Source: Paenibacillus sp. FSL H8-0048 (GTDB taxonomy: Bacteria; Bacillota; Bacilli; Paenibacillales; Paenibacillaceae). Taken from it: a DNA stretch of 64,000 nucleotides. The DNA lies in NCBI RefSeq assembly GCF_038002825.1, contig NZ_JBBODF010000001.1, forward strand, positions 6,510,001-6,574,000. Reading direction: 5' to 3'. The translations under genes and the position numbers were made by a program. This document shows, piece by piece, positions 1 to 64,000 of the stretch (position 1 is its first letter; the number at the start of each line of letters is the position of its first letter). Under the pieces are notes generated by a model, which was given only the letters and a program-made list of their open reading frames with translations, did not search any database and had not been told where the DNA came from.

Positions 1-2
1 GG

Positions 3-1130
3 TCCTCGGTCAGCGAGATCAAGGTGGATGCTGAGAGCTGGCTTCAGGCGGTTGCGCAGCTGGATGGCTTATTGCAGGACAGTGAATTCAAACCGCAGCT
101 GATGGAGCTGGTTACGGCTGCATCTACGGGCGCCGGCAATATGACGGAGGCGTTCGCCAAGCTGATGGGAGCTTTGTTCGGCAAATTCGGACTGATTCTG
201 CTGGATTCGGCCGATCCTGCCCTGCGCAGGCTGGAAGCGCCCATGTTCGCTTCCATGATTGAGCGGAATGACGAGCTGGAGGCAGCTTATCTTGCCGCAG
301 CTGAACGGATTATAGACAGCGGATATGAGCTGCAGGCCGATGTGACGCCCGGAAATGCGAATCTTTTCTATATTCATGAGGGTGCACGGCTTCTGCTCCA
401 TAAGGCGGAGGGACGGTTCGCAGACCGGAAAGCCACGGTCTCGTTCTCCCGTTCTGAGCTGTTGGAGCTGCTGGAGAGCCATCCCGAACGGTTCAGCAAC
501 AATGTGCTAACCCGCCCGCTGATGCAGGACTATGTACTTCCTGTGCTCGCTACAGTGCTCGGACAAGGGGAAATGGCTTACTGGGCGATTCCGCATCAAG
601 CCTTCAGGGTGCTGGACGGACAGATGCCGCTGATTATTCCGCGCATGTCTTTTACAGTGATTGAGGGAACGCTTCGCAAGCATATGGATAAATACAGCTT
701 GTCCTTCACAGATGTGCAGAGAGGTCTGGATGATAAACGCAAGGCGTGGCTAAGTGCTCAGGATGAGCTGAAGCTAGAAGACAAATTCGAAGAGATTAAG
801 ACAGCATTCTCCGGGATGTACGAGCCGCTGATTGAACAGCTTGGCAGTATTCAGGCGGGGCTGCTGAAGCTGGGCGGCAATAACAAGGATAAGATTATCG
901 ACCAGATCTCCTTCCTGCAGGGCAAAGCACTGGATGCGATGGAGAAACAGAATGAGGCTGCGCTTCGCCAGTGGGAACGGATCGAGCTGTCGCTCATGCC
1001 GCTGGGCAAGCTTCAGGAGCGTGTCTATAATATGATGTATTATCTGAACCGGTACGGGCTGGAATGGCTGGAGGAATTGATGGCTGTGCCTGCTGACTAC
1101 AGCGGAACACACCGTATTATTTATATGTAA
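3..1130 (+). CDS. bshC: BshC, bacillithiol biosynthesis cysteine-adding enzyme (5' end outside window)
   Basis: Only the C-terminal ~375 residues are present. The frame is open to the window edge, so the GTG at 24 is probably internal; the family is usually about 540 residues. BshC is the putative ligase that adds cysteine to GlcN-malate in the last step of bacillithiol synthesis in the cytoplasm. Recognisable blocks are the [18 protein letters not shown] segment, GEMAYWA, and [13 protein letters not shown], followed by a charged helical stretch (about nt 770-1010) that matches the family's C-terminal coiled coil. In B. subtilis bshC also lies just upstream of mraZ, so the context agrees. A short gap separates it from the next gene, which suggests co-transcription. 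Confidence 0.9.
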
Positions 1131-1155
1131 GCAAATTATTCTAGGGGGTCCTACT

Positions 1156-2427
1156 ATGAGTTCATTATCCAAGCAAAACAGTATTGTTGCCGATATGTCG
1201 CTTGCACCCGAGGGGCATCTCAAAATCGACTGGGTTCGCCAGCATATGCCGGTGCTGAACCGTATCCGTGAGCAGTTCGAAGCCGAGCAGCCGTTCAAGG
1301 GGCTCAAGGTATCGATCACCCTTCACCTGGAAGCCAAGACCGCTTATCTGGCCAAGGTAGTGCAGGCTGGTGGCGCGGAAGTAACGATTACAGGCTCCAA
1401 CCCGTTATCTACGCAGGACGATGTGTGTGCTGCACTCGTTGAGGATGGCATTACCGTATTTGCCAAGTACAATCCTTCCCCGGAAGAGTTCAAGGCACTG
1501 AACATCCGGGCACTGGAGAGCAAGCCGGATCTGATTATCGACGACGGCGGCGATTTCGCCACCCTGCTGCACTCCGAGCGCCCCGATCTGATGGAAAATA
1601 TCCGCGGGGGAGCTGAGGAGACAACCACAGGTATTATCCGCTTAAAGGCGCTGCAGAAGCAGGGCATGCTGAAATTCCCTATGGTTGCCGTAAATGACGC
1701 TTATTGCAAATATTTGTTCGATAACCGTTACGGCACAGGACAGTCGGCATGGGACGGCATTGTCCGCACTACCAACCTGATTGTAGCCGGCAAAACTGTG
1801 GTTGTGGTGGGCTACGGCTGGTGCGGTAAAGGTGTAGCGATGCGGGCCAAGGGACTCGGAGCGAACGTAATTGTTACGGAAGTGGATGCGATCAAGGCGG
1901 TAGAGGCGCATATGGACGGATTCCATGTCCTGCCGATGCTGGAAGCGGCGAAGCAAGGAGACTTCTTCGTAACTGTTACCGGGAACCGGTACGTCATTCG
2001 CGGAGAGCATTATGATGTGATGAAGGATGGCGCGATTCTCTGCAATGCCGGACATTTCGATGTGGAGGTCAACAAGCCGGAGCTGGCTGAGCGCTCAGTG
2101 TCCCAGCGGACGGTGCGCAAGAACATCGAAGAGTATCAGCTGAAGGATGGACGCAAGCTGTACCTCCTGGCTGAAGGACGTCTGGTGAACCTGGGCGCAG
2201 CCGATGGTCATCCGGCAGAGATTATGGATACCACCTTCGCACTCCAGGCCTTGTCCCTTAAATATGTTAACGATAATTATAAGAGTATTGGTGTCAAAGT
2301 GGAGAATGTACCTTATGTGCTGGATGAGCAGGTAGCGCGTTACAAGCTGGAAAGTCTGGGGATATCCATCGACAGTCTGACACAGGCGCAAGTGGAGTAT
2401 CTGGACAGCTGGAATCTGAACGACTAA
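1156..2427 (+). CDS. ahcY: Adenosylhomocysteinase (short, 423-residue form)
   Basis: The enzyme splits S-adenosylhomocysteine (or a close analogue) into homocysteine and the nucleoside, using bound NAD. Visible motifs are the DDGGD segment near residue 130, EETTTG at 154-159, the substrate lysine region [16 protein letters not shown] at 180-195, and the Rossmann motif GYGWCGKG at 219-226. At 423 residues it belongs to the shorter prokaryotic form that lacks the ~40-residue insertion. The usual PDHYRY tail is absent, so a related hydrolase such as an S-inosylhomocysteine hydrolase cannot be excluded. The ATG at 1156 has an AGGGGG ribosome site. The gene follows bshC closely, placing two thiol-linked functions together, and ends at a strong terminator. 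Confidence 0.88.
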
Positions 2428-2444
2428 GGATATGGATCTGCACG

Positions 2445-2477
2445 AGCCCGGAGCCAATCACATTGGCCCGGGCTTTT
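2445..2477 (+). terminator. Intrinsic terminator after ahcY
   Basis: A two-part stem (AGCCCGG with CCGGGCT, then CCAAT with ATTGG, small bulge between) is followed by TTTT. It separates the bshC-ahcY unit from the division cluster. Confidence 0.8.
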
Positions 2478-2583
2478 GCGTGTCCGCATGGGGTGTAAAG
2501 AATAGCCTCTTGACAAACAAGAAAAAATTACCTTGCTCCGGAAAAAGGTTTTTGGTTTTTAATGGCGAATCTATTATGCTTAG

Positions 2584-2609
2584 GTGGTGAAAAGTGGGGC
2601 AAAGTGGGG
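2584..2609 (+). promoter_or_regulatory. MraZ operator: three 10-bp repeats
   Basis: GTGGTG at 2584, GTGGGG at 2594 and GTGGGG at 2604 lie exactly 10 bp apart, the last two preceded by AAA. This matches the AAAGTGG-N3 or GTGGG-N5 repeats that MraZ proteins bind in their own promoter. A fourth GTGGGG at 2625 serves as part of the ribosome site. A possible -10 (TATTAT, 2572-2577) with a weak TTTTTG 17 bp upstream would place the operator at the start of the transcript. Autoregulation is inferred from the family. Confidence 0.75.
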
Positions 2610-2637
2610 AATCGGGATTCAGGGGTGGGGAATGAGC

Positions 2638-3075
2638 ATGTTCATGGGGGAATACCAGCACAGCATTGACGATAAAGGCCGGATCATTATCCCTGCCAAG
2701 TTCCGTGATATGCTCGGAACCTCCTTCGTAGCGACCCGTGGCCTGGACTCCTGCCTGTTTGTTTATCCCATGGAAGAATGGGGAATCATGGAGCAAAAGC
2801 TTAAAAGCCTTTCACTGATGAAATCGGATGCCCGTGCCTTCAGCCGCTTTTTTTTCTCGGGAGCGACGGAGTGTGTATGGGACAAGCAAGGCAGGGTGAA
2901 TCTGCCGGGGAATCTGCGGCAATATGCCAAGCTGGACAAGGACTGTGTTATTCTGGGCGTTTCGAACCGGGTGGAGATCTGGAACAAGGAGCTATGGGAG
3001 CAGTACTTCGAACAGTCAGAGGAATCGTTCAACGAAATCGCCGAGAAATTGGTGGATTTCAATTTTGATCTATAG
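2638..3075 (+). CDS. mraZ: MraZ, transcriptional regulator of the dcw cluster
   Basis: This is a 145-residue protein with two AbrB-like (SpoVT-type) repeats, each marked by a D-x-x-x-R element (DDKGR near residue 11 and DKQGR in the second half) and the FFFSGATE block between them. MraZ forms rings that bind repeated GTGGG boxes and control the division and cell wall operon; such boxes lie directly upstream. The start is placed at the ATG giving MFMGEYQH, the conserved N-terminus, 8 nt after GGGG; a longer GTG reading would run through the operator and is rejected. It is the first gene of the cluster. Confidence 0.96.
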
Positions 3076-3114
3076 AACATAACATTTCGAATTACTGCCT
3101 TGGAGGGATGCAGC

Positions 3115-4068
3115 TTGTTTCACCACATCACGGTACTAAAAGAAGAAGCGACAGAAGGGCTGCACATCAAGAAGGATGGCCTATATGTAGATTGTACGCT
3201 CGGGGGAGCCGGGCACAGCGCCCTTATCGCATCCAAGCTTAGCGGCACTGGACGGCTGATCTGTCTGGATCAGGATGACTGGGCGCTGAACAACGCGAAA
3301 GAGAGATTGTCCGGATACGGCGACAAGGTGGTAACCGTCAAGACTAACTTCCGCGATCTGGAGCAGGTGCTCAAGGAACTGCCGTTTGTTCCGCAGAAGG
3401 ACGGAGTTCCCCAGGTAGACGGGATTCTCTTTGATCTGGGGGTATCCTCTCCGCAGTTTGATGAAGGGGAACGCGGCTTCAGCTACAACCATGACGCCCC
3501 GCTGGATATGCGGATGGACCAGTCGGCACAGCTGAGTGCGGCAGATATCATCAACACCTGGAGTGAGCAGGAGATTGCCAGGGTGCTTTTCCAGTATGGA
3601 GAAGAGAAATTCTCACGGCGGATTGCCCGGAAGATTGTAGAGCGCAGGGAAGAACGCCCGGTAGAGACCACCGGAGAGCTGGCCGAGCTGATCAAGGAAG
3701 GCATTCCTGCGGCGGCAAGAAGGACCGGAGGACATCCGGCGAAGCGGAGTTTTCAGGGGCTGCGGATTGCCGTGAATGATGAGCTGGGTGCTTTTGAGGA
3801 AGGGCTGCATGCGGCTGTACGCTGTCTGGCTCCTGAGGGCAGGGTATCCGTTATTACCTTTCACTCGCTGGAGGACCGGATCTGCAAGCAGATTTTCAGC
3901 AGCTACTTAAGCCGTTGCACTTGTCCGCCTGACCTTCCGTATTGCGTGTGCGGTGCCGAAGGCACCCTGAAGCTGATCAACCGCAAGCCTATTGTGCCGG
4001 GGGAAGAAGAGCTGGAGCTTAACTCGCGTGCCCGTTCAGCCAAGCTGCGTATCGCAGAGAAATTGTAG
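3115..4068 (+). CDS. rsmH: RsmH, 16S rRNA m4C1402 methyltransferase
   Basis: It transfers a methyl group from SAM to N4 of C1402 in the 16S rRNA decoding centre. The SAM-binding motif [11 protein letters not shown] is at residues 25-35, and the family blocks [17 protein letters not shown] and [14 protein letters not shown] follow. The protein has 317 residues, the normal size. The TTG start at 3115 is chosen because it yields the conserved MFHHITVL N-terminus 8 nt after GGAGG. An upstream TTG at 3100 overlaps that ribosome site. It lies between mraZ and ftsL as in other Bacillales. Confidence 0.97.
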
Positions 4069-4091
4069 ATGACGATAAAGGAGAATCAGAG

Positions 4092-4490
4092 ATGGCTTAT
4101 ACCCGCGGAAATTTAGCAGTTCAACCTAAGAGAAAACAAGAGGCAAACCCGCTGTACCGTGAGAAAACGAAAGTTGTCACCAGACGCAGAGTGCTGCCGC
4201 TGCAGGAGAAGCTTTTGTACATGCTGACGCTGGGAGCCTTTATTCTGGTAGCAGCCTCCCTGATCTGGCGTTACGTCCATATTTACGATTTGAATATGCA
4301 GGCCCAGAAGCTGGACAGCGAAATCGCGGTCAACAAGAAGCAAATTGCCACGTACAAGATGGAGAAGCAGACGCTCGAGCAGACGATCGTCCCGCGGGCG
4401 AAGGAAATGGGCTATGTGGTCCCTTCTGTGGATTCTACCATCTATGTTCCGCTAAGCAGCCAGGCTACTGACCAAGCCGGAAAAAAATAG
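4092..4490 (+). CDS. ftsL: FtsL, cell division protein
   Basis: This is a 132-residue bitopic protein with a basic cytoplasmic N-terminus (residues 1-40), one transmembrane helix at about 41-59 and an external leucine-rich coiled coil at about 63-100. FtsL joins DivIB and DivIC to recruit and activate the septal synthase (SpoVE/FtsW and PBP2B). Sequence conservation is low in this family, so the call rests mainly on topology and on its fixed place between rsmH and the FtsI-type PBP gene. The ribosome site AAGGAG precedes the ATG. Confidence 0.9.
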   Translation: MAYTRGNLAVQPKRKQEANPLYREKTKVVTRRRVLPLQEKLLYMLTLGAFILVAASLIWRYVHIYDLNMQAQKLDSEIAVNKKQIATYKMEKQTLEQTIVPRAKEMGYVVPSVDSTIYVPLSSQATDQAGKK

Positions 4491-4532
4491 CGATGAACGG
4501 CAATCGCAATAATAGAGGTTGTGAGGTACCTT

Positions 4533-6764
4533 ATGGTTAAGAGAATCAAACTTCGCACGCTGTTTATAGGAGGGTGTATTACCCTCTTTTTTCTTGTTTT
4601 AGTCGCCAGAGTATTCTGGATTCAGGTTCTGCAAGGTAAGGAGTGGCAGGAGACCGCGGCTAAGCAGTGGGCCCATACTTCAACCATCAAGGCCGTCCGC
4701 GGGGTGATTGAGGACCGTAACGGTAATGTTCTGGCCAGCGATGTGCCTGCCTATACGGTAGTGGTTAACCCTGAGGTCATTGCCGAGAAAAAAATCGGTG
4801 AAGAGGTCATTCAGGGCCTGCATGAGCTGCTGAACAAACCGGCGGATGAGCTGAAGAAGCTGGTGGAGGCCAAGGATAAAGACGGGAAATATCTGAAGAA
4901 CCGCGAGATCCGTAATGAAGGCTGGAAGATTAACCAGGAGCTGGCCGATAAAGTGACGGCTTTTGTAGAGAAGCTTAAGAAAGAACATGATACGCTGGAG
5001 ACTGGGGTCGGGCTCGTCAGGGAGCAGAAGCGCTATTATCCTAAGGATTCGCTTGCTGCGCATATTCTGGGCTACACCGACAGAGACGGCAAAGCAATGA
5101 TGGGACTGGAGAAGCTCCTGGACAAACAGCTCTCCGGGACGGACGGCAAGCTGAATTACCAGAGTGACGGCAAGGGCATCAAGCTGCCCGATTCCAAGGA
5201 TACGTTCCAGCCTGTGGTGAATGGAAGCAACTACAAGCTGACGATTGACAGCACGATTCAGTTCTATATTGAAGAGGCTATGAAAAAGGCGTATGCGGAG
5301 TATAAGCCGAAGTCGATCAGTGTGATTGCGGCCGACCCGAAGACGATGGAGATTCTGGGTCTGGCGAATATGCCAACTTTTAACCCGAATGAGTACTATG
5401 ATCTGAATCAGGATGCGGCCGGTTTCTATAACCACGCTATTATGACGAGATTCGAGCCGGGTTCAACATTCAAGATCGTCCCGCTGGCGGGTGCCGTGCA
5501 GGAGAAGCTGTTCAATCCGAATGCCACCTTCCAGTCCGGTTCTGTACGGATTAAGGGATACAGCAAGCCTATCTATGATATGAACAGAGCCGGGTATGGA
5601 ACCATTACCTTCCTGGAAGGGGTTAAGCGCTCGAGTAACGTTGCATTCGTCAAGCTTGGCTATGAGATGCTGGGCAAGGAGAAGCTGCTGCAGTATATCA
5701 CGGATTTCGGGTTCACGGAAAAGACGGGCATTGACCTCCCTGGAGAGGTTAAGGGTGTTGTCAACCCTGATCCAAACAGGGCAGTGGAAAATGCAACCCT
5801 TGCTTATGGACACGGGAAGCTGCTGGTGACCCCGATCCAGCAGCTCACAGCCGTCGCTGCGATTGCGAACGGCGGCAAGCTGCTGGTGCCGCATGTGGTG
5901 AAGGAGGTTACCGATCCGAATACCGGTAAGACCATGGTCACCCAGCCGGAGGTTGTACGTCAGGTGCTCTCCGAGGCAAGCGCACGGGAGACGGGCAGCT
6001 ACCTGGAGCAGGTAGTGGCCGATCAGCAGCACGGAACCGGCCGGCATGCCTACATTGAGGGCTACCGGGTGGCCGGCAAGACAGGTACGGCGATTAAGCC
6101 GGATGGTAAGGGCGGGTATGACCGTGACAAGGTTCGCTCCTCCTTCCTCGGTTACGCACCGGCCAATGACCCGAAGATCGCAGTCTTCGTCATTATTGAC
6201 GAGCCTGCTGATGCTGCCGGCGGCGGTGCCGCTGCGGGGCCGGTCTTCAAGGATATCGTCTCTCAGGCGCTTCCTTATATGGGCGTGCCCAAAGCGGGAG
6301 ATGTTACGGGTCCTGCTGACAAGAAGACAGTGAAGGCCGAGGCTGCCACCCAGCGCAAAGCGCCGGAACTGACCGGCAAGACGGTGAAGGCGGCGAGACA
6401 GCTGCTCATTAATCAGGGCTTTGATTTTGAAGCCGTAGGTCAAGGGGCAAATGTAGTCAGCCAGTACCCTGAGAAGGGCACCGCCCTGACCGCCGGGCAG
6501 CGCATCTATCTGTTAAGTGAGCAGGGAGAGAACGTGACGCTTCCTGATCTGCGAGGGCAATCTCTGCGCGATGCGCTGGAGATTCTGAACCTGCTGAAGG
6601 TGGGGATCTCCGTCAATGGAGAAGGTTATGTCACGGAGCAGACGCAGACCAAGAATAACGGAAAAACCCAGGTTGCACTGACGCTTAGCCCGCTTAATGA
6701 GTATGGGGAGAATATCCCTGTTGCCTTAGCCGGTGATGCCGATAAGGATGAAGCTGCAAAGTAG
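4533..6764 (+). CDS. pbpB: PBP2B, septal class B penicillin-binding protein (FtsI type) with PASTA domains
   Basis: This transpeptidase cross-links septal peptidoglycan. Counting from the ATG at 4533 (743 residues), there is one N-terminal membrane helix, a dimerisation/pedestal domain, and a transpeptidase domain with STFK (active Ser at about 311), SSN (367-369) and KTG (516-518). Two PASTA repeats follow, beginning near PELTGKTVKAARQLL and LPDLRGQSLRDALEIL. The ATG is preferred over an upstream GTG at 4521 because the GTG has only 2 nt between it and the AGAGGT ribosome site. It sits between ftsL and spoVD, as in B. subtilis. Confidence 0.95.
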   Translation: MVKRIKLRTLFIGGCITLFFLVLVARVFWIQVLQGKEWQETAAKQWAHTSTIKAVRGVIEDRNGNVLASDVPAYTVVVNPEVIAEKKIGEEVIQGLHELLNKPADELKKLVEAKDKDGKYLKNREIRNEGWKINQELADKVTAFVEKLKKEHDTLETGVGLVREQKRYYPKDSLAAHILGYTDRDGKAMMGLEKLLDKQLSGTDGKLNYQSDGKGIKLPDSKDTFQPVVNGSNYKLTIDSTIQFYIEEAMKKAYAEYKPKSISVIAADPKTMEILGLANMPTFNPNEYYDLNQDAAGFYNHAIMTRFEPGSTFKIVPLAGAVQEKLFNPNATFQSGSVRIKGYSKPIYDMNRAGYGTITFLEGVKRSSNVAFVKLGYEMLGKEKLLQYITDFGFTEKTGIDLPGEVKGVVNPDPNRAVENATLAYGHGKLLVTPIQQLTAVAAIANGGKLLVPHVVKEVTDPNTGKTMVTQPEVVRQVLSEASARETGSYLEQVVADQQHGTGRHAYIEGYRVAGKTGTAIKPDGKGGYDRDKVRSSFLGYAPANDPKIAVFVIIDEPADAAGGGAAAGPVFKDIVSQALPYMGVPKAGDVTGPADKKTVKAEAATQRKAPELTGKTVKAARQLLINQGFDFEAVGQGANVVSQYPEKGTALTAGQRIYLLSEQGENVTLPDLRGQSLRDALEILNLLKVGISVNGEGYVTEQTQTKNNGKTQVALTLSPLNEYGENIPVALAGDADKDEAAK

Positions 6765-6824
6765 CAGACCTATAGGCTTGTTCTAACCCCTGTTTGTCCT
6801 GAATAGTCATGAAGGTAAGAGATC

Positions 6825-8783
6825 ATGTCTATGAGCGAAAGCGGGGAGAACAGAGTGAAGGTATCAAAAGTCGTTAGCCGGCGGAGAATGCTGTGGACGC
6901 TGCTGGGACTGGCCGTGTTGTTCGGTGCGCTGGCTGTGCGCCTTGCCTATGTACAGTTGACCCAAGGCGAGAAGCTGAGCGAGAAGGCCGAGGATTTATG
7001 GCGGCGGAATATCCCCTTCACCGCCAAACGCGGTGAGATTCTGGACAGGGAGGGTGTGGCGCTGGCGTATAACATCAGCTCACCCACGGTTTATGCCATT
7101 CCAGTACAGGTGAAGGAGAAGGAACAGACTGCGAAGCAGCTGGCTCCGCTGCTCGGCATGACCGAGGAGAAGCTGACCCAGCTGCTCACCCAAAAGAAAG
7201 CCTCAGTGAAACTGCAGCCCGGCGGCCGCAAAATTACGATGGAGCTTGCCGCGAGCATCCGTAATTTGCAGCTGCCGGGCATCGTTGTCGCTGAGGATAA
7301 CAAACGGTATTATCCCTTCGGGGATCTGGCCGCACATATTCTGGGCTTCACCGGAATCGACAATCAGGGGATTACCGGGATTGAGAGCATCTATGATAAG
7401 CTGCTTCAGGGGAGTGCGGGCAATATCTCCTATCTCTCCGATGCGGGAGGCCGGCTGATGCCCGGGTCCTCCGAGAAGTACACGCAGCCGCAGGATGGAC
7501 TTAGCCTGCAGCTGACCATCGACAAGCAGATTCAATCCATTATGGAACGCGAGCTGGATCAGGCCATGGTGAAATATCAGGCGCAGGGCGCCTGGTCTAT
7601 TGCCATGGACCCCCGTAACGGCGAGATTCTGGCGATGGCGAGCCGGCCGGGGTATGAGCCAGGGAGCTACCAGGAATACGATGCTGAGGTATATAACCGT
7701 AATCTTCCGATCTGGATGACGTATGAGCCAGGTTCCACCTTCAAGATCATCACGCTGGCTGCGGCATTGGAGGAGGGGAAGGTAGATCTGCAGCATGAGC
7801 ATTTTTTCGATCCGGGTTACATTGAAGTCGGCGGAGCGAAGCTGCGCTGCTGGAAGAAGGGCGGTCACGGAAGTCAGACCTTCCTTGAAGTGGTCGAGAA
7901 CTCCTGCAACCCGGGGTTCGTTGCCTTGGGGCAGCGTCTGGGTAAGGATACGCTGTTCAAGTACATCCGTGATTTCGGCTTCGGGAGCAAGACGGGCATC
8001 GATCTGAACGGTGAAGCGAACGGAATTCTGTTCAAGCCCGCCCAGGTGGGCCCGGTGGAGCTGGCAACCACGGCATTCGGCCAAGGGGTATCCGTCACGC
8101 CGATTCAGCAGATTGCTGCGGTATCGGCAGCGATCAACGGCGGCAAGCTGTATACTCCGCATGTGGCCAAAGCCTGGATTAACCCGGATACCGGGAACGT
8201 TGTCTCCGAGACTGAGCCGGAGGAAGTGCGGCAGGTGATCTCGGAGGAGACCTCGAAGAAAGTGCGGGCTGCCCTTGAGAGCGTAGTTGCCAAAGGCACA
8301 GGCCGGCCGGCATTTATTGACGGCTACCGTGTGGGCGGCAAGACAGGGACAGCACAGAAGGTAATCAACGGCCGGTATTCTCCTACAGAGCATATCGTAT
8401 CCTTTATCGGCTTTGCGCCGGCGGATGATCCGCAGATCGTAGTCTATACGGCAGTCGATAACCCGAAGGGAATTCAGTTCGGGGGTGTAGTTGCCGCTCC
8501 GATTGTCCAGAATATTCTTGAGGATTCTCTTCTGTATTTGAAGGTTCCGGAGCGTAAGGATCAGCTGCCGAGAACCTATAAATACGGAGAGACTCCGATA
8601 GTGACGGTCCCTGATCTTACGGGGGCAACAGTTCAGGATATCTATGAGGACTTGAACATGAATTTCATGCTGGTCCGTTCCGGCACCGGCAATACTGTGA
8701 TCAATCAGGCCCCGAAGGCCGGGGCAAGAGTGCAGCAGGGCTCCACCATCCGGATTTATATGGGAACGCCAAGCGAACCCTAA
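6825..8783 (+). CDS. spoVD: SpoVD, sporulation-specific class B penicillin-binding protein
   Basis: This transpeptidase partners SpoVE to make spore cortex peptidoglycan. It is 652 residues long with one N-terminal membrane segment (about 22-42). The motifs are STFK (Ser304), SCN (360-362) and KTG (506-508), and there is a single C-terminal PASTA domain (about 594-650). The next-door paralogue pbpB has two PASTA domains; one domain and the length fit SpoVD. An alternative GTG start at 6855 follows GGGGAG and would give an N-terminus closer to the B. subtilis protein. No clear sigma-E promoter was identified in the 60-nt gap before it. Confidence 0.92.
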   Translation: MSMSESGENRVKVSKVVSRRRMLWTLLGLAVLFGALAVRLAYVQLTQGEKLSEKAEDLWRRNIPFTAKRGEILDREGVALAYNISSPTVYAIPVQVKEKEQTAKQLAPLLGMTEEKLTQLLTQKKASVKLQPGGRKITMELAASIRNLQLPGIVVAEDNKRYYPFGDLAAHILGFTGIDNQGITGIESIYDKLLQGSAGNISYLSDAGGRLMPGSSEKYTQPQDGLSLQLTIDKQIQSIMERELDQAMVKYQAQGAWSIAMDPRNGEILAMASRPGYEPGSYQEYDAEVYNRNLPIWMTYEPGSTFKIITLAAALEEGKVDLQHEHFFDPGYIEVGGAKLRCWKKGGHGSQTFLEVVENSCNPGFVALGQRLGKDTLFKYIRDFGFGSKTGIDLNGEANGILFKPAQVGPVELATTAFGQGVSVTPIQQIAAVSAAINGGKLYTPHVAKAWINPDTGNVVSETEPEEVRQVISEETSKKVRAALESVVAKGTGRPAFIDGYRVGGKTGTAQKVINGRYSPTEHIVSFIGFAPADDPQIVVYTAVDNPKGIQFGGVVAAPIVQNILEDSLLYLKVPERKDQLPRTYKYGETPIVTVPDLTGATVQDIYEDLNMNFMLVRSGTGNTVINQAPKAGARVQQGSTIRIYMGTPSEP

Positions 8784-8907
8784 ATCGTATCATATAAAGG
8801 TTTATATAAATTTAACTTGAAAATACACAGACAGGGAAAAGTGGCGGAAGTCACGGTAATCCCATACTGAAATACTTACAAGTACAAATGCAGAGCGAGG
8901 GATAGCT

Positions 8908-10395
8908 ATGTTAATTAAAGAACTCTCTTCTTGTCTGGCCGCTGCCCGTCTATACGGGGACGGAGACATAGAAATTTCAGATTTGCAGGCCGATTCACGC
9001 AAGGTGGGTCCGGGCGATTTGTTCATTTGTCTGCCCGGACATACAGTGGACGGACATGATTACGCACCTCAGGCTGCCGCCAAGGGTGCGGCTGCTCTGG
9101 TCTGCGAGCGGAAGCTGGACATTGACTTGCCGCAGATCGTGGTGGATGACTGCCGGTATGCCATGTCTGTGCTGTCCAATGCCTTCTTCGGTTCACCGAG
9201 CAGCCGGATGAAGCTGATCGGCATCACAGGTACCAACGGCAAGACGACCACCACCTATCTGATTGAACGGATCATGCAGGATCATGGGGTGAAGACCGGC
9301 CTGATCGGAACGATCCAGATGCGGTATGACGGTCAGAGCTATGGGGTGTCCGGTACGACACAGGAATCTCTGGAGCTTCAACGCAGTCTGAATCATATGG
9401 CGTTTAAGGGTGTGCAGTGCTGTGTAATGGAAGTCTCCTCCCATGCGCTCCAGCAGGGCCGGGTAAAGGGGACCGACTACCGCACCGCGATCTTTACGAA
9501 TCTGACCCAGGATCACCTGGATTACCATCATACAATGGAGGAGTACCGCGCAGTGAAGGGCTTGTTCTTCTCACGGCTCGGCAATGTGATCTCCCCGTGG
9601 AAGGAAGAACGCAAGTATGCGGTGTTGAATGCCGACGATGAAGCCAGCGCCTATTTTGCCGCCCAGACCGCAGCGGAGGTCATTACATATGGTATCGACA
9701 AGACCGCCAATGTCCGGGCATCGCAAATATCGATCACCGCCAAAGGAACTTTTTTCCATGTGGAGACGTTTAGAGGAGAGACCGATATTTCGCTTCGCAT
9801 GGTCGGTAAATTCAACGTCTATAATGCGCTTGCGGCGATTACGGCTGCGCTGCTGGAGGATGTGCCGCTTGCGGATATCAAGGCCAGTCTGGAGTCGGTT
9901 GCCGGCGTGGACGGCCGTGTCGAATCGGTGGATGCCGGACAGGATTTCGCAGTCATCGTTGACTATGCGCATACGCCGGACGGTCTGGAGAATGTGCTGA
10001 AGGCGGTATGTGAATTTGCAGCAGGCAAGGTGCTCACGGTCTTCGGCTGCGGCGGGGACCGCGATACGACCAAACGGCCGCTCATGGGCAAAATTGCTGC
10101 GAAGTACAGCGACCATGTGCTGGTCACCTCCGACAACCCGCGGACAGAGGACCCGCTGCAGATACTGGCTGATATTGAGGCCGGCCTCCGTGAGGATGGC
10201 GTGGCGCGTGAGCGCTATGAGATGATTCCGGACCGGCGGGAAGCCATCACAAAAGCTATTGAAATGGCAAGCCCCGGCGATGTAGTATTGATTGCGGGGA
10301 AAGGTCATGAGACCTATCAGCTGATCAAGGGAGTCGTTCATGATTTCGATGACCGAATCGTTGCCAAAGAAGTGATAAGGGGCCGAAGCTATTGA
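8908..10395 (+). CDS. murE: MurE, UDP-MurNAc-tripeptide synthetase (meso-DAP adding)
   Basis: This cytoplasmic Mur ligase adds the third stem-peptide residue to UDP-MurNAc-L-Ala-D-Glu using ATP. The P-loop GTNGKTTT lies at about 108-115. The specificity motif DNPR at about 409-412 is the one found in meso-diaminopimelate-adding enzymes, so the wall is expected to be DAP type, in line with dapL further on. Its 495 residues are typical. The ATG follows GCGAGGGA. A 124-nt AT-rich gap separates it from spoVD, leaving room for a separate promoter that I cannot define with certainty. Confidence 0.96.
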   Translation: MLIKELSSCLAAARLYGDGDIEISDLQADSRKVGPGDLFICLPGHTVDGHDYAPQAAAKGAAALVCERKLDIDLPQIVVDDCRYAMSVLSNAFFGSPSSRMKLIGITGTNGKTTTTYLIERIMQDHGVKTGLIGTIQMRYDGQSYGVSGTTQESLELQRSLNHMAFKGVQCCVMEVSSHALQQGRVKGTDYRTAIFTNLTQDHLDYHHTMEEYRAVKGLFFSRLGNVISPWKEERKYAVLNADDEASAYFAAQTAAEVITYGIDKTANVRASQISITAKGTFFHVETFRGETDISLRMVGKFNVYNALAAITAALLEDVPLADIKASLESVAGVDGRVESVDAGQDFAVIVDYAHTPDGLENVLKAVCEFAAGKVLTVFGCGGDRDTTKRPLMGKIAAKYSDHVLVTSDNPRTEDPLQILADIEAGLREDGVARERYEMIPDRREAITKAIEMASPGDVVLIAGKGHETYQLIKGVVHDFDDRIVAKEVIRGRSY

Positions 10396-11804
10396 TTATT
10401 AGAACATTGTATAATGTCGCGGAAATGTGCGGAGGAGAGCTGTCCTCATCCGAAGCTAAGGATATAGAGATTCAGGGAGTTGTAACCGACTCGCGCAAAA
10501 TATCGCCGGACTGCCTGTTCGTCCCGCTGGTTGGGGAGAACTTCGACGGCCATCACTATGCGGCCGCTTCGCTGGCGGCGGGAGCTGCCGCTACCCTCTG
10601 GCAGAGGGATAAGGGGCCTGCACCCGCAGGCGGCGGGGTTATACTGGTAGAGGACACTCTAGCGGCACTGCAGAAGCTGTCCTCCGCCTATTTGGCTCAG
10701 GTGGCCCCCCAAGTGGTTGCCGTAACAGGAAGCAACGGCAAGACGACGACCAAGGATATGATTACGGCACTGCTGGAAGTGCAGTACAAGGTACACAAGA
10801 CCCAAGGGAACTTCAACAATCATATCGGCCTGCCGCTTACGATTCTCTCCATGGACAGTGATGTGGAGATCGCTGTGCTGGAGATGGGCATGAGCTCACG
10901 GGGAGAGATCGCCCTGCTGTCTCTGCTCGCTTCTCCTGACGTAGCGGTGATTACCAATGTCGGCGAATCCCATCTGCTCCAGCTTGGCTCCCGCAAGGAG
11001 ATTGCAAGAGCGAAGCTGGAGATTGTGGACGGACTTCAGCCGGGCGGGCTGCTGATCTATAACGGCGATGAGCCGCTGCTTGCCGAGGTTCTGGCAGAGC
11101 CGGGCTTCCGCACGCCTGAAGGGCTGCAGACCTTCCGCTTCGGGCAGTCGGCTGACAATGATGACTATCCGACCGGCCTGATGACACACAGCGCGGGGAT
11201 GACGTTTACCTCGCTGCGGCACGGGGAGCGTGCCTTTACCCTTCCGCTGCCCGGACAGCACAATGTAATTAATGCGCTTGCTGCGCTTGCAGTGGCGCGT
11301 CATTATAAGGTGACGGATGAGAATATGGCAGAAGGACTAAGCAGCCTCAAGCTGACTGGAATGCGGATTGAGGTTGTTCAGGCGGCCAGCGGACTGGTTC
11401 TGCTGAATGATGCCTATAATGCCAGTCCCACCTCGATGAGAGCGGCGATTGATGTGCTGCAGTCCATGAAATGCAGCGGCCGCAGAATCGCGGTGCTGGG
11501 GGACATGCTGGAACTCGGGCCGGAGGAGCTGGAGTTCCACCGGCAGATCGGCAGCTATCTCGATCCGGCGCTGACGGATGATGTATTCACCTTCGGTCCG
11601 CTGTCGGCGCAGCTTGCGGCGGCGGCCTCGGAGCGGTTCGAGGCCGGGCATATCTTTGCTTTTACGGATAAAGAAGCCTTGATCGATGCCTTGAATGCGA
11701 AGTGCGGCAATGACGATGTTGTGTTGTTCAAAGCATCCAGAGGGATGCGGCTGGAGGAAGTGCTGAAGCGTTTGAAAGAACATTCTGAAGCGAATGCTAA
11801 CTAA
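10392..11804 (+). CDS. murF: MurF, UDP-MurNAc-tripeptide D-alanyl-D-alanine ligase
   Basis: It adds D-Ala-D-Ala to complete the UDP-MurNAc-pentapeptide. The N-terminal substrate domain (SDSRK-like block TDSRKISPDCLFVPL), the ATP P-loop TGSNGKTTTKD at 112-122 and the C-terminal NDAYNASPTSM block are typical. The TTG start overlaps the murE stop codon by 4 nt (TTGA), a translational coupling arrangement. Its 470 residues match the family. The gene order murE-murF-mraY-murD is the standard one. Confidence 0.96.
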   Translation: MIIRTLYNVAEMCGGELSSSEAKDIEIQGVVTDSRKISPDCLFVPLVGENFDGHHYAAASLAAGAAATLWQRDKGPAPAGGGVILVEDTLAALQKLSSAYLAQVAPQVVAVTGSNGKTTTKDMITALLEVQYKVHKTQGNFNNHIGLPLTILSMDSDVEIAVLEMGMSSRGEIALLSLLASPDVAVITNVGESHLLQLGSRKEIARAKLEIVDGLQPGGLLIYNGDEPLLAEVLAEPGFRTPEGLQTFRFGQSADNDDYPTGLMTHSAGMTFTSLRHGERAFTLPLPGQHNVINALAALAVARHYKVTDENMAEGLSSLKLTGMRIEVVQAASGLVLLNDAYNASPTSMRAAIDVLQSMKCSGRRIAVLGDMLELGPEELEFHRQIGSYLDPALTDDVFTFGPLSAQLAAAASERFEAGHIFAFTDKEALIDALNAKCGNDDVVLFKASRGMRLEEVLKRLKEHSEANAN

Positions 11805-11819
11805 AGGAGGGGTGTACCC

Positions 11820-12785
11820 ATGGATTATCAATTACTTCTGCTGACTATTGCTGTGTCCTTTATCCTTGCGGTCATTGCCGCTCCGCTGATCATACCGCTG
11901 CTGCGCCGGCTTAAGCTGGGGCAGCAGGTTCGTGACGACGGGCCCCAGACCCATCTGAAAAAGGCGGGAACCCCGACCATGGGCGGCGTAATTATCATGG
12001 TCGCGTTCACGCTGTCTTTTCTGAAATTCTCGGTCATTAATTCGGACTTCTATGTACTGCTGGCCGCTACGCTGGGCTATGGACTCATTGGATTCCTGGA
12101 TGATTATATCAAAATTGTGTTCAAGCGCTCCCTAGGCCTTACGGCGCGGCAGAAGCTGCTGGGCCAGCTGCTGGTTGGCGTCGTGCTCAGCGTTCTGCTG
12201 ATCTCGGCCGGACATCTTACGAATATCAGCGTTCCGGGAACCTCCTTCAGCTTCGACTGGGGCCCCTGGTTCTATTATCCGTTCATTGTGCTGATGATGA
12301 TGGCGGTTACGAATGCTGTTAACTTCACGGACGGCGTGGATGGTCTGCTGTCAGGCGTAAGCGCGATTGCGCTCGCTGCCTTCGCGGTGGTAGCCATGCA
12401 GGCCACCTCGATTGCCGCTGGTGTCTGTGCGGCTGCGATGATTGGCGCAGTGCTTGGCTTTCTCGTATTCAATGCCCATCCTGCCAAGGTGTTCATGGGC
12501 GATTTCGGCTCCTTCGGGATCGGCGGGGCGATTGGCGCGATTGCTATTGTCACCAAGACCGAGCTGCTTTTTGTGGTAATCGGCGGAGTCTTCGTGGTTG
12601 AAATGCTGTCTGTAATTATTCAGGTTGCTTCGTTTAAGACACGCGGCAAACGGGTATTCAGAATGAGCCCGATCCATCATCACTTTGAGCTGGGCGGCTG
12701 GTCGGAGTGGCGTGTAGTCGTCTCCTTCTGGGCGGTGGGCCTTGTGCTGGCGGCAGCTGGACTATATCTCATCAAGGGGTTGTAA
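11820..12785 (+). CDS. mraY: MraY, phospho-MurNAc-pentapeptide transferase
   Basis: This integral membrane enzyme transfers phospho-MurNAc-pentapeptide to undecaprenyl phosphate, forming lipid I. It has about ten hydrophobic helices. Hallmarks are KKAGTPTMGG near the N-terminus, FLDDYIK, NAVNFTDGVDGL and the cytoplasmic loop SPIHHHFELGGWSEWRVV near the end. Its 321 residues are typical. AAAGGAGG gives a strong ribosome site just before the ATG. Confidence 0.97.
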   Translation: MDYQLLLLTIAVSFILAVIAAPLIIPLLRRLKLGQQVRDDGPQTHLKKAGTPTMGGVIIMVAFTLSFLKFSVINSDFYVLLAATLGYGLIGFLDDYIKIVFKRSLGLTARQKLLGQLLVGVVLSVLLISAGHLTNISVPGTSFSFDWGPWFYYPFIVLMMMAVTNAVNFTDGVDGLLSGVSAIALAAFAVVAMQATSIAAGVCAAAMIGAVLGFLVFNAHPAKVFMGDFGSFGIGGAIGAIAIVTKTELLFVVIGGVFVVEMLSVIIQVASFKTRGKRVFRMSPIHHHFELGGWSEWRVVVSFWAVGLVLAAAGLYLIKGL

Positions 12786-12788
12786 CGA

Positions 12789-14210
12789 ATGAAACATCCG
12801 GATCTGTACCGTGGTCAAGAGGTGGTTGTCCTGGGGCTCGCCAAAAGCGGCGTCCAGGTGGCCAAGGTGCTGCATGAACACGGCGCTGTGGTGACGGTCA
12901 ATGATAAAAAGGAAAGAGATCAGAGTCCCGAAGCTTCCGAACTGGAATCTTTGGGAATTTCTGTTATATGCGGCGGGCATCCGGAGAGTCTGATCCACGA
13001 GGGAGTGGAGCTGCTTGTCAAGAATCCGGGGATTCCTTATTCGGTTGCTCCGGTACAGCAGGCGCTGGAGCTGGGGATTGAGGTGGTGACCGAGGTAGAG
13101 GTCGCGTATCACCTCTGCGCTGCCCCGATGATCGGCATCACCGGCTCTAACGGCAAGACCACCACAACGACCTGGGTGGGCCATATGCTGGAAGCAGCGG
13201 GGATGCGGCCCATTGTGGCCGGGAATATAGGAACACCGCTCTCCCAGGCCGCACAGGAGGCTGACGCGGACAACTGGATGGTGGTCGAGCTAAGCAGCTT
13301 CCAGCTGAAGGGCACGGAAGCGTTCCGGCCAAAGATTGCTGCCCTGCTGAATGTCGCGGAGACCCACCTCGACTACCATGGGGGCATGGAGGATTATGTA
13401 GCCTCCAAATCCAAGCTGTTCGCGAATCAGGGACCGGAGGATACCGCTGTGCTGAACTGGGATGATCCGGTCTGCCGCGAACTGGTGCCCTATCTTAAGG
13501 CGGGTATTCTGCCCTTCTCCATGAACGAGGAGCTGGTGCAGGGCATCTTCGTCCGCCCGTCCTACGTGGCGGATACGGTAGACGAGCTGAAGCGGGTCAT
13601 TATCTACCGCGATTACACCGAGAGCGAGACTGAAATAGCAGATGTCGATTCTATCGGACTTCCCGGCCGCTTCAATGTGGGAAATGCGCTGGCTGCCTGC
13701 GGCATTGCCATTGCCGCAGGGGCGGACCCGGCGGTGCTGGGCCCGGTGCTGGCTTCCTTCCGCGGGGTGGAGCACAGGCTGGAGTATGTAACAGATAAGG
13801 CAGGGGCCGCCTATTATAACAATTCCAAGGCTACCAATTCCAAAGCTACCTCCATGGCGCTGGCCTCCTTCCGGAAGCCGGTCATTCTTATTGCCGGGGG
13901 CCTGGACCGCGGCTCGGATTATATGGAGCTGCTGCCTGTCCTTGGAGAGAATGTCAAAGCCCTGGTGGCGCTTGGGCAGACCCGGGACAAGCTGGCGGCT
14001 GTAGCCCGGCTGGCAGGAGTAAAGACGGTGATCTCCGTCGATAATGGGGAGAGTGCCGCTGCTGTGCTGGAGCAGGCTGTGCGGGAGGCTTCGGCCCTGG
14101 CGGAAGCCGGGGATGTAGTTCTTCTGTCCCCTGCCTGTGCCAGCTGGGATATGTTTACCTCCTATGAGGAGCGCGGGCGTATTTTTAAAGAGGCGGTGCA
14201 TAACCTTTAA
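12789..14210 (+). CDS. murD: MurD, UDP-MurNAc-L-alanine:D-glutamate ligase
   Basis: It adds D-glutamate to UDP-MurNAc-L-Ala. It has an N-terminal Rossmann-like domain (VVVLGLAKSG), the ATP P-loop GITGSNGKTTTT at 116-127, the ELSSFQL block and a C-terminal ligase domain with NNSKATN and LIAGGLDRG. Its 473 residues are typical. The start is 3 nt after the mraY stop, so the two genes are tightly coupled. Confidence 0.97.
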   Translation: MKHPDLYRGQEVVVLGLAKSGVQVAKVLHEHGAVVTVNDKKERDQSPEASELESLGISVICGGHPESLIHEGVELLVKNPGIPYSVAPVQQALELGIEVVTEVEVAYHLCAAPMIGITGSNGKTTTTTWVGHMLEAAGMRPIVAGNIGTPLSQAAQEADADNWMVVELSSFQLKGTEAFRPKIAALLNVAETHLDYHGGMEDYVASKSKLFANQGPEDTAVLNWDDPVCRELVPYLKAGILPFSMNEELVQGIFVRPSYVADTVDELKRVIIYRDYTESETEIADVDSIGLPGRFNVGNALAACGIAIAAGADPAVLGPVLASFRGVEHRLEYVTDKAGAAYYNNSKATNSKATSMALASFRKPVILIAGGLDRGSDYMELLPVLGENVKALVALGQTRDKLAAVARLAGVKTVISVDNGESAAAVLEQAVREASALAEAGDVVLLSPACASWDMFTSYEERGRIFKEAVHNL

Positions 14211-14259
14211 GTAGGGGGGTGGATAAGCCCCTACTACGGATGCAAGAGGTGTGCTCCTG

Positions 14260-15357
14260 ATGAACAAATCCCGTCATGCGCCCGATATCTGGCTGCTGCT
14301 TCCGATACTGGCTTTGCTGGCTATCGGTATGGTAATGGTATACAGTGCCGGGTCCGTTCTGGGCTTCCGCAATTATGGCGATTCGTTTTATTTTGTCAAA
14401 AGACAGATGCTGTTCGCAGGCCTCGGCCTCATCGCGATGTTCATTACGGCGAACACCGATTATCTGGTGCTGAAAAGGTTCGCCCGGCCGCTCCTGCTCG
14501 TGTGCTTCGCCCTGCTGGTGCTGGTGCTGATCCCCGGCATCGGCGTGGTGCGCGGCGGTGCACGCAGCTGGCTCGGCATCAGCTCCTTCGGGATTCAGCC
14601 CTCGGAGTTCATGAAGATGGGGATGATCCTCTTCCTGGCCAAATGGCTTGGAACCGAGGAGTATGACATCTCCAGCTTCATGCGCGGGCTGCTTCCGCCG
14701 CTTGCGCTGATCGGCTCCGCATTCGCACTGATTATGCTTCAGCCGGATCTCGGTACAGGCACTGTCATGTTCGGCGCAGCCATGATGATGGTCTTCACAG
14801 CGGGGGCGCGGATGAAGCATCTGCTCTCCCTCGGTGCGCTGGGGCTGGCCGGGTTCGCCGGACTCATTGCCGCTGCGCCTTACCGGCTGCAGCGGATTAC
14901 CGCCTTTCTGGACCCCTGGTCCGATCCGCTGGGTGCGGGTTATCAGATCATCCAGTCACTCTATGCGGTGGGGCCCGGCGGGCTGGGCGGACTGGGCTTC
15001 GGGATGAGCCGGCAAAAATACAGCTACGTCCCGGAGCCGCAGACTGATTTTATTTTCTCTATCTTGGCCGAGGAGCTGGGGTTCATCGGGGGGCTTGCTG
15101 TGCTGCTGCTGTTCCTGCTGCTGATCTGGCGCGGAATGAAGGTAGCCATGAGCCTGCCGGACCGCTTCGGCAGTTATCTTGCTGTAGGCATAGTATGTAT
15201 GGTTGCGGTTCAGGTGGTCATCAACATCGGTGTGGTGATCGGTCTGATTCCGGTAACCGGCATCACGCTTCCGCTGATCAGCTATGGCGGCTCATCACTC
15301 ACTCTGATGCTCACAGCTCTTGGCATTCTGCTTAATTTATCCCGTTATGCGAGGTGA
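14260..15357 (+). CDS. spoVE: SpoVE/FtsW, SEDS peptidoglycan polymerase
   Basis: This multispanning SEDS glycosyltransferase polymerises lipid II. The 365-residue form with about ten membrane helices carries QPSEFMKMGMI, QPDLGTGTVM, QSLYAVGPGG, EPQTDFIFSILAEELGF and SYGGSSLTLML, and aligns along its length with B. subtilis SpoVE as I remember it. Its place between murD and murG is the spoVE position, and spoVD nearby would be its partner in cortex synthesis. A role in vegetative septation (FtsW) is possible, since no second SEDS gene is in view. ATG 14260 is chosen, 9 nt after AGAGGT; the GTG at 14251 sits on that site. Confidence 0.92.
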   Translation: MNKSRHAPDIWLLLPILALLAIGMVMVYSAGSVLGFRNYGDSFYFVKRQMLFAGLGLIAMFITANTDYLVLKRFARPLLLVCFALLVLVLIPGIGVVRGGARSWLGISSFGIQPSEFMKMGMILFLAKWLGTEEYDISSFMRGLLPPLALIGSAFALIMLQPDLGTGTVMFGAAMMMVFTAGARMKHLLSLGALGLAGFAGLIAAAPYRLQRITAFLDPWSDPLGAGYQIIQSLYAVGPGGLGGLGFGMSRQKYSYVPEPQTDFIFSILAEELGFIGGLAVLLLFLLLIWRGMKVAMSLPDRFGSYLAVGIVCMVAVQVVINIGVVIGLIPVTGITLPLISYGGSSLTLMLTALGILLNLSRYAR

Positions 15358-15362
15358 AAGAC

Positions 15363-16478
15363 ATGCGTATTGTACTTAGCGGCGGCGGCACGGGTGGACA
15401 TATCTATCCTGCCGTAGCCGTAGCCAGACAACTGGAATCCGAAGATGCGGATTCTGTCTTCCTGTATATCGGAGGCAAGCGGGGTCTGGAGAGCAAGCTG
15501 GTTCCCCAGGAGAATCTGCCTTTCCAGTCCATTGATATTACAGGCTTCCGCCGCAAGCTGTCGATAGATAATGTGAAGACGGTTATGCGGTTCCTTAAGG
15601 GGGTCAAAGCCTCCAAGGCCATGCTGCGCGAGTTCAAGCCTGATGTGGTTGTCGGTACCGGGGGGTATGTCTGCGGACCTGTTGTGTATGCAGCCTCCCG
15701 GCTCGGCATCCCGACGCTGATCCATGAACAGAATGCAATTCCGGGACTGACCAACCGTTTTCTCAGCCGGTATGCCAGCACAGTCGCGGTGAGCTTTGAA
15801 GGCACAGAGCCGGCTTTTCCCGGGGCCAAAAATGTAATCTATACGGGCAATCCCCGGGCCACTACGGTCATGACGGCGAACCCGCAGCGCGGCTTTGCTT
15901 CACTCGGCATTCCCGAAGGAAGCACGGTGGTGCTGGTTGTCGGAGGAAGCGGAGGAGCCAAGGCGATTAACCGCGCCATGATTGAAATGGCACCATTTGT
16001 GGGTAAGGGTAATGGTGTTCACTATGTGTATGTGACTGGAGAATCTTACTTTGAGGATACCCGCAAAGCGGTACGCGAGCAGCTCGGCGGTATTCCGAAC
16101 TGGCTGCATGTCCTCCCCTATGTTCACAATATGCCTGAGGTGCTGGCCTGCACTTCCCTGATCGTTAACCGGGCCGGCGCCTCTTTTCTTGCAGAGATTA
16201 CCGCGCTTGGCATACCCTCTGTGCTCATTCCGTCTCCCAATGTAACGAACAACCATCAGGAAGCCAACGCCAGAGCGCTGGAAGGTGAAGGGGCGGCAGT
16301 GGTGCTGCTGGAGAAGGACTTAAGCGGCGAGGCGCTGTTCACAGCGGTTCAGAAGATCATCGGAGCGGATACGCTGCGCCATAGCATGTCGGAGGCCTCA
16401 AGGCGCCTGGGCAAAAGAGATTCCGCCTCCCTGGTAGTCAGCGAGCTGCGCAGGCTGGCTGCAGGACGTAAACGCTAG
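15363..16478 (+). CDS. murG: MurG, lipid II synthase (UDP-GlcNAc transferase)
   Basis: This peripheral GT-B glycosyltransferase adds GlcNAc to lipid I at the inner membrane face. The N-terminal GGGTGGHIYPA loop starts at residue 7. GTGGYVCGP, HEQNAIPGLTN and the donor-site block NRAGASFLAEI follow. Its 371 residues are typical. The ATG at 15363 comes after GAGGTGA, which overlaps the spoVE stop codon, so the two are coupled. Confidence 0.97.
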   Translation: MRIVLSGGGTGGHIYPAVAVARQLESEDADSVFLYIGGKRGLESKLVPQENLPFQSIDITGFRRKLSIDNVKTVMRFLKGVKASKAMLREFKPDVVVGTGGYVCGPVVYAASRLGIPTLIHEQNAIPGLTNRFLSRYASTVAVSFEGTEPAFPGAKNVIYTGNPRATTVMTANPQRGFASLGIPEGSTVVLVVGGSGGAKAINRAMIEMAPFVGKGNGVHYVYVTGESYFEDTRKAVREQLGGIPNWLHVLPYVHNMPEVLACTSLIVNRAGASFLAEITALGIPSVLIPSPNVTNNHQEANARALEGEGAAVVLLEKDLSGEALFTAVQKIIGADTLRHSMSEASRRLGKRDSASLVVSELRRLAAGRKR

Positions 16479-16510
16479 AATCCGGGCTTACATTGTCACA
16501 CACACGGGAC

Positions 16511-16535
16511 TCCTAACATAGGATGATCCTATAAT
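16511..16535 (+). promoter_or_regulatory. Candidate murA promoter/operator
   Basis: TCCTA, TAGGAT and ATCCTA occur in alternating orientation (TCCTA-N3-TAGGAT-N-ATCCTA) and run into a perfect -10 hexamer TATAAT at 16530-16535. The -35 region at the expected distance is poor, so an activator or another sigma factor would be needed. This would give murA a promoter of its own within the cluster. Confidence 0.35.
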
Positions 16536-16664
16536 CGTGACAATCACCCAGAGCGCTTCTTGATGTCTGAGCCTTGGAGACGGAATCCGTTCCGGCCCAT
16601 TACGCAGGACAGCGGGGCCAGGAAGTGCTTACGGTGGGTGAGCGGTAATCTCGGAGGTGATACA

Positions 16665-17948
16665 TTGGACAAATTGGTGATTGAGGGTGGAACCCCCCTG
16701 TCAGGCACCATACGTATCCATGGAGCAAAGAATGCGGCACTGCCGATTCTGGCAGCCAGCCTGCTGGCCGAAGGAGTTCACTCACTGCATAATGTGCCGA
16801 AGCTGCTGGACATCGAAACAATGCTGCATATTCTGCAGCGGCTGGGCTGCAGGACAGTGCATGAAGAGGAGACGGTCACCGTAGATACATCCTTTCTCCT
16901 GACCTCTCATGTTCCGGAGGACCTGATGCGGCAGATGAGATCCTCCATATTCCTGATGGGCCCGCTTTTGGCCAAGTTCGGGGAAGTGACGATCTATCAG
17001 CCGGGGGGCTGTGCCATCGGTGAGCGCAAGATCGACCTTCACCTGCATGGCCTCAAGCTGCTCGGGGCAGAGATTGAGGAGACGGGCGGCCGGATCTGCT
17101 GCCGGGCTGCCGGCTTGAGAGGCTGTGATATTCATCTGGATTATCCCAGCGTAGGCGCCACGGAGAATATCATGATGGCCGCCGCCATGGCTGAGGGCAC
17201 GACCACTATCTCCGGGGCAGCGAGAGAGCCGGAAATCCAGGATCTGCAGAACTTCCTCAATGCGATGGGGGCACAAATTATCGGCGCAGGGACCGATACG
17301 ATCACCATTCAGGGTGTCCGCAAGCTCCATGCCTGCAGCTATGAGGTGATCCCCGACCGGATTGTTGCCGGAACCGTGATGATTGCCGCCGCCGCCACAC
17401 GGGGAAATGTCACACTGACCCACACCAATGCAGGACATTTGACCTCCCTGATCCACATCCTTAGGCGCGCCGGTGTTCAAATAACAGTATGCAATGATAT
17501 AATTAATATCAGCTGCATGGGACGTCCCCGTGCAGTTGAGCGTATTGTTACCTCTCCGTACCCATCTTTTCCTACAGACCTGCAATCCCAGGTTATGGTT
17601 CTATTGTCCCTGGCGGAAGGATTCAGTGTAATCAAGGAAACGGTTTTTGAGGGGCGCTTCAAGCACGTGGAGGAGATGGCCCGGATGGGAGCGGATATCT
17701 CTATTGATATGAGCAGGGCCTTCATACGCGGCGTTCAGCGGTTGTATGGAGCCACGGTTGAGGCCACTGACCTGCGGGCCGGAGCTGCCTTGGTAATCGC
17801 CGGGCTGGCTGCTCAGGGAACGACTATTGTTGAGCAGGCGCATCATATTGACCGGGGATATGACGGCATCGAATTATTGTTTCAAAAGCTGGGGGCGCGC
17901 ATTACCCGCAAGGTGCCTGTGCCTGACCCGCTGGATTTGGCCAATTAA
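16665..17948 (+). CDS. murA: MurA, UDP-GlcNAc 1-carboxyvinyltransferase
   Basis: It catalyses the first committed step of peptidoglycan synthesis, transfer of enolpyruvate from PEP to UDP-GlcNAc. From the TTG at 16665 the protein has 427 residues. It carries the catalytic Lys22-Asn23 pair (GAKNAALP) and Cys116 in the PGGCAIGER loop, the residue alkylated by fosfomycin. The TTG follows GGAGGTGA by 4-7 nt and gives the conserved LDKLVIEGG start; a reading from 16560 adds 35 unrelated residues. The position between murG and divIB is held by murB in B. subtilis, so the cluster has exchanged one early precursor gene for another. Confidence 0.94.
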   Translation: MDKLVIEGGTPLSGTIRIHGAKNAALPILAASLLAEGVHSLHNVPKLLDIETMLHILQRLGCRTVHEEETVTVDTSFLLTSHVPEDLMRQMRSSIFLMGPLLAKFGEVTIYQPGGCAIGERKIDLHLHGLKLLGAEIEETGGRICCRAAGLRGCDIHLDYPSVGATENIMMAAAMAEGTTTISGAAREPEIQDLQNFLNAMGAQIIGAGTDTITIQGVRKLHACSYEVIPDRIVAGTVMIAAAATRGNVTLTHTNAGHLTSLIHILRRAGVQITVCNDIINISCMGRPRAVERIVTSPYPSFPTDLQSQVMVLLSLAEGFSVIKETVFEGRFKHVEEMARMGADISIDMSRAFIRGVQRLYGATVEATDLRAGAALVIAGLAAQGTTIVEQAHHIDRGYDGIELLFQKLGARITRKVPVPDPLDLAN

Positions 17949-17952
17949 AGCT

Positions 17953-17997
17953 CCCTGTCTCCTTCGGCGTAGCCGTGAGGAAGGAGACAGGGCCTTA
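17953..17997 (+). terminator. Strong hairpin between murA and divIB (weak terminator or attenuator)
   Basis: CCCTGTCTCCTTC pairs perfectly with GAAGGAGACAGGG over 13 bp around a 14-nt loop, followed only by CCTTATTA. The poor T-tract suggests partial termination or mRNA processing rather than a full stop. Confidence 0.5.
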
Positions 17998-18013
17998 TTA
18001 CGGAGATATGAGA

Positions 18014-18778
18014 ATGCCAAAAACGCGAATACCTCTTTTGAAAGAGGACAAGCCTAGCAAGAGAAAAAACCGTAAAATCATCATCATTCTGGCACTGCTG
18101 TTTACTGCGCTGCTGGCTGTAATCTTCTTCCGTTCGTCGATCAGCAAGATTACAGCCATTGAAATGCAGGGGGATAAATATACGTCCCGTGAGCAGCTGC
18201 TGGCTGCAAGCGGCCTGAAGATCGGGGGACAGTTCTTCGCCGTCTCCGGAGATTCTGTGGGGAAGGCGCTGGAGGAGCTGGATACGGTTCAGGAGGCCCA
18301 AGTAAGCAAGAAGTTCCCCGGAGTGGTTACAATTACCGTGAAGGAGTACCCGGCGGTTGCTTATGAGCTGGACCAGGCAGGCGTGCTGGAAGCTATTCTG
18401 TCGAGCGGGGCCGCCGTCTCTGTGACGGATACGGGAATTGCTGTAGAGAAGCCGATATTGACTAACTGGAAGGCTGAAGACCCTTTTAAGGCCAAGCTGT
18501 GCCAGGCGCTGGCTGGAATTCCGAATGAGCTGACCAGTGATATATCGGAGATTGTACCTTCCCCGACGTTGTCTTTTCCGGACCGGATTAAGCTCTATAC
18601 ACGTTCACGGTTTGAGGTCATAACGGCGATTTCGCTGCTCAAGGATAAAGTAGGCTATTTGAATCAGGTGATTCATACGGAGGAGCCGGGACTGATCAAA
18701 ATGCTGGAGGCGGACTCCTATGTTCCGTTCCATACCGAAGCCGGGGACACCGGGGAAGACGCAGATGCGGGGGAGTAA
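18014..18778 (+). CDS. divIB: DivIB/FtsQ, cell division protein
   Basis: This bitopic division protein has a basic N-terminus, one membrane helix (about residues 20-40) and an external POTRA domain beginning at SKITAIEMQGDKYTSREQLL, then the beta domain and an acidic tail (EAGDTGEDADAGE). It works with FtsL and DivIC to regulate septal synthesis. From the ATG at 18014 (6 nt after GGAGAT) it has 254 residues; ATG 18008 is an in-frame alternative. The order murA-divIB-ftsA lacks the B. subtilis ylxW/ylxX/sbp genes. Confidence 0.9.
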   Translation: MPKTRIPLLKEDKPSKRKNRKIIIILALLFTALLAVIFFRSSISKITAIEMQGDKYTSREQLLAASGLKIGGQFFAVSGDSVGKALEELDTVQEAQVSKKFPGVVTITVKEYPAVAYELDQAGVLEAILSSGAAVSVTDTGIAVEKPILTNWKAEDPFKAKLCQALAGIPNELTSDISEIVPSPTLSFPDRIKLYTRSRFEVITAISLLKDKVGYLNQVIHTEEPGLIKMLEADSYVPFHTEAGDTGEDADAGE

Positions 18779-19105
18779 ATAGTCCCTACTAATAGGGCGG
18801 AAAAAATGCTACAATCTGTTTTACGGGTAATAAGCAATATCCCTCTTTTTTCTGCGGATTTTTTGAGATGTAATCCAGGATATAGCCGCTGTTCTCTAGT
18901 TTCCACTTGTTTGAATGTCAGGTGCTGATCCCGCTAAGCGGAGGGTGCCTGCCTGCACGTGAATACCTTGTCATATTATTCCTCTCAAAAAATTTGTTGA
19001 AAAAAGAGGGAAAGGATTAGGGATGTTGAATATGTACAGAGATGTTTCCCGCGACCGGGATCAAAGACATGTTTATTATGATTATAACAGGAGGTGCCAT
19101 AGGGC
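18779..19105 (+). other. Gene-free ftsA leader region
   Basis: This 327-nt stretch contains no convincing ORF. It holds an extended -10 (TGCTACAAT, 18807-18815) without a good -35, a short palindrome CCGCTAAGCGG near 18931-18941, and AT-rich sequence before the ftsA ribosome site GGAGGTG. It probably carries the ftsAZ promoters, but I cannot place them firmly. Confidence 0.4.
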
Positions 19106-20368
19106 TTGAGCAACAATGACATCATTGTTAGTTTGGACATCGGTACATCCAAAGTTCGGGCAATAATCGGGGAAGTTACTAGTGGAACCTTCAATATTAT
19201 TGGCGTTGGATCTGCTGATTCGGAAGGGATACGCAAGGGTGCGATTGTAGACATCGATCAGACTGTGCAATCGATCAGGAGTGCCGTAGAGCATGCGGAG
19301 CAAATGGTCGGTATTCAAATATCCGAGGTGTATGTCGGCATATCCGGCAACCATATCGGCCTGCAATCCAGCCACGGCGTAGTTGCCGTTCAGAATGAGG
19401 ACCGTGAGATCGGCGAAGATGATATCGACCGCGTAATCAAGGCTGCGGAGGTGATTGCACTTCCGCCGGAACGCGAGGTCATTGATGTTGTCGCCAAGCA
19501 GTATATCGTCGACGGCCTTGAAGGCATTCAGGACCCGCGCGGCATGATCGGCGTCCGCCTGGAAGTGGAGGCTACGATCATCACCGGTGCCAAGACCCCC
19601 ATACATAATCTGCTCCGCTGCGTGGAGAAATCAGGTCTGAAGGTTAAAGATCTTGTCCTTATGTCTCTCGGGGCTAGCGGATTAGCGCTCTCCAAAGATG
19701 AGAAATCAATGGGGGCTGTACTGGTGGATATCGGTGCCGGACAAGCCACGATAGCTGTATATGAAGAAGGTTCCCTTAGTGCAACCTCCACGATTCCGAT
19801 CGGAGGAGAATTCGTAACCAATGATATTGCGTACGGACTTCGTACACTTACCGACCAGGCGGAGAAGGTCAAGCTGAAATACGGCTGTGCCTGGATCGAT
19901 GATGCCGCTTCTGAGGTAGTCTTCAAGGTTCTGCGTATCGGCAGTAATGTGGAGAAGGAATTCAACCAGGAGGATCTGGCAGCGATTATCGAGCCGAGAG
20001 TCCAGGAAATCTTCCACCTGATCCGTCAGGAAGTGAAGCGGCTTGGTTATACGGAGCTCCCGGGAGGTTATATACTTACGGGTGGCACAGTTTCGATGCC
20101 AGGGGTGCTTAAGGTAGCCCAGAACGAGCTGGCAGCCTCCGTACGGATCGCTGTGCCGGATTATATCGGAGTGCGTGACCCCGGCTTCACCGGCGGTGTA
20201 GGCATCCTTCATAATGTGGTGCGCAACTACCGTGGACGCAGCAGCGGCGGAAGTGCCAACAAGAAGACCGTTAACCGCAGCAAGCAGAGCGCAGCGCCGG
20301 TTCAGGATTCTTCCAAGAAGCCGGGTCTGGTGGAACGACTAAAGAATATGTTTAGCGAGTTCATATAA
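19106..20368 (+). CDS. ftsA: FtsA, actin-like divisome protein
   Basis: FtsA tethers FtsZ to the membrane. It has the actin-family phosphate-1 motif SLDIGTSKVRAIIGE near the N-terminus, the SHS2/1C insert, the phosphate-2 motif VLVDIGAGQATIAV, and the adenosine motif YILTGGTVSMPG. The C-terminal amphipathic helix GLVERLKNMFSEFI is the membrane anchor. It is 420 residues long with a TTG start 8 nt after GGAGGTG. It is followed by ftsZ after 63 nt that include a small hairpin (CTTGGAT/ATCCAAG, 20385-20403). Confidence 0.97.
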   Translation: MSNNDIIVSLDIGTSKVRAIIGEVTSGTFNIIGVGSADSEGIRKGAIVDIDQTVQSIRSAVEHAEQMVGIQISEVYVGISGNHIGLQSSHGVVAVQNEDREIGEDDIDRVIKAAEVIALPPEREVIDVVAKQYIVDGLEGIQDPRGMIGVRLEVEATIITGAKTPIHNLLRCVEKSGLKVKDLVLMSLGASGLALSKDEKSMGAVLVDIGAGQATIAVYEEGSLSATSTIPIGGEFVTNDIAYGLRTLTDQAEKVKLKYGCAWIDDAASEVVFKVLRIGSNVEKEFNQEDLAAIIEPRVQEIFHLIRQEVKRLGYTELPGGYILTGGTVSMPGVLKVAQNELAASVRIAVPDYIGVRDPGFTGGVGILHNVVRNYRGRSSGGSANKKTVNRSKQSAAPVQDSSKKPGLVERLKNMFSEFI

Positions 20369-20431
20369 GAGTAATCCAGATATACTTGGATTGGCCATCC
20401 AAGCACTACTCGAGGGGGAGATGGAAACAAT

Positions 20432-21550
20432 ATGTTGGAATTTGATTTTGAAATGGAGAGCTTGGCGCAAATAAAAGTCATCGGCGTCGGCGGCGGAGGA
20501 AGCAACGCTGTGAACCGGATGATTGAAAATGGCGTTCAGGGTGTTGAGTTCATCACGGTTAATACAGACGCCCAAGCGCTGCATATGGCCAAATCGGAGC
20601 ATAAATTACAAATCGGGGATAAATTGACCCGCGGACTTGGCGCAGGAGCGAATCCTGAGGTCGGCAAGAAGGCGGCAGAGGAATCCCGCGATCTGATCTC
20701 GAATACGCTGAAGGGCGCGGACATGGTCTTCGTTACCGCAGGCATGGGGGGCGGTACCGGAACAGGCGCAGCGCCTGTCATTGCTGAAATCGCCCGGGAG
20801 TGTGGAGCGTTGACGGTAGGCGTTGTAACCCGCCCGTTCACTTTTGAAGGCAGAAAACGTGCCAATCAGGCAGAGCTTGGAATCGAAGCGCTCAAGGAAA
20901 AGGTTGATACGCTGATTGTGATTCCGAATGACCGCCTCCTGGAAATTGTGGATAAGAAGACTCCAATGCTGGAAGCGTTCCGTGAAGCGGACAATGTACT
21001 CCGGCAGGCAGTACAAGGCATCTCCGACCTTATTCAGGTTCCCGGTCTGATCAACCTTGACTTTGCCGATGTGAAGACGATTATGACCGAGCGCGGTTCA
21101 GCGCTTATGGGCATCGGGATTGCCACCGGCGAGAACCGAGCATCTGAGGCGGCCCGCAAGGCGATTATGAGCCCGCTGCTTGAAACATCCATCGAAGGTG
21201 CGCGCGGTGTTATTATGAACATTACAGGCGGCTCTAACCTCTCCCTGTACGAAGTGAATGAAGCTGCCGAGATTGTTACCTCTGCTTCCGACCCTGAAGT
21301 GAATATGATCTTCGGTGCCATTATCGAAGAGAGTATGAAGGATGAAATCAAGGTTACTGTGATTGCGACCGGATTTGAACACAAGCCTTCTCCAATAGCT
21401 CCTGTACGCCGTCCTGCGGCAAACAGCGAGCCGGCTGCTGATAATAAGAGCAAGAGTGAGAATCTTCGTCCGTTCGGGAATCAGACAAGCTCTGATCAGC
21501 TGGATATTCCGACCTTCCTGCGCAACCGGACACGCGGCAATAATGATTAA
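20432..21550 (+). CDS. ftsZ: FtsZ, tubulin-like division GTPase
   Basis: FtsZ assembles the cytokinetic ring. The GTP-binding signature GGGTGTG is at residues 106-112, NTDAQAL near 44, the synergy loop [11 protein letters not shown] is present, and the C-terminal peptide [11 protein letters not shown] that binds FtsA, SepF and other partners closes the protein. Its 372 residues are normal. The ATG follows GAGGGGGAG. This is the last gene of the dcw cluster and a strong terminator follows. Confidence 0.98.
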
Positions 21551-21592
21551 GAGCCTTTAAATCGCTATTAATAGCATAGACTGTTACGGAAG

Positions 21593-21637
21593 CACCGTAT
21601 CACGCAGCTTTGAACTGCGGGGTATGGTGTTTTTTTG
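21593..21637 (+). terminator. Intrinsic terminator after ftsZ
   Basis: A ~15-bp stem with a few wobbles (CACCGTATC...CGCAG with CTGCG...GGTATGGTG) is followed by seven or more T. It ends the division cluster. Confidence 0.85.
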
Positions 21638-21677
21638 CTTTTCAGGCTGTATAATAACGATAACGGGAGACGATACC

Positions 21678-22541
21678 ATGGAAATGCTGGACCCCCGGGT
21701 GGATTTTGTATTTATGCGGATTTTTGCAAGCGAGAGCAACAAGGATGTACTGCTCGCCTTTCTGAATCAGATATTCCTGGATGCGGGCGATCTTCCGCTG
21801 GAGGAAGTGGTGCTGCTCAATCCTTATACAGATAAGGATGATCCGCTGGATAAGCAAGCGATATTTGATATATGGGCCAAGACGGTGGGCGGCAAGATGA
21901 TCAATATTGAGATGCAGCTGTTCAACAAATATGATATTGAGAAACGCACGCTGTATTATTGGAGCAAGCGTTATGCCGGGCAGCTTCAGGTCAGCGGGAA
22001 ATATACCGAGCTTAAGAAATGCGTGACGATTAATATTCTGAATTACAAGGTGCTGCCTAATGAACATACACACAGTGTATTTCATTTGCGGGAGGACAGC
22101 AGCGGAGCGCCGCTGACAGATGATATCGAGATTCATTTCCTGGAGCTGCCTAAGCTAAACAAGCCGGTTACGCCCGGCGAGGGCGGCCTTGTGAACTGGC
22201 TGCTGTTCCTGAAAGGGATTGACTACTCTGATTGGGAGGTGCTGCAAATGAATGAGCCGGCCTTGAAGAAGGCGATGGAGACGCTGGAATTTCTGAGCCA
22301 GGATTCGGAGGCCCGCCGCAAGTATGAGGACCGCCAGAAGTTCCTGATGGACGAAGCCTCGCAGCGGGAGGGTGCGCTAAGAGAAGGCTTTGCTAAGGGC
22401 GTGGAGGAAGGCACTATGGCGGGTAAACAGGAGGCCAAGCGGGTAATAGCGAAGAATCTCCTGTCTATGGGAATGGATCGTCCTTCTGTGCAGAAGGCAA
22501 CCGGACTTTCCGAAGAAGAGTTGAAATCTATCAACAATTAA
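21678..22541 (+). CDS. Rpn-family recombination-promoting nuclease / putative transposase (PD-(D/E)XK)
   Basis: This 287-residue protein begins with LDPRVDFVFMRIFA, the family's start. It has a PD-(D/E)XK-like core with Asp64 (FDIWAKT) and the IEMQ motif (Glu78, Gln80). Its C-terminus is a charged helix (REGALREGFAKGVEEG) and a small helical end (SEEELKSI). Relatives are DNA endonucleases of the Rpn family, often mobile and variable. The ATG follows GGGAG by 8 nt; the longer frame reading begins inside the ftsZ terminator and is rejected. It has its own terminator on each side, so it is a self-contained unit between ftsZ and spoIIGA, where B. subtilis has no such gene. Confidence 0.82.
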   Translation: MEMLDPRVDFVFMRIFASESNKDVLLAFLNQIFLDAGDLPLEEVVLLNPYTDKDDPLDKQAIFDIWAKTVGGKMINIEMQLFNKYDIEKRTLYYWSKRYAGQLQVSGKYTELKKCVTINILNYKVLPNEHTHSVFHLREDSSGAPLTDDIEIHFLELPKLNKPVTPGEGGLVNWLLFLKGIDYSDWEVLQMNEPALKKAMETLEFLSQDSEARRKYEDRQKFLMDEASQREGALREGFAKGVEEGTMAGKQEAKRVIAKNLLSMGMDRPSVQKATGLSEEELKSINN

Positions 22542-22556
22542 ATACGTCATGCATGA

Positions 22557-22584
22557 AGCCAGCCGCCCAAGGTTGGCTTTTGTT
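22557..22584 (+). terminator. Intrinsic terminator after the Rpn gene
   Basis: An 8-bp stem AGCCAGCC/GGTTGGCT with one wobble pair is followed by TTTGTTG. Confidence 0.65.
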
Positions 22585-22649
22585 GTGCATTAAGGTTCCT
22601 CTTAAGGCCCATAACTCGACAAAAAAACTGCAAGAACGCCCCCCATGTT

Positions 22650-22682
22650 TAGACAGACTTTGGATGCGGGAGTTTCTATACT
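22650..22682 (+). promoter_or_regulatory. Candidate spoIIG promoter with long spacer
   Basis: TAGACA (22650-22655) and TATACT (22677-22682) are 21 bp apart. The B. subtilis spoIIG promoter, activated by Spo0A, is known for a similar abnormal 22-bp spacing. The -35 overlaps TTTAGACA, whose complement TGTCTAAA differs by one base from a 0A box. CTCGACA at 22615-22621 (complement TGTCGAG) is another one-mismatch box. The Spo0A control is inferred. Confidence 0.45.
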
Positions 22683-22755
22683 AATCTTATCGTCTAAAAA
22701 GAGAGCCTGCACCCCGGCCTCCGGATAGATATCCGCTTGCAGGCAGGTGAGAGCG

Positions 22756-23712
22756 ATGGTTGTGTATATTGACTTGATTTTTGCCGCCAATCTGCTGATC
22801 GACGGAGTCCTGCTGTGGCTGACAAGCTGGCTGGTTAAGCACAAGATATCCTGGTGGCGCCTGACTCTCTCAGCGCTGGCAGGGGCGCTCTATGTTGTCA
22901 TGATGTTTGTACCGGAGCTGTCCTTTATGTATACCTTTCTCGTCAAATTCGGTCTATCGGTTTTGATGATCTGGATAGCCTTTGGATTTAGAAGTCTGCA
23001 AAGCTATCTTCGGGCATTCGGGGCGTTTTATATCATTAATTTTGCGGCGGCGGGAGGGATCATAGGCGTTCATTATCTGCTGCAAAGCTCTGGTGACCTC
23101 TGGAAGGGCATGATCTTCACCTCATCGGGAGGCCAAGCTTACCGGCTGAAGATCGGGTTCTGGTTCGTGCTTACCCTGCTTCCGCTGGTGCTGCTGCTCT
23201 TCAAGGGGATCCAGTCCTCCCGCCGGCACAGAGAGCAGCTGGACTCCTATATCGGGGAAGTGACAGTAGAAATCGGCGGAGTGTCGGTTACCTGCCCCGG
23301 ACTGCTGGATACCGGGAACCGGCTCAGCGATCCGCTGACGAGGATTCCGGTCATGGTGATGGAAGCCTCGCTGTGGGAAGGGCATTTGCCGGCTTCCTGG
23401 AAAGGGAGGCTAACCCAGACGGGTGCAGATACACTTGTACTGGAAACGGACGGGCAGTCGTTCCCCTGGCAGGACAGAGTGCGGCTGGTGCCGTACAGGG
23501 GCGTCAACCGCGGGGCATCCTTCATGCTCGCGCTGAAGCCGGATAAGGTAAGGATAGAGCTTGGCGGTGATACCTTTTGCAGCACAAGGGTACTCATCGG
23601 GCTGGATGGCGGGACACTGTCGGGAGACGGCGCATACCGGGCGGTCATACATCCTGACCTGACCCATAAAGAGAGTGCGCAAGAAGTGCCGGCTGACAAG
23701 GTGATGGGCTAA
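22756..23712 (+). CDS. spoIIGA: SpoIIGA, pro-sigma-E processing protease
   Basis: This membrane aspartic protease removes the pro-sequence of sigma-E. It has 318 residues. The N-terminal half contains about five hydrophobic helices starting MVVYIDLIFAANLLIDG, and the C-terminal protease domain carries the active-site triad LLDTGNRLSDP with Asp185. The ATG at 22756 is chosen to match the family start; a GTG nine bases upstream lies in the AGGTGAG ribosome site. It is directly followed by its substrate gene sigE after 22 nt. Confidence 0.95.
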   Translation: MVVYIDLIFAANLLIDGVLLWLTSWLVKHKISWWRLTLSALAGALYVVMMFVPELSFMYTFLVKFGLSVLMIWIAFGFRSLQSYLRAFGAFYIINFAAAGGIIGVHYLLQSSGDLWKGMIFTSSGGQAYRLKIGFWFVLTLLPLVLLLFKGIQSSRRHREQLDSYIGEVTVEIGGVSVTCPGLLDTGNRLSDPLTRIPVMVMEASLWEGHLPASWKGRLTQTGADTLVLETDGQSFPWQDRVRLVPYRGVNRGASFMLALKPDKVRIELGGDTFCSTRVLIGLDGGTLSGDGAYRAVIHPDLTHKESAQEVPADKVMG

Positions 23713-23734
23713 GTAACCTATAGGAGGAACAATA

Positions 23735-24454
23735 ATGGTCAAATTCAAGCTTGTGCTGCAACTGCAGTATTACCGCATGCTGTTTCTGCTCGGTCTGAAG
23801 AGCCAGGAGATTTATTATATCGGTGGAAGTGAGGCGCTGCCGCCGCCGCTGACACGCGAGGAGGAGGAATTCCTGCTCCAGCGCCTCTCCAGCGGAGATG
23901 CGGCGGTCCGGGCCATGCTGATTGAGCGCAATCTGCGGCTGGTGGTCTACATCGCCCGGAAATTCGAGAACACCGGAATTAACATTGAGGATCTGGTATC
24001 CATTGGCGCGATCGGACTGATTAAGGCGGTCAACACCTTTGATCCGGAGAAAAAAATCAAACTCGCCACCTACGCCTCACGCTGCATCGAGAATGAGATT
24101 CTGATGTATTTGCGGCGTAACAGCAAGACCCGAAGCGAGGTTTCTTTTGATGAACCGCTGAATATTGACTGGGACGGCAACGAGCTGCTGCTCTCGGATG
24201 TGCTGGGTACGGAGAATGATACGATCTACCGCAACATCGAGGAGCAGGTGGACCGCAAGCTGCTGCAGAAGGCGCTGGAGAAGCTCAGCGAGCGGGAACG
24301 GCTGATCATGGAGCTGAGATTCGGGCTGCGCGGCGGCGAAGAAAAAACACAAAAGGATGTAGCCGATCTGCTGGGCATCTCCCAATCCTATATTTCCCGC
24401 CTGGAGAAACGAATTATCAAGCGGCTGCGCAAGGAGTTCAACAAGATGGTGTAA
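23735..24454 (+). CDS. sigE: RNA polymerase sigma-E precursor (early mother cell sigma factor)
   Basis: It is made as an inactive pro-protein; SpoIIGA removes about 27 N-terminal residues, which here form the amphipathic stretch before [13 protein letters not shown]. Region 2 ([17 protein letters not shown] ... [13 protein letters not shown]) and region 4 (the helix-turn-helix [19 protein letters not shown]) are complete. At 239 residues it equals the B. subtilis protein in length. The ATG follows AGGAGG. It is co-transcribed with spoIIGA. Confidence 0.98.
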
Positions 24455-24488
24455 GTGATGAAAGCTGAGGAATAAAATGCCGGACCGG

Positions 24489-24523
24489 GGAGATAATGTA
24501 CAGTAATGTTTCTCCTTGGGAGG
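24489..24523 (+). promoter_or_regulatory. sigG leader with alternative pairing over the ribosome site
   Basis: TCTCC at 24511-24515 can pair with upstream GGAGA (24489-24493) or with the Shine-Dalgarno GGAGG (24519-24523, 3-nt loop). The second structure would hide the ribosome site of sigG. Control of sigG translation by a leader hairpin is known in B. subtilis; here the role is inferred from sequence only. Confidence 0.4.
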
Positions 24524-24532
24524 TTAATCATC

Positions 24533-25315
24533 ATGACCCGAAATAAAGTCGAGATTTGCGGTGTGGATACCGCCAAGCTGCCTGTTCTTACGAACGTGGA
24601 AATGCGGGCATTGTTCACTTCGCTGCAGCAGCAGGGCGAGCGATCCGCCAGAGAGAAATTGGTAAATGGCAACCTCAGGCTTGTGCTAAGCGTAATCCAA
24701 AGGTTCAATAATCGTGGAGAGTTCGTGGATGATTTGTTTCAGGTAGGCTGCATCGGACTCATGAAAGCCATCGATAATTTCGATTTATCGCAAAATGTCA
24801 AGTTCTCCACCTATGCGGTGCCGATGATCATCGGAGAGATCCGCCGCTACTTGCGCGACAACAACCCGATCCGGGTATCCCGCTCCCTGCGCGATATTGC
24901 CTATAAGGCGCTGCAGGTGCGTGACAGCCTGACGAACCAGAATTCGCGGGAGCCGACGATCTTCGAAATATCCGAAGCGCTCGGCGTTCCGAAGGAGGAT
25001 GTTGTCTTCGCGCTTGATGCGATCCAGGACCCGGTATCCCTGTTCGAGCCGATCTATCATGACGGCGGGGACCCGATCTATGTGATGGATCAGATCAGTG
25101 ACGACAAGAACAAGGATGTCTCCTGGATTGAGGAGATTGCACTCCGGGAGGCCATGCAGCGGCTGGGGCAGCGCGAGAAACGCATTCTGTCGATGCGCTT
25201 CTTCGAAGGCAAGACCCAGATGGAGGTCGCTGACGAGATTGGCATCTCGCAGGCCCAGGTCTCACGGCTTGAGAAATCAGCGATCCAGCAAATGCAAAAG
25301 CATGTAAAGTCCTGA
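24533..25315 (+). CDS. sigG: RNA polymerase sigma-G (late forespore sigma factor)
   Basis: Sigma-G directs late forespore genes. The start MTRNKVEICGVDTAKLPVL is nearly the same as in B. subtilis SigG and includes the N-terminal region that anti-sigma factors contact. Region 2 (NLRLVLSVIQRFNNRGE, KFSTYAVPMIIGEIRRYLRD), region 3 and the region 4 helix-turn-helix (MEVADEIGISQAQVSRLEKS) are intact. From the ATG at 24533 the length is 260 residues, the family standard; upstream in-frame codons lie in the leader. Order spoIIGA-sigE-sigG is conserved. Confidence 0.98.
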   Translation: MTRNKVEICGVDTAKLPVLTNVEMRALFTSLQQQGERSAREKLVNGNLRLVLSVIQRFNNRGEFVDDLFQVGCIGLMKAIDNFDLSQNVKFSTYAVPMIIGEIRRYLRDNNPIRVSRSLRDIAYKALQVRDSLTNQNSREPTIFEISEALGVPKEDVVFALDAIQDPVSLFEPIYHDGGDPIYVMDQISDDKNKDVSWIEEIALREAMQRLGQREKRILSMRFFEGKTQMEVADEIGISQAQVSRLEKSAIQQMQKHVKS

Positions 25316-25337
25316 CCACAGTCTATAAATGAGCGGA

Positions 25338-25386
25338 GGATATTCCGGATGGCGGCACCTGGCGGCCATCCGGGATATCCTTTTAT
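25338..25386 (+). terminator. Strong terminator after sigG
   Basis: GGATAT-T-CCGGATGGC pairs with GCCATCCGG-G-ATATCC over 15 base pairs plus one wobble, around an 11-nt loop, followed by TTTTAT. Confidence 0.85.
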
Positions 25387-25479
25387 ATGTCCGGGGCACA
25401 GAGGCTGGAATACAGTCATGCGGCCAAGCCCTAAGGACATATACTGAAGCTATAGGTCTGAATGTACAGGGGTGGCAGG

Positions 25480-25824
25480 ATGATTGAGGAAACGTCAGCT
25501 TCGGGTAAAAAGATGAAAATATCCGATTTCCAAACTAAAGATGTAATCAATATTGTGGACGGCAAACGGCTGGGCCAGATCAGCGATCTGGAGCTGGATT
25601 TGCGCAGAGGCGTCATTGACGCTGTGATTGTCCCGGGGTATACAAGGTTCATGGGGCTGTTCGGCGGCGGTGCCGATCTGGTGATTCCGTGGCGGAATAT
25701 TGTGAAGATCGGTGCGGATGTCGTGCTCGTGAAGCTGGAGGAGCCCCGCATGCCGCAGGGACAGGAAGACCGCGAGATGATGTACCTGGAACGGCCGGAA
25801 CGCAGTGAACGGCGCACTTATTAA
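25480..25824 (+). CDS. ymxH: YlmC/YmxH family PRC-barrel protein
   Basis: This 114-residue protein has a PRC-barrel fold core: MKISDFQTKDVINIVDGKRLG, then DLELDLRRGVIDAVIVPG, and VIPWRNIVKIGADVVLVKL. The family is linked to sporulation by its position after sigG, and its biochemical role is unknown. The C-terminus is a charged tail (EDREMMYLERPERSERRTY). The ATG at 25480 lies after AGGGGTGGCAGG; an internal ATG at 25513 (MKISDFQ) would match the core length better but lacks a ribosome site. A terminator overlaps its last codons. Confidence 0.85.
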   Translation: MIEETSASGKKMKISDFQTKDVINIVDGKRLGQISDLELDLRRGVIDAVIVPGYTRFMGLFGGGADLVIPWRNIVKIGADVVLVKLEEPRMPQGQEDREMMYLERPERSERRTY

Positions 25825-25841
25825 TGAGGTGCGTCTTTTTT
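25813..25841 (+). terminator. Terminator overlapping the end of ymxH
   Basis: CGCACTT pairs with AGGTGCG (7 bp) around ATTAATG, followed by TCTTTTTT. The left arm lies inside the final codons of ymxH. Confidence 0.7.
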
Positions 25842-25974
25842 CTGCCTATCTGGGTAAAGTCATAGAGTGGATTGAGAAATGTACGGCGTGGGCTGAGTTT
25901 GTGTTGTATGTTTACGAAGTATGTTTTCGGGGCCCCCGCAAAGTACTTGAATTCACTCCGAAGCATTACTTCAC

Positions 25975-26027
25975 TTTGTGGGGTAGAGTTTGTGGGGATA
26001 AGTTTGTGGGGCTGAGTGTGGTACACT
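25975..26027 (+). promoter_or_regulatory. Triple 14-bp direct repeat at the pgeF promoter
   Basis: TTTGTGGGG occurs at 25975, 25989 and 26003, exactly 14 bp apart, with similar spacers (TAGAG, ATAAG, CTGAG). A -10 candidate TACACT lies at 26022-26027, so the third repeat covers the -35 region. This looks like an iterated operator upstream of pgeF. No known Bacillales regulator with this motif and spacing comes to mind. Confidence 0.45.
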
Positions 26028-26044
26028 TAAGCGGAGGTGAAGAG

Positions 26045-26902
26045 ATGGAACCGTTTATGCAAAATGGCGCAGCGCCCATGCTGCTGCATCTGGAGCCGTG
26101 GCGTGAGCCGTACAGGGGCATTACTGCAGGCTTCACCGGCAGAGCAGGCGGCAGCGGGAAAGAACCGTATGACAGCTTCAATTGTGCTTTTCATGTAGGC
26201 GATGATCCGGCGGATGTGCTGGCTAACCGCAGCCTGCTGGCTGCGGGTCTGGGCTTCCGGCTGGCTGACTGGACCTGCGGAGAACAGACCCATGGCAAAG
26301 AGATCGCTGTCGTTACAGAAAAGGAACGCGGCCGGGGCAGCCTGGACCGGGCCTCTGCCTTTCAGGCCACTGACGGACTGCTGACGAATGTGCCCGGAGT
26401 GCTGCTGACTTCTTTCTACGCTGATTGTGTACCGCTGTTCTTCCATGATCCGCTGAACCAGGTGGTGGGGCTGGCGCATGCAGGCTGGAAGGGGACCGTA
26501 GCGGAAATCGCGTCCGCGATGGTGGAGCGTATGGGGCTCACGTATGGGAGCCGTCCACAGGACATACAGGCCGCTATAGGACCTTCCATCGGAGACTGCT
26601 GCTATGAGGTGGATGATTATGTAATGGACCCTGTCCGCCGCCTGGAGGCCAGGCTGAACCTGCCGGCTCCTGCAGAAGGCGAACGGGCTATATATAGACC
26701 ATCCGAGACAGACAGCAGCAAAATGCTGCTGAACTTGAAAGAATTGAATCAACGCATTATGATAAAAGCAGGAATATTGCCGACTCATATCGAATGTACA
26801 ACTTGGTGTACAAGCTGTAACAGTGATCTGTTCTTTTCCTACCGGAAGGAAAACGGGGTCACTGGGAGAATGACGAGCTGGATCGGAATAAAGGAGAGTT
26901 GA
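26045..26902 (+). CDS. pgeF: PgeF/YlmD, multicopper-oxidase-like purine nucleoside phosphorylase (peptidoglycan editing factor)
   Basis: This 285-residue DUF152 protein belongs to a family shown to act on purine nucleosides and, in E. coli (YfiH), to keep wrong residues out of the murein stem peptide. Metal ligands expected in the family are visible: His83 (EQTHG), Cys128 (ADCVP) and His145 (HAGWKG). ATG 26045 is chosen because it follows CGGAGGTG and gives the family length; the open frame further upstream crosses the repeated promoter region. It starts a run pgeF-ylmE-sepF-ylmG-ylmH with short gaps or overlaps. Confidence 0.93.
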   Translation: MEPFMQNGAAPMLLHLEPWREPYRGITAGFTGRAGGSGKEPYDSFNCAFHVGDDPADVLANRSLLAAGLGFRLADWTCGEQTHGKEIAVVTEKERGRGSLDRASAFQATDGLLTNVPGVLLTSFYADCVPLFFHDPLNQVVGLAHAGWKGTVAEIASAMVERMGLTYGSRPQDIQAAIGPSIGDCCYEVDDYVMDPVRRLEARLNLPAPAEGERAIYRPSETDSSKMLLNLKELNQRIMIKAGILPTHIECTTWCTSCNSDLFFSYRKENGVTGRMTSWIGIKES

Positions 26903-26906
26903 AATT

Positions 26907-27602
26907 TTGGCCTCGCTACAAGAAAGAATAGCCACTACCCGGGAACGTGTCGCACGGGCCTGCACGGCCAGCGGCCGGGATGCCAGTGAAGTCAAGGTGA
27001 TTGCGGTAACGAAATACGTATCGCTGAATACGGTTGCCGCTGTGCTGGAGGCAGGACTTGAGGAGATCGCCGAGAGCCGCTGGCAGGATGCGGAGCCGAA
27101 ATGGAATGCGCTGGGGCATAAGGGAATATGGCATTTTATCGGGCATTTGCAGACGAACAAGGTGAAGGACGTTATCGGTAAATTTCAATATATTCACTCT
27201 CTGGACCGGCTGTCGCTGGCCAGGGAGCTGCATAAGAAGGCGGAAGCTGCCGGACTTGAGGTGAAGGTGTTCCTGCAGGTGAATATTTCAGGCGAGGATA
27301 CCAAGTTCGGCCTGGCGCCGGAAGCGGTGGAGGACTTCCTGCGGGAGATCACCCCGCTTGACCGGGTGAAGGTCATCGGTCTGATGACGATGGCCCCTCA
27401 TGAGGAAGACCCCGAGGCGACCCGGCCGGTATTCCGCGGACTCCGCGAGCTGCGTGACCGCTTGAATCTGTTGGGTTTGACACCTGAGCCAATACAAGAG
27501 CTGTCGATGGGCATGTCGAATGACTTTGAAGTGGCGATACAGGAAGGAGCCACCCGGGTTCGTCTGGGAACGGTATTAGTAGGTCATGAGGAGGGAGAAT
27601 GA
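26907..27602 (+). CDS. ylmE: YlmE/YggS family PLP homeostasis protein
   Basis: This 231-residue single-domain PLP-binding protein has the fold of the alanine racemase N-terminal barrel. The cofactor lysine is Lys36 in [34 protein letters not shown] and TRVRLGT near the end are family signatures. Members help balance free pyridoxal phosphate and amino acid pools. The start is TTG at 26907 after GGAGAG, 4 nt beyond the pgeF stop. The end overlaps the sepF start region. Confidence 0.94.
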
Positions 27603-28045
27603 TGGGCGTGATGAACCGGTTTATGAGTTTCTTGGGCTTGCAGGAGGAAGAGGAGATTGTGGAGCGGGAGCAAATTTCCCGTGATGAGGATGAATACGAA
27701 CCCGCCCCTGTAGAAACACGCAAGAATCAGAGGGCCAACGTCGTTAGCATTCATTCCCAAAAAAATGTGAAGGTTGTGCTCTACGAGCCGCGTTCTTATG
27801 ACGAGGCGCAGGAGATCGCTGACCATCTGCGTTCACACCGCACGGTAGTCATTAACCTGCAGCGGGTGCGCAATGACCAGGCGATGCGAATTATCGATTT
27901 TCTCAGCGGAACTGTTTATGCTCTGGGTGGAGGAATATCCAAAATTGGGGGCAATATATTTATGTGCACACCGGACACCGTGGAGATTCAAGGCTCCATT
28001 ACCGAGATCCTGGGTGACGAGCAAGACTACAACCGAATGAGGTGA
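27602..28045 (+). CDS. sepF: SepF, division protein and FtsZ membrane anchor
   Basis: SepF bundles FtsZ filaments into rings and binds membrane through an N-terminal amphipathic helix, here [13 protein letters not shown]. An acidic linker follows, then the DUF552 core ([44 protein letters not shown]). It has about 147 residues. The ATG at 27602 is 7 nt after AGGAGG; the preceding ATG at 27599 is only 4 nt away and is the alternative. The gene overlaps the ylmE stop. Confidence 0.95.
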
Positions 28046-28052
28046 GCAGGGT

Positions 28053-28322
28053 TTGAATGAAATATCTTCAATTATAGACATCCTATTTCAGATTTACTAT
28101 TACATGATCCTCGTATACATTCTGATGTCCTGGCTGCCGAATCTGCGTGAGAACTTTATCGGTGAGCTGCTGGGCAAGCTGGTGGAGCCGTATCTGGCAC
28201 CGTTCCGGAGAATTATCCCTCCATTGTTTGGAACGCTGGATATTTCCCCGATTGTCGCGATTATCTTGCTGCGCTTTGCCGCAGTCGGGCTTAAATCAAT
28301 CCTGGCTTCGGTCTTCGGTTAA
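28053..28322 (+). CDS. ylmG: YlmG/YggT family membrane protein
   Basis: This 89-residue protein has two hydrophobic helices (about residues 7-27 and 60-85) separated by a conserved segment with SWLPN, EPYLAPFRRIIPP and DISPIVAI, typical of YggT proteins. They are linked to division and membrane organisation, and the exact function is unknown. The TTG start lies 6 nt after GAGGTGAG, and the gene begins 7 nt after sepF. Confidence 0.9.
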   Translation: MNEISSIIDILFQIYYYMILVYILMSWLPNLRENFIGELLGKLVEPYLAPFRRIIPPLFGTLDISPIVAIILLRFAAVGLKSILASVFG

Positions 28323-28326
28323 TCCC

Positions 28327-29109
28327 ATGAAGATTGAAATCTACGGGCATTTCCACCCGGATGAGCGTCCGTTTGTGGACAAGGCCTGGGAGTGGGTAAC
28401 GAATGCCGGGGAGTATCATGAGACGAAGCTGACCGAATTCCTGGACCCCCGTCAGGCCTATATTCTGCAGAGTCTGGTGAACCGCCATCCTGATGTGATT
28501 GTGCGCTGGGAGGGCGGTTCTTCGGATGCCGAGCGGAAGCGGGGCATGGTGGCTCCGGATTATCGTGACCTAACGAATGAGGATATGGAATTAAGCGTGC
28601 TGAATATCACCTCAGGGGAACAGAAATTTCTCTCGCTGGAACATGGGGATTATATGGGAGCAATCCTGGGACTTGGCATCAAAAGAGGCAAGATCGGTGA
28701 TATTCATGTGCTGGAAGACGGCTGCCACGTAGTGGTGGCTGCTGACATCGCGGATTACCTGTCCATTCATTTGACTGGAGTACACCGGATTAATGTCAGT
28801 ACGGAGATCCTGCCGTTATCGGACCTGCGCAGCAGTGAGGTCAAGCTTACGAAGCTGGAATTCACAGTGGCGTCCCTCCGGCTTGACGGGATTGCAGCGG
28901 ATGTCACGCGGCTGAGCCGGAGCAAGATTCTGGCCCCGATCAAGGCCGGGCGCGTCCGGGTGAACTGGAAGGTTGAGGAAGATCCGTCCCGTTCGCTGAA
29001 GGACGGGGACATGGTCTCGATCCAGGGCTTCGGACGGTTCAAGGTGCTGGAGATCGGCAGCTTGACGAAGAAGGGCCGTTACCGGATTTTGGTAGGCAAA
29101 TTTGTCTGA
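28327..29109 (+). CDS. ylmH: YlmH, S4-domain RNA-binding protein
   Basis: This 260-residue protein has an N-terminal domain (HFHPDERPFVDKA, FLDPRQAYIL) and a C-terminal S4 RNA-binding domain (VRVNWKVEEDPSRSLKDGDMV). B. subtilis YlmH has been tied to ribosome-associated quality control and division. ATG 28327 is 4 nt after the ylmG stop and has no separate ribosome site, so translation is probably coupled; a much longer reading from 28147 would overlap ylmG and is rejected. Confidence 0.92.
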   Translation: MKIEIYGHFHPDERPFVDKAWEWVTNAGEYHETKLTEFLDPRQAYILQSLVNRHPDVIVRWEGGSSDAERKRGMVAPDYRDLTNEDMELSVLNITSGEQKFLSLEHGDYMGAILGLGIKRGKIGDIHVLEDGCHVVVAADIADYLSIHLTGVHRINVSTEILPLSDLRSSEVKLTKLEFTVASLRLDGIAADVTRLSRSKILAPIKAGRVRVNWKVEEDPSRSLKDGDMVSIQGFGRFKVLEIGSLTKKGRYRILVGKFV

Positions 29110-29240
29110 AGTCTTTGCAGGATTACAGCTGTGCTTGTCGAAATTGATAAACTCAGGGAAATATGGACATTTAGCAGGCCGTGCGCCGGTAATTGTCTTT
29201 CATCTATAATCTTCACCGAAATTTCTAGGAGGTGCACAGC

Positions 29241-29726
29241 ATGCCATTAACACCGCTCGATATACATAACAAGGAATTCTCCCGGAGAATCCGCGGTTAT
29301 GATGAAGATGAGGTCAATGAATTTCTGGATCAGGTGATTAAGGATTACGAGAGCGTGATCCGGGAGAATAAGGAACTGCACAACCAGCTGTTAACCCTTC
29401 AGGAACGCCTGGATCATTTCGTCAATATTGAAGAGAGTCTGTCCAAGACTATTCTTGTAGCCCAGGAGGCTGCAGATGATGTGAAGAACAACTCCAAGAA
29501 GGAATCCCAGCTGATCCTCAAGGAAGCGGAGAAGAATGCCGACCGGATTATCAACGAAGCGTTGTCCAAATCCCGCAAGGTGACGATCGAGACCGAGGAG
29601 CTGCGCAAGCAGGCTTCGATCTATCGTACCCGGTTCCGGACGCTGCTGGAAGCCCAGCTGGAGCTGCTGTCCCAGGATGATTGGAATGCGCTGGAGAGCC
29701 GCGAGGTTAGCGAGAACGCGCTCTGA
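29241..29726 (+). CDS. divIVA: DivIVA, polar and septal coiled-coil protein
   Basis: This 161-residue protein binds negatively curved membrane at septa and poles. The N-terminal lipid-binding block LTPLDIHNKEFSRRIRGYDEDEVNEFLD is diagnostic, and two coiled-coil segments follow (about residues 32-65 and 75-140). The ATG at 29241 follows AGGAGGTG by 7 nt. In B. subtilis the next gene downstream is ileS; here 14 kb separate the two. Confidence 0.96.
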   Translation: MPLTPLDIHNKEFSRRIRGYDEDEVNEFLDQVIKDYESVIRENKELHNQLLTLQERLDHFVNIEESLSKTILVAQEAADDVKNNSKKESQLILKEAEKNADRIINEALSKSRKVTIETEELRKQASIYRTRFRTLLEAQLELLSQDDWNALESREVSENAL

Positions 29727-29761
29727 GCCTAAGATGACAGTTAGCTTGTACTATAATACAC

Positions 29762-29812
29762 AAAAACTCCTTAACAGTAGGTCAATCAAGACCTCTGCTA
29801 GGGAGTTTTTTT
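29762..29812. terminator. Bidirectional terminator between divIVA and the convergent gene
   Basis: AAAAACTCC pairs with GGAGTTTTT, and inside lies AGGTC/GACCT. T-runs are present on both strands, so it can end divIVA transcription and the minus-strand gene that meets it. Confidence 0.8.
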
Positions 29813-29819
29813 GTCCATT

Positions 29820-30257
29820 CTACACGGGCACGATCACTTTTCCTGTAATGTGGATAGGGCCCCTAAGGTTAATTTCGCCTTGAAGATCTTCGAGGTTAGA
29901 GGCAAAGACCTGAAAAGCATAATAGCCTTCGGGCAGATCGGTAAGGATCGTCTGGAACATGGTGGTCATTCGGATCGGATCTCCGTCCGCCGGGATAGCG
30001 GATTGTTCGGCACTGCCTACGAGAATTCCATTTACAAGCACTTCCAGCAGGAGAGTGGGTTGAACAGGCGGTGTGGCAAAGACGTTAGTAGCCTCCCAGC
30101 CAACAGTTGTAGACAGCTCTACGAAATTGCTTGGAGCAGGAGGAACGGGCATACCGAATTCCAAGATCAGGTGCTGTGTTCCGTCGATTGGAATCGGAGG
30201 TCCAAAAGATAGATTGCTACTGACACTTCGGGCAAATTCTACTAGGGTATGCGGCAT
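29820..30257 (-). CDS. Small beta-rich protein, possibly exosporium/spore-surface (ExsC-like)
   Basis: This 145-residue protein has no signal peptide or membrane helix. The sequence is rich in beta-forming residues. The run VELSTTVGWEA, VLVNGILVG, TMFQTILTDLPEGYYAFQVFA and INLRGPIHITG follows the pattern I remember in B. cereus exosporium protein C relatives, but the match is loose. The gene is real rather than a shadow: its ATG has GGAGGTG at ideal distance on the minus strand and a terminator follows the stop. It is convergent with divIVA and divergent from the cgeB-type gene, at the edge of the spore sugar locus, which supports a spore-surface role by inference. Confidence 0.6.
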   Translation of the reverse strand: MPHTLVEFARSVSSNLSFGPPIPIDGTQHLILEFGMPVPPAPSNFVELSTTVGWEATNVFATPPVQPTLLLEVLVNGILVGSAEQSAIPADGDPIRMTTMFQTILTDLPEGYYAFQVFASNLEDLQGEINLRGPIHITGKVIVPV

Positions 30258-30369
30258 TTTTTCACCTCCATATTATGGCATAGTTCCATCCTATGTTTTA
30301 AGTGAATATTATGTTAGAGACAACACCCTATGGACTGGAAAAATATCGGAAATTTTGGTGGTGATAGCT

Positions 30370-31344
30370 ATGAATATCCTATTTATAACTTCAGGCTTCC
30401 AGGGCGTGTATTCTTTCTTCGAACAGCGTATTGCAGAGGCTTTACAGAAAGCGGGGCACCATTGCAGAGCTTTGCAGCCTGACAGTGCTTTAGGTGAATT
30501 AAAGCTTAACCAGCCTTTTTGGCAGCCGGAGCTAATTCTGCTTATGGCTGGTTTGAAGGTCTCAGAGCCTGTGCTGGAGTGCATCAGACAATCCGGGGTG
30601 AAATCAGCGGTATGGATGACAGAGGACCCCTATTACATGGATTGGACAGCTCCGCTGATTGCTTATTTTGATTATATTTTCACTATTGACCAAGCTGCAG
30701 TGGAGCATTATCAAGCCTTGGGGCACCCCCGGGTCTATCATCTGCCGCTGGGCACAGATCCTGAGCTGTTTCACCCCGCAGCCGTATCCGAGGAGTATAG
30801 ATGTGATATCTGCTTAGTAGGCGTGCCTTACAGTAACCGGATTGAGCTTATAGAAGCCTTACTTGCAGGCACAGCCTATCACATCCAGCTAGTGGGGCGG
30901 GGGTGGGGCCGGTACTATCATGAGTGGAAGCATGGCGCTAAGCGCAATGTGGAGCTGGTGAATGCCTGGGTCCCGCCGGAGACGGCTGCTAAGTTTTATA
31001 ACGGGGCGAAGATTGTGCTGAATGTCCACCGCCCTTCCGCTGAGAAGTACAACCGGAACCGGGCAGGGATTATCGCCACAAGCATCAACAACCGCACCTT
31101 TGACGCAGCCAGCTGCGAAGCGTTCCAGCTTACCGATCATAAAAGCGGGCTCCGCCATCAGTTCGAGGAAGGCACACAGGTGGTTTCTTATCAGGATAAG
31201 CAGGATTTGCTGCAAAAGATCCATTACTACATGGCGCATGACGAGGAGCGCAAGCGGATCGCTGAAGCAGCGAGGCAACAGGTGCTGGCAGCCCATACCT
31301 TTGAGCACCGGCTGCATGTTTTGTTGATGAACGTGCAAGCTTAA
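30370..31344 (+). CDS. cgeB: CgeB-family glycosyltransferase (spore maturation)
   Basis: This 324-residue GT-B type enzyme starts NILFITSGFQGVYSFFEQRIAEAL, then WMTEDPYYMDW and FTIDQAAVEHY in the acceptor half. The donor half carries CDICLVGVPYSNRIELIEAL and NRTFDAASCEAFQLTD, the usual DUF3880 plus glycosyl-transferase-1-like layout of CgeB. B. subtilis CgeB is involved in decorating the outer spore layer. ATG 30370 follows GGTGGTGAT; the longer frame to 30073 is antisense to the neighbouring gene. A terminator follows, so it is a unit apart from the sps operon. Confidence 0.82.
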   Translation: MNILFITSGFQGVYSFFEQRIAEALQKAGHHCRALQPDSALGELKLNQPFWQPELILLMAGLKVSEPVLECIRQSGVKSAVWMTEDPYYMDWTAPLIAYFDYIFTIDQAAVEHYQALGHPRVYHLPLGTDPELFHPAAVSEEYRCDICLVGVPYSNRIELIEALLAGTAYHIQLVGRGWGRYYHEWKHGAKRNVELVNAWVPPETAAKFYNGAKIVLNVHRPSAEKYNRNRAGIIATSINNRTFDAASCEAFQLTDHKSGLRHQFEEGTQVVSYQDKQDLLQKIHYYMAHDEERKRIAEAARQQVLAAHTFEHRLHVLLMNVQA

Positions 31345-31369
31345 TAGACGGATTCACCGGACCTGATAG

Positions 31370-31401
31370 ACGCTCCGCAGTTCATCTGCCGGGCGTTTAT
31401 T
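31370..31401 (+). terminator. Intrinsic terminator after the cgeB-type gene
   Basis: ACGCTCCGCAG pairs with CTGCCGGGCGT (11 positions, one mismatch), loop TTCAT, then TTTATT. Confidence 0.65.
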
Positions 31402-31442
31402 CAGGTTTGCCCATAGACTAAGTCCGCTATTTTGTCCTCCAG

Positions 31443-31470
31443 TTGAAAATTTAGTCTTCTAACCTATAAC
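31443..31470 (+). promoter_or_regulatory. Candidate promoter of the sps operon
   Basis: TTGAAA (31443-31448) and TATAAC (31465-31470) are 16 bp apart. This is a vegetative-type promoter reading. A sporulation sigma factor could also act here, but no clear sigma-E or sigma-K pair was found. Confidence 0.5.
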
Positions 31471-31523
31471 GTTTCGAAGAAGGATACATATGATAGCAAG
31501 TAAACAGCGGGGGAGGTATTCGA

Positions 31524-32300
31524 TTGCCAAAGGTTACGATTATTATGACCAGCTACAATAAGGCCGCATATGTCGCAAAGTCCATTGAATCCATTCTGAA
31601 TCAGACGCTTACAGACTTTGAATTCTACTTGATGGATGATAACTCGAATGAAGAAACTCTGAAAGTGATTGAGCCCTATCTCAAGGATGAGAGAATCAAA
31701 TTCTTCAGAAGCGATACGGAAACCCTGCAGCAGAGAGTAGAAAAGGTCAGATACTCCGCGCTGATCAATCAAGCCCTCGCTCAAGCACAGGGAGAGTATA
31801 TTTCCTATGCTACCGATGACAACCGTTACAGAAATACTAGACTTGAGCAGATGGTGGACTATCTGGAGGAGAATCCCGAAGTCATGATTGCCTACTCTGC
31901 GTCGCTGGTCAACTACTTGAACGAACAGGATGAAGTGACCCGCAGCCAGCTTAGACCGGCCAAAAAAATCGTTTCGGTGGCCCCTTGTGTCATCGATCAT
32001 TGCTCCATCCTGCACAGAAGCTCGATTCTTCCGGTCATTCATGACAAGTTCGGGTCTTACTGGGATGAGAATCCGGAGTTCTATCGAATAGGTGACGGCA
32101 GGTTCTTTTGGCGGCTTAACCAGTTCTGGGATTTCTACCCGGTTGACGAGGTTCTGGATGATAACTATATCACCGAGCTGTCGATTCATTATCAATTGCA
32201 GCATCAGGAGAAGAGCCAGTTCATCCAGATGCTTCCTCCGCAGCGGACCTGCAAGGAACTCAGGGAAGAGCTAAAGCTCATTCAGCAGCAAAAGAAATAA
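31524..32300 (+). CDS. spsA: SpsA, spore coat polysaccharide glycosyltransferase (GT2)
   Basis: This 258-residue GT-A enzyme aligns over its full length with B. subtilis SpsA: MTSYNKAAYVAKSIESIL at the start, DDNSNEET at 38-45, the metal/nucleotide motif ATDDN at 96-100, APCVIDHCS, FGSYWDENPEFYRIGDGRFFWR and the C-terminal PPQRTCKELRE. Asp39, Asp98 and Asp99 match the nucleotide- and metal-binding aspartates of that family. The TTG start follows GGGGGAGG. It heads an operon of eleven genes and probably transfers an activated sugar to the spore coat glycan; the actual donor is unknown. Confidence 0.92.
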   Translation: MPKVTIIMTSYNKAAYVAKSIESILNQTLTDFEFYLMDDNSNEETLKVIEPYLKDERIKFFRSDTETLQQRVEKVRYSALINQALAQAQGEYISYATDDNRYRNTRLEQMVDYLEENPEVMIAYSASLVNYLNEQDEVTRSQLRPAKKIVSVAPCVIDHCSILHRSSILPVIHDKFGSYWDENPEFYRIGDGRFFWRLNQFWDFYPVDEVLDDNYITELSIHYQLQHQEKSQFIQMLPPQRTCKELREELKLIQQQKK

Positions 32301-32340
32301 AATCTCTGTCTAGACAGGAACCACGAGGAGGGAGAACGGA

Positions 32341-33765
32341 TTGTCCACCTATCTGTCCAATTACTGGTCACTCTATAGTGAATTTATCCATACTGCGCAG
32401 GAACTGAAGTACAGGAATATCCCTCTGGCCCTGATGACAAACTTCTATCAACAAATCAACGATGAGCTTAGGAGCGAGATGGGGAGCAGCGGGTTCAGGC
32501 TGAAGCTGGAGCATTCCGGTATTCATGAGCAGCACCAGATTCAGCCTTTCTTTGAAAAGTGGGTTGCGCTGCTCTATCAGCCTGTGAAGTCCAATCTGAA
32601 GGGCAAAATACTGATCAATCTGGACTATATCAGAATGTCGGAGCAAACAATCAGTGAGTATTTCAGCGGAGATTCGGCCATGATTCTATCCCGCTCCAGA
32701 GCGGAGGAGCTATTTGGCATCCCCAATGTATACAGCCTGGGCTACAAGCAGGATACCAAAGCTGCTGCAGAAGAGCTGGTCCGGCGCGCTGCTGACCTTT
32801 TTGCGAAGGCCGAAGGACATCCTGCGTTCAGTAATGAATTTTTTGTCCAGACCTTCCTAAGCCGGATTCCTTCCATTGTAGATACCATTGAAATGGTATT
32901 TAATCTCTACAATGACCTGCCGGTAGCCGCTGTAATGGTAGGTACGACAGAAGATGTAGCCAGCCGGGCGCTTGCCGTCGTTGCAGGGATTAAGGGGATT
33001 CCCAGCGTATGTCTGCAGCACGGAATTCTGATGGGAGAGGAAGCCTTCATTCCTGTATTCTCCAGCCATATCGCAATTTACGGGCAATATGAACATGATT
33101 GGTATGTGCGCAGAGGGCTTGAAGCTGAGCGGATCGTGATTACCGGCCATGCCCGTTACGATGATATCTTTACCTCGAAGGTTACGTCTACAGAGTCTTT
33201 TAGAGAAACCTACCAGCTTGATCCTCATAAAATCACCTTACTGATCGCTACCGGACCGACGCTGGATGAATACAAGATCCGTACCCTGCTCACCCAATTG
33301 GCCTCACATCCGCAGTTCCAGCTGATCATCAAGCCACATCCCTGGGAGCTGTCCAAGAAGCTGATCTCGCTGTATACCGGGTACGAAGAAGAATATAGCA
33401 ATGTTCATGTGGTTACTGACCGGAAGGCAGATACCCGTGAGCTGATTATGAAATCGGACGCTGTGGTCGCCACCCTCTCTACAGTTGCCCTCGAAGGCCT
33501 TTTATTCGGCAAGCCTGTATTTGTCTATAAATTCATTCAGGCTAACCGTGAATATGATTACTATGATGCCCTTGACCGCTATATTCAAAAAGAACCGGCG
33601 GACTTAACCCGTATCATCGCCCGTTATTATTCCAGCAATATAGAGAAATCAAACTACAAGATTGTAAAAGAGAAATTCTTGCAGCAATCCTATCAGATTC
33701 CTGACTCCGGCAAAGCGCTTGCGGATCTCATGGACCGGCTGATCCATGGAAGCGGGAATCGATGA
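32341..33765 (+). CDS. spsB: SpsB-like CDP-glycerol/polysaccharide transferase (GT-B fold)
   Basis: At 474 residues it is the same length as B. subtilis SpsB and follows spsA as there. The second half has GIPSVCLQHGIL, IAIYGQYEHDWY, VITGHARYDDI, a phosphate-binding-like IIKPHPWE, then AVVATLSTVALEGLLFGKPVFVYKF, a donor-site pattern seen in the CDP-glycerol glycerophosphotransferase and UDP-GlcNAc 2-epimerase superfamily. No membrane helix is visible. It probably acts in assembly of the spore coat polysaccharide. The TTG start follows GGAGGGAGAA. The substrate cannot be told from sequence. Confidence 0.8.
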   Translation: MSTYLSNYWSLYSEFIHTAQELKYRNIPLALMTNFYQQINDELRSEMGSSGFRLKLEHSGIHEQHQIQPFFEKWVALLYQPVKSNLKGKILINLDYIRMSEQTISEYFSGDSAMILSRSRAEELFGIPNVYSLGYKQDTKAAAEELVRRAADLFAKAEGHPAFSNEFFVQTFLSRIPSIVDTIEMVFNLYNDLPVAAVMVGTTEDVASRALAVVAGIKGIPSVCLQHGILMGEEAFIPVFSSHIAIYGQYEHDWYVRRGLEAERIVITGHARYDDIFTSKVTSTESFRETYQLDPHKITLLIATGPTLDEYKIRTLLTQLASHPQFQLIIKPHPWELSKKLISLYTGYEEEYSNVHVVTDRKADTRELIMKSDAVVATLSTVALEGLLFGKPVFVYKFIQANREYDYYDALDRYIQKEPADLTRIIARYYSSNIEKSNYKIVKEKFLQQSYQIPDSGKALADLMDRLIHGSGNR

Positions 33766-33782
33766 AGCGGGAGGTGGAGAGC

Positions 33783-34787
33783 ATGTTCTTCCGGAATAAA
33801 AGGATTCTGATCATCGGCGGTACCGGCACCATCGGGAAAAGTATTGCGAAGCTTCTGCTGAAGCAGGAGCCAGAGATCATCCGGATTCTCAGCAGAGACG
33901 AGTATAAGCAGTTCGAGCTGCAGGATGAGCTGCAAGGGAACGCAAGACTTAGCTGCCTGATTGGAGATGTCCGGGATTATGACCGTGTGCTGGCGGCAAT
34001 GGAGGGGATAGATTATGTGTTCCATACTGCTGCTATGAAGCATGTATCCTTCTGTGAAACTAACCCGTTCGAGGCTGTACTTACGAACATTATCGGCACT
34101 CATAACGTGATTCAGGCAGCGAAGCAGCAGAAGGTAGGCAAGGTCGTTTTTACAAGCACAGATAAAGCCATTTCACCGACCAACAACTATGGAGCCACCA
34201 AGCTGTCTGCGGAGAAGCTGATTTCCTCTGCCGTCACCTCGGGCGGCTCCGGCCAAACGGTGTTCTGCACCGTACGGTTCGGGAATGTGATGGGCTCCAG
34301 AGGGTCTGTTATTCCTTTGTTTGTGAAGCAGGCGAGAGAAGGCAGGGCGATCACCGTAACAGATCTGTCCATGACAAGGTTCATGATGACGCTGGAGCAG
34401 GCGACCCGGCTGACCGTTCAGTCCCTGCAGCTGGCGAAGGGTGGTGAGACTTTTATTCTGAAGATGCCGGTGATCAGGCTGAAGGATCTGGCTGAGGTTG
34501 TAGCCGAGGAGGTGCCGAAGAAATATGGGACCCTCCCGGCTACGGTGACGATCCTGGAGATCGGCCTGAAGCCAGGCGAGAAGAGATACGAAGAACTGAT
34601 GACCCGCGAGGAATCACTAAGCGCTTATGAATTGAAGGATGTATACATTGTCCCTTCCCCCTATGCTGCACCGCAGTCCTACCGGGAAGCAACCAGGCCG
34701 AAGCCGGGCACCTACAGCTCCGAAGGAGAGACCCCGCTGACCAAGGAGCAGGTCAAGAAGCTGGCATCGGAACAAAATCTAATCTAG
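33783..34787 (+). CDS. pseB: PseB-like UDP-GlcNAc 4,6-dehydratase
   Basis: This SDR enzyme is expected to perform the first step of pseudaminic acid synthesis, 4,6-dehydration of UDP-GlcNAc with C5 inversion. From ATG 33783 (334 residues) it shows the NAD(P) motif GGTGTIG at 12-18, GDVRDYDRV, the AAMKHV block, and the catalytic set Thr126-Asp127-Lys128 with Tyr136 and Lys140 (YGATK). RFGNVMGSRGSVIPLF is typical of the PseB/CapD short family. The start follows GGGAGGTGGAG; an upstream ATG at 33762 overlaps the spsB stop. CapD-type retaining dehydratase activity is an alternative. Confidence 0.85.
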   Translation: MFFRNKRILIIGGTGTIGKSIAKLLLKQEPEIIRILSRDEYKQFELQDELQGNARLSCLIGDVRDYDRVLAAMEGIDYVFHTAAMKHVSFCETNPFEAVLTNIIGTHNVIQAAKQQKVGKVVFTSTDKAISPTNNYGATKLSAEKLISSAVTSGGSGQTVFCTVRFGNVMGSRGSVIPLFVKQAREGRAITVTDLSMTRFMMTLEQATRLTVQSLQLAKGGETFILKMPVIRLKDLAEVVAEEVPKKYGTLPATVTILEIGLKPGEKRYEELMTREESLSAYELKDVYIVPSPYAAPQSYREATRPKPGTYSSEGETPLTKEQVKKLASEQNLI

Positions 34788-34799
34788 TGGAGGCTTACT

Positions 34800-35765
34800 A
34801 TGAATATACTTGTAACCGGAGGTGCCGGCTTCATCGGCAGATGGGTGGTCGGACGTTTGTTAAAGGATGGACAAAGGGTATGGGTCGTTGATAATCTGGC
34901 GAATTCATCGTTGGATAATCTGAAGGAGTATGAGGATAACGAGCATTTGCAGAAGGTGCAGATTATGGACCTTAAGGACAGAGCAGCCTTGAAGGAGCTT
35001 TTCCGGGAGAATTCGTTCGACCTGTGTTACCACCTCGCGGCAAGCATTAATGTGCAAGACAGCATAGATGATCCTGAGACCACGTTCAACAATGATACGC
35101 TGGCGACCTTCTATCTGCTGGAGGAATGCCGCAAGCAGCAGGTGAAGCTGGTCTTCATGAGTACCTGCATGGTCTATGCCAGAGCGGCGGATGAACAGGG
35201 AATTGATGAGCAATCCCCTATCAAGCCAGCCTCTCCCTACGCCGGGGCCAAGATCGCTGCGGAGAATATGGTACTATCCTATTTCTATGCCTATGATCTG
35301 CCGGTGGTGGTCGTAAGGCCATTTAATACGTATGGTCCCTATCAGAAAACCGGCGGCGAAGGCGGGGTCGTGGCGATCTTCATCCACAGCAAATTAAAAG
35401 GCCAGCCGCTGAATATCTACGGGGACGGCACTCAGTCACGGGATCTATTATATGTGGGAGACTGTGCAGATTTCGTAGTGGAGGCGGGTTACAGCGATAA
35501 GCTGCATGGAGAAATTATCAATGCAGGCACAGGTGAGGATATCACCGTCAATCAATTGGCCGAGCTGATTGCAGACGGGCAGGCACCAGTCCAGCATGTT
35601 CCCCATATCCACCCGCAGAGTGAGATCCAGAAGCTGTTATGCAATTATAACAAGGCAGAGAAGCAATTGTCCTGGACACCTAAGGTTACCATCCAGGAGG
35701 GCATCCGGCAGACAGAGCAATGGATTCTTGAGACCTTTCACCGAAAGGAGCCGAACCAATCATGA
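34800..35765 (+). CDS. NAD-dependent nucleotide-sugar epimerase/dehydratase
   Basis: This 321-residue extended SDR has TGGAGFIG at 6-13, the catalytic Tyr147 and Lys151 (YAGAK), STCMVYA before it, and VRPFNTYGPYQ and GTQSRDLLYVGD in the substrate half. These fit an NDP-hexose 4-epimerase or 4,6-dehydratase. It is not needed for the standard pseudaminic acid path, so it may supply another sugar of the same glycan or a parallel GDP/UDP branch. It starts 12 nt after pseB and overlaps the aminotransferase gene by 4 nt (ATGA). Confidence 0.82.
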   Translation: MNILVTGGAGFIGRWVVGRLLKDGQRVWVVDNLANSSLDNLKEYEDNEHLQKVQIMDLKDRAALKELFRENSFDLCYHLAASINVQDSIDDPETTFNNDTLATFYLLEECRKQQVKLVFMSTCMVYARAADEQGIDEQSPIKPASPYAGAKIAAENMVLSYFYAYDLPVVVVRPFNTYGPYQKTGGEGGVVAIFIHSKLKGQPLNIYGDGTQSRDLLYVGDCADFVVEAGYSDKLHGEIINAGTGEDITVNQLAELIADGQAPVQHVPHIHPQSEIQKLLCNYNKAEKQLSWTPKVTIQEGIRQTEQWILETFHRKEPNQS

Positions 35766-36958
35766 GTAAAAGCAAACTGGCCATTGACGGCGGGAAGCCT
35801 GTACGTGCGCACTACTTGCCGTATGGGAGACAGATGATCGATGACGAGGATATTGAGTCCGTGGTCAAGGTGCTGCAAAGTGATTATTTGACCAGCGGCC
35901 CGGCCATTGAGCAATTCGAAGCAGAGATCGCAGCGTTTACCGGGGCAAAATATGCGGTGGCCTTCTCCAGCGGAACTGCGGCCCTGCACGGGGCCTGTTA
36001 TGCCGCCGGGATCGGCGAAGGGGATGAGGTGATTACGACTCCCATGACGTTTGCCGCTACTGCGAACTGTGTACTGTATCAGGGGGGCGTACCGGTATTC
36101 GCAGATATCGATCCGCGGACGTATAATCTTGATCCGCAGCGGATCAGGGAGAGAATTACGGCCCGAACGAAAGCGATTATTCCCGTCCATTTCACCGGCC
36201 AGCCGGCACAGCTTGATGAGATTCTGGAGATTGCAGGGGAGCATAATCTGATCGTGATTGAGGATGCGGCCCATGCGCTTGGTGCGAGATATAAGAATAG
36301 AAGTATTGGGGCTATCGGGGACATGACCATGTTCAGCTTCCATCCTGTAAAGCATATAACAACGGGAGAAGGCGGAATGATTACGACCAATAACCCGGTG
36401 TATTATGAGAAGCTGCTGCAGTTCCGCACCCACGGCATCACCAGGGATGAGCGCAAGTTAAGGGAGAACCACGGACCCTGGTATTATGAGATGCAATTCC
36501 TCGGGTACAACTACCGGATCACAGATATCCAGACCTCACTCGGCATCTCCCAGCTGCGCAGAATCGGGGGCTTCATCGAGAAGCGTAAGCAGCTTGCCGC
36601 CTTGTATCTGCAGGAGCTGAGCGGGACCAAGGAGCTTATTCTGCCGCATCAGCTTCCAGAGGCGGAGTCGAGCTGGCATCTGTTCATTGTCAGACTTCAG
36701 CTCGCAAGGCTGAAGGCCACCCGCAAGACGGTCTTTCAGGCGCTGCAAAAGGAGAACATCGGAGTCAACGTCCACTACATCCCCGCTTATCTGCATCCGT
36801 ACTACGAAAGCCTGGGGTTCCGCAAGGGAATCTGTCCGGTCGCTGAAAGCTGCTACGAGGAATTCATTACACTCCCGCTATATGCGGGCATGGAAGCTGA
36901 AGATGTGATGGATGTGGTCGCCGCAGTCAAGAAGGTGATCCGCCACTACTCCAAGTAA
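35762..36958 (+). CDS. pseC: PseC/SpsC-type sugar aminotransferase (DegT/DnrJ/EryC1)
   Basis: This PLP enzyme adds an amino group to C4 of the keto sugar made by PseB. It is 398 residues long. LPYGRQMIDDEDIESVVKVL and LTSGPAIEQFE are PseC-type starts. The cofactor lysine is Lys197 in FSFHPVKHITTGEGG, and RTHGITRD, HGPWYYEMQFLGYNYR and TDIQTSLGISQL follow. B. subtilis SpsC holds the same place in its sps operon. The start overlaps the previous stop by 4 nt. Specificity for the pseudaminic rather than the legionaminic branch is inferred from the neighbours. Confidence 0.9.
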   Translation: MSKSKLAIDGGKPVRAHYLPYGRQMIDDEDIESVVKVLQSDYLTSGPAIEQFEAEIAAFTGAKYAVAFSSGTAALHGACYAAGIGEGDEVITTPMTFAATANCVLYQGGVPVFADIDPRTYNLDPQRIRERITARTKAIIPVHFTGQPAQLDEILEIAGEHNLIVIEDAAHALGARYKNRSIGAIGDMTMFSFHPVKHITTGEGGMITTNNPVYYEKLLQFRTHGITRDERKLRENHGPWYYEMQFLGYNYRITDIQTSLGISQLRRIGGFIEKRKQLAALYLQELSGTKELILPHQLPEAESSWHLFIVRLQLARLKATRKTVFQALQKENIGVNVHYIPAYLHPYYESLGFRKGICPVAESCYEEFITLPLYAGMEAEDVMDVVAAVKKVIRHYSK

Positions 36959-36981
36959 CAATAGAGAAGGGAGGGATTAAT

Positions 36982-38781
36982 GTGGGCAAAGTGAAGGTGA
37001 TTGCCGAAATTGCCAATGCCCATTGGGGCGACCTCCGCCGGCTGCGGGAGCTGATCCTCGCAGCCGCACGCAGCGGCGCTGACGGGGTGAAATTTCAATG
37101 GTTCCATTACGACAGCCTGGCGGCGCCGGATTTCATCCATTATCAGACGTATATTGATTTGTTCATCGGTAAGCAGCAATGGGCGGAGGCTGTCCGGCTT
37201 GCCAAGGCTGAGGGACTGGAGGTCTGGGTAGACCTATATGATGAATGGGGAGTCGGGCTGCTCGCGGAGCTTGAAGATCAGGTGGACGGTTTGAAATTAC
37301 CCACAACCGTCTTGCAGTCACTCCCCTTGATTCAAGGCCTGCACAAGTTCAATAAGCCCTTACTCATCGGTGTGAGCGGCTGGCTGAAGGAAGAGATGGA
37401 TACGCAATTATCCTACATTCGGAGCCATTTCAAAGGTCCAATCGTGCTCATGCACGGCTTCCAGGGCTATCCGACCCGGACAGAGGATTCCAACCTGAGC
37501 CGCATCGCCCATATCAAGCAGACCTATCAGCTGGAGGTGGGCTTCGCGGATCATGAGGATGCTGATCATGAAATGGCAGTGGATCTTCCGGTGTATGCCT
37601 ATCTGCTGGGGGCCAGTGTCATTGAGAAGCACATTACCTTGAACCGTGCCGAGAAAGGGATTGACTATTATTCGGCGCTTACGCCGGAGGAATTCGGGCG
37701 GATGGTGGAGAAGCTGCGCCGTGCAGAGTGTGTACAGGGCATCCTCGAAATTAAGGACTCGGAAAGACGGTATCTGGAGGATTCCTCTCTGAGGATCGTC
37801 TCCCGCAGAGAGCTGCGCCCGGGTGAAATGATCACGCCTGAGAACATATGCTATAAACGTTCCTCTATGCCGGATGCCTTCATGGCCCGCAATGCTTCCG
37901 TACAATTTCCTATGATTGCCACCTCGGTAATTCCTGCGAACACACCCATCACGCCCGGGAAGGTAAAAGCACCCAAAATCTGCATTGCTGTCATCTGCAG
38001 ATTGAAATCCACCCGGCTCCGCCGCAAGGCGCTGCGCGAGATTCACGGCATTGCGGCCATCGAGAGATGCCTGATGAATTGTCTGGCTGTGCCGGGCGGC
38101 TATGAGGTAGTTCTAGCCACCTCGAATCTGCCGGACGACCAGCCGCTTACGGCGTTCACCCTGAACGGTCAGGTGAAGGTGGTAACCGGTGACCCGGACA
38201 ATGTGGCTGCAAGAATGCTGAGCGTGGCTGAAGCGGTCCAGGCGGATATCGTAGTCCGGGTGACCGGCGACAATCCGGCGGTCTCTCCGGAGATGCTTAA
38301 GACTCTAATAGGCCGGCATCTGGCAAGCGGTGCAGATTTCACCTACGCCAAGGAATCAACTATGGGGACGGTCGGGGATATATTTACCGTTGAAGCGCTG
38401 AGAAGGCTGCTGCACTATTCCAATCCGCTTACGCATGCGGAGTATCTGTCCTTTTACTTTTTCAACAATCCGCATCTCTTCAAGATCAATGCTGTGGACC
38501 TTCCTGCGGAGTGGGTGCATCCCGAGTGGCGGTTAACCATGGATGAGATTCAGGATCTGGAGCTGTTCGAGGCGGCCTACCAGGCACTGGATGTGGGGCC
38601 AAGACCGCTGTTCTTCGAAGAATTGAAGGCATTCCTTCAGGAACACCCTGAGGTGGCTGAGCGCAACCGGGGCATTCAGGTGAAATGGCGGGATGATACG
38701 GAGCTGGTCAAGGAGCTGAATGCAGCTACCACCTTGAACAATAATGATAACGTTAGCGGGGCGTCAAATGATGATCAATAA
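36982..38781 (+). CDS. SpsE-SpsF fusion: NeuB-family nonulosonate synthase plus cytidylyltransferase-like domain
   Basis: This 599-residue protein joins two enzymes that are separate in B. subtilis (SpsE and SpsF). Residues 1-245 are a NeuB-type barrel (AEIANAHWGD, GADGVKFQ, GFADHED at 187-193, ASVIEKHITLNR). Residues 265-325 resemble the SAF/antifreeze lid (RELRPGEMITPENI). Residues 332-560 are an SpsF/CMP-sugar synthetase-like domain (CRLKSTRL, GDPDNVAARM, RVTGDNPAVSPE, WRLTMDE). It could condense PEP with an amino sugar and then activate the product with CTP. GTG 36982 follows GGGAGGG. The 3' end overlaps the next gene by 14 nt. The NeuB half is divergent: VDLYDEWG replaces the common STPFD block. 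Confidence 0.85.
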   Translation: MGKVKVIAEIANAHWGDLRRLRELILAAARSGADGVKFQWFHYDSLAAPDFIHYQTYIDLFIGKQQWAEAVRLAKAEGLEVWVDLYDEWGVGLLAELEDQVDGLKLPTTVLQSLPLIQGLHKFNKPLLIGVSGWLKEEMDTQLSYIRSHFKGPIVLMHGFQGYPTRTEDSNLSRIAHIKQTYQLEVGFADHEDADHEMAVDLPVYAYLLGASVIEKHITLNRAEKGIDYYSALTPEEFGRMVEKLRRAECVQGILEIKDSERRYLEDSSLRIVSRRELRPGEMITPENICYKRSSMPDAFMARNASVQFPMIATSVIPANTPITPGKVKAPKICIAVICRLKSTRLRRKALREIHGIAAIERCLMNCLAVPGGYEVVLATSNLPDDQPLTAFTLNGQVKVVTGDPDNVAARMLSVAEAVQADIVVRVTGDNPAVSPEMLKTLIGRHLASGADFTYAKESTMGTVGDIFTVEALRRLLHYSNPLTHAEYLSFYFFNNPHLFKINAVDLPAEWVHPEWRLTMDEIQDLELFEAAYQALDVGPRPLFFEELKAFLQEHPEVAERNRGIQVKWRDDTELVKELNAATTLNNNDNVSGASNDDQ

Positions 38782-39685
38782 AGCGGGTCTTGTGCTGGGG
38801 ACGGCCCAGCTGGGCGGAAATTACGGGATTGCGAATACAGCTGCGAATCCCTCTGTGCAACAGAGGAACGAGCTGCTCCAATATGCCCTCTCTGCAGGGA
38901 TCGGTTATTTGGATACCGCGCCGGGATACGGGGACAGCGAGTCTGTCATCGGAGATTGCCTGGAAGGTGCAGATCCGCAGAGCCGGCCGCAGATTGTGAC
39001 GAAGCTCCCTTCCGTCCAGCGGCTGCGGCTGCATACGGAGGAAGCGCGGAGGAGGTTCGTCATCTCTTCCGTGCATACTTCCCTGAACCGGCTGAAGTGT
39101 TCTGCGCTGGATGTCTGTCTGTTGCATGATCCGCTCGATCTGACTTACCAGGGCGGCGAAATCCTGCAAACGCTGCAGGAAATGCAGCAACTGCAGCTGA
39201 TCCGCAGAATCGGTGTATCTGTGTATGATGCGGAGGATATTGCGGATTTTATGCGCGTGGAGGGGCTGGACAGCATTCAGATTCCGCTGAATGTCCTGGA
39301 CCAGAGATGGCTCGCGAATGGAATGCTGGAGCAGCTCACCCGGAAGGGAACAGAAATCTTCGTCCGCAGCGTCTATCTGCAAGGTCTGCTGCTGATGGCA
39401 CCGGAGCAGCTTCCGGCGGGGCTGAGGCGAGCGAAGCAGCCGTTGTTACGATTAAACAGCTACAGCAAGGAAACCGGGATACCTGTTAAAGAGCTGTGCT
39501 TCCTCTATGTGAGGGATCTTCCGGGGATATCCGGGCTGGTGATTGGCTGCGAGACGGCGCGGCAGGTGCAGGAGAACCTGCGGATGATGGCATTGCCCCC
39601 TCTAAGCCGGGCGGTGAGGCAGACGCTTGGTGAATCCTTTACGGATATGCCTGTAGAGATCATTGACCCCAGGAGGTGGAAGTAA
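38768..39685 (+). CDS. Aldo/keto reductase in the sps operon
   Basis: This 305-residue (beta/alpha)8 oxidoreductase has LVLGTAQLGGNYGI at the start. The AKR tetrad appears as Asp and Tyr in YLDTAPGYGDSES, Lys in VTKLPS and His in LLHDP, and the cofactor end block is SGLVIGCETARQVQEN. It probably reduces a keto sugar or aldehyde; the substrate is unknown. ATG 38768 (or 38771) lies inside the end of the fusion gene, with only a weak ribosome site, so coupling is likely. Such reductases are not part of the known pseudaminic acid path. Confidence 0.82.
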   Translation: MMINKAGLVLGTAQLGGNYGIANTAANPSVQQRNELLQYALSAGIGYLDTAPGYGDSESVIGDCLEGADPQSRPQIVTKLPSVQRLRLHTEEARRRFVISSVHTSLNRLKCSALDVCLLHDPLDLTYQGGEILQTLQEMQQLQLIRRIGVSVYDAEDIADFMRVEGLDSIQIPLNVLDQRWLANGMLEQLTRKGTEIFVRSVYLQGLLLMAPEQLPAGLRRAKQPLLRLNSYSKETGIPVKELCFLYVRDLPGISGLVIGCETARQVQENLRMMALPPLSRAVRQTLGESFTDMPVEIIDPRRWK

Positions 39686-39689
39686 CCGG

Positions 39690-40487
39690 ATGCGAACTCT
39701 TCAAGAATTATTTAATCTGCAAGGCAAGGCAGCGGTTGTGACCGGAGGGGCTGGTTATCTGGGTACAGCTATAGCGGAGGGGCTGGCTGAGGCTGGTGCG
39801 GCGGTCTATCTGGTAAGCTCGAATGGGCAGCGCTGCAAGGAGACCGCTGAGGCGATCGCCCGCACCACCGGAGCAGCCTGCTTCGGCAAGGCGATGGATA
39901 TCCGGCAGGAAGCATCAGTCAGAGAATGTATTCAGAGCATCGCTGAAGCGGCCGGAAGCATCGATATCCTGGTGAATAATGCCGCATTCAGCTCAGCCGC
40001 AAGGCTTGCGGATATGAGTGAAGAACAGTGGCTGGCCGGGCTGGACGGGACGATCAACGGAACCTTCAGATGTGTCAAAGCGGTCCTGCCCTATATGGTT
40101 GAGCAAAAGAGAGGCTCCATCATTAACGTCTCCTCGATGTACGGGCTGGTCTCGCCTAACCCGGAGGTCTACGGAGACAGCGGGATGGATAATCCCGCTA
40201 ATTACGGAGCCGGTAAAGCAGCGATAGGCCAGTTTACCCGTTACATTGCCTGCCACTTCGGGCAACACGGAATCAGAGCGAATACGGTATCGCCCGGGCC
40301 CTTTCCTAATGCAGCGGTTCAAGCTGCTGATCCGCAGTTCATCCAGGATCTGAAACGGAAGAATCCGCTGGGCAGAATCGGTACCCCTGAAGATCTAAAG
40401 GGAGTGATGGTGTTCCTGGCTTCCGCCGCCTCAAGCTATGTTACAGGTGAGAATATTTCTGTTGACGGAGGCTGGACCGCATGGTAA
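39690..40487 (+). CDS. Short-chain dehydrogenase/reductase
   Basis: This 265-residue classical SDR has TGGAGYLG at 18-25, NNAAFSS at 96-102, SSM at 148-150, the catalytic Tyr172 and Lys176 (NYGAGK), and the C-terminal block YVTGENISVDGGWTAW. It resembles PtmA-like and gluconate 5-dehydrogenase-like SDRs found in flagellin and spore glycan loci. The substrate is not known. The start at 39690 follows AGGAGGTGG, 4 nt after the reductase gene, and the end overlaps the next gene by 7 nt. Confidence 0.85.
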   Translation: MRTLQELFNLQGKAAVVTGGAGYLGTAIAEGLAEAGAAVYLVSSNGQRCKETAEAIARTTGAACFGKAMDIRQEASVRECIQSIAEAAGSIDILVNNAAFSSAARLADMSEEQWLAGLDGTINGTFRCVKAVLPYMVEQKRGSIINVSSMYGLVSPNPEVYGDSGMDNPANYGAGKAAIGQFTRYIACHFGQHGIRANTVSPGPFPNAAVQAADPQFIQDLKRKNPLGRIGTPEDLKGVMVFLASAASSYVTGENISVDGGWTAW

Positions 40488-41599
40488 GCACAGCAGCTAA
40501 TCCAATGAATATATGGATTCGGGCCGATTCTTCGTATTCAATGGGCACGGGCCATATCATGCGCTGCCTGACACTTGCAGGCGGGCTTGCCGCCAGAGGC
40601 GGGCAGATCACGTTCATTTGCCGCGAGCTGCCGGGGAATCTGGCCGACTATATCAGAGGCCAGGGCTATGCGGTGGAGCTGCTGCCGCCCCCGGATGATC
40701 CGTCGTACGCCGCATTCTGGCTTCAGGTGGATTGGCGGACCGATGCTATGGAGACGGTGCAGCGGCTGGAGGGGGCTGCTCCTGCGGATTGCCTCATTAT
40801 CGACCATTATGGGATTGATAAGCGGTGGGAGACATGGGTACAGGGGAAAGTGAAAAAGATAGTAGCCATCGACGATCTGGCGGACCGCCCGCATGAGTGT
40901 GATCTGCTGCTGGACCCCAATCCATCCGCTGCCAGAGACCGTTACCAGGGGCTGCTGCCTGCTTACTGCACGAAATTGACAGGCACCTGCTATACACTGC
41001 TCCGGCCTGAATTCCGCGCGGCTAAGAGGGGGCTGGCTGAACGGGACGGAAGCATAAGCCGGGTTCTGGTGTTTTTTGGCGGCACCGATCCTACGGGGGA
41101 GACTCTCAAAACCTTGCAGGCCCTGCAAAGTCCCGCCTTCGCTAACCTGCGGCTGGATGTCGTAGCAGGCGGAATGAACCGCCGCAAGGATGAGATTGCC
41201 TTCCTATGCGGCTCGATGCCGAATTCCACCTTCCATTGTCAGATTGATTACATGGCTGACCTGATGAAGAAGGCGGACCTCTCCATCGGAGCAGGCGGAA
41301 GTACTACCTGGGAGCGCTGTTACCTGGGCCTGCCTTCGCTGTGCATTATTACGGCGGATAATCAGCGGGAGATTACGGCCTTGGTTCATGCGCAGGGGGC
41401 TGCATTAAGCCTGGGGAAGAGTAATGAAGTGACAGCCCAAGCAATTGAGCAGGGGCTTAAGGCTATGCTGGCTGACCCGGCGAGGGTACGGGTCATGTCA
41501 GATCAGGCGCTCCGCCTGATGGGCGAGGATAAATGGGATGAGGTTATAGACAGGATTATGGGAGGGGACTATGGCAGACCTAAGGGATTACAGGCTTGA
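40481..41599 (+). CDS. pseG: PseG/SpsG, UDP-sugar hydrolase (UDP-2,4-diacetamido-2,4,6-trideoxy-altropyranose hydrolase)
   Basis: PseG removes UDP from the diacetamido sugar before condensation with PEP. The 372-residue GT-B-like protein (MurG relative) has IRADSSYSMGTGHIMRC with His25 in the glycine-rich loop, LIIDHYGID, VAIDDLADRPHECDLLLD, VLVFFGGTDPTGET and GAGGSTTWERCYLGLPSL. B. subtilis SpsG is the orthologous family member. The start overlaps the SDR stop, with GGAGG 9 nt upstream; the end overlaps the next gene by 29 nt. Confidence 0.9.
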   Translation: MVSTAANPMNIWIRADSSYSMGTGHIMRCLTLAGGLAARGGQITFICRELPGNLADYIRGQGYAVELLPPPDDPSYAAFWLQVDWRTDAMETVQRLEGAAPADCLIIDHYGIDKRWETWVQGKVKKIVAIDDLADRPHECDLLLDPNPSAARDRYQGLLPAYCTKLTGTCYTLLRPEFRAAKRGLAERDGSISRVLVFFGGTDPTGETLKTLQALQSPAFANLRLDVVAGGMNRRKDEIAFLCGSMPNSTFHCQIDYMADLMKKADLSIGAGGSTTWERCYLGLPSLCIITADNQREITALVHAQGAALSLGKSNEVTAQAIEQGLKAMLADPARVRVMSDQALRLMGEDKWDEVIDRIMGGDYGRPKGLQA

Positions 41600-42143
41600 G
41601 AAGCTGAGCCGGGAGCATAGCCGGCTAATATGGGAATGGCGCAATGCCGATCACATCCGGCCCTATATGAATCATGACGGGATGATTCCACTGGAAGAGC
41701 ATCTTAGCTGGATGGATGCCATAGCGGAGGATACCAGCCGGGTCGTCCGGATCTGTTACTATCTGGACACACCGGTGGGCTTCGTGCAGTTCTCGCAGAT
41801 CGACAGGGTCCACAAAATCTGTGAATGGGGCTTTTATATAGGGGAGAAGAGCTGTCCCCCCGGCTCCGGCACCATGATGGGAATCTTGGCGCTGGAGCAT
41901 ATTTTCCAGGTAGAGCAGCTAAGTAAGGTATGCGCGCAAATTCTGGATTTCAATCAGCGGAGCTTGTCCTATCACCGGAAACTAGGCTTCGTAGAGGAAG
42001 GCAGGCTATGCAGGCAACGGATCAGAAATCATCAGCCAGTGGATGTGGTCTTGATGGCCCTGTTCCGGGAGCAATGGGAGAGCCGCAGGCTACGGCTGAC
42101 AGAGGAGGCAACGACAAGCCATGAAGGAAATCAGGATCGGTAA
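41571..42143 (+). CDS. pseH: PseH/SpsD-type GNAT N-acetyltransferase
   Basis: It is expected to acetylate the C4 amino group of the UDP-sugar from acetyl-CoA. This 190-residue GNAT protein has WEWRNADHIRPYM, then LSWMDAIAED, ICEWGFYIGEKSCPPGSGT (acetyl-CoA loop) and QILDFNQRSLSYHRKLGFVEEG. These are PseH family features. The last ~20 residues are charged. It starts after GGAGGGG inside the end of pseG and overlaps pseI by 23 nt, showing tight coupling. Confidence 0.88.
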   Translation: MADLRDYRLEKLSREHSRLIWEWRNADHIRPYMNHDGMIPLEEHLSWMDAIAEDTSRVVRICYYLDTPVGFVQFSQIDRVHKICEWGFYIGEKSCPPGSGTMMGILALEHIFQVEQLSKVCAQILDFNQRSLSYHRKLGFVEEGRLCRQRIRNHQPVDVVLMALFREQWESRRLRLTEEATTSHEGNQDR

Positions 42144-43173
42144 CCGCACCATCGGCAGCGGACATCCGCCTTTTGTCATCGCGGAGATGTCCGGTAATCA
42201 TAATCAGTCCCTGGACCGTGCGCTCGAAATCGTTAAGGCCGCCGCCCGGTCTGGTGCACATGCGTTCAAAATCCAGACCTATACGCCGGACACCATGACG
42301 CTTAATCTACGGAATAAGGATTTCATGATTGGGGAATCGAACGGGCTGTGGAAAGGGAAGTCGCTGTATGAGCTGTATGCTGAAGCATATACGCCCTGGG
42401 AGTGGCATGAGCCAATCTTTGCTTCGTGCAGGGCACTCGGGATGATTCCATTCAGCACCCCGTTCGATGAGTCCTCGCTAGAGTTCCTGGAGAGCCTCGG
42501 CGCCCTCTGCTACAAGATTGCTTCCTTTGAAAATAATGATATTCCCTTATTACGGAAGGTGGCCTCCAAAGGGAAGCCGATGATTATTTCCACCGGGATG
42601 GCCTCGCTCGGCGATATTGAGCAAGCTGTCCGCACCATAACCGGGGCAGGCTGCCGGGAATATATACTGCTCAAATGCACCAGCAGCTATCCGGCTTCGC
42701 CCGAGCATACCAACCTCAATACCATTCCGTATCTGCGTGACGTCTTCCGTGCTCAGGTGGGCCTGTCCGACCATACTCTGGGTGTAGGGGCAGCAGTAGC
42801 AAGCGTAGCGCTGGGCAGTACTGTGATCGAAAAGCATTTCACCCTGAACCGTGCGGAAGGCGGGGTGGATGCTGCATTCTCCCTGGAGCCGGCAGAGTTC
42901 GCTTCCTTGATCCGGGAGACAGATACGGCCTGGAGGGCACTCGGCGGCGTCTCCATCGGCCCCACCCCCGAAGAAGAGAAATCCCTGCAGTTCAGACGGT
43001 CTGTCTATACCTCCAAGGATATCAAGGCCGGAGACCTGCTCACTGCGGATAACCTTAAAGTCATCCGTCCCGGCTACGGCCTCGCGCCCAAATATTATGA
43101 TCTGCTCATCGGCAAACGCTTGAGAACCGATCTGCCCGTCGGCACCCCGCTGAGCTGGGACCTGCTGCTGTAA
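42121..43173 (+). CDS. pseI: PseI, pseudaminic acid synthase
   Basis: PseI condenses PEP with the free 6-deoxy-diacetamido-altrose. This 350-residue NeuB-family enzyme has VIAEMSGNHNQS, AFKIQTYTPDTMTL, FSTPFDESSLEFLE, KIASFENNDIPLL, STGMAS, VGLSDHTLG, VIEKHFTLNRAEGGVD and a C-terminal SAF lid (SVYTSKDIKAGDLLT). TPDTMTL and KIASFE are typical of PseI rather than NeuB. It is the second synthase of the operon, beside the SpsE domain of the fusion protein, and the last gene before the ileS leader. Confidence 0.93.
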   Translation: MKEIRIGNRTIGSGHPPFVIAEMSGNHNQSLDRALEIVKAAARSGAHAFKIQTYTPDTMTLNLRNKDFMIGESNGLWKGKSLYELYAEAYTPWEWHEPIFASCRALGMIPFSTPFDESSLEFLESLGALCYKIASFENNDIPLLRKVASKGKPMIISTGMASLGDIEQAVRTITGAGCREYILLKCTSSYPASPEHTNLNTIPYLRDVFRAQVGLSDHTLGVGAAVASVALGSTVIEKHFTLNRAEGGVDAAFSLEPAEFASLIRETDTAWRALGGVSIGPTPEEEKSLQFRRSVYTSKDIKAGDLLTADNLKVIRPGYGLAPKYYDLLIGKRLRTDLPVGTPLSWDLLL

Positions 43174-43179
43174 TCCGCC

Positions 43180-43208
43180 TTGACAATTGGGGCGAAAACG
43201 TCTATAAC
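43180..43208 (+). promoter_or_regulatory. ileS promoter
   Basis: TTGACA (43180-43185), a 17-bp spacer and TATAAC (43203-43208) form a near-consensus sigma-A promoter directly after pseI, so ileS has its own start. Confidence 0.8.
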
Positions 43209-43214
43209 TAGAAC

Positions 43215-43530
43215 ATATCTGTATCCATTGAATCCAAATTCGATGACGGGACAAGTACGATAAGGTAACGTTCTCCAGAGAGTCGGTGCTTGCTGCGAGC
43301 CGATCGTTCACGCCTTACCCGAAGATCCTCCCCTAGAAGCTAAGCTGAAGCGTGTATACGTGTGTAGGCTCCGCCGTCTGCCGGACGTTATCCCGGACCC
43401 GCAAGGTTGTCTATTGCCTGCGGACTGAGATTGTGCTGAATTCACACCCCTTAGGATGTGCGTGCAGTGCAGATTAGGGTGGTATCGCGAGCGTCGTCTC
43501 GCCCCTTTGGGGGCGGGGCGGCGTTTATTT
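43215..43530 (+). promoter_or_regulatory. Isoleucine T-box riboswitch leader
   Basis: The leader has the S-turn element AGTA near 43256, GAA followed by a likely specifier ATC (43325-43327, isoleucine codon), the conserved T-box AGGGTGGTATCGCG at 43476-43489, and a GC-rich terminator 43491-43530 (15-bp stem, then TTTATTT). Uncharged tRNA-Ile would favour the antiterminator and so allow ileS transcription. The exact boundaries are estimated. Confidence 0.9.
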
Positions 43531-43540
43531 GTGTGGTGGG

Positions 43541-43839
43541 CATCCCCCTAAATCCCCCTTCCAAGGGGGACCCCAAGGGCTGGCCGCCCTCTGGACACCC
43601 GCAATAAGTGCTTATCGAGGTTGGAGGGGCGTCCGCGGAAGGGGAAAAATTTGTTCGGCGTAGGACCGGCCCTTCTTAGGCGTACCCGTCAGGGCAGCCT
43701 AAGAAGGGCTGAGGACTCCGCCAAAGTAATCCTTCCCGTCCACTGACCCTGCTCCTTACACGATGCACTGATTTAGGGTGTCCAGAGGGCAGCGCCCTTG
43801 GGGCCCTCCCTTGGCGAAGGGAGGGTTTGGGAGGGATCG
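43541..43839. repeat. ~300-bp palindromic repeat element (MITE-like)
   Basis: The outer arms 43541-43601 and about 43776-43839 are imperfect inverted repeats; both share CCCTCTGGACACCC at the inner end and runs of CCCCAAGGGC. Inside, GCCCTTCTTAGGC and GCCTAAGAAGGGC (around 43669-43708) form a perfect 13-bp stem, and the flanking parts also pair, so the whole element folds on itself. It holds no convincing ORF. It lies between the T-box terminator and ileS, so it becomes part of the ileS mRNA leader. No target duplication is visible. Confidence 0.75.
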
Positions 43840-43945
43840 AAAAGCTTTAAAGAATTTAGTTTGTAAAAAGAATTTAAGTTTCTAAAAAAACAGGCTCGGA
43901 TGTAATCCGAATAAGGTTTAAGACTAAACGAAGGGATTGACCATT

Positions 43946-46900
43946 ATGCATAAGGTAGACGTCAAAGAAAAAGCCCGGGCCAGAGATGTCCGGATCTTGA
44001 AAAAGTGGAGCGAGGAGGACACATTCCGCCGCTCGATGGAGAACCGCGAGGGACGCCCGAACTATGTGTTCTATGAAGGGCCGCCGACGGCGAACGGGGT
44101 GCCGCATATCGGGCACGTGCTGGGCCGGGTCATCAAGGATTTTATCGGCCGCTACCAGACCATGAAGGGCTTCCGCGTCATCCGCAAAGCGGGCTGGGAT
44201 ACGCACGGCCTGCCGGTAGAGCTCGGGGTGCAGAAGAAGCTTGGCATCTCCGGCAAGCAGGATATCGAAGAATACGGCGTCGAGAAGTTCATCAAGGAAT
44301 GTAAGGAAAGTGTCTTCGGCTATGAGAAGCAGTGGCGGGAATTCACAGAAGCGATCGGCTACTGGACCGATCTGGATCATCCGTATGTAACGCTGGACAA
44401 TACGTACATCGAGAGCGTGTGGAACATCCTGGCTACGGTTCATGAGAAAGGCCTGATGTACCGGGGGCACCGCGTCAGCCCGTACTGCCCGAGCTGTCAG
44501 ACGACCCTCAGCTCCCATGAAGTTGCTCAGGGGTATAAGACGGTTAAGGATCTGAGTGCTACCGCCAAGTTCAAGCTGGACGGCAGCGGCGACTATGTGC
44601 TGGCTTGGACGACCACGCCTTGGACACTTCCGGCGCATATGGCGCTGGCGATGAATCCGAATATGGAATATGTGCGTGCACAGCAGGAAGACGGCGTATA
44701 TGTACTGGCAAAGAATCTGGTGGACGAAGTGCTGAAGGGCGAGTACACCATCCTGTCTACACACACTGGCGCTGACTTTATCGGCCAGAGCTATACGCCG
44801 CCGTTCGGTTATATCAAGGCGGAGAAGCATAATGTAATCGTCGGAGCCTCTTTTGTAACGGATTCCAGCGGTACCGGGATCGTACATATGGCTCCGGCAC
44901 ACGGGGAAGACGACTATAAGAGCTGCCGCGAGAATGGGATCAGCTTCGTGAATGTAGTAGATGCTTCCGGGAAATACACGGATGTAGTGAGTGATTTTGC
45001 CGGGCGGTTCGTGAAGGATTGTGACCTGGATATCGTGAAGGTGCTGTCCGAACGCGGACTGCTCTACCACAAGGAGAAATACGAGCACAGCTATCCGTTC
45101 TGCTGGCGCTGCGACACCCCGCTGCTCTATTACGCAACAGACAGCTGGTTTATCCAGACGACTGCGATCAAGGATCAGCTGATTGCCAACAATAACAGTG
45201 TGGACTGGTACCCGGACCATGTGCGCGAAGGGCGCTTCGGCAAGTTCCTGGAGGAGCTGGTGGACTGGAATATCAGCCGTAACCGCTACTGGGGGACACC
45301 GCTTAACGTATGGGTCTGCCAGGATACCGGCAAGGAGTTCGCGCCGCACAGCATTGCCGAGCTGAGAGAGATGGCGATCGGCGAGGTCGCTGAGGATATC
45401 GAGCTGCATAAGCCGTACGTGGATAATATCCAGCTGCGCAGCCCGTTCAGCGAAGGCGGCATCATGGTCCGCACTCCTGAAGTGATCGACGTCTGGTTCG
45501 ACAGCGGCTCGATGCCGTTCGCCCAGAGTCATTACCCGTTCGAGAATCAAGACCGGTTCGAGGACCAGTATCCGGCGGATATGATCTGCGAAGGGATCGA
45601 CCAGACGCGCGGCTGGTTCTACAGCCTGCTGGCGGTATCAACCCTGTTCACGGGCAAGGCGCCGTACAAGGCGGTTATCGCCCACGGACATATCTTTGAT
45701 GAGAACGGCCAGAAGATGTCCAAATCCAAAGGCAATGTCATCGATCCATGGGAAATCATGAACGAATACGGCACGGATGCCTTCCGCTGGGCGATTCTGT
45801 CTGACAGTGCGCCGTGGAACAACAAGCGGTTCTCGCGCGGTCTGGTTGGGGAGACGAAGTCCAAGGTAGTGGATACTCTGGTGAACACGCATGCTTTCCT
45901 TACGCTGTATGCCGGAATCGACGGCTATGATCCTGCGGATCACCCGTTCAAGGTGTCTGAGCATAAGCTTGACCGCTGGATTCTGTCCCGTCTGAACAGC
46001 CTGATTGTGCTGGTTGATAAAGGGCTGGCCGTAAATGACTTCGTGAACACCTCCAAGGCTATTGAGAACTTCGTGGATGAGCTGAGCAACTGGTACATCC
46101 GCCGATCCCGTGACCGGTTCTGGGGCAGCGGGCTGGGCGAAGAGAAGCTGGATGCTTACCGCACCCTTACGCATGTCCTCCTGACCACAGCCAAGCTGAT
46201 GGCTCCATTCACTCCGATGCTGTCCGAGGATATCTTCACGAACCTGGGCGGCGGGGAGAGTGTGCATCTGGCAGACTATCCGGCAGCGGATGAGAACCTG
46301 ATCGATCTCGTCCTGGAAAAAGATATGGAGTACGCCCGCGGCATCGTCGAGCTGGCCCGTAACGTCCGCAACGAGAGCGGCATCAAGAACCGCCAGCCGT
46401 TGTCCGAGCTGATCGCATCCACTCCGGATGACTTCAACGTGGCGGATTATGAAGAGCTGATCAAAGAAGAGATCAATGTCAAAAATATCGTCATTGAGCA
46501 CAGCGACAGCGGCTTCGTTGACTTCACCCTGAAGCTGAACCTGAAGGTGGCAGGTAAGAAATACGGCAAGAGCGTCGGCTTCCTGCAAGGCTTCCTCAAA
46601 GCGATGGACAGTGACGCTACCCGCAAAGCGGTACAAGAAGGCGTTATCGCCATTGTGTCACCAGATGGAGAAGAGCTGCAGATTACGTCCGAGGAGCTGC
46701 TGGTTGAGAAGCAGGCCAAACCAGGCTTTGCTTCCGCATCCGGCTATGGACTGACAGTGGCCTTGAACACAGAAATCACGCCGGAGCTGGTACAGGAAGG
46801 CTGGGTACGCGAAGTCGTACGTGCGGTGCAGGATTACCGCAAACGTCTGGATCTGCCGATCGACAAGCGGATTGCCCTGACCCTGCAGGTCGATGACGAG

Positions 46901-47038
46901 CTGAAGGCGGCGGTGACCGCATTCGAGCATGTGCTGCGTGAGAACGTACTTGTGACTACGGTGGATTTTGACGGAGATTATATCTATGAGACAGTGGACG
47001 CCGGAGGCAAGAGCTTCGGTATTCATATCGGCGCTTAA
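43946..47038 (+). CDS. ileS: Isoleucyl-tRNA synthetase, type 2 (eukaryote-like)
   Basis: This class I synthetase charges tRNA-Ile. It has 1030 residues, with the HIGH motif at 54-57 in GPPTANGVPHIGH and KMSKS at 590-594. WTTTPWTLPAH belongs to the editing domain, and ISRNRYWGTPLNVW and ADMICEGIDQTRGWF are present. The C-terminus has no cysteine-rich zinc ribbon and the protein is ~110 residues longer than B. subtilis IleRS. These features and the motif context place it in the IleRS2 clade, whose members are often insensitive to mupirocin. ATG 43946 follows AAGGGA. It is preceded by an Ile T-box, fitting the function. Confidence 0.95.
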   Translation: MHKVDVKEKARARDVRILKKWSEEDTFRRSMENREGRPNYVFYEGPPTANGVPHIGHVLGRVIKDFIGRYQTMKGFRVIRKAGWDTHGLPVELGVQKKLGISGKQDIEEYGVEKFIKECKESVFGYEKQWREFTEAIGYWTDLDHPYVTLDNTYIESVWNILATVHEKGLMYRGHRVSPYCPSCQTTLSSHEVAQGYKTVKDLSATAKFKLDGSGDYVLAWTTTPWTLPAHMALAMNPNMEYVRAQQEDGVYVLAKNLVDEVLKGEYTILSTHTGADFIGQSYTPPFGYIKAEKHNVIVGASFVTDSSGTGIVHMAPAHGEDDYKSCRENGISFVNVVDASGKYTDVVSDFAGRFVKDCDLDIVKVLSERGLLYHKEKYEHSYPFCWRCDTPLLYYATDSWFIQTTAIKDQLIANNNSVDWYPDHVREGRFGKFLEELVDWNISRNRYWGTPLNVWVCQDTGKEFAPHSIAELREMAIGEVAEDIELHKPYVDNIQLRSPFSEGGIMVRTPEVIDVWFDSGSMPFAQSHYPFENQDRFEDQYPADMICEGIDQTRGWFYSLLAVSTLFTGKAPYKAVIAHGHIFDENGQKMSKSKGNVIDPWEIMNEYGTDAFRWAILSDSAPWNNKRFSRGLVGETKSKVVDTLVNTHAFLTLYAGIDGYDPADHPFKVSEHKLDRWILSRLNSLIVLVDKGLAVNDFVNTSKAIENFVDELSNWYIRRSRDRFWGSGLGEEKLDAYRTLTHVLLTTAKLMAPFTPMLSEDIFTNLGGGESVHLADYPAADENLIDLVLEKDMEYARGIVELARNVRNESGIKNRQPLSELIASTPDDFNVADYEELIKEEINVKNIVIEHSDSGFVDFTLKLNLKVAGKKYGKSVGFLQGFLKAMDSDATRKAVQEGVIAIVSPDGEELQITSEELLVEKQAKPGFASASGYGLTVALNTEITPELVQEGWVREVVRAVQDYRKRLDLPIDKRIALTLQVDDELKAAVTAFEHVLRENVLVTTVDFDGDYIYETVDAGGKSFGIHIGA

Positions 47039-47131
47039 CTCCAGAGCGGCCGCGCATTTCCTGCATTACTTGTCCATGTATGGTATATACTAGCCGCAAA
47101 GGAAAAGTTTCCACGGGTTAGAATGCAAATG

Positions 47132-47183
47132 ACGAGCCCTGTGCTTGAAGAGAAAATTCTCTTCGACCGGGCTCGTTTGTTTT
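47132..47183 (+). terminator. Intrinsic terminator after ileS
   Basis: ACGAGCCC pairs with GGGCTCGT, with an inner GAAGAG/CTCTTC stem, followed by TTTGTTTT. Confidence 0.8.
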
Positions 47184-47215
47184 GCGGTGTATAGACAACC
47201 AGGAGGTGCAGGGGC

Positions 47216-47767
47216 GTGGGTGGATGGAAAAGCGGGAAGAATCCTGCTGAGCAGCCGGAAGGGCCGGGTAGAATTTCAAATAGAACCACTGACAGAGGGA
47301 ACAACAGGGAGGAAGCACCGCAAGAGAAGCAGCCCATGCATTCTGAAGCAGGCCAACCATCGGGCAAGACAGATCCGGGCACAGAATATCCTGAGAAAAA
47401 TCACCCCGCCGCTTCTCAGCTCAAGCCTGCATCGGCTGTCACCGGAGCCGTTGATCCGGCCGGTCTTCCCCCGGAAGAGAAGCTGAACGCCCTGTACCGG
47501 ATGACCACGAGTCTGGCCCAGCAGATGGAGAAGTCACGAATCTCGGAATATACCGAGCTGCTGTATTCCCCGTTCCGGCTGATTTGGCTGAACATCCTCT
47601 CCGGAGTGGCCAGGGGACTGGGGATTGCGCTTGGGTTCACTTTTTTTGCGGCGACGATTATTTATGTGCTTCAGGTGCTGGGTGCGCTCAATCTGCCGAT
47701 CATCGGCGATTATATCGCGGACATTGTGCGGATTGTCCAGCATCAGCTGGAGCTGAAGACGTTCTAA
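47216..47767 (+). CDS. DUF5665 domain membrane protein
   Basis: This 183-residue protein has a low-complexity, charged N-terminal ~90 residues rich in Gly, Pro, Glu and Asn. The C-terminal part begins with ISEYTELLYSPFRLIWLNILSGVARGLGIALGFT, the DUF5665 signature, and contains one or two membrane helices (about 135-165). The function is unknown. GTG 47216 follows AGGAGGTG. It lies between two terminators, as a single-gene unit downstream of ileS. Confidence 0.78.
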   Translation: MGGWKSGKNPAEQPEGPGRISNRTTDRGNNREEAPQEKQPMHSEAGQPSGKTDPGTEYPEKNHPAASQLKPASAVTGAVDPAGLPPEEKLNALYRMTTSLAQQMEKSRISEYTELLYSPFRLIWLNILSGVARGLGIALGFTFFAATIIYVLQVLGALNLPIIGDYIADIVRIVQHQLELKTF

Positions 47768-47786
47768 GCGCGGCTGAACCTGAAAG

Positions 47787-47809
47787 AACCCCACAATGGT
47801 GGGGTTTTC
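47787..47809. terminator. Bidirectional terminator
   Basis: AACCCCAC/GTGGGGTT (8 bp, loop AATG) with TTTTCT on the plus strand. It can serve the DUF5665 gene and the convergent yteA-type gene. Confidence 0.7.
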
Positions 47810-47884
47810 TCTTCAGCGGATCGTTCCTAACCCCTTCCAAGCATTAACTGACATGGCTTCTACTAATTTGATGTGCCAGCTGTG

Positions 47885-48613
47885 CTACTTCCGTCCTTTT
47901 CGGGTCGGGTCCAGCAGATAGTCGCCTTCCTCGTCATCCATGTAATGGCGGTAGCTGTTGCCCTTGATAATCATCAGATGATTGCCGGAAATGTCGGTGG
48001 CTACGAAATTCTCCCAGGGCTCCACGAAGCCCTCGGTCTCGTCCGCTTCGATCTCCATATCATTGTAGGAGCCGATGTTGCTGCCTTCAGCCATGGCAGG
48101 GGAATCCGAATTGCCCCAGCTCTCCACGATCTGCCAGGCATCCTCGCCACCCGAGCCATTCTGGTCATCCCGCTCATCCAGACTGGTGCGGCCAAACGGC
48201 GGAGACAATAGCTCCTCCTCGGCCGGACGGGTGAATGGAGCGCTCTGGCGGGGAGCATGCTCTTTCGTGTAGCGGGTGGAGGGAAGGGCAGCCAGGCGCT
48301 CATAGGGAATCGGTTCGCCGCTGGCGATGCAGATACCGTAGGTTCCTTCGTCCATCGCCCGCAGGGCCGATTCAATATCGTCCAGCTCATGCTCATCGCG
48401 CTCCAGCAGGGAGATATCCATGGAACGGTTATACAGCTCTGTGGCGGCATCACCGGGATGGTTGTCAATTTCGGACAGCTCTCCGGTGTTGTCCCGCATC
48501 GCCTCCTGCAGTCCATATTGTCCGCTATTGCTCAGCCTGTGCTTGATATCCTCCTGCTGCTGCAGGAGAGCAGTACGCAGCCCGGAGAGCTGCTGTGGTG
48601 TCAGATGGCTCAT
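47885..48613 (-). CDS. yteA: YteA/YlyA-type DksA/TraR family protein with degenerate zinc finger
   Basis: This 242-residue protein has an N-terminal helical hairpin (LRTALLQQQEDIKHRL ... ELDDIESALRAMDEGTYGIC) as in DksA/TraR proteins. The C4 zinc finger is reduced to one cysteine (GICIASGEPIPYERLAALP), as in YteA proteins. The C-terminal half is acidic (NDMEIEADETEGFVEP and a final DDEEGDYLLD). Family members are tied to sporulation or stress and may bind RNA polymerase. The start at 48613 is set by AAGGAGCT upstream on the minus strand; further upstream in-frame codons have no ribosome site. B. subtilis ylyA has the same position between ileS and lspA. Confidence 0.82.
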   Translation of the reverse strand: MSHLTPQQLSGLRTALLQQQEDIKHRLSNSGQYGLQEAMRDNTGELSEIDNHPGDAATELYNRSMDISLLERDEHELDDIESALRAMDEGTYGICIASGEPIPYERLAALPSTRYTKEHAPRQSAPFTRPAEEELLSPPFGRTSLDERDDQNGSGGEDAWQIVESWGNSDSPAMAEGSNIGSYNDMEIEADETEGFVEPWENFVATDISGNHLMIIKGNSYRHYMDDEEGDYLLDPTRKGRK

Positions 48614-48771
48614 TGCTGTGAGCTCCTTTCGGTAGCTAATCGCTGAGACGGTACTATCCCTTAAAAGGACGGCCAAACCGTTTCCGCTTCTATAGGTAGC
48701 TTGGCCTCCCGGGCCCTTTTTTAGCGCTGGCAAATAGTGCCCTGACTTTACAGATCCGTATGGCCATGCCA

Positions 48772-48801
48772 TGGACGTTATCTTGAGGCCTGTGCTACAA
48801 T
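48772..48801 (+). promoter_or_regulatory. Candidate lspA promoter
   Basis: TGGACG (48772-48777), an 18-bp spacer and TACAAT (48796-48801) preceded by TGC. Confidence 0.4.
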
Positions 48802-48869
48802 ATACAAGTCTTTATACAGTATTCGGACCGCGAAGCCGCGGGAAAAATAAGAACGGAGTGACAACTTCT

Positions 48870-49373
48870 GTGGTGTACTTTCTGATTGCGCTAATTGTAT
48901 TTCTGATTGACCAGGGTACCAAATATCTGATTGCCACCCGGCTGGAGCTCGCAGAGCAGATTCCGGTAATCAAGGATTTCTTCATTATTACGTCACACCG
49001 TAATCGTGGAGCCGCTTTCGGAATTCTGGAGGGACAGCAGTGGTTCTTCATTGTGATTACAGTAATCGTTGTATGCGGAATCGTCTGGTATCTGAACAAG
49101 GCCCGCAAGACCCGCAAGCTGCTGCCTACCGCGCTGGCGCTTGTCCTTGGCGGAGCTGTCGGCAACTTCCTGGACCGGATTCTTAACGGTGAGGTTGTGG
49201 ATTTCCTCATGTTCAATTTCGGAAGCTATACGTTCCCGATCTTCAACGTAGCAGATTCCTGTATCGTGGTCGGAGTGGGTCTGATTATTCTGGACACGCT
49301 GCTGGAAGTGAAGGGCGAACAGGAAGTCACCGAGGTGAAGGAATCACAGGAAGTCAAAGAAGGGAATGAATGA
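48870..49373 (+). CDS. lspA: LspA, prolipoprotein signal peptidase II
   Basis: This membrane aspartic peptidase cleaves lipid-modified signal peptides. The 167-residue protein has four hydrophobic helices. The catalytic aspartates are Asp102 (GNFLDRI) and Asp129 (FNVADSC), and LIDQGTKYLI and SHRNRGAAFG are conserved. GTG 48870 is 8 nt after GGAGTGA; the frame extends upstream but lacks another ribosome site. The C-terminus has an unusual acidic tail with repeated EV/KE units (about the last 20 residues). It overlaps rluD by 8 nt. Confidence 0.95.
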   Translation: MVYFLIALIVFLIDQGTKYLIATRLELAEQIPVIKDFFIITSHRNRGAAFGILEGQQWFFIVITVIVVCGIVWYLNKARKTRKLLPTALALVLGGAVGNFLDRILNGEVVDFLMFNFGSYTFPIFNVADSCIVVGVGLIILDTLLEVKGEQEVTEVKESQEVKEGNE

Positions 49374-50340
49374 TTTGAACAAAGACGTCAAAGAGCTGGC
49401 GGATTCTGGCGCCCTCGAGGAAGGAAGAGACGTCACCGAATGGATCGTTGCCGAGGACAATGCGCGGGAGCGGATTGATAAATACGTTACAGAGGCCATG
49501 GAAGACGAGATTTCACGCTCCCAGGTTCAGCTATGGATCAGCAGCGGCCATGTCGTGGTCAACGGCGCGCCGGTCAAAGCGAACTATAAGCTGAATGAAG
49601 GCGATAAGGTAACCGTTACGGTGCCGGAACCCGAGGTTACGGACCTGATCGCACAGGATATCCCGATTGAAGTGGCTTATGAGGACAGCGATGTGATTGT
49701 GGTGAACAAGGTGCGCGGCATGGTTGTGCATCCGGCAGTGGGACATCCCTCCGGCACTTTGGTCAATGCGCTGATGTATCATTGCAAGGATCTGTCCGGC
49801 ATTAACGGGGAGATTCGTCCAGGCATTGTCCACCGGATCGACAAGGATACCTCCGGTCTGATTATGGCGGCCAAGAATGACGCCAGTCATGCTTCGCTGT
49901 CCGCCCAGCTTAAGGAGCACAGTGTGACCCGCCGCTATATCGCAGTGGTGCACGGCAATCTGTCTCATGACAAGGGAACCGTAGATGCTCCGATCGGCCG
50001 TGATCCGCATGACCGCAAGCTGTATACCGTAACCGAGAAGAACAGCAAGCGCTCCGTGACGCATTTTACCGTGCTGGAGCGGTTTGGCGACTGCACACTG
50101 CTGGAGCTACAACTTGAGACAGGGCGCACGCATCAGATCCGTGTTCACATGAAGTTCATCGGCCATCCGCTGGTGGGGGACCCGATCTACGGCCGCAGCA
50201 AGGGAACTACCATGAACGGACAAGCCCTGCATGCAGCGGTACTCGGTTTTGTGCATCCTTCTACAGGCGAATACAAGGAGTTCAGCGCGCCGATTCCGGC
50301 GGATATGGAAGAACTTCTTTATACGTTGCGCAGCAGATAA
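49366..50340 (+). CDS. rluD: RluD-family 23S rRNA pseudouridine synthase (YlyB)
   Basis: It has 324 residues, with an extra acidic N-terminal ~25 residues, then an S4 domain (ARERIDKYVTEAMEDEISRSQVQLWI) and the pseudouridine synthase domain. HRIDKDTSGL (156-165) carries the catalytic Asp159, and LLELQLETGRTHQIRVHM is the second signature. It isomerises uridines in 23S rRNA, probably in the helix 69 region like RluD. It is co-transcribed with lspA, as in B. subtilis (lspA-ylyB). Confidence 0.93.
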   Translation: MNDLNKDVKELADSGALEEGRDVTEWIVAEDNARERIDKYVTEAMEDEISRSQVQLWISSGHVVVNGAPVKANYKLNEGDKVTVTVPEPEVTDLIAQDIPIEVAYEDSDVIVVNKVRGMVVHPAVGHPSGTLVNALMYHCKDLSGINGEIRPGIVHRIDKDTSGLIMAAKNDASHASLSAQLKEHSVTRRYIAVVHGNLSHDKGTVDAPIGRDPHDRKLYTVTEKNSKRSVTHFTVLERFGDCTLLELQLETGRTHQIRVHMKFIGHPLVGDPIYGRSKGTTMNGQALHAAVLGFVHPSTGEYKEFSAPIPADMEELLYTLRSR

Positions 50341-50410
50341 GTACAAATCAATAGATTATAAATCCATGGTACAGCGGCCGGATTTGCGTCATATTTAGAG
50401 CATAACAGAG

Positions 50411-50457
50411 TGAACTTAAGAATCCAGCTTGCTCCATTCTTAAGTTCAGCTTATATA
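50411..50457 (+). promoter_or_regulatory. dapL promoter with 13-bp palindrome
   Basis: TGAACTTAAGAAT (50411-50423) and ATTCTTAAGTTCA (50436-50448) are perfect inverted repeats 12 bp apart. A promoter TTGCTC (50429-50434), 17-bp spacer, TATATA (50452-50457) lies over the palindrome, so the right arm fills the spacer. No T-run follows, so it is more likely an operator than a terminator. Confidence 0.45.
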
Positions 50458-50494
50458 GATTCACAACATAGGCCCAGGAGATGAGTAGAAGATT

Positions 50495-51748
50495 ATGAGC
50501 ATTGAACAATATCAGGCAACATTCATTCAGACGAATTTTGCAGACCGCATCGGCGGCGAAGGATACGGCAAGGATACGTCCATCTACAAATTTGAGAAAA
50601 TCAAACGTGCCAAAGCCTCGGCGAAGCAGGATTTTCCGGACATTGAGCTGATCGACATGGGCGTCGGCGAGCCGGACGAAATGGCAGATGAAGGCATCGT
50701 GTCCAGACTTGCGCTGGAAGCGGCCAAGGAAGAGAACCGCGGCTACTCCGATAACGGTATTCCTGAATTCAAGGCAGCAGCGGCTGTGTACCTTAAGGAA
50801 GTTTTTCAGGTGGACGGAATTGACCCTGTAACGGAAATCGTGCATTCCATCGGCTCGAAGCCTGCGCTGGCTATGCTGCCATCCGTATTCATTAATCCGG
50901 GCGACATCACAATCATGACCATTCCGGGCTATCCGGTGCTGGGCACCCATACCAAGTATCTGGGAGGACAAGTCTACTCCGTGGAGCTGAAGAAGGAGAA
51001 CAACTTCCTGCCTGACCTGAACTCCATTCCTGAAGAGGTTGCCCGCAAGGCGAAGCTGCTCTACCTCAACTATCCGAACAACCCTACGGGTGCAAGTGCC
51101 ACACCTGAGTTCTTCACTGAAGTGGTAGCTTGGGCCAAAAAATATGATGTAGTCGTCATCCATGACGCTCCTTATGCTGCTTTGACATATGACGGCGTGA
51201 AGCCGCTGAGCTTCCTGTCCGTGCCTGGTGCCAAGGATGTCGGCGTGGAGCTGCACTCCCTGTCCAAGTCCTACAACATGACCGGCTGGAGAATCGGCTT
51301 TGTGGCCGGCAACCCGCTGATCGTGAAGGCGTTCAGTGATGTGAAGGACAACAATGATTCCGGCCAGTTCATCGCGATTCAAAAAGCTGCCGCTTACGGC
51401 CTTTCTCATCCTGAGATTACCGAAGCGATTGCCGCCAAATACTCCCGCCGCCACAACATGCTGGTGGATGCGCTGAACAGCCTGGGCTTCAAGGCCGAGA
51501 AGCCGAAGGGCTCCTTCTTCCTCTATGTTGCCGCGCCAAAAGGCGTCAAGGGCGGACGCCGCTTTGAATCCGGCGAGGATTTCTCGCAGTTCCTGATCCG
51601 CGAGAAGCTCATCTCCACCGTGCCTTGGGATGATGCCGGCGCGTTCGTGCGTTTCTCCGTGACCTTTATCGCCAAGGGCGAGGAAGACGAGAAACGTGTC
51701 ATCTCCGAAATCCAAAGACGTCTGAGCGACGTTGAATTTGAATTTTAA
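50495..51748 (+). CDS. dapL: LL-diaminopimelate aminotransferase
   Basis: This fold-type I PLP enzyme converts tetrahydrodipicolinate directly to LL-diaminopimelate, bypassing the succinyl or acetyl steps, for lysine and cell wall DAP. It is 417 residues long. YGKDTSIYKFEKIKRAK, IDMGVGEPDE, NPGDITIMTIPGYPVLGTHT, YLNYPNNPTG and the cofactor lysine Lys258 in SLSKSYNMTGWRIGF are present. B. subtilis uses the acetylase path, so dapL marks a different lineage. A related aminotransferase acting on aromatic or other substrates is possible. The ATG follows AGGAGATGAG. Confidence 0.85.
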   Translation: MSIEQYQATFIQTNFADRIGGEGYGKDTSIYKFEKIKRAKASAKQDFPDIELIDMGVGEPDEMADEGIVSRLALEAAKEENRGYSDNGIPEFKAAAAVYLKEVFQVDGIDPVTEIVHSIGSKPALAMLPSVFINPGDITIMTIPGYPVLGTHTKYLGGQVYSVELKKENNFLPDLNSIPEEVARKAKLLYLNYPNNPTGASATPEFFTEVVAWAKKYDVVVIHDAPYAALTYDGVKPLSFLSVPGAKDVGVELHSLSKSYNMTGWRIGFVAGNPLIVKAFSDVKDNNDSGQFIAIQKAAAYGLSHPEITEAIAAKYSRRHNMLVDALNSLGFKAEKPKGSFFLYVAAPKGVKGGRRFESGEDFSQFLIREKLISTVPWDDAGAFVRFSVTFIAKGEEDEKRVISEIQRRLSDVEFEF

Positions 51749-51763
51749 ATGTAGATAGTGAAT

Positions 51764-51799
51764 AAGCCGCTGCGGAGAAAACTGCAGCGGCTTCTTTGT
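51764..51799 (+). terminator. Intrinsic terminator after dapL
   Basis: AAGCCGCTGC/GCAGCGGCTT, a perfect 10-bp stem with a 10-nt loop, followed by CTTTGT. Confidence 0.75.
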
Positions 51800-51843
51800 A
51801 GTTCCGTCTATCAACATAGCGAACTCCCGCCCAGCCCGGCCCG

Positions 51844-52020
51844 AATTGTTGCACAAATTGCAGCCTTGCACCGCTCAAACCAAGTTTGGACACGCTAATC
51901 CTGCCCTTTTTGCAACAATCCATTCGGTGATGATGAATATTTGGCATGAATCCTGCAAAAACTGCAACAATTGGCGCAGCAGCACACAGGAGCGGAAGAA
52001 TTCCTGCATAATGTGCAACA
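51844..52020. repeat. Cluster of TGCAACA motifs
   Basis: TGTTGCA at 51847-51853, and TGCAACA at 51911-51917, 51963-51969 and 52014-52020, occur within 180 nt, often next to ATT or CCTGCA. Another inverted copy lies at 52817-52823 beyond the GNAT gene. The 312-nt gap between dapL and the GNAT gene contains nothing else but the dapL terminator. Confidence 0.4.
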
Positions 52021-52060
52021 TCAGAGCATGAGTAGAGCATTAGTAAAGCATCAGTGCAGC

Positions 52061-52621
52061 CTATCCCTTCCGGTAAGCCACCTTATGAAAAGCATTGATA
52101 TAACGGAACAATCCTTTGCCGTCATCCGGCACATTCCCCGTGCCACCCAGCTGCAGCATCATGGCCTGATAAGGCTCCGGTACCATTCGATATTGATGGA
52201 CATAGGAGGTCAGGACGAACCCGTTCCGCTCCCAGAAATGAATACGCTCCTTATGCGACCCCGTAGCCCCCGATTCCGCTTCAATGATGACTCCCCGGAC
52301 ACCATGTTCCTGCACCGTCCAAGCTTTGATCTGCTTCAGCATCCAGGTCCCCGTACCCTGCCCGCGCAAGGCCTTATCTACCGCCAGGTAATCGATAATC
52401 AGGATCTTGTCCGCAGCATCTCCGACAACACCCGTAACTGCCATCGCAACAACCATCCCCTGCTGAACCCCAGCATGTAAGTAACCAATCCCCCGGTTCA
52501 GCATACTGCGCAGAATTCCCTTGGTCTTAGCCCCGCTCGGAAAAGCTTCATGGTAGATCCCCTCCATCCGCCCCCACCACGCTTCATCCCACTCTTCTAT
52601 AGTAATAAACTCCATGTTCAT
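52061..52621 (-). CDS. GNAT family N-acetyltransferase
   Basis: This 186-residue protein has the acetyl-CoA motif A IDYLAVDKALRGQGTGTWMLKQI, with the glycine loop RGQGTG, then ERIHFWERNGFVLTSYVHQYRMVPEP. The N-terminus FITIEEWDEAWWGRMEGIYHEAFP is common in a subgroup of uncharacterised GNATs. The substrate is unknown. The start is placed at ATG 52621, which follows GGAGG by 11 nt on the minus strand; the in-frame sequence upstream runs into hairpin repeats and is rejected. It is the only minus-strand gene between rluD and pyrR. Confidence 0.85.
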   Translation of the reverse strand: MNMEFITIEEWDEAWWGRMEGIYHEAFPSGAKTKGILRSMLNRGIGYLHAGVQQGMVVAMAVTGVVGDAADKILIIDYLAVDKALRGQGTGTWMLKQIKAWTVQEHGVRGVIIEAESGATGSHKERIHFWERNGFVLTSYVHQYRMVPEPYQAMMLQLGGTGNVPDDGKGLFRYINAFHKVAYRKG

Positions 52622-52823
52622 GATTGTATTCGCCTCCAGTTCCATTCCAGTTTTATCATAACAGAGCAGGGGCTGGAACGAAATCAGGGTAGATCGCTCG
52701 TGTATCCCCGTGTTGTTCCTAAGTTTGATTGTGGCGGTCACTTTTTTAAAATGAGCCGGGATATTGCCGCTGATGCGGTGTCTTGTGCCATTTGTGCAAT
52801 TCCTGTATTCCGCAGTTGTTGCA

Positions 52824-52881
52824 GTATGGCGGCAATCGCCGCCATACACGAAAATGCACTATCAGCGCAGCGCTATAGTGC
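52824..52881. repeat. Two adjacent perfect hairpins
   Basis: GTATGGCGGC/GCCGCCATAC (52824-52847, loop AATC) and GCACTAT-C-AGCGC/GCGCT-ATAGTGC (52856-52881, 1-nt loop) stand 8 nt apart. Neither has a T-run on either strand. They lie upstream of the GNAT gene in a repeat-rich gap. Confidence 0.55.
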
Positions 52882-52934
52882 TTATCTACCTGCCTCTCTC
52901 CCAAGGGGGATGGCAAGTCTTTGTCCCTTGCACC

Positions 52935-53093
52935 GTTTAGGTGAAAGTGGCGGAGGGGATTTTGGAACTGCAGGAGCGATAGCGTTCGCCTTTGTCTCCG
53001 GATTTAATCCGCTTAGCGGTTAATTCAAATCAATCTGGAGACAACAGCGACCGAAAGTCCAAAATCACCGCAGCCGCGCCCTTCACCTAAATG
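52935..53093. repeat. ~160-bp inverted repeat element
   Basis: The left arm begins TTTAGGTGAAAGTGGCGG and contains GATTTTGGA and TTGTCTCCGGATT. The right arm is its imperfect complement (AATCTGGAGACAA, TCCAAAATC, CTTCACCTAAAT). The centre holds CCGCTTAGCGG. It has no ORF. This is a second palindromic element family, distinct from the one before ileS, just upstream of the pyr promoter. Confidence 0.65.
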
Positions 53094-53112
53094 AAATGTC
53101 TGTGAAGAAAAT

Positions 53113-53141
53113 TTGACATCCCCCCGTCCATCTGTCATAAT
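53113..53141 (+). promoter_or_regulatory. pyr operon promoter
   Basis: TTGACA (53113-53118), a 17-bp spacer and CATAAT (53136-53141), 20 bp after the inverted repeat element. Confidence 0.75.
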
Positions 53142-53160
53142 TCCCTATAGTTGAATAGCG

Positions 53161-53958
<798 letters not shown>

Positions 53959-53960
53959 CA

Positions 53961-54869
53961 ATGATGACGGCAACCAAAGTGAAGGAACGCAGTCTGCTGG
54001 GGATGAAGGAGCTGGCGGAGTCGGAGATTAACCAGCTGTTAAACAGAACAGCCTACTGGGATAATCAGAGCGAGAAGCTCACGCCGGTGCTGAGAGCACA
54101 TTTTGTTGCCAATATGTTCTTCGAGAATAGTACAAGAACCCGCTTTTCCTTCGAAATGGCCGAGAAACGCCTGGGTGTACAAGTACTGAACTTCACGGCT
54201 GCGGCCTCCAGTGTGGAGAAGGGCGAGTCCATCTACGACACAGTGCGCACACTAGAGTCGATGGGCATCGATGCCGGAGTGGTCCGGCTGAAGCCCGCCG
54301 GGGTACTGCAGCAGCTTGCCGAGAAGGTAGGCGTTCCGCTCATCAACGCAGGGGACGGCAACAACGAGCATCCGACCCAGGCGCTGCTGGACCTGTACAC
54401 GATGCGCAAGCATTTTGGCGGACTGAAGGGCCTGAAGGTCTCGATCATCGGGGATATTATGCACAGCCGGGTAGCACGGTCCAACCTCTGGGCACTCACC
54501 AAAATGGGGGCAAGCGTGCAGTTTTGCGCCCCTGCGAATATGCAGGCACCTGAGCTTGCGGCCTACGCTCCATACGTGTCAATGGAAGAAGCGCTGAAGG
54601 CGGATGTGGTCATGATGCTGAGAGTGCAGCTGGAGCGTCATGCTTCGGGAATTATTTTATCGGCAGAGGAATACCGGAGAGACTACGGGTTGACCGAAGA
54701 ACGGGCAGCCAAGCTGAATCCGGCATCGATCATCATGCACCCGGCGCCGGTCAACCGCAATGTGGAGATCGACGATGCGGTGGTGGAGAGCAGCCAGTCC
54801 CGGATTTTCCCGCAGATGGCGAATGGAGTGCCGGTACGGATGGCGGTCATGGAACGGGCGCTGCAATAG
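53961..54869 (+). CDS. pyrB: PyrB, aspartate carbamoyltransferase catalytic subunit
   Basis: It joins carbamoyl phosphate and aspartate in the second step of UMP synthesis. The carbamoyl phosphate loop FENSTRTRFSFE is at 54-65 (STRTR 57-61), and DGNNEHPTQALLDLYT, GDIMHSRVARSN and MHPAPVNRNVEI are family signatures. It has 302 residues. There is no pyrI regulatory gene nearby, as expected for Bacillales. ATG 53961 follows GGAGG; an ATG directly after it is an equal alternative. B. subtilis has pyrP between pyrR and pyrB; it is missing here. Confidence 0.97.
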   Translation: MMTATKVKERSLLGMKELAESEINQLLNRTAYWDNQSEKLTPVLRAHFVANMFFENSTRTRFSFEMAEKRLGVQVLNFTAAASSVEKGESIYDTVRTLESMGIDAGVVRLKPAGVLQQLAEKVGVPLINAGDGNNEHPTQALLDLYTMRKHFGGLKGLKVSIIGDIMHSRVARSNLWALTKMGASVQFCAPANMQAPELAAYAPYVSMEEALKADVVMMLRVQLERHASGIILSAEEYRRDYGLTEERAAKLNPASIIMHPAPVNRNVEIDDAVVESSQSRIFPQMANGVPVRMAVMERALQ

Positions 54870-54893
54870 CGGTCAGAAATGTATTAATAAATA

Positions 54894-54922
54894 TACACAA
54901 AGATGAATTTTTATTATATAAT
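54894..54922 (+). promoter_or_regulatory. Possible internal promoter before pyrC
   Basis: TACACA (54894-54899), a 17-bp spacer and a perfect TATAAT (54917-54922) lie in the AT-rich pyrB-pyrC gap. If active it would escape the PyrR attenuator. Confidence 0.4.
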
Positions 54923-54973
54923 AACTACAGAGCTTACGGCTGCGGCCGGAAGGCACAAAGGAGAATCATAACC

Positions 54974-56248
54974 GTGATCATCAAAAATGCCAGTGTACTG
55001 AACGAAGCAGGCGTGCTGGAGCGCAAGCATATTGTTGTGCAGGACGGAGTTATCTCGAAGATTCAGGATGCCGCCGAGGCGGTAGAGGAAGCCGGAGAGA
55101 CCGTTGAAGCGGAAGGTAAGCTGCTGATACCGGGACTGATCGATATGCATGTGCACCTGCGTGAGCCGGGCTTCGAGCATAAGGAAACGATTGAGACGGG
55201 TGCGCGTTCGGCGGCCAAGGGCGGATTCACTACAATAGCCTGCATGCCGAACACACGCCCGGTAACTGACAGTGCAGAGATCGTACAGCTGGTGAAGGAT
55301 AAGGCGCGCGAAGCAGGGCTTGTGAAGGTGCTGCCTTACGCGGCCATTACCAAGAATGAGCTGGGACGCGAACTGACGGATTTTGCTGCATTGAAAGAAG
55401 CAGGGGCGATCGGCTTCACCGATGACGGCGTAGGCGTGCAGAGCGCACAGATGATGAAGGATGCGATGAAGCTGGCGAAGGAACTGGATATGCCGGTGAT
55501 TGCCCACTGTGAGGATAACTCGCTGGTGGAAGGAGCGCCGGTAGCCGAAGGCACTTTTGCCGACAAGCATGGCCTGAAGGGAATTCCGAATGAGTCGGAA
55601 GCCATTCATGTGGGCCGTGACATTCTGCTGTCTGAAGCAACGGGTGTCCACTATCATGTGTGTCATGTCAGCACCGAGCAATCGGTCCGGCTGATCCGCC
55701 AGGCGAAGCAAATCGGCATTAAGGTGACCGCTGAGGTATGCCCGCATCATCTGCTGCTCTCGGAAGAGGATATTCCGGGCATGGACGCCAATTGGAAAAT
55801 GAACCCGCCGCTGCGCTCACGCCGCGACGTGGAAGCCTGCATCGAAGGGCTGCTGGACGGCACGCTGGATATCATCGTGACCGACCATGCCCCGCACAGC
55901 GAAGAAGAGAAAGCTAAGGGCATGCAGCTTGCGCCTTTTGGCATCGTCGGCTTTGAGACAGCCTTCCCGCTGCTGTATACCGCTTTTGTGGCCACAGGCA
56001 AATGGGATCTGTCCCTGCTGGTGCAGCGGATGACCGCTGATCCGGCCCGGGTGTTCAGACTGAATACAGGCAGCCTTACAGTAGGGGCGCCTGCCGATCT
56101 GACCCTGATTGATTTGAATGAAGAGAAGGAAGTAGACCCTACAGCATTTGCGAGCAAGGGCCGCAATACACCTTTTACCGGATGGAAGCTTAAGGGCTGG
56201 CCGGTGAAGACCTGGGTAGACGGCAGAGCCGTATGGAGTGAGGCTTAA
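54974..56248 (+). CDS. pyrC: PyrC, dihydroorotase
   Basis: This amidohydrolase closes carbamoyl aspartate to dihydroorotate. The metal-binding HVHLREPG is at 59-66. GGFTTIACMPNTRPV, VIAHCEDNSL, HYHVCHVSTEQSV, VTAEVCPHHLLL and the catalytic DHAPHSEEEK follow, as in type I dihydroorotases of Bacillales. It has 424 residues. The GTG start follows GGAGAATC. It is separated from pyrB by 104 nt. Confidence 0.96.
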   Translation: MIIKNASVLNEAGVLERKHIVVQDGVISKIQDAAEAVEEAGETVEAEGKLLIPGLIDMHVHLREPGFEHKETIETGARSAAKGGFTTIACMPNTRPVTDSAEIVQLVKDKAREAGLVKVLPYAAITKNELGRELTDFAALKEAGAIGFTDDGVGVQSAQMMKDAMKLAKELDMPVIAHCEDNSLVEGAPVAEGTFADKHGLKGIPNESEAIHVGRDILLSEATGVHYHVCHVSTEQSVRLIRQAKQIGIKVTAEVCPHHLLLSEEDIPGMDANWKMNPPLRSRRDVEACIEGLLDGTLDIIVTDHAPHSEEEKAKGMQLAPFGIVGFETAFPLLYTAFVATGKWDLSLLVQRMTADPARVFRLNTGSLTVGAPADLTLIDLNEEKEVDPTAFASKGRNTPFTGWKLKGWPVKTWVDGRAVWSEA

Positions 56249-56332
56249 CAGAAGTAAGCAGTAGCCCATGCAGCCCGGCTGCATGGCTGTGACATAAGAA
56301 TCAGACTACAGAAACAAGAAGGAGTGGAAGGC

Positions 56333-57514
56333 ATGCAGGCGAGATTGCTGCTTCAGGACGGAACACTGTTCACAGGCACCGCATTTGGCGCGGAAGGCGA
56401 GAAGACGGGCGAGGTTGTTTTTAACACAGGAATTACAGGCTATCAGGAGGTACTATCGGACCCTTCGTACTGCGGCCAGATCGTCACCATGACGTATCCG
56501 CTGATCGGGAATTACGGCATTACCCGTGATGACTTCGAGTCCGTGCGCCCTTTTGTACACGGCTTTGTTGTGCGGCGTCACGAATCCGTACCCAGCAACT
56601 GGCGTGCTGAATACAGTGTAGACGATCTGCTGAAGGAATATGACATTCCCGGCATCAGCGAGATTGATACCCGTATGCTAACCCGGATTATCCGTCACTA
56701 CGGCACTATGAAGGCGATCCTCACCACTTCCAACAAGCGTGTGGAAGAATTGATGGAGATGATGGGCGACACTACGATTGAGGAGCTGCGCAATCAGGTT
56801 GCACGTACCTCAACTACAGCAGCCTACAGCAGCCCGGGCACCAAGGAACGCATCGTGCTGGTCGATTACGGCGCGAAGACCGGTATCCTGCGCGAGCTGA
56901 ACAACCGCGGCTGCGATGTGGTGGTTGTCCCCCATGATGTCACCGCAGACGAGATCCGCCGCCTGAACCCGGACGGCATTCAGCTCTCGAACGGCCCTGG
57001 GGACCCGAAGGATGTGCCTTATGCGGTACAGACGATCTCCGAGCTGCTCGGCGAATACCCGATCTTCGGCATCTGCCTGGGACACCAGCTGTTTGCACTG
57101 GCTTGCGGCGCTGATACAGAGAAGCTTAAGTTCGGCCATCGCGGCGGGAACCATCCGGTGAAGGAGCTGGAGAGCGGACGCTGCTTCATCACCTCCCAGA
57201 ATCATGGCTACACCGTGAATGAGGAATCGATTGCGAGCACAGACCTTCAAGTTACCCATATCAATAACAATGACAAAACCGTTGAAGGACTGAAGCATAC
57301 CCGCTACCCTGCTTTTTCGGTGCAGTACCATCCGGAAGCGGCCCCGGGACCGCATGACAGCAGTTATCTGTTCGACCGCTTCCTGCAGCTGATCGCAGAA
57401 CATAAGGCGCAGCGGCCGGCCGGATCGCGCCAGGCACAGCTTGCGGCGAATGCCAGAATCACGGCACCGAAATCATCATCACCCCAGCTTGAAGCCGTGA
57501 AAGGAGCTCTATAA
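56333..57514 (+). CDS. carA: CarA (PyrAA), carbamoyl phosphate synthase small subunit
   Basis: This glutaminase subunit feeds ammonia to CarB. It has 393 residues, counted from ATG 56333, 8 nt after [19 protein letters not shown] and [19 protein letters not shown] make up the N-terminal domain. The class I amidotransferase domain has the nucleophile Cys248 in GICLGHQLF, and the His/Glu pair in [10 protein letters not shown]. It ends 1 nt before carB. Confidence 0.96.
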
Positions 57515-57515
57515 C

Positions 57516-60500
57516 ATGCCTAAGAACAACAAACTCAAAAAAATTCTGGTTATCGGCTCCGGCCCGATCGTTATTGGTCAAGCTGCCGAATTCGACTATG
57601 CAGGCACACAGGCTTGCCAGGCCCTTAAGGAAGAGGGCGTCGAGGTTGTACTGATCAACAGTAACCCGGCGACGATTATGACCGATACCAATATGGCTGA
57701 CAAAGTATACATCGAACCGATTACACTCGATTTCGTCACCGGCATTATCCGCCAGGAGCGTCCGGACGGACTGCTGCCGACCCTCGGCGGACAGACTGGT
57801 CTGAATATGGCCGTAGAGCTGGCCCGCGCCGGAGTCCTGGAGCAGGAGAATGTGAAGCTGCTGGGCACCCAGCTCGACTCCATCGAGAAAGCAGAGGACC
57901 GGGACTTGTTCCGCGAGCTGATGCGCGAGCTGGATCAGCCAGTACCGGAAAGTGCAATCATCACCAGTGTGGAAGAAGCCCTGGGCTTCGCATCCGGAAT
58001 CGGTTATCCGCTGATCGTTCGTCCTGCTTACACGCTGGGCGGAACCGGAGGCGGGATCTGCGACAACGAAGAAGAGCTGCGTGAGACCGTTAAGGCGGGT
58101 ATCCGTTACAGCCCGATTGGCCAATGTCTGGTCGAGAAGAGCATCGCCGGAATGAAGGAAGTCGAGTATGAGGTTATGCGTGATGCGAACGACAACTGTA
58201 TCGTAGTCTGCAACATGGAGAACTTTGATCCGGTTGGCGTACATACGGGCGACAGTATCGTTGTGGCGCCGAGCCAGACGCTGTCCGACCGTGAATATCA
58301 GATGCTGCGCAGTGCTTCCCTGAAGATTATCCGCGCGCTGAATATTGAAGGCGGCTGTAATGTTCAGTTCGCACTGGACCCGCAGAGCTACCAGTACTAC
58401 GTGATTGAAGTGAACCCGCGTGTCAGCCGCTCCTCGGCGCTGGCGTCGAAGGCGACCGGCTATCCGATTGCCAAGATGGCGGCCAAGATTGCCCTCGGCT
58501 ATACGCTGGATGAAATCGTCAATCCGGTAACCGGCCAGACGTATGCCTGCTTCGAGCCTACACTCGACTATATCGTCAGCAAAATCCCGCGCTGGCCGTT
58601 CGACAAATTCACCTCGGCGAACCGCAAGCTGGGCACACAGATGAAGGCGACCGGTGAGGTCATGGCGATTGGCCGTACCTTTGAAGAGTCGATTCACAAG
58701 GCGATCCGCTCGCTGGAGATCGGTGTTCACCGTTTCCGCCTGCCGGGAGCAGAGCTGCTGGAAGAGAGTGTGCTGCGCACCAGACTGGCCAAAGCCGATG
58801 ATGAGCGCCTGTTCCTGATCGCGGAAGCCTTCCGCCGCGGCTATGAGCTGCAGGAGATTCAGGATATTACGAATGTGGACTGGTGGTTCCTCTCCAAGAT
58901 CGAAGGACTTGTCAAGTTCGAGGATGAGCTGCGGGCTGAAGAGACCTTGTCTGCTGACACGCTGTATCAGGCCAAGCGCAAGGGCTTCACAGACCGGGCA
59001 ATTGCCGAGATCCGTGCCGAAGGCCGTCCAGGCGGAGCATTCACCAAGGAGTCAGAGGTACGTGTGCTGCGTCTGCAGCAGGGTCTGGTTCCGGTATTCA
59101 AAATGGTAGATACCTGCGCCGCTGAATTTGAGGCCACTACGCCGTACTACTACTCGACCTATGAGACAGAGAATGAGGTCATCCATTCCGACAAGCAGAA
59201 GGTTATTGTCCTCGGCTCCGGTCCAATCCGTATCGGCCAGGGGATTGAATTTGACTACTCCACAGTGCATGCCGTGTGGGCGATTCAGAATGCCGGATAC
59301 GAAGCTGTAATTATCAATAACAATCCAGAGACCGTATCAACGGATTTCAATACCTCGGACCGCTTGTATTTTGAACCGCTGTTCTTCGAGGATGTCATGA
59401 ACGTCATTGCCCAGGAGAATCCGATAGGAGTCATCGTACAGTTCGGCGGACAGACCGCGATTAACCTGGCTGCACCGCTTGCTGCTGCGGGTGTGAACAT
59501 TCTGGGTACCAGCCTGGACAGCATTGATGAAGCCGAGAACCGCAAGAAGTTCGAAGCGCTGCTGGCCCGTCTGGATATCGCACAACCTAAGGGTAAGACT
59601 GTAATCAACATCGATGAAGCCGTCGAAACTGCGCAATCCCTCGGTTATCCGGTGCTGGTTCGTCCATCGTATGTCCTGGGCGGACGCGCCATGGAGATTG
59701 TTTACAACGACACAGAGCTGCTCAGCTACATGGTTGAAGCGGTCAAAGTGAATCCGGAGCATCCGGTGCTGATCGACCGTTACATGCTGGGCAAGGAAGT
59801 GGAAGTGGACGCCATCTGCGACGGAGAGACAGTTGTAATTCCGGGCATCATGGAGCATGTGGAACGCGCAGGGGTTCACTCCGGCGACTCCATCGCTGTC
59901 TACCCGCCGCAATATCTGGATGAAGGTCTGAAGCAGAAGATTGCCGAGATTACCATCAAGATTGCCAAGGAGCTCAAGACCATCGGTCTGGTGAACATCC
60001 AGTTCGTTATTTATCAGAATGAAGTGTATGTCATTGAGGTCAACCCGCGCTCCTCGCGCACGGTTCCGTTCCTGAGCAAGGTAACCGGTATTCCGATGGC
60101 GAACCTGGCGACCAAGATCATTCTGGGCGGCAAGCTGAAGGAAGACGGGTACACAGAAGGCCTGTGGCCGGAGAGCGATTATGTGTCGGTAAAAGTGCCG
60201 GTGTTCTCTTTTGCCAAGCTGCGCAGAGTAGAGCCTACGCTCGGACCGGAGATGAAATCTACGGGTGAGGTTATGGGCCGCGACAAGCTGTATGCCAAGG
60301 CGCTCTATAAAGGCCTGATCGGTGCAGGAATGAAGATTCCGGCTACCGGAGCAATCATCGTAACCGTAGCCGACAAAGACAAGGCTGAAGCGGTTGAGCT
60401 GATGAAGGGCTTCCATGCCATGGGCTACAAAATCATCGCCACCGGCGGTACAGCAGCGGCGCTGGAGCAGGCGGGACTGAACGTGATGAACGTTAACAAG

Positions 60501-60737
60501 CTGGATGAGGGCGAGCCGACTATTCTGGATCTGATCCGCGGCGGTCAAGCGAACTTCGTCTTCAATACACTGACCAAGGGCAAAACGCCTGAGCGTGACG
60601 GATTCCGCATCCGCCGTGAAGCGGTAGAGAACGGAGTCGTATGTATGACCTCGCTCGATACGGTAACGGCGCTGCTGAGAATGCTGCAGACGATTAACTT
60701 CTCGTCCCAGTCGATGCCTGCTTTTGTCGGACAATAA
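57516..60737 (+). CDS. carB: CarB (PyrAB), carbamoyl phosphate synthase large subunit
   Basis: It makes carbamoyl phosphate from bicarbonate, ammonia and two ATP. The 1073 residues form two homologous ATP-grasp halves, starting [20 protein letters not shown] and [20 protein letters not shown]. Each half has an IEVNPR metal/ATP motif ([14 protein letters not shown] and [14 protein letters not shown]). A C-terminal MGS-like allosteric domain ([13 protein letters not shown]) follows. The length and completeness are normal. The pyrK and pyrD genes that follow in B. subtilis are absent here. Confidence 0.97.
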
Positions 60738-60772
60738 GATAGAGGGTGAGGCAGCTGTAACAGGCTGCTACA

Positions 60773-60802
60773 GGAACGGTTTGCGTTAACGCAGACCGTT
60801 CC
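60773..60802. repeat. Perfect-type palindrome between carB and pyrF
   Basis: GGAACGGT-T-TGCGTT/AACGCA-G-ACCGTTCC forms a 30-nt palindrome with one T-G pair and no loop. It has no T-run. It sits where pyrK-pyrD would be in B. subtilis. Confidence 0.6.
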
Positions 60803-60865
60803 CCTATGCCCGGGACCTTAATATCGAAGGTGTTGGATAAGATAACTAAGAAAGAAGGTTGGCGA

Positions 60866-61651
60866 ATGGAACGGACAGCAGCAGAGCAGCAGCACGTACA
60901 TGAGAATGCTTGGCAGATTGAGAAATGGAATGAAATGGCCGGACGGCTGATGGTCGCCCTGGATTACCCGAATGCAGACCAGGCGCGGGCGCTGATCGAA
61001 CAGCTCGAAGGCATCCCCTGTTACATGAAGGTAGGCATGCAGCTGTTCTATGCAGCCGGTCCAGACTTCATCCGGGAGCTGAAGGAGCGCGGATATTCGG
61101 TATTCCTTGATGTCAAAATGCACGATATCCCCAACACGGTCCGGGGCGGGGCAGAGAGCCTAGCCGGGCTGGGCGTGGACATGTTCAACGTACATGCCGC
61201 CGGTGGCGCAGCCATGATGGCGGCTGCGCTGGAAGGAGCGGCCCAGGCGGTCAGCTTGAAGCCGTCGCTGCACATGCCGCTGATCATTGCAGTAACCCAG
61301 CTTACCAGCACCAGCCAGGAAGTGATGAACCGCGAAATCGGCATAGCCGGAACAGTGACTGATGCAGTGGTGCGTTACGCCAAGCTCGCCGCAGAAGCAG
61401 GCCTGCATGGAGTCGTAGCTTCCCCACAGGAATCTCTGGTGATTGCAGAAGCCTGCGGACCCGAATTCCGTACGGTTACACCAGGTATCCGGCCTGCAGG
61501 TGCGTCACTAGACGACCAGTCCCGGGTCATGACACCCGGACAGGCTATCCGTCAAGGCAGCCACTACCTGGTAGTGGGCCGGCCGATTACCGCAGCGCCA
61601 GACCCGCGTACGGCAGCACTGACTATTATTGAGGAGATGAGCCAAGCATGA
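60866..61651 (+). CDS. pyrF: PyrF, orotidine 5'-phosphate decarboxylase
   Basis: It decarboxylates OMP to UMP. From ATG 60866 (7 nt after AGAAGG) it has 261 residues. The catalytic D-x-K-x-x-D motif is [10 protein letters not shown], with Asp82, Lys84 and Asp87. MVALDYPN opens the barrel, and TPGIRP and [12 protein letters not shown] close it. An N-terminal ~25-residue polar extension precedes the barrel. The ATGA overlap with pyrE couples the two genes. Confidence 0.96.
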
Positions 61652-62289
61652 GCATATTAGAGAATCGAAGTGAACAGGTCGCAAGTCATCTGCTGGAGAT
61701 CGGAGCGGTAGCCCTGCGCCCGCAGGAGCCGTTCACCTGGACCTCCGGCATCAAATCGCCGATCTACTGCGACAACCGTCTGACCATGGCTTTCCCGGCA
61801 GTCCGCAATTACATTGCGGAGGCCTTCGCAGAGCTGATCAGAACCAGCTACCCGGACGCCGAGGTGATTGCCGGGACAGCAACCGCCGGTATCCCGCATG
61901 CGGCCTGGGTGGCCGATAAGCTCGGTCTCCCGATGGCTTACATCCGTGACAAGGCCAAAGGCCACGGCAAGCAGAACCAGATCGAAGGACTGATCACGCC
62001 CGGGCAGAAGGTCGTCGTGATCGAGGACCTGATCTCCACTGGCGGCAGCTCCATAAAAGCCGCACAGGCCGTACAAGAAGCAGGCGGCCTCCCGCTGGCC
62101 GTGCTGGCTATCTTCAGCTACGAGCTCGACCGCGCCGTACAGGCTTTCGCCGCTGCCGAGCTTCCGCTCCAGAGCTTGTCTAACTACAGCACGCTGATTA
62201 ATGTGGCGCTGGCCCAAGGCAAAATCGCTGAGAGCGATGTAGCGCTGCTGCAATCCTGGCGCCAGGACCCTGCGGCGTTTGGCGTGTAG
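61648..62289 (+). CDS. pyrE: PyrE, orotate phosphoribosyltransferase
   Basis: It adds PRPP-derived ribose phosphate to orotate, giving OMP. It has 213 residues. [17 protein letters not shown] is the orotate-side block, [15 protein letters not shown] follows, and the PRPP loop [15 protein letters not shown] is at 121-135. It overlaps pyrF by 4 nt and is the last gene of the operon; a terminator follows. Confidence 0.97.
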
Positions 62290-62327
62290 GGCAGGAGACA
62301 GGGAAGAAGAGAATAGGAAGAAGATGA

Positions 62328-62367
62328 GAAGCATTGCCCATTTGCCAGGGGCTGGGCTTCTTTTTTT
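62328..62367 (+). terminator. Terminator of the pyr operon
   Basis: GCCCA pairs with TGGGC and an outer GAA pairs with TTC across a 5-nt bulge, followed by seven T. Confidence 0.6.
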
Positions 62368-62946
62368 ATTGCTTATAATTAGTTTTTGGGCTTGATGTAG
62401 AGCGTACGCTCATACTCCAGTCAGCTGATAGGCTGGCTAAGTTGTAGGCTGGCTGGAGAAGTGGATGTTGACTAACAAGTAGAAGCTCCCCCTCAAGGGA
62501 AAGAAGTGGAAAAACAGCATCTATTCAATCGCTTAGCGCACTTCTGGTGACTTTAGTTGGAAAAAATACACTTGTTGAGTCTCGATATGGACAATAGCGT
62601 AATTACCGCATGAAATAGATGACCTAAATCCACTTATTTCCTTTGAAGAGGCGACTTTCGCCCAAGCAAGTGTACAAAATCCAACTGTTTCCCTTAACTG
62701 CTCAGTATCTCCAATCTCCACAGCCCCTAATTAGCTGCGCACTCTCTTCCTGTTCTTAACTCATTTGTTATACTCCATATCCCAGTAATCTGCTTCATAC
62801 CAGCGTTATGCTTCAACCAGTCACCTAAGCATACGGGCAGAAATTGCCATCCACTCCGCAGAGCATTCCTCTAATTTTCTTGCAAAACTGGGCATGATAA
62901 ATAGCACCGGGACATATATTATTGCGATGAAGGAGAAGAGGGTATC
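62368..62946. other. Repeat-rich gene-free gap
   Basis: This ~580-nt stretch has no convincing ORF of any length. It holds a palindrome AGCGTACGCT (62401-62410), a hairpin with CTCCAG/CTGGAG arms (62415-62458), and four related ~22-nt motifs described separately. Confidence 0.5.
62504..62686. repeat. Four copies of a 22-nt motif in A-B-A'-B' order
   Basis: A: AAGTGGA-N7-CATCTATT (62504-62525). B: AGTTGGAAAAAATACACTTG (62555 on). A', the inverse of A: AATAGATG-N7-TCCACTT (62614-62635). B', the inverse of B: CAAGTGTACAAAATCCAACT (62667-62686). A and B resemble each other. The arrangement permits alternative pairings. Confidence 0.5.
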
Positions 62947-63111
62947 ATGAATTGGATCTATTTTGCCAAGTTATTCAGGACCAGATTTCAAGCGGGCTGC
63001 CTTGCCAAAAGACTGGAGCAGGACGGATGGATCTATGGGTATCATGATCCGAGTTTTGTGGAAATATACCGTTCGCGCAAGGGCCGTTATGGTGTGCGTT
63101 TTCTGCCTTAG
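62947..63111 (+). CDS. Small hypothetical protein, 54 residues
   Basis: The ATG follows AAGGAGAAGAGGG, a very strong ribosome site. The product is basic and aromatic-rich: MNWIYFAKLFRTRFQAG at the start, then AKRLEQDGWIYGYHDPSFV and a final IYRSRKGRYGVRFLP. It has no membrane helix or cysteine pair, so an RNA/DNA-binding or membrane-surface peptide is possible, but I do not recognise a family. It lies alone between the pyr operon and the tRNA genes. The good ribosome site and protein-like codon use support it as real. Confidence 0.6.
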   Translation: MNWIYFAKLFRTRFQAGCLAKRLEQDGWIYGYHDPSFVEIYRSRKGRYGVRFLP

Positions 63112-63132
63112 ACAGAAAATCCAAAATCATCC

Positions 63133-63162
63133 TTGACTTTATCCATGGCTATATTGTATATT
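63133..63162 (+). promoter_or_regulatory. tRNA promoter
   Basis: TTGACT (63133-63138), an 18-bp spacer and TATATT (63157-63162) preceded by TG. The start would lie about 28 nt before tRNA-fMet. Confidence 0.7.
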
Positions 63163-63196
63163 ATCTATTGTCGCTGTTTAAATAATTCTTAACTGA

Positions 63197-63270
<74 letters not shown>

Positions 63271-63319
63271 TTACCTTATTACACCGGACAGCACTCGTCT
63301 AATACGGATATCCTAGTCC

Positions 63320-63393
63320 GGGCCCTTAGCTCAGTTGGTTAGAGCGGTCGGCTCATAACCGATTGGTCACAGGTTCGAGTCCTGTAGGGCCCA
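63320..63393 (+). tRNA. tRNA-Ile2 (anticodon CAT, lysidine-modified type)
   Basis: This is a 74-nt cloverleaf with acceptor GGGCCCT/AGGGCCC and anticodon CAT at 63354-63356 in the loop CTCATAA. The D arm TTAGCTCAGTTGGTTAGAGC and the loop resemble Ile2 tRNAs that read AUA after lysidine modification, not elongator tRNA-Met. No CCA is encoded. Confidence 0.8.
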
Positions 63394-63401
63394 CTTCACT
63401 T

Positions 63402-63427
63402 AAACCCTTACTTTGTAAGGGTTTTTT
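63402..63427 (+). terminator. Terminator after the tRNA genes
   Basis: AAACCCTTAC/GTAAGGGTTT, 10 bp with loop TTT, followed by a T-run. Confidence 0.85.
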
Positions 63428-63519
63428 GCTGTAATTAGGCTCATAGGAGTGAATAGAATATGCTTGAGCAGGGAAAGGCCGTTTTTTTATCTTGCTAACG
63501 GATTTGCTAACGAGGGCTT

Positions 63520-63750
63520 TTATTTCACAGCTTGCAACTGTTTTTCTGCGAATTTATTGAGTTCATCTTCAATTCTGTCAACGGCCTCTTCCTGCATGAT
63601 CGGGAGCAGATGCGAGTACCTCTCATTGAACATCGCTGGAGTCATACCAAGCCGTTCGGCAGCAACCTTTGGATTTATGCCAATCGCTAGGAGAAATGAA
63701 GCATGGGTATGACGCTGATCATGGAAACGGATGGAGTAAATCCCATCCAT
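63520..63750 (-). pseudogene. C-terminal remnant of a phage-type tyrosine integrase
   Basis: Only ~76 residues remain. FHDQRHTHASFLLAIGINPKVAAERLGM matches the R-x-x-H box and the following helix of phage integrases, and ERYSHLLPIMQEEAVDRIEDEL carries the tyrosine nucleophile region. The usual LGH is LGM here, and the N-terminal SAM-like and core-binding domains are missing because a different reading frame stands directly upstream. It lies 127 nt after the tRNA-Ile gene, a common integration site, so it probably marks the edge of an old integrated element. Confidence 0.75.
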
Positions 63751-63999
63751 TCAATCTTCGGTAAGTTTTAATTCAATAAGATGTTTGCAATGAGGGCACT
63801 TTTTTTCTAGGGTAAATGTCTTCTTATCGTTAATAGTGAGCAAAGAGATTAACTGGATGAACAATCCCGGTAATGATAAAGCGGCAAGTATGAGGGTTAG
63901 TCGATTCATTATTGCTGCATTGGTAATAGCTTGATCATCAAAGAAGGCTAAGAAAATCATGATTGAGATCATGAAAATCACACCAACTATTGCAAACAT
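63751..63999 (-). CDS. Small membrane protein with CPHC motif (may start outside window)
   Basis: These 82 residues hold two hydrophobic helices (about 1-20 and 32-55) and a soluble end, KKCPHCKHLIELKLTED, with a CxxC pair that may be half a zinc ribbon. The first codon is at the window edge, so the true start and ribosome site cannot be seen. The stop codon touches the integrase remnant. I do not recognise the family; it may be cargo of the element whose integrase remnant follows. Confidence 0.55.
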   Translation of the reverse strand: MFAIVGVIFMISIMIFLAFFDDQAITNAAIMNRLTLILAALSLPGLFIQLISLLTINDKKTFTLEKKCPHCKHLIELKLTED

Positions 64000-64000
64000 A

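Follow-up and report, generated by a model that had tools for sequence, protein, structure and literature searches.

A predicted spore-surface, pseudaminic-type glycosylation module between divIVA and ileS in Paenibacillus sp. FSL H8-0048

A unit of 13 genes (29820–43173) lying between divIVA and ileS in Paenibacillus sp. FSL H8-0048 is probably a spore-surface module for a pseudaminic-type sugar. It was analyzed within a window of 64,000 nucleotides, which is the whole stretch of DNA considered here. Eleven plus-strand open reading frames, each with one terminal stop and separated by gaps of −38 to +40 bases, occupy positions 31524–43173, as had been seen in the first-pass annotation, and the approximately 14 kb reported there between divIVA (end, 29726) and ileS (start, 43937) is 14.2 kb. 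The start of the unit, however, is moved to 29820, because the divergent hypM and cgeB travel with the eleven genes, and the unit is counted as 13 genes rather than 11. The features are as follows.

29820–30257, minus strand: hypM, 145-aa all-beta protein, divergent from cgeB; predicted TNF/C1q-type jelly roll
30258–30369, no strand: upstream region common to hypM and cgeB, with the −10-like CATANNNT for hypM at 30287–30295 on the minus strand
30370–31344, plus strand: cgeB-type glycosyltransferase (DUF3880 and Glyco_trans_1_2), which we take to be CgeB; present in 23 of 23 modules
31469–31495, plus strand: AC-N16-CATATGATA, the sigma-K-type motif that would serve as promoter of the spsA operon
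31524–32300, plus strand: spsA, GT2 glycosyltransferase; phmmer E 5.4e-102 to B. subtilis SpsA (1h7l), residues 2–253
32341–33765, plus strand: spsB-type GT-B protein (CDP-glycerol/capsule/BFO_1060-like), from Pfam and NCBIfam matches
33762–34787, plus strand: pseB, UDP-GlcNAc 4,6-dehydratase, inverting type; T-x9-Y-x3-K, 305.7 bits against a TIGR03589 cut-off of 407.75
34800–35765, plus strand: extended SDR (STCMVY), probable nucleotide-sugar 4-epimerase, lacking the dehydratase-type acid
35762–36958, plus strand: pseC; 481.7 bits, cut-off 423.5
36982–38781, plus strand: fused NeuB-like (SpsE-related) and CTP_transf_3 (SpsF-related) domains, from domain matches and alignments
38744–39685, plus strand: aldo-keto reductase, candidate EpaA-type tailoring enzyme, from family match and context of relatives
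39663–40487, plus strand: SDR (adh_short_C2), candidate EpaB/AciE-type tailoring enzyme, from family match and context of relatives
40481–41599, plus strand: pseG, UDP-sugar hydrolase; 287.1 bits, cut-off 153.55
41571–42143, plus strand: pseH, N-acetyltransferase; 110.4 bits, cut-off 93.1
42121–43173, plus strand: pseI, pseudaminic acid synthase; 471.5 bits, cut-off 340.25
43180–43509, plus strand: promoter-like box and T-box leader of ileS, the intact flank of the insertion

Gene content and predicted pathway

The backbone of the product is predicted to be of the pseudaminic type, because PseC, PseG, PseH and PseI all exceed their curated cut-offs; B. subtilis, included as a control, also matched in the PseI and PseC searches, at scores that may lie on either side of the cut-offs. 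PseB has TIGR03589 as its best family, at a score below the cut-off, and its motif reads TDKAISPTNNYGATK, with Tyr in place of the Met in the T-x9-M-x3-K motif described for B. subtilis SpsM (PMC7439481). In the proposed route, UDP-GlcNAc would be converted through PseB, PseC, PseH, PseG and PseI into a pseudaminic-type nonulosonic acid, which would be CMP-activated by the CTP-transferase domain of the fusion, and a spore-surface glycan would be built and capped by SpsA, SpsB and CgeB. By sequence, SpsA is closely related to its B. subtilis namesake; no NCBIfam model was matched above its cut-off, the best being EpsE (77.2 of 450 bits). The SpsB-type protein matches two Pfam families barely above their cut-offs and NCBIfam models below theirs, its predicted structure (pLDDT 47.2) is too poor for fold comparison, and it may be the nonulosonic acid transferase, whereas SpsB is described as dispensable for legionaminic acid (Leg) transfer in B. 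subtilis (PMC7439481).

The module resembles two established pathways in part. The B. subtilis sps pathway (SpsM, C, D, G, E and F, with SpsA and SpsB) yields CMP-legionaminic acid for the spore crust, and shares with the module SpsA, an SpsB-type protein, a PseC/SpsC-type aminotransferase, a PseG/SpsG-type hydrolase, SpsE- and SpsF-related domains and a sigma-K-type promoter. Unlike sps, the module has PseB- and PseI-type enzymes, PseH, an epimerase and two reductases, its SpsE- and SpsF-related domains are fused with the SpsE motifs changed, and cgeB and hypM are joined to it. Five of the six enzymes of the CMP-pseudaminic pathway PseB-C-H-G-I-F, known from Helicobacter pylori, Campylobacter jejuni and flagellar islands of Bacillota, are present by family, PseB being under the cut-off; in contrast to that pathway, PseF is replaced, Maf and flagellin are lacking, and the genes stand beside spore-type glycosyltransferases and a sigma-K-type motif.

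HypM has a strong match in all 23 SpsA-bearing genomes of the genus and in three others. No Pfam family was matched, and the protein is predicted to be of the TNF/C1q type, its modelled fold (pLDDT 82.6) being a jelly roll similar to TNF-like lectins (Z 12.4–13.7) and to the exosporium proteins BxpB (11.7), ExsF/ExsFA (10.5–11.1) and BclA (10.9–11.1); it is 10–14% identical to its structural matches over the aligned parts. That HypM is an F-ENA appendage subunit is less likely, given the zero Pfam matches and structure matches that, among those listed, include ExsF and F-BclA and none titled as an F-ENA subunit. HypM may be a spore-surface protein that carries or binds the glycan, which makes it a candidate acceptor or lectin.

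Promoter motifs, insertion sites and flagellar clusters

The module was found in 23 of 100 Paenibacillus genomes. With the sigma-K consensus as the pattern, a motif AC-N16-CATANNNTA was identified ahead of spsA in every one of them, a count that does not represent 23 independent observations because the modules are related. The spacer is 16 bases throughout and its sequence is variable (pairwise identity 19% at the lowest, 64% on average); the strict motif has three matches in the 64-kb window, both strands taken together, and the chance of a match per intergenic region is 0.15–1.9%. At the level of the motif, these features point to a sigma-K promoter, and sigma-K would drive the operon in the mother cell. 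The −10-like element for hypM is present at 23 of 24 loci, 14 of the 24 having AC 16–17 bases upstream of it, and no AC/−10 pair faces cgeB in the shared upstream region. In B. subtilis, the sps genes are described as being under sigma-K control and as placing legionaminic acid on spores (PMC7439481).

The assignment to the spore rather than the flagellum, made in the first-pass annotation, is well supported computationally. A flagellin-glycosylation island that has moved away from its flagellar neighborhood is a highly improbable reading of the module: the genome does encode two flagellin-domain genes, but flagellin is located 1.3 Mb from the module, a genome-wide search for Maf (PF01973) gave zero matches, so that the pairing of Maf with a nearby flagellin is absent from this locus, and the sigma-K-type motif precedes spsA. 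Pse clusters with Maf and flagellin do occur in the genus (L105 and L115; Maf also in L112), and relatives of the reductase are often found in Maf-bearing clusters (five of the five stretches tested); the flagellar clusters of the genus are separate from the module, and two genomes, G026 and G067, have both. The earlier prediction of a spore-surface nonulosonic acid operon likewise gains from the promoter motif, the separate flagellar clusters and the empty junctions described below.

Comparison of the junction across other Paenibacillus genomes, as the first-pass annotation had proposed, was performed on 20 loci fetched from the 89 genomes without the module at divIVA–ileS. In 19 of them, divIVA lies 0.9–2.1 kb from ileS with zero module genes between; at the twentieth (L058) there are fragments of pseI, and the nearest 15 kb lack divIVA. 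Insertion at divIVA–ileS therefore holds for this strain, whereas the junction is not the defining site of the module because 12 of the 23 genomes carry it elsewhere, the remaining 11 forming one clade. From this synteny, the module is judged to be mobile. Dependence of ileS on read-through from the operon was considered and is unlikely, because ileS keeps its own promoter-like box (TTGACA-N17-TATAAC, at 43180) and a T-box (43234–43509; 81.8 bits, below the gathering score of 93; E 6.2e-18).

The pseC–pseG slot and candidate tailoring enzymes

Six of the 23 modules have one PseF-like gene between pseC and pseG. In the window, this slot instead holds a NeuB–CTP_transf_3 fusion, the aldo-keto reductase and the SDR; a dedicated PseF is absent, and the CTP domain, whose activity is likely, is 23–26% identical to the PseF-like gene of the six simple modules. 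Variants between these arrangements also exist: G043 and G083 keep the fusion and lack the reductase pair, the junction modules of P. piscarius (L044) and of L045 lack both reductases and keep the other genes, and in P. tritici (L043/L088) the NeuB-like half is missing while the rest is kept. The non-pathogenic P. silagei DSM 101953 (L077) carries the module in full.

The label SpsE-F in the first-pass annotation was right as to the fusion and too simple as to SpsE. In 16 of 16 full-length fusions (the count leaves out rows dEF_L024 and dEF_L025, which are wrong-strand reads), the Glu and Asn of SxExN are replaced and the ISTG position reads IGV[SG]GW; PseI carries SxExN and ISTG, which B. subtilis SpsE has as SYEIN and STAG. 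KIASYEIN and STAG are missing from the domain in the window when aligned to 1vli, and from all 16 sequences. The idea of an ordinary synthase joined to a cytidylyltransferase is weakened by these changes, and activity of the NeuB half as an ordinary nonulosonic acid synthase is unlikely. Two NeuB-family domains in one operon could mean that two different nonulosonic acids are made, one via PseI and one via the fusion, and AEI, VKFQ, the His of MHG/IHG and ADH are indeed kept in all 16; with two motifs altered throughout, however, and one relative (P. tritici) retaining the rest of the module without the domain, this is quite unlikely. No NeuB–CTP fusion outside the family was found among 398 genomes of the phylum at E ≤ 1e-40, where G439 matched and is not a fusion. 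In G069, G008 and G439, what look like distant fusions are PseI and CTP genes lying side by side, separated by stops.

The aldo-keto reductase and the SDR, passed over in the earlier reading, say more about the product than any other genes of the unit. In Acinetobacter baumannii prophages, EpaA (SBS22546.1) and EpaB (SBS22545.1) convert pseudaminic acid (Pse) into 8-epi-Pse, and EpaA is described with the domain order CTP_transf_3-Aldo_ket_red (PMC12053666). By domain content, the fusion, the reductase and the SDR resemble this pair: CTP_transf_3, Aldo_ket_red and adh_short_C2 are encoded together, here next to a Pse pathway, unfused to each other, on the chromosome rather than in a prophage, and with the CTP domain joined to a NeuB-like domain and not to the reductase. 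A similar order, in which PseC is followed by an SpsF-like CTP domain with an aldo-keto reductase and then a dehydrogenase, is given for the Vibrio B9-25K2 nab cluster, which differs, as described, in having the reductase fused to the CTP domain and in lacking spore genes (PMC7371886).

Relatives of the reductase were defined as non-self matches at E ≤ 1e-45 in the 398 genomes (n = 10). All ten are fused to a CTP-transferase, adjoin one or lie one gene away from it; every stretch also contains at least one Pse-type gene, and three of the ten are CTP_transf_3-Aldo_ket_red fusions of 545–550 aa in the EpaA order. An SDR 41–50% identical to that of the window is present in five of the ten stretches; no SDR match was found in L129, L131, L133 or the short contig L132, and the SDR of L127 is only 30% identical. 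The reductase protein gave zero matches in phages, as did the reductase and SDR profiles against viral contigs; the SDR itself matches 140 phage records, the best among the matches listed at 36% identity.

Our tentative proposal is that the two reductases oxidize and then re-reduce the sugar at C8, which would give 8-epi-pseudaminic acid or a close derivative. The genes, the promoter motif, the synteny, the insertion and the exchange of the slot's contents are visible in the sequences themselves; expression, the chemistry, placement on the spore and the roles of SpsB and HypM are predicted from them. A competing reading, which concerns the tailoring step only and has the spore part in common, is that the module makes plain Pse, or Leg as in B. 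subtilis, while the reductases modify something else, either another nucleotide sugar or the glycan. Homologous enzymes serve the Pse and Leg pathways, and L044 and L045 do without both reductases. This reading has a real chance of being correct, somewhat short of even; B. subtilis spores are described as bearing Leg (PMC7439481), but the PseI protein matches its own family at 471.5 bits and NeuB_NnaB at 283.7, the Met of SpsM is a Tyr in PseB, and members of the reductase family at E ≤ 1e-45 always occurred together with CTP-transferases and Pse-type genes.

Implications for spore-surface glycans

We know of no case of an epimerized nonulosonic acid on a spore. In a literature search judged mostly on titles and the openings of abstracts, with few subscription papers, the only spore nonulosonic acid found was the legionaminic acid of B. 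subtilis, and no report was found of a nonulosonic acid on Paenibacillus spores, of Pse on any spore or of an epimerized form on spores. Legionaminic acid is presented in its source as the first nonulosonic acid on spores (PMC7439481); the module predicts a second spore nonulosonic chemistry, pseudaminic-type and perhaps C8-epimerized. Natural deletions separate the steps, as P. piscarius and G083 (reductase pair), P. tritici (NeuB-like half) and the six simple modules illustrate, and the presence of Pse on spores, the role of the reductase pair and the diversification of spore glycans by cassette exchange are now open to testing. It is conceivable, and offered with less than even confidence, that Paenibacillus spores carry 8-epi-Pse or a C8-modified relative and that recombination exchanges the segment from pseC to the SDR as a cassette, swapping a simple PseF-like gene for the NeuB-like/CTP fusion, reductase and SDR, so that spore surfaces would differ from species to species in the manner of capsules and flagella.

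Gene content and insertion site of the module

The first-pass annotation had described eleven packed sps- and Pse-type genes at the divIVA-ileS junction, and both their existence and their order were confirmed in the window: spsA, spsB, pseB, an extended-SDR epimerase gene, pseC, a NeuB-CTP_transf_3 fusion gene, an aldo-keto reductase gene, an SDR gene, pseG, pseH and pseI. Since the intergenic gaps among them range from -38 to +40 bases, the eleven genes are consistent with one operon. Two further genes complete the module:

29820-30257, hypM, divergent from cgeB
30370-31344, cgeB, upstream of the operon, DUF3880 and Glyco_trans_1_2 domains

An SpsA relative was identified in 23 of 100 genus genomes (E ≤ 1e-50), all 23 of which also have a hypM match (E below 1e-70), and the order hypM, cgeB, spsA, spsB, pseC, pseG, pseH, pseI is conserved across these modules. 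Strong hypM matches without SpsA were found in three of the 100 genomes (G037, G053 and G059), including Paenibacillus monticola (G037, stretch L079), which carries hypM and cgeB without the remaining module genes; four weak extra matches (G008, G057, G080 and a second copy in G059) have E-values from 2.6e-11 to 9.8e-4. A hypM profile scan of genome contigs returned 12 loci, every one in Paenibacillus. The HypM model is a jelly roll (pLDDT 82.6); in structural comparison, TNF-like lectins (Z 12.4-13.7) and Pgp3 (12.6-13.5) rank highest, followed, among other TNF-fold proteins, by Bacillus anthracis BxpB (11.7), BclA (10.9-11.1) and ExsF/ExsFA (10.5-11.1); this likeness of fold alone shows no function, and a spore-surface structural protein and a glycan lectin would both fit the model.

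Eleven modules are located between divIVA and ileS, with both flanks seen in ten, and with G041 counted from its divIVA side, as its ileS begins another contig. A tree of five module proteins sets these eleven apart from the remaining twelve (support 1.0), and divIVA adjoining hypM was not found in any of the twelve. In 19 of 20 ileS-upstream stretches, taken from the 89 genomes without a module there, divIVA lies 0.9-2.1 kb from ileS, which bears out the proposed insertion. In stretch L060, the flanks matching window positions 29728 and 43195 meet with about 90 bases between them, so the module is cleanly inserted and leaves the ileS T-box intact. The remaining stretch (L058, from G059), with pseI fragments near ileS and hypM 24 kb from ileS, holds a decayed module copy at this site.

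Weak pseC- and epimerase-like matches were also seen between the pseI fragments and hypM of L058. Window 43540-43850, from the T-box to ileS, matches the junctions of relatives several times over, with overlaps and inversions, and is perhaps a small repeat family. The ileS product (43937-47038) scores 1184.7 and 1164.5 bits with the MupA/MupB models (cut-off 1900, not reached) against 945.7 bits with TIGR00392, and so may belong to the second type of IleRS.

Promoter motifs and flagellar clusters

The motif AC-N16-CATANNNTA, which we take to be the sigma-K consensus, ends about 30 bases upstream of spsA in 23 of 23 modules, a count that does not represent 23 independent observations, as the modules are related. 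The spacer comprises 18 distinct sequences (lowest pairwise identity 19%, mean 64%), and its length is constant at 16. The strict motif (N16-17) occurs 3 times across both strands of the 64-kb window; nine comparison stretches that surround genes for flagellin or flagellar-type Pse synthesis contain 8 occurrences in 360 kb of strand. Per intergenic region, it arose in 0.15-1.9% of Markov shuffles. The -10 element CATANNNT precedes hypM at 23 of 24 loci and is accompanied by a correctly spaced AC at 14, and no AC/-10 pair oriented toward cgeB was found at the 24 loci.

In all three stretches tested (L105, L112 and L115), the Pse genes stand beside a gene for an MptE-like (Maf) protein, and at the L105 and L115 clusters flagellin is encoded as well. 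Flagellar Pse clusters in the genus are a kind separate from the spore-type module, and two genomes (G026 and G067) have both. The earlier proposal that the sugar is placed on the spore and not the flagellum is supported by the motif before spsA and by the window's genome, in which no PF01973 match was found and the flagellins lie 1.3 Mb from the module. By sequence comparison, the reading of a spore-surface Pse-type module was right in substance.

Pse enzymes and a predicted C8 epimerisation

PseC, PseG, PseH and PseI score above curated cut-offs; the pseB product matches the PseB family best, with a score under the cut-off, and has T-x9-Y-x3-K. The extended-SDR protein has STCMVY where dehydratases presumably carry an acid, and is therefore more likely a 4-epimerase; its gene is also found near pseC in flagellar clusters. 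Both pseB and the epimerase gene are absent from the modules of G074 and G077; where a module lacks the two genes (stretches L047 and L052), another locus of the genome must supply the first step. A 508-aa ORF with PseH-like N-terminal and PseI-like C-terminal parts was noted in a Maf-bearing Pse cluster (L130:6172-7698). SpsB gave weak matches throughout, BFO_1060-family glycosyltransferases among them; in the cited parts of PMC7439481, TagB-domain proteins are candidate Pse/Leg transferases and SpsB is dispensable for Leg transfer in B. subtilis.

In all 16 full-length fusions, the NeuB-like half has lost the Glu and second Asn of the PseI motif KIASFENN (KLPTTVLQ in the window; neighbouring sites are altered in relatives, one of which keeps Ser), whereas B. 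subtilis SpsE retains KIASYEIN. The ISTG counterpart is IGV[SG]GW in all 16, and AEI, VKFQ and two His-containing motifs are retained; the motif residues compared presumably include PEP-binding ones. A 48%-identical fusion follows pseI in another genus of the family (G334, L103:10448-12208), with transposase genes nearby; the 20-kb stretch gave no match to the reductase.

Residues of the reductase and the SDR that correspond to the established catalytic sets of their families are invariant in twelve aligned sequences each. A reductase profile (E ≤ 1e-45) matched ten of 398 phylum genomes besides the window's, with at most five candidates per genome scored among the matches listed. In all ten stretches, the reductase gene is fused to, adjoins or lies one gene from a CTP-transferase, and at least one Pse-type gene is present; three carry CTP_transf_3-Aldo_ket_red fusions, the domain order of EpaA. 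The SDR is found at 41-50% identity in five and at 30% in L127, with no match in L129, L131, L132 (3.2 kb) or L133. As Maf is present in all five reductase stretches tested, relatives of the pair are often flagellar; the window's pair lies within a spore-type module. EpaA and EpaB are reported from NMR to convert Pse to 8-epi-Pse in Acinetobacter baumannii capsule (PMC12053666, in part), the adh_short_C2-type SDR AciE is linked in PMC5595891 to 8-epi-acinetaminic acid, and a Vibrio cluster described in PMC7371886 (in part) has the same trio of CTP domain, aldo-keto reductase and dehydrogenase. Together with the reductase's gene context, these parallels lead us to predict C8-epimerised Pse as the product of the module in the window.

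Probable exchange of the pseC-to-SDR block

Between pseC and pseG, 6 of 23 modules have a single PseF-like gene (23-26% identity to the window's CTP domain), 16, including the window's, have the NeuB-CTP fusion, and G094 has the CTP half only. Reductase and SDR accompany 15 of these 17 fusion or CTP-half modules, both being absent from G043 and G083. Compared with the simple module of G006, which has the PseF-like gene, G029 shows 92-98% identity in spsA, pseB, epimerase, pseH and pseI, 90% in hypM, 80% in cgeB and spsB, and 83% in pseG; its pseC is 79% identical to that of G006, 85% to that of the composite G030 and 97% to that of G089. G029 and G089 group with the simple modules (support 0.999) in the five-protein tree, pseC among the five. 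The simplest reading of these identities is an exchange of the block running from pseC to the SDR gene.

In B. subtilis, the cited part of PMC7439481 places the sps genes under sigma-K control and legionaminic acid on the crust. A sigma-K-type motif is common to both systems, whereas pseudaminic-type enzymes are encoded here in contrast to legionaminic acid there. The Paenibacillus module belongs to the known sps kind as a variant: the pseudaminic type would replace the legionaminic type, and the module is mobile, with an apparently exchangeable tailoring cassette.
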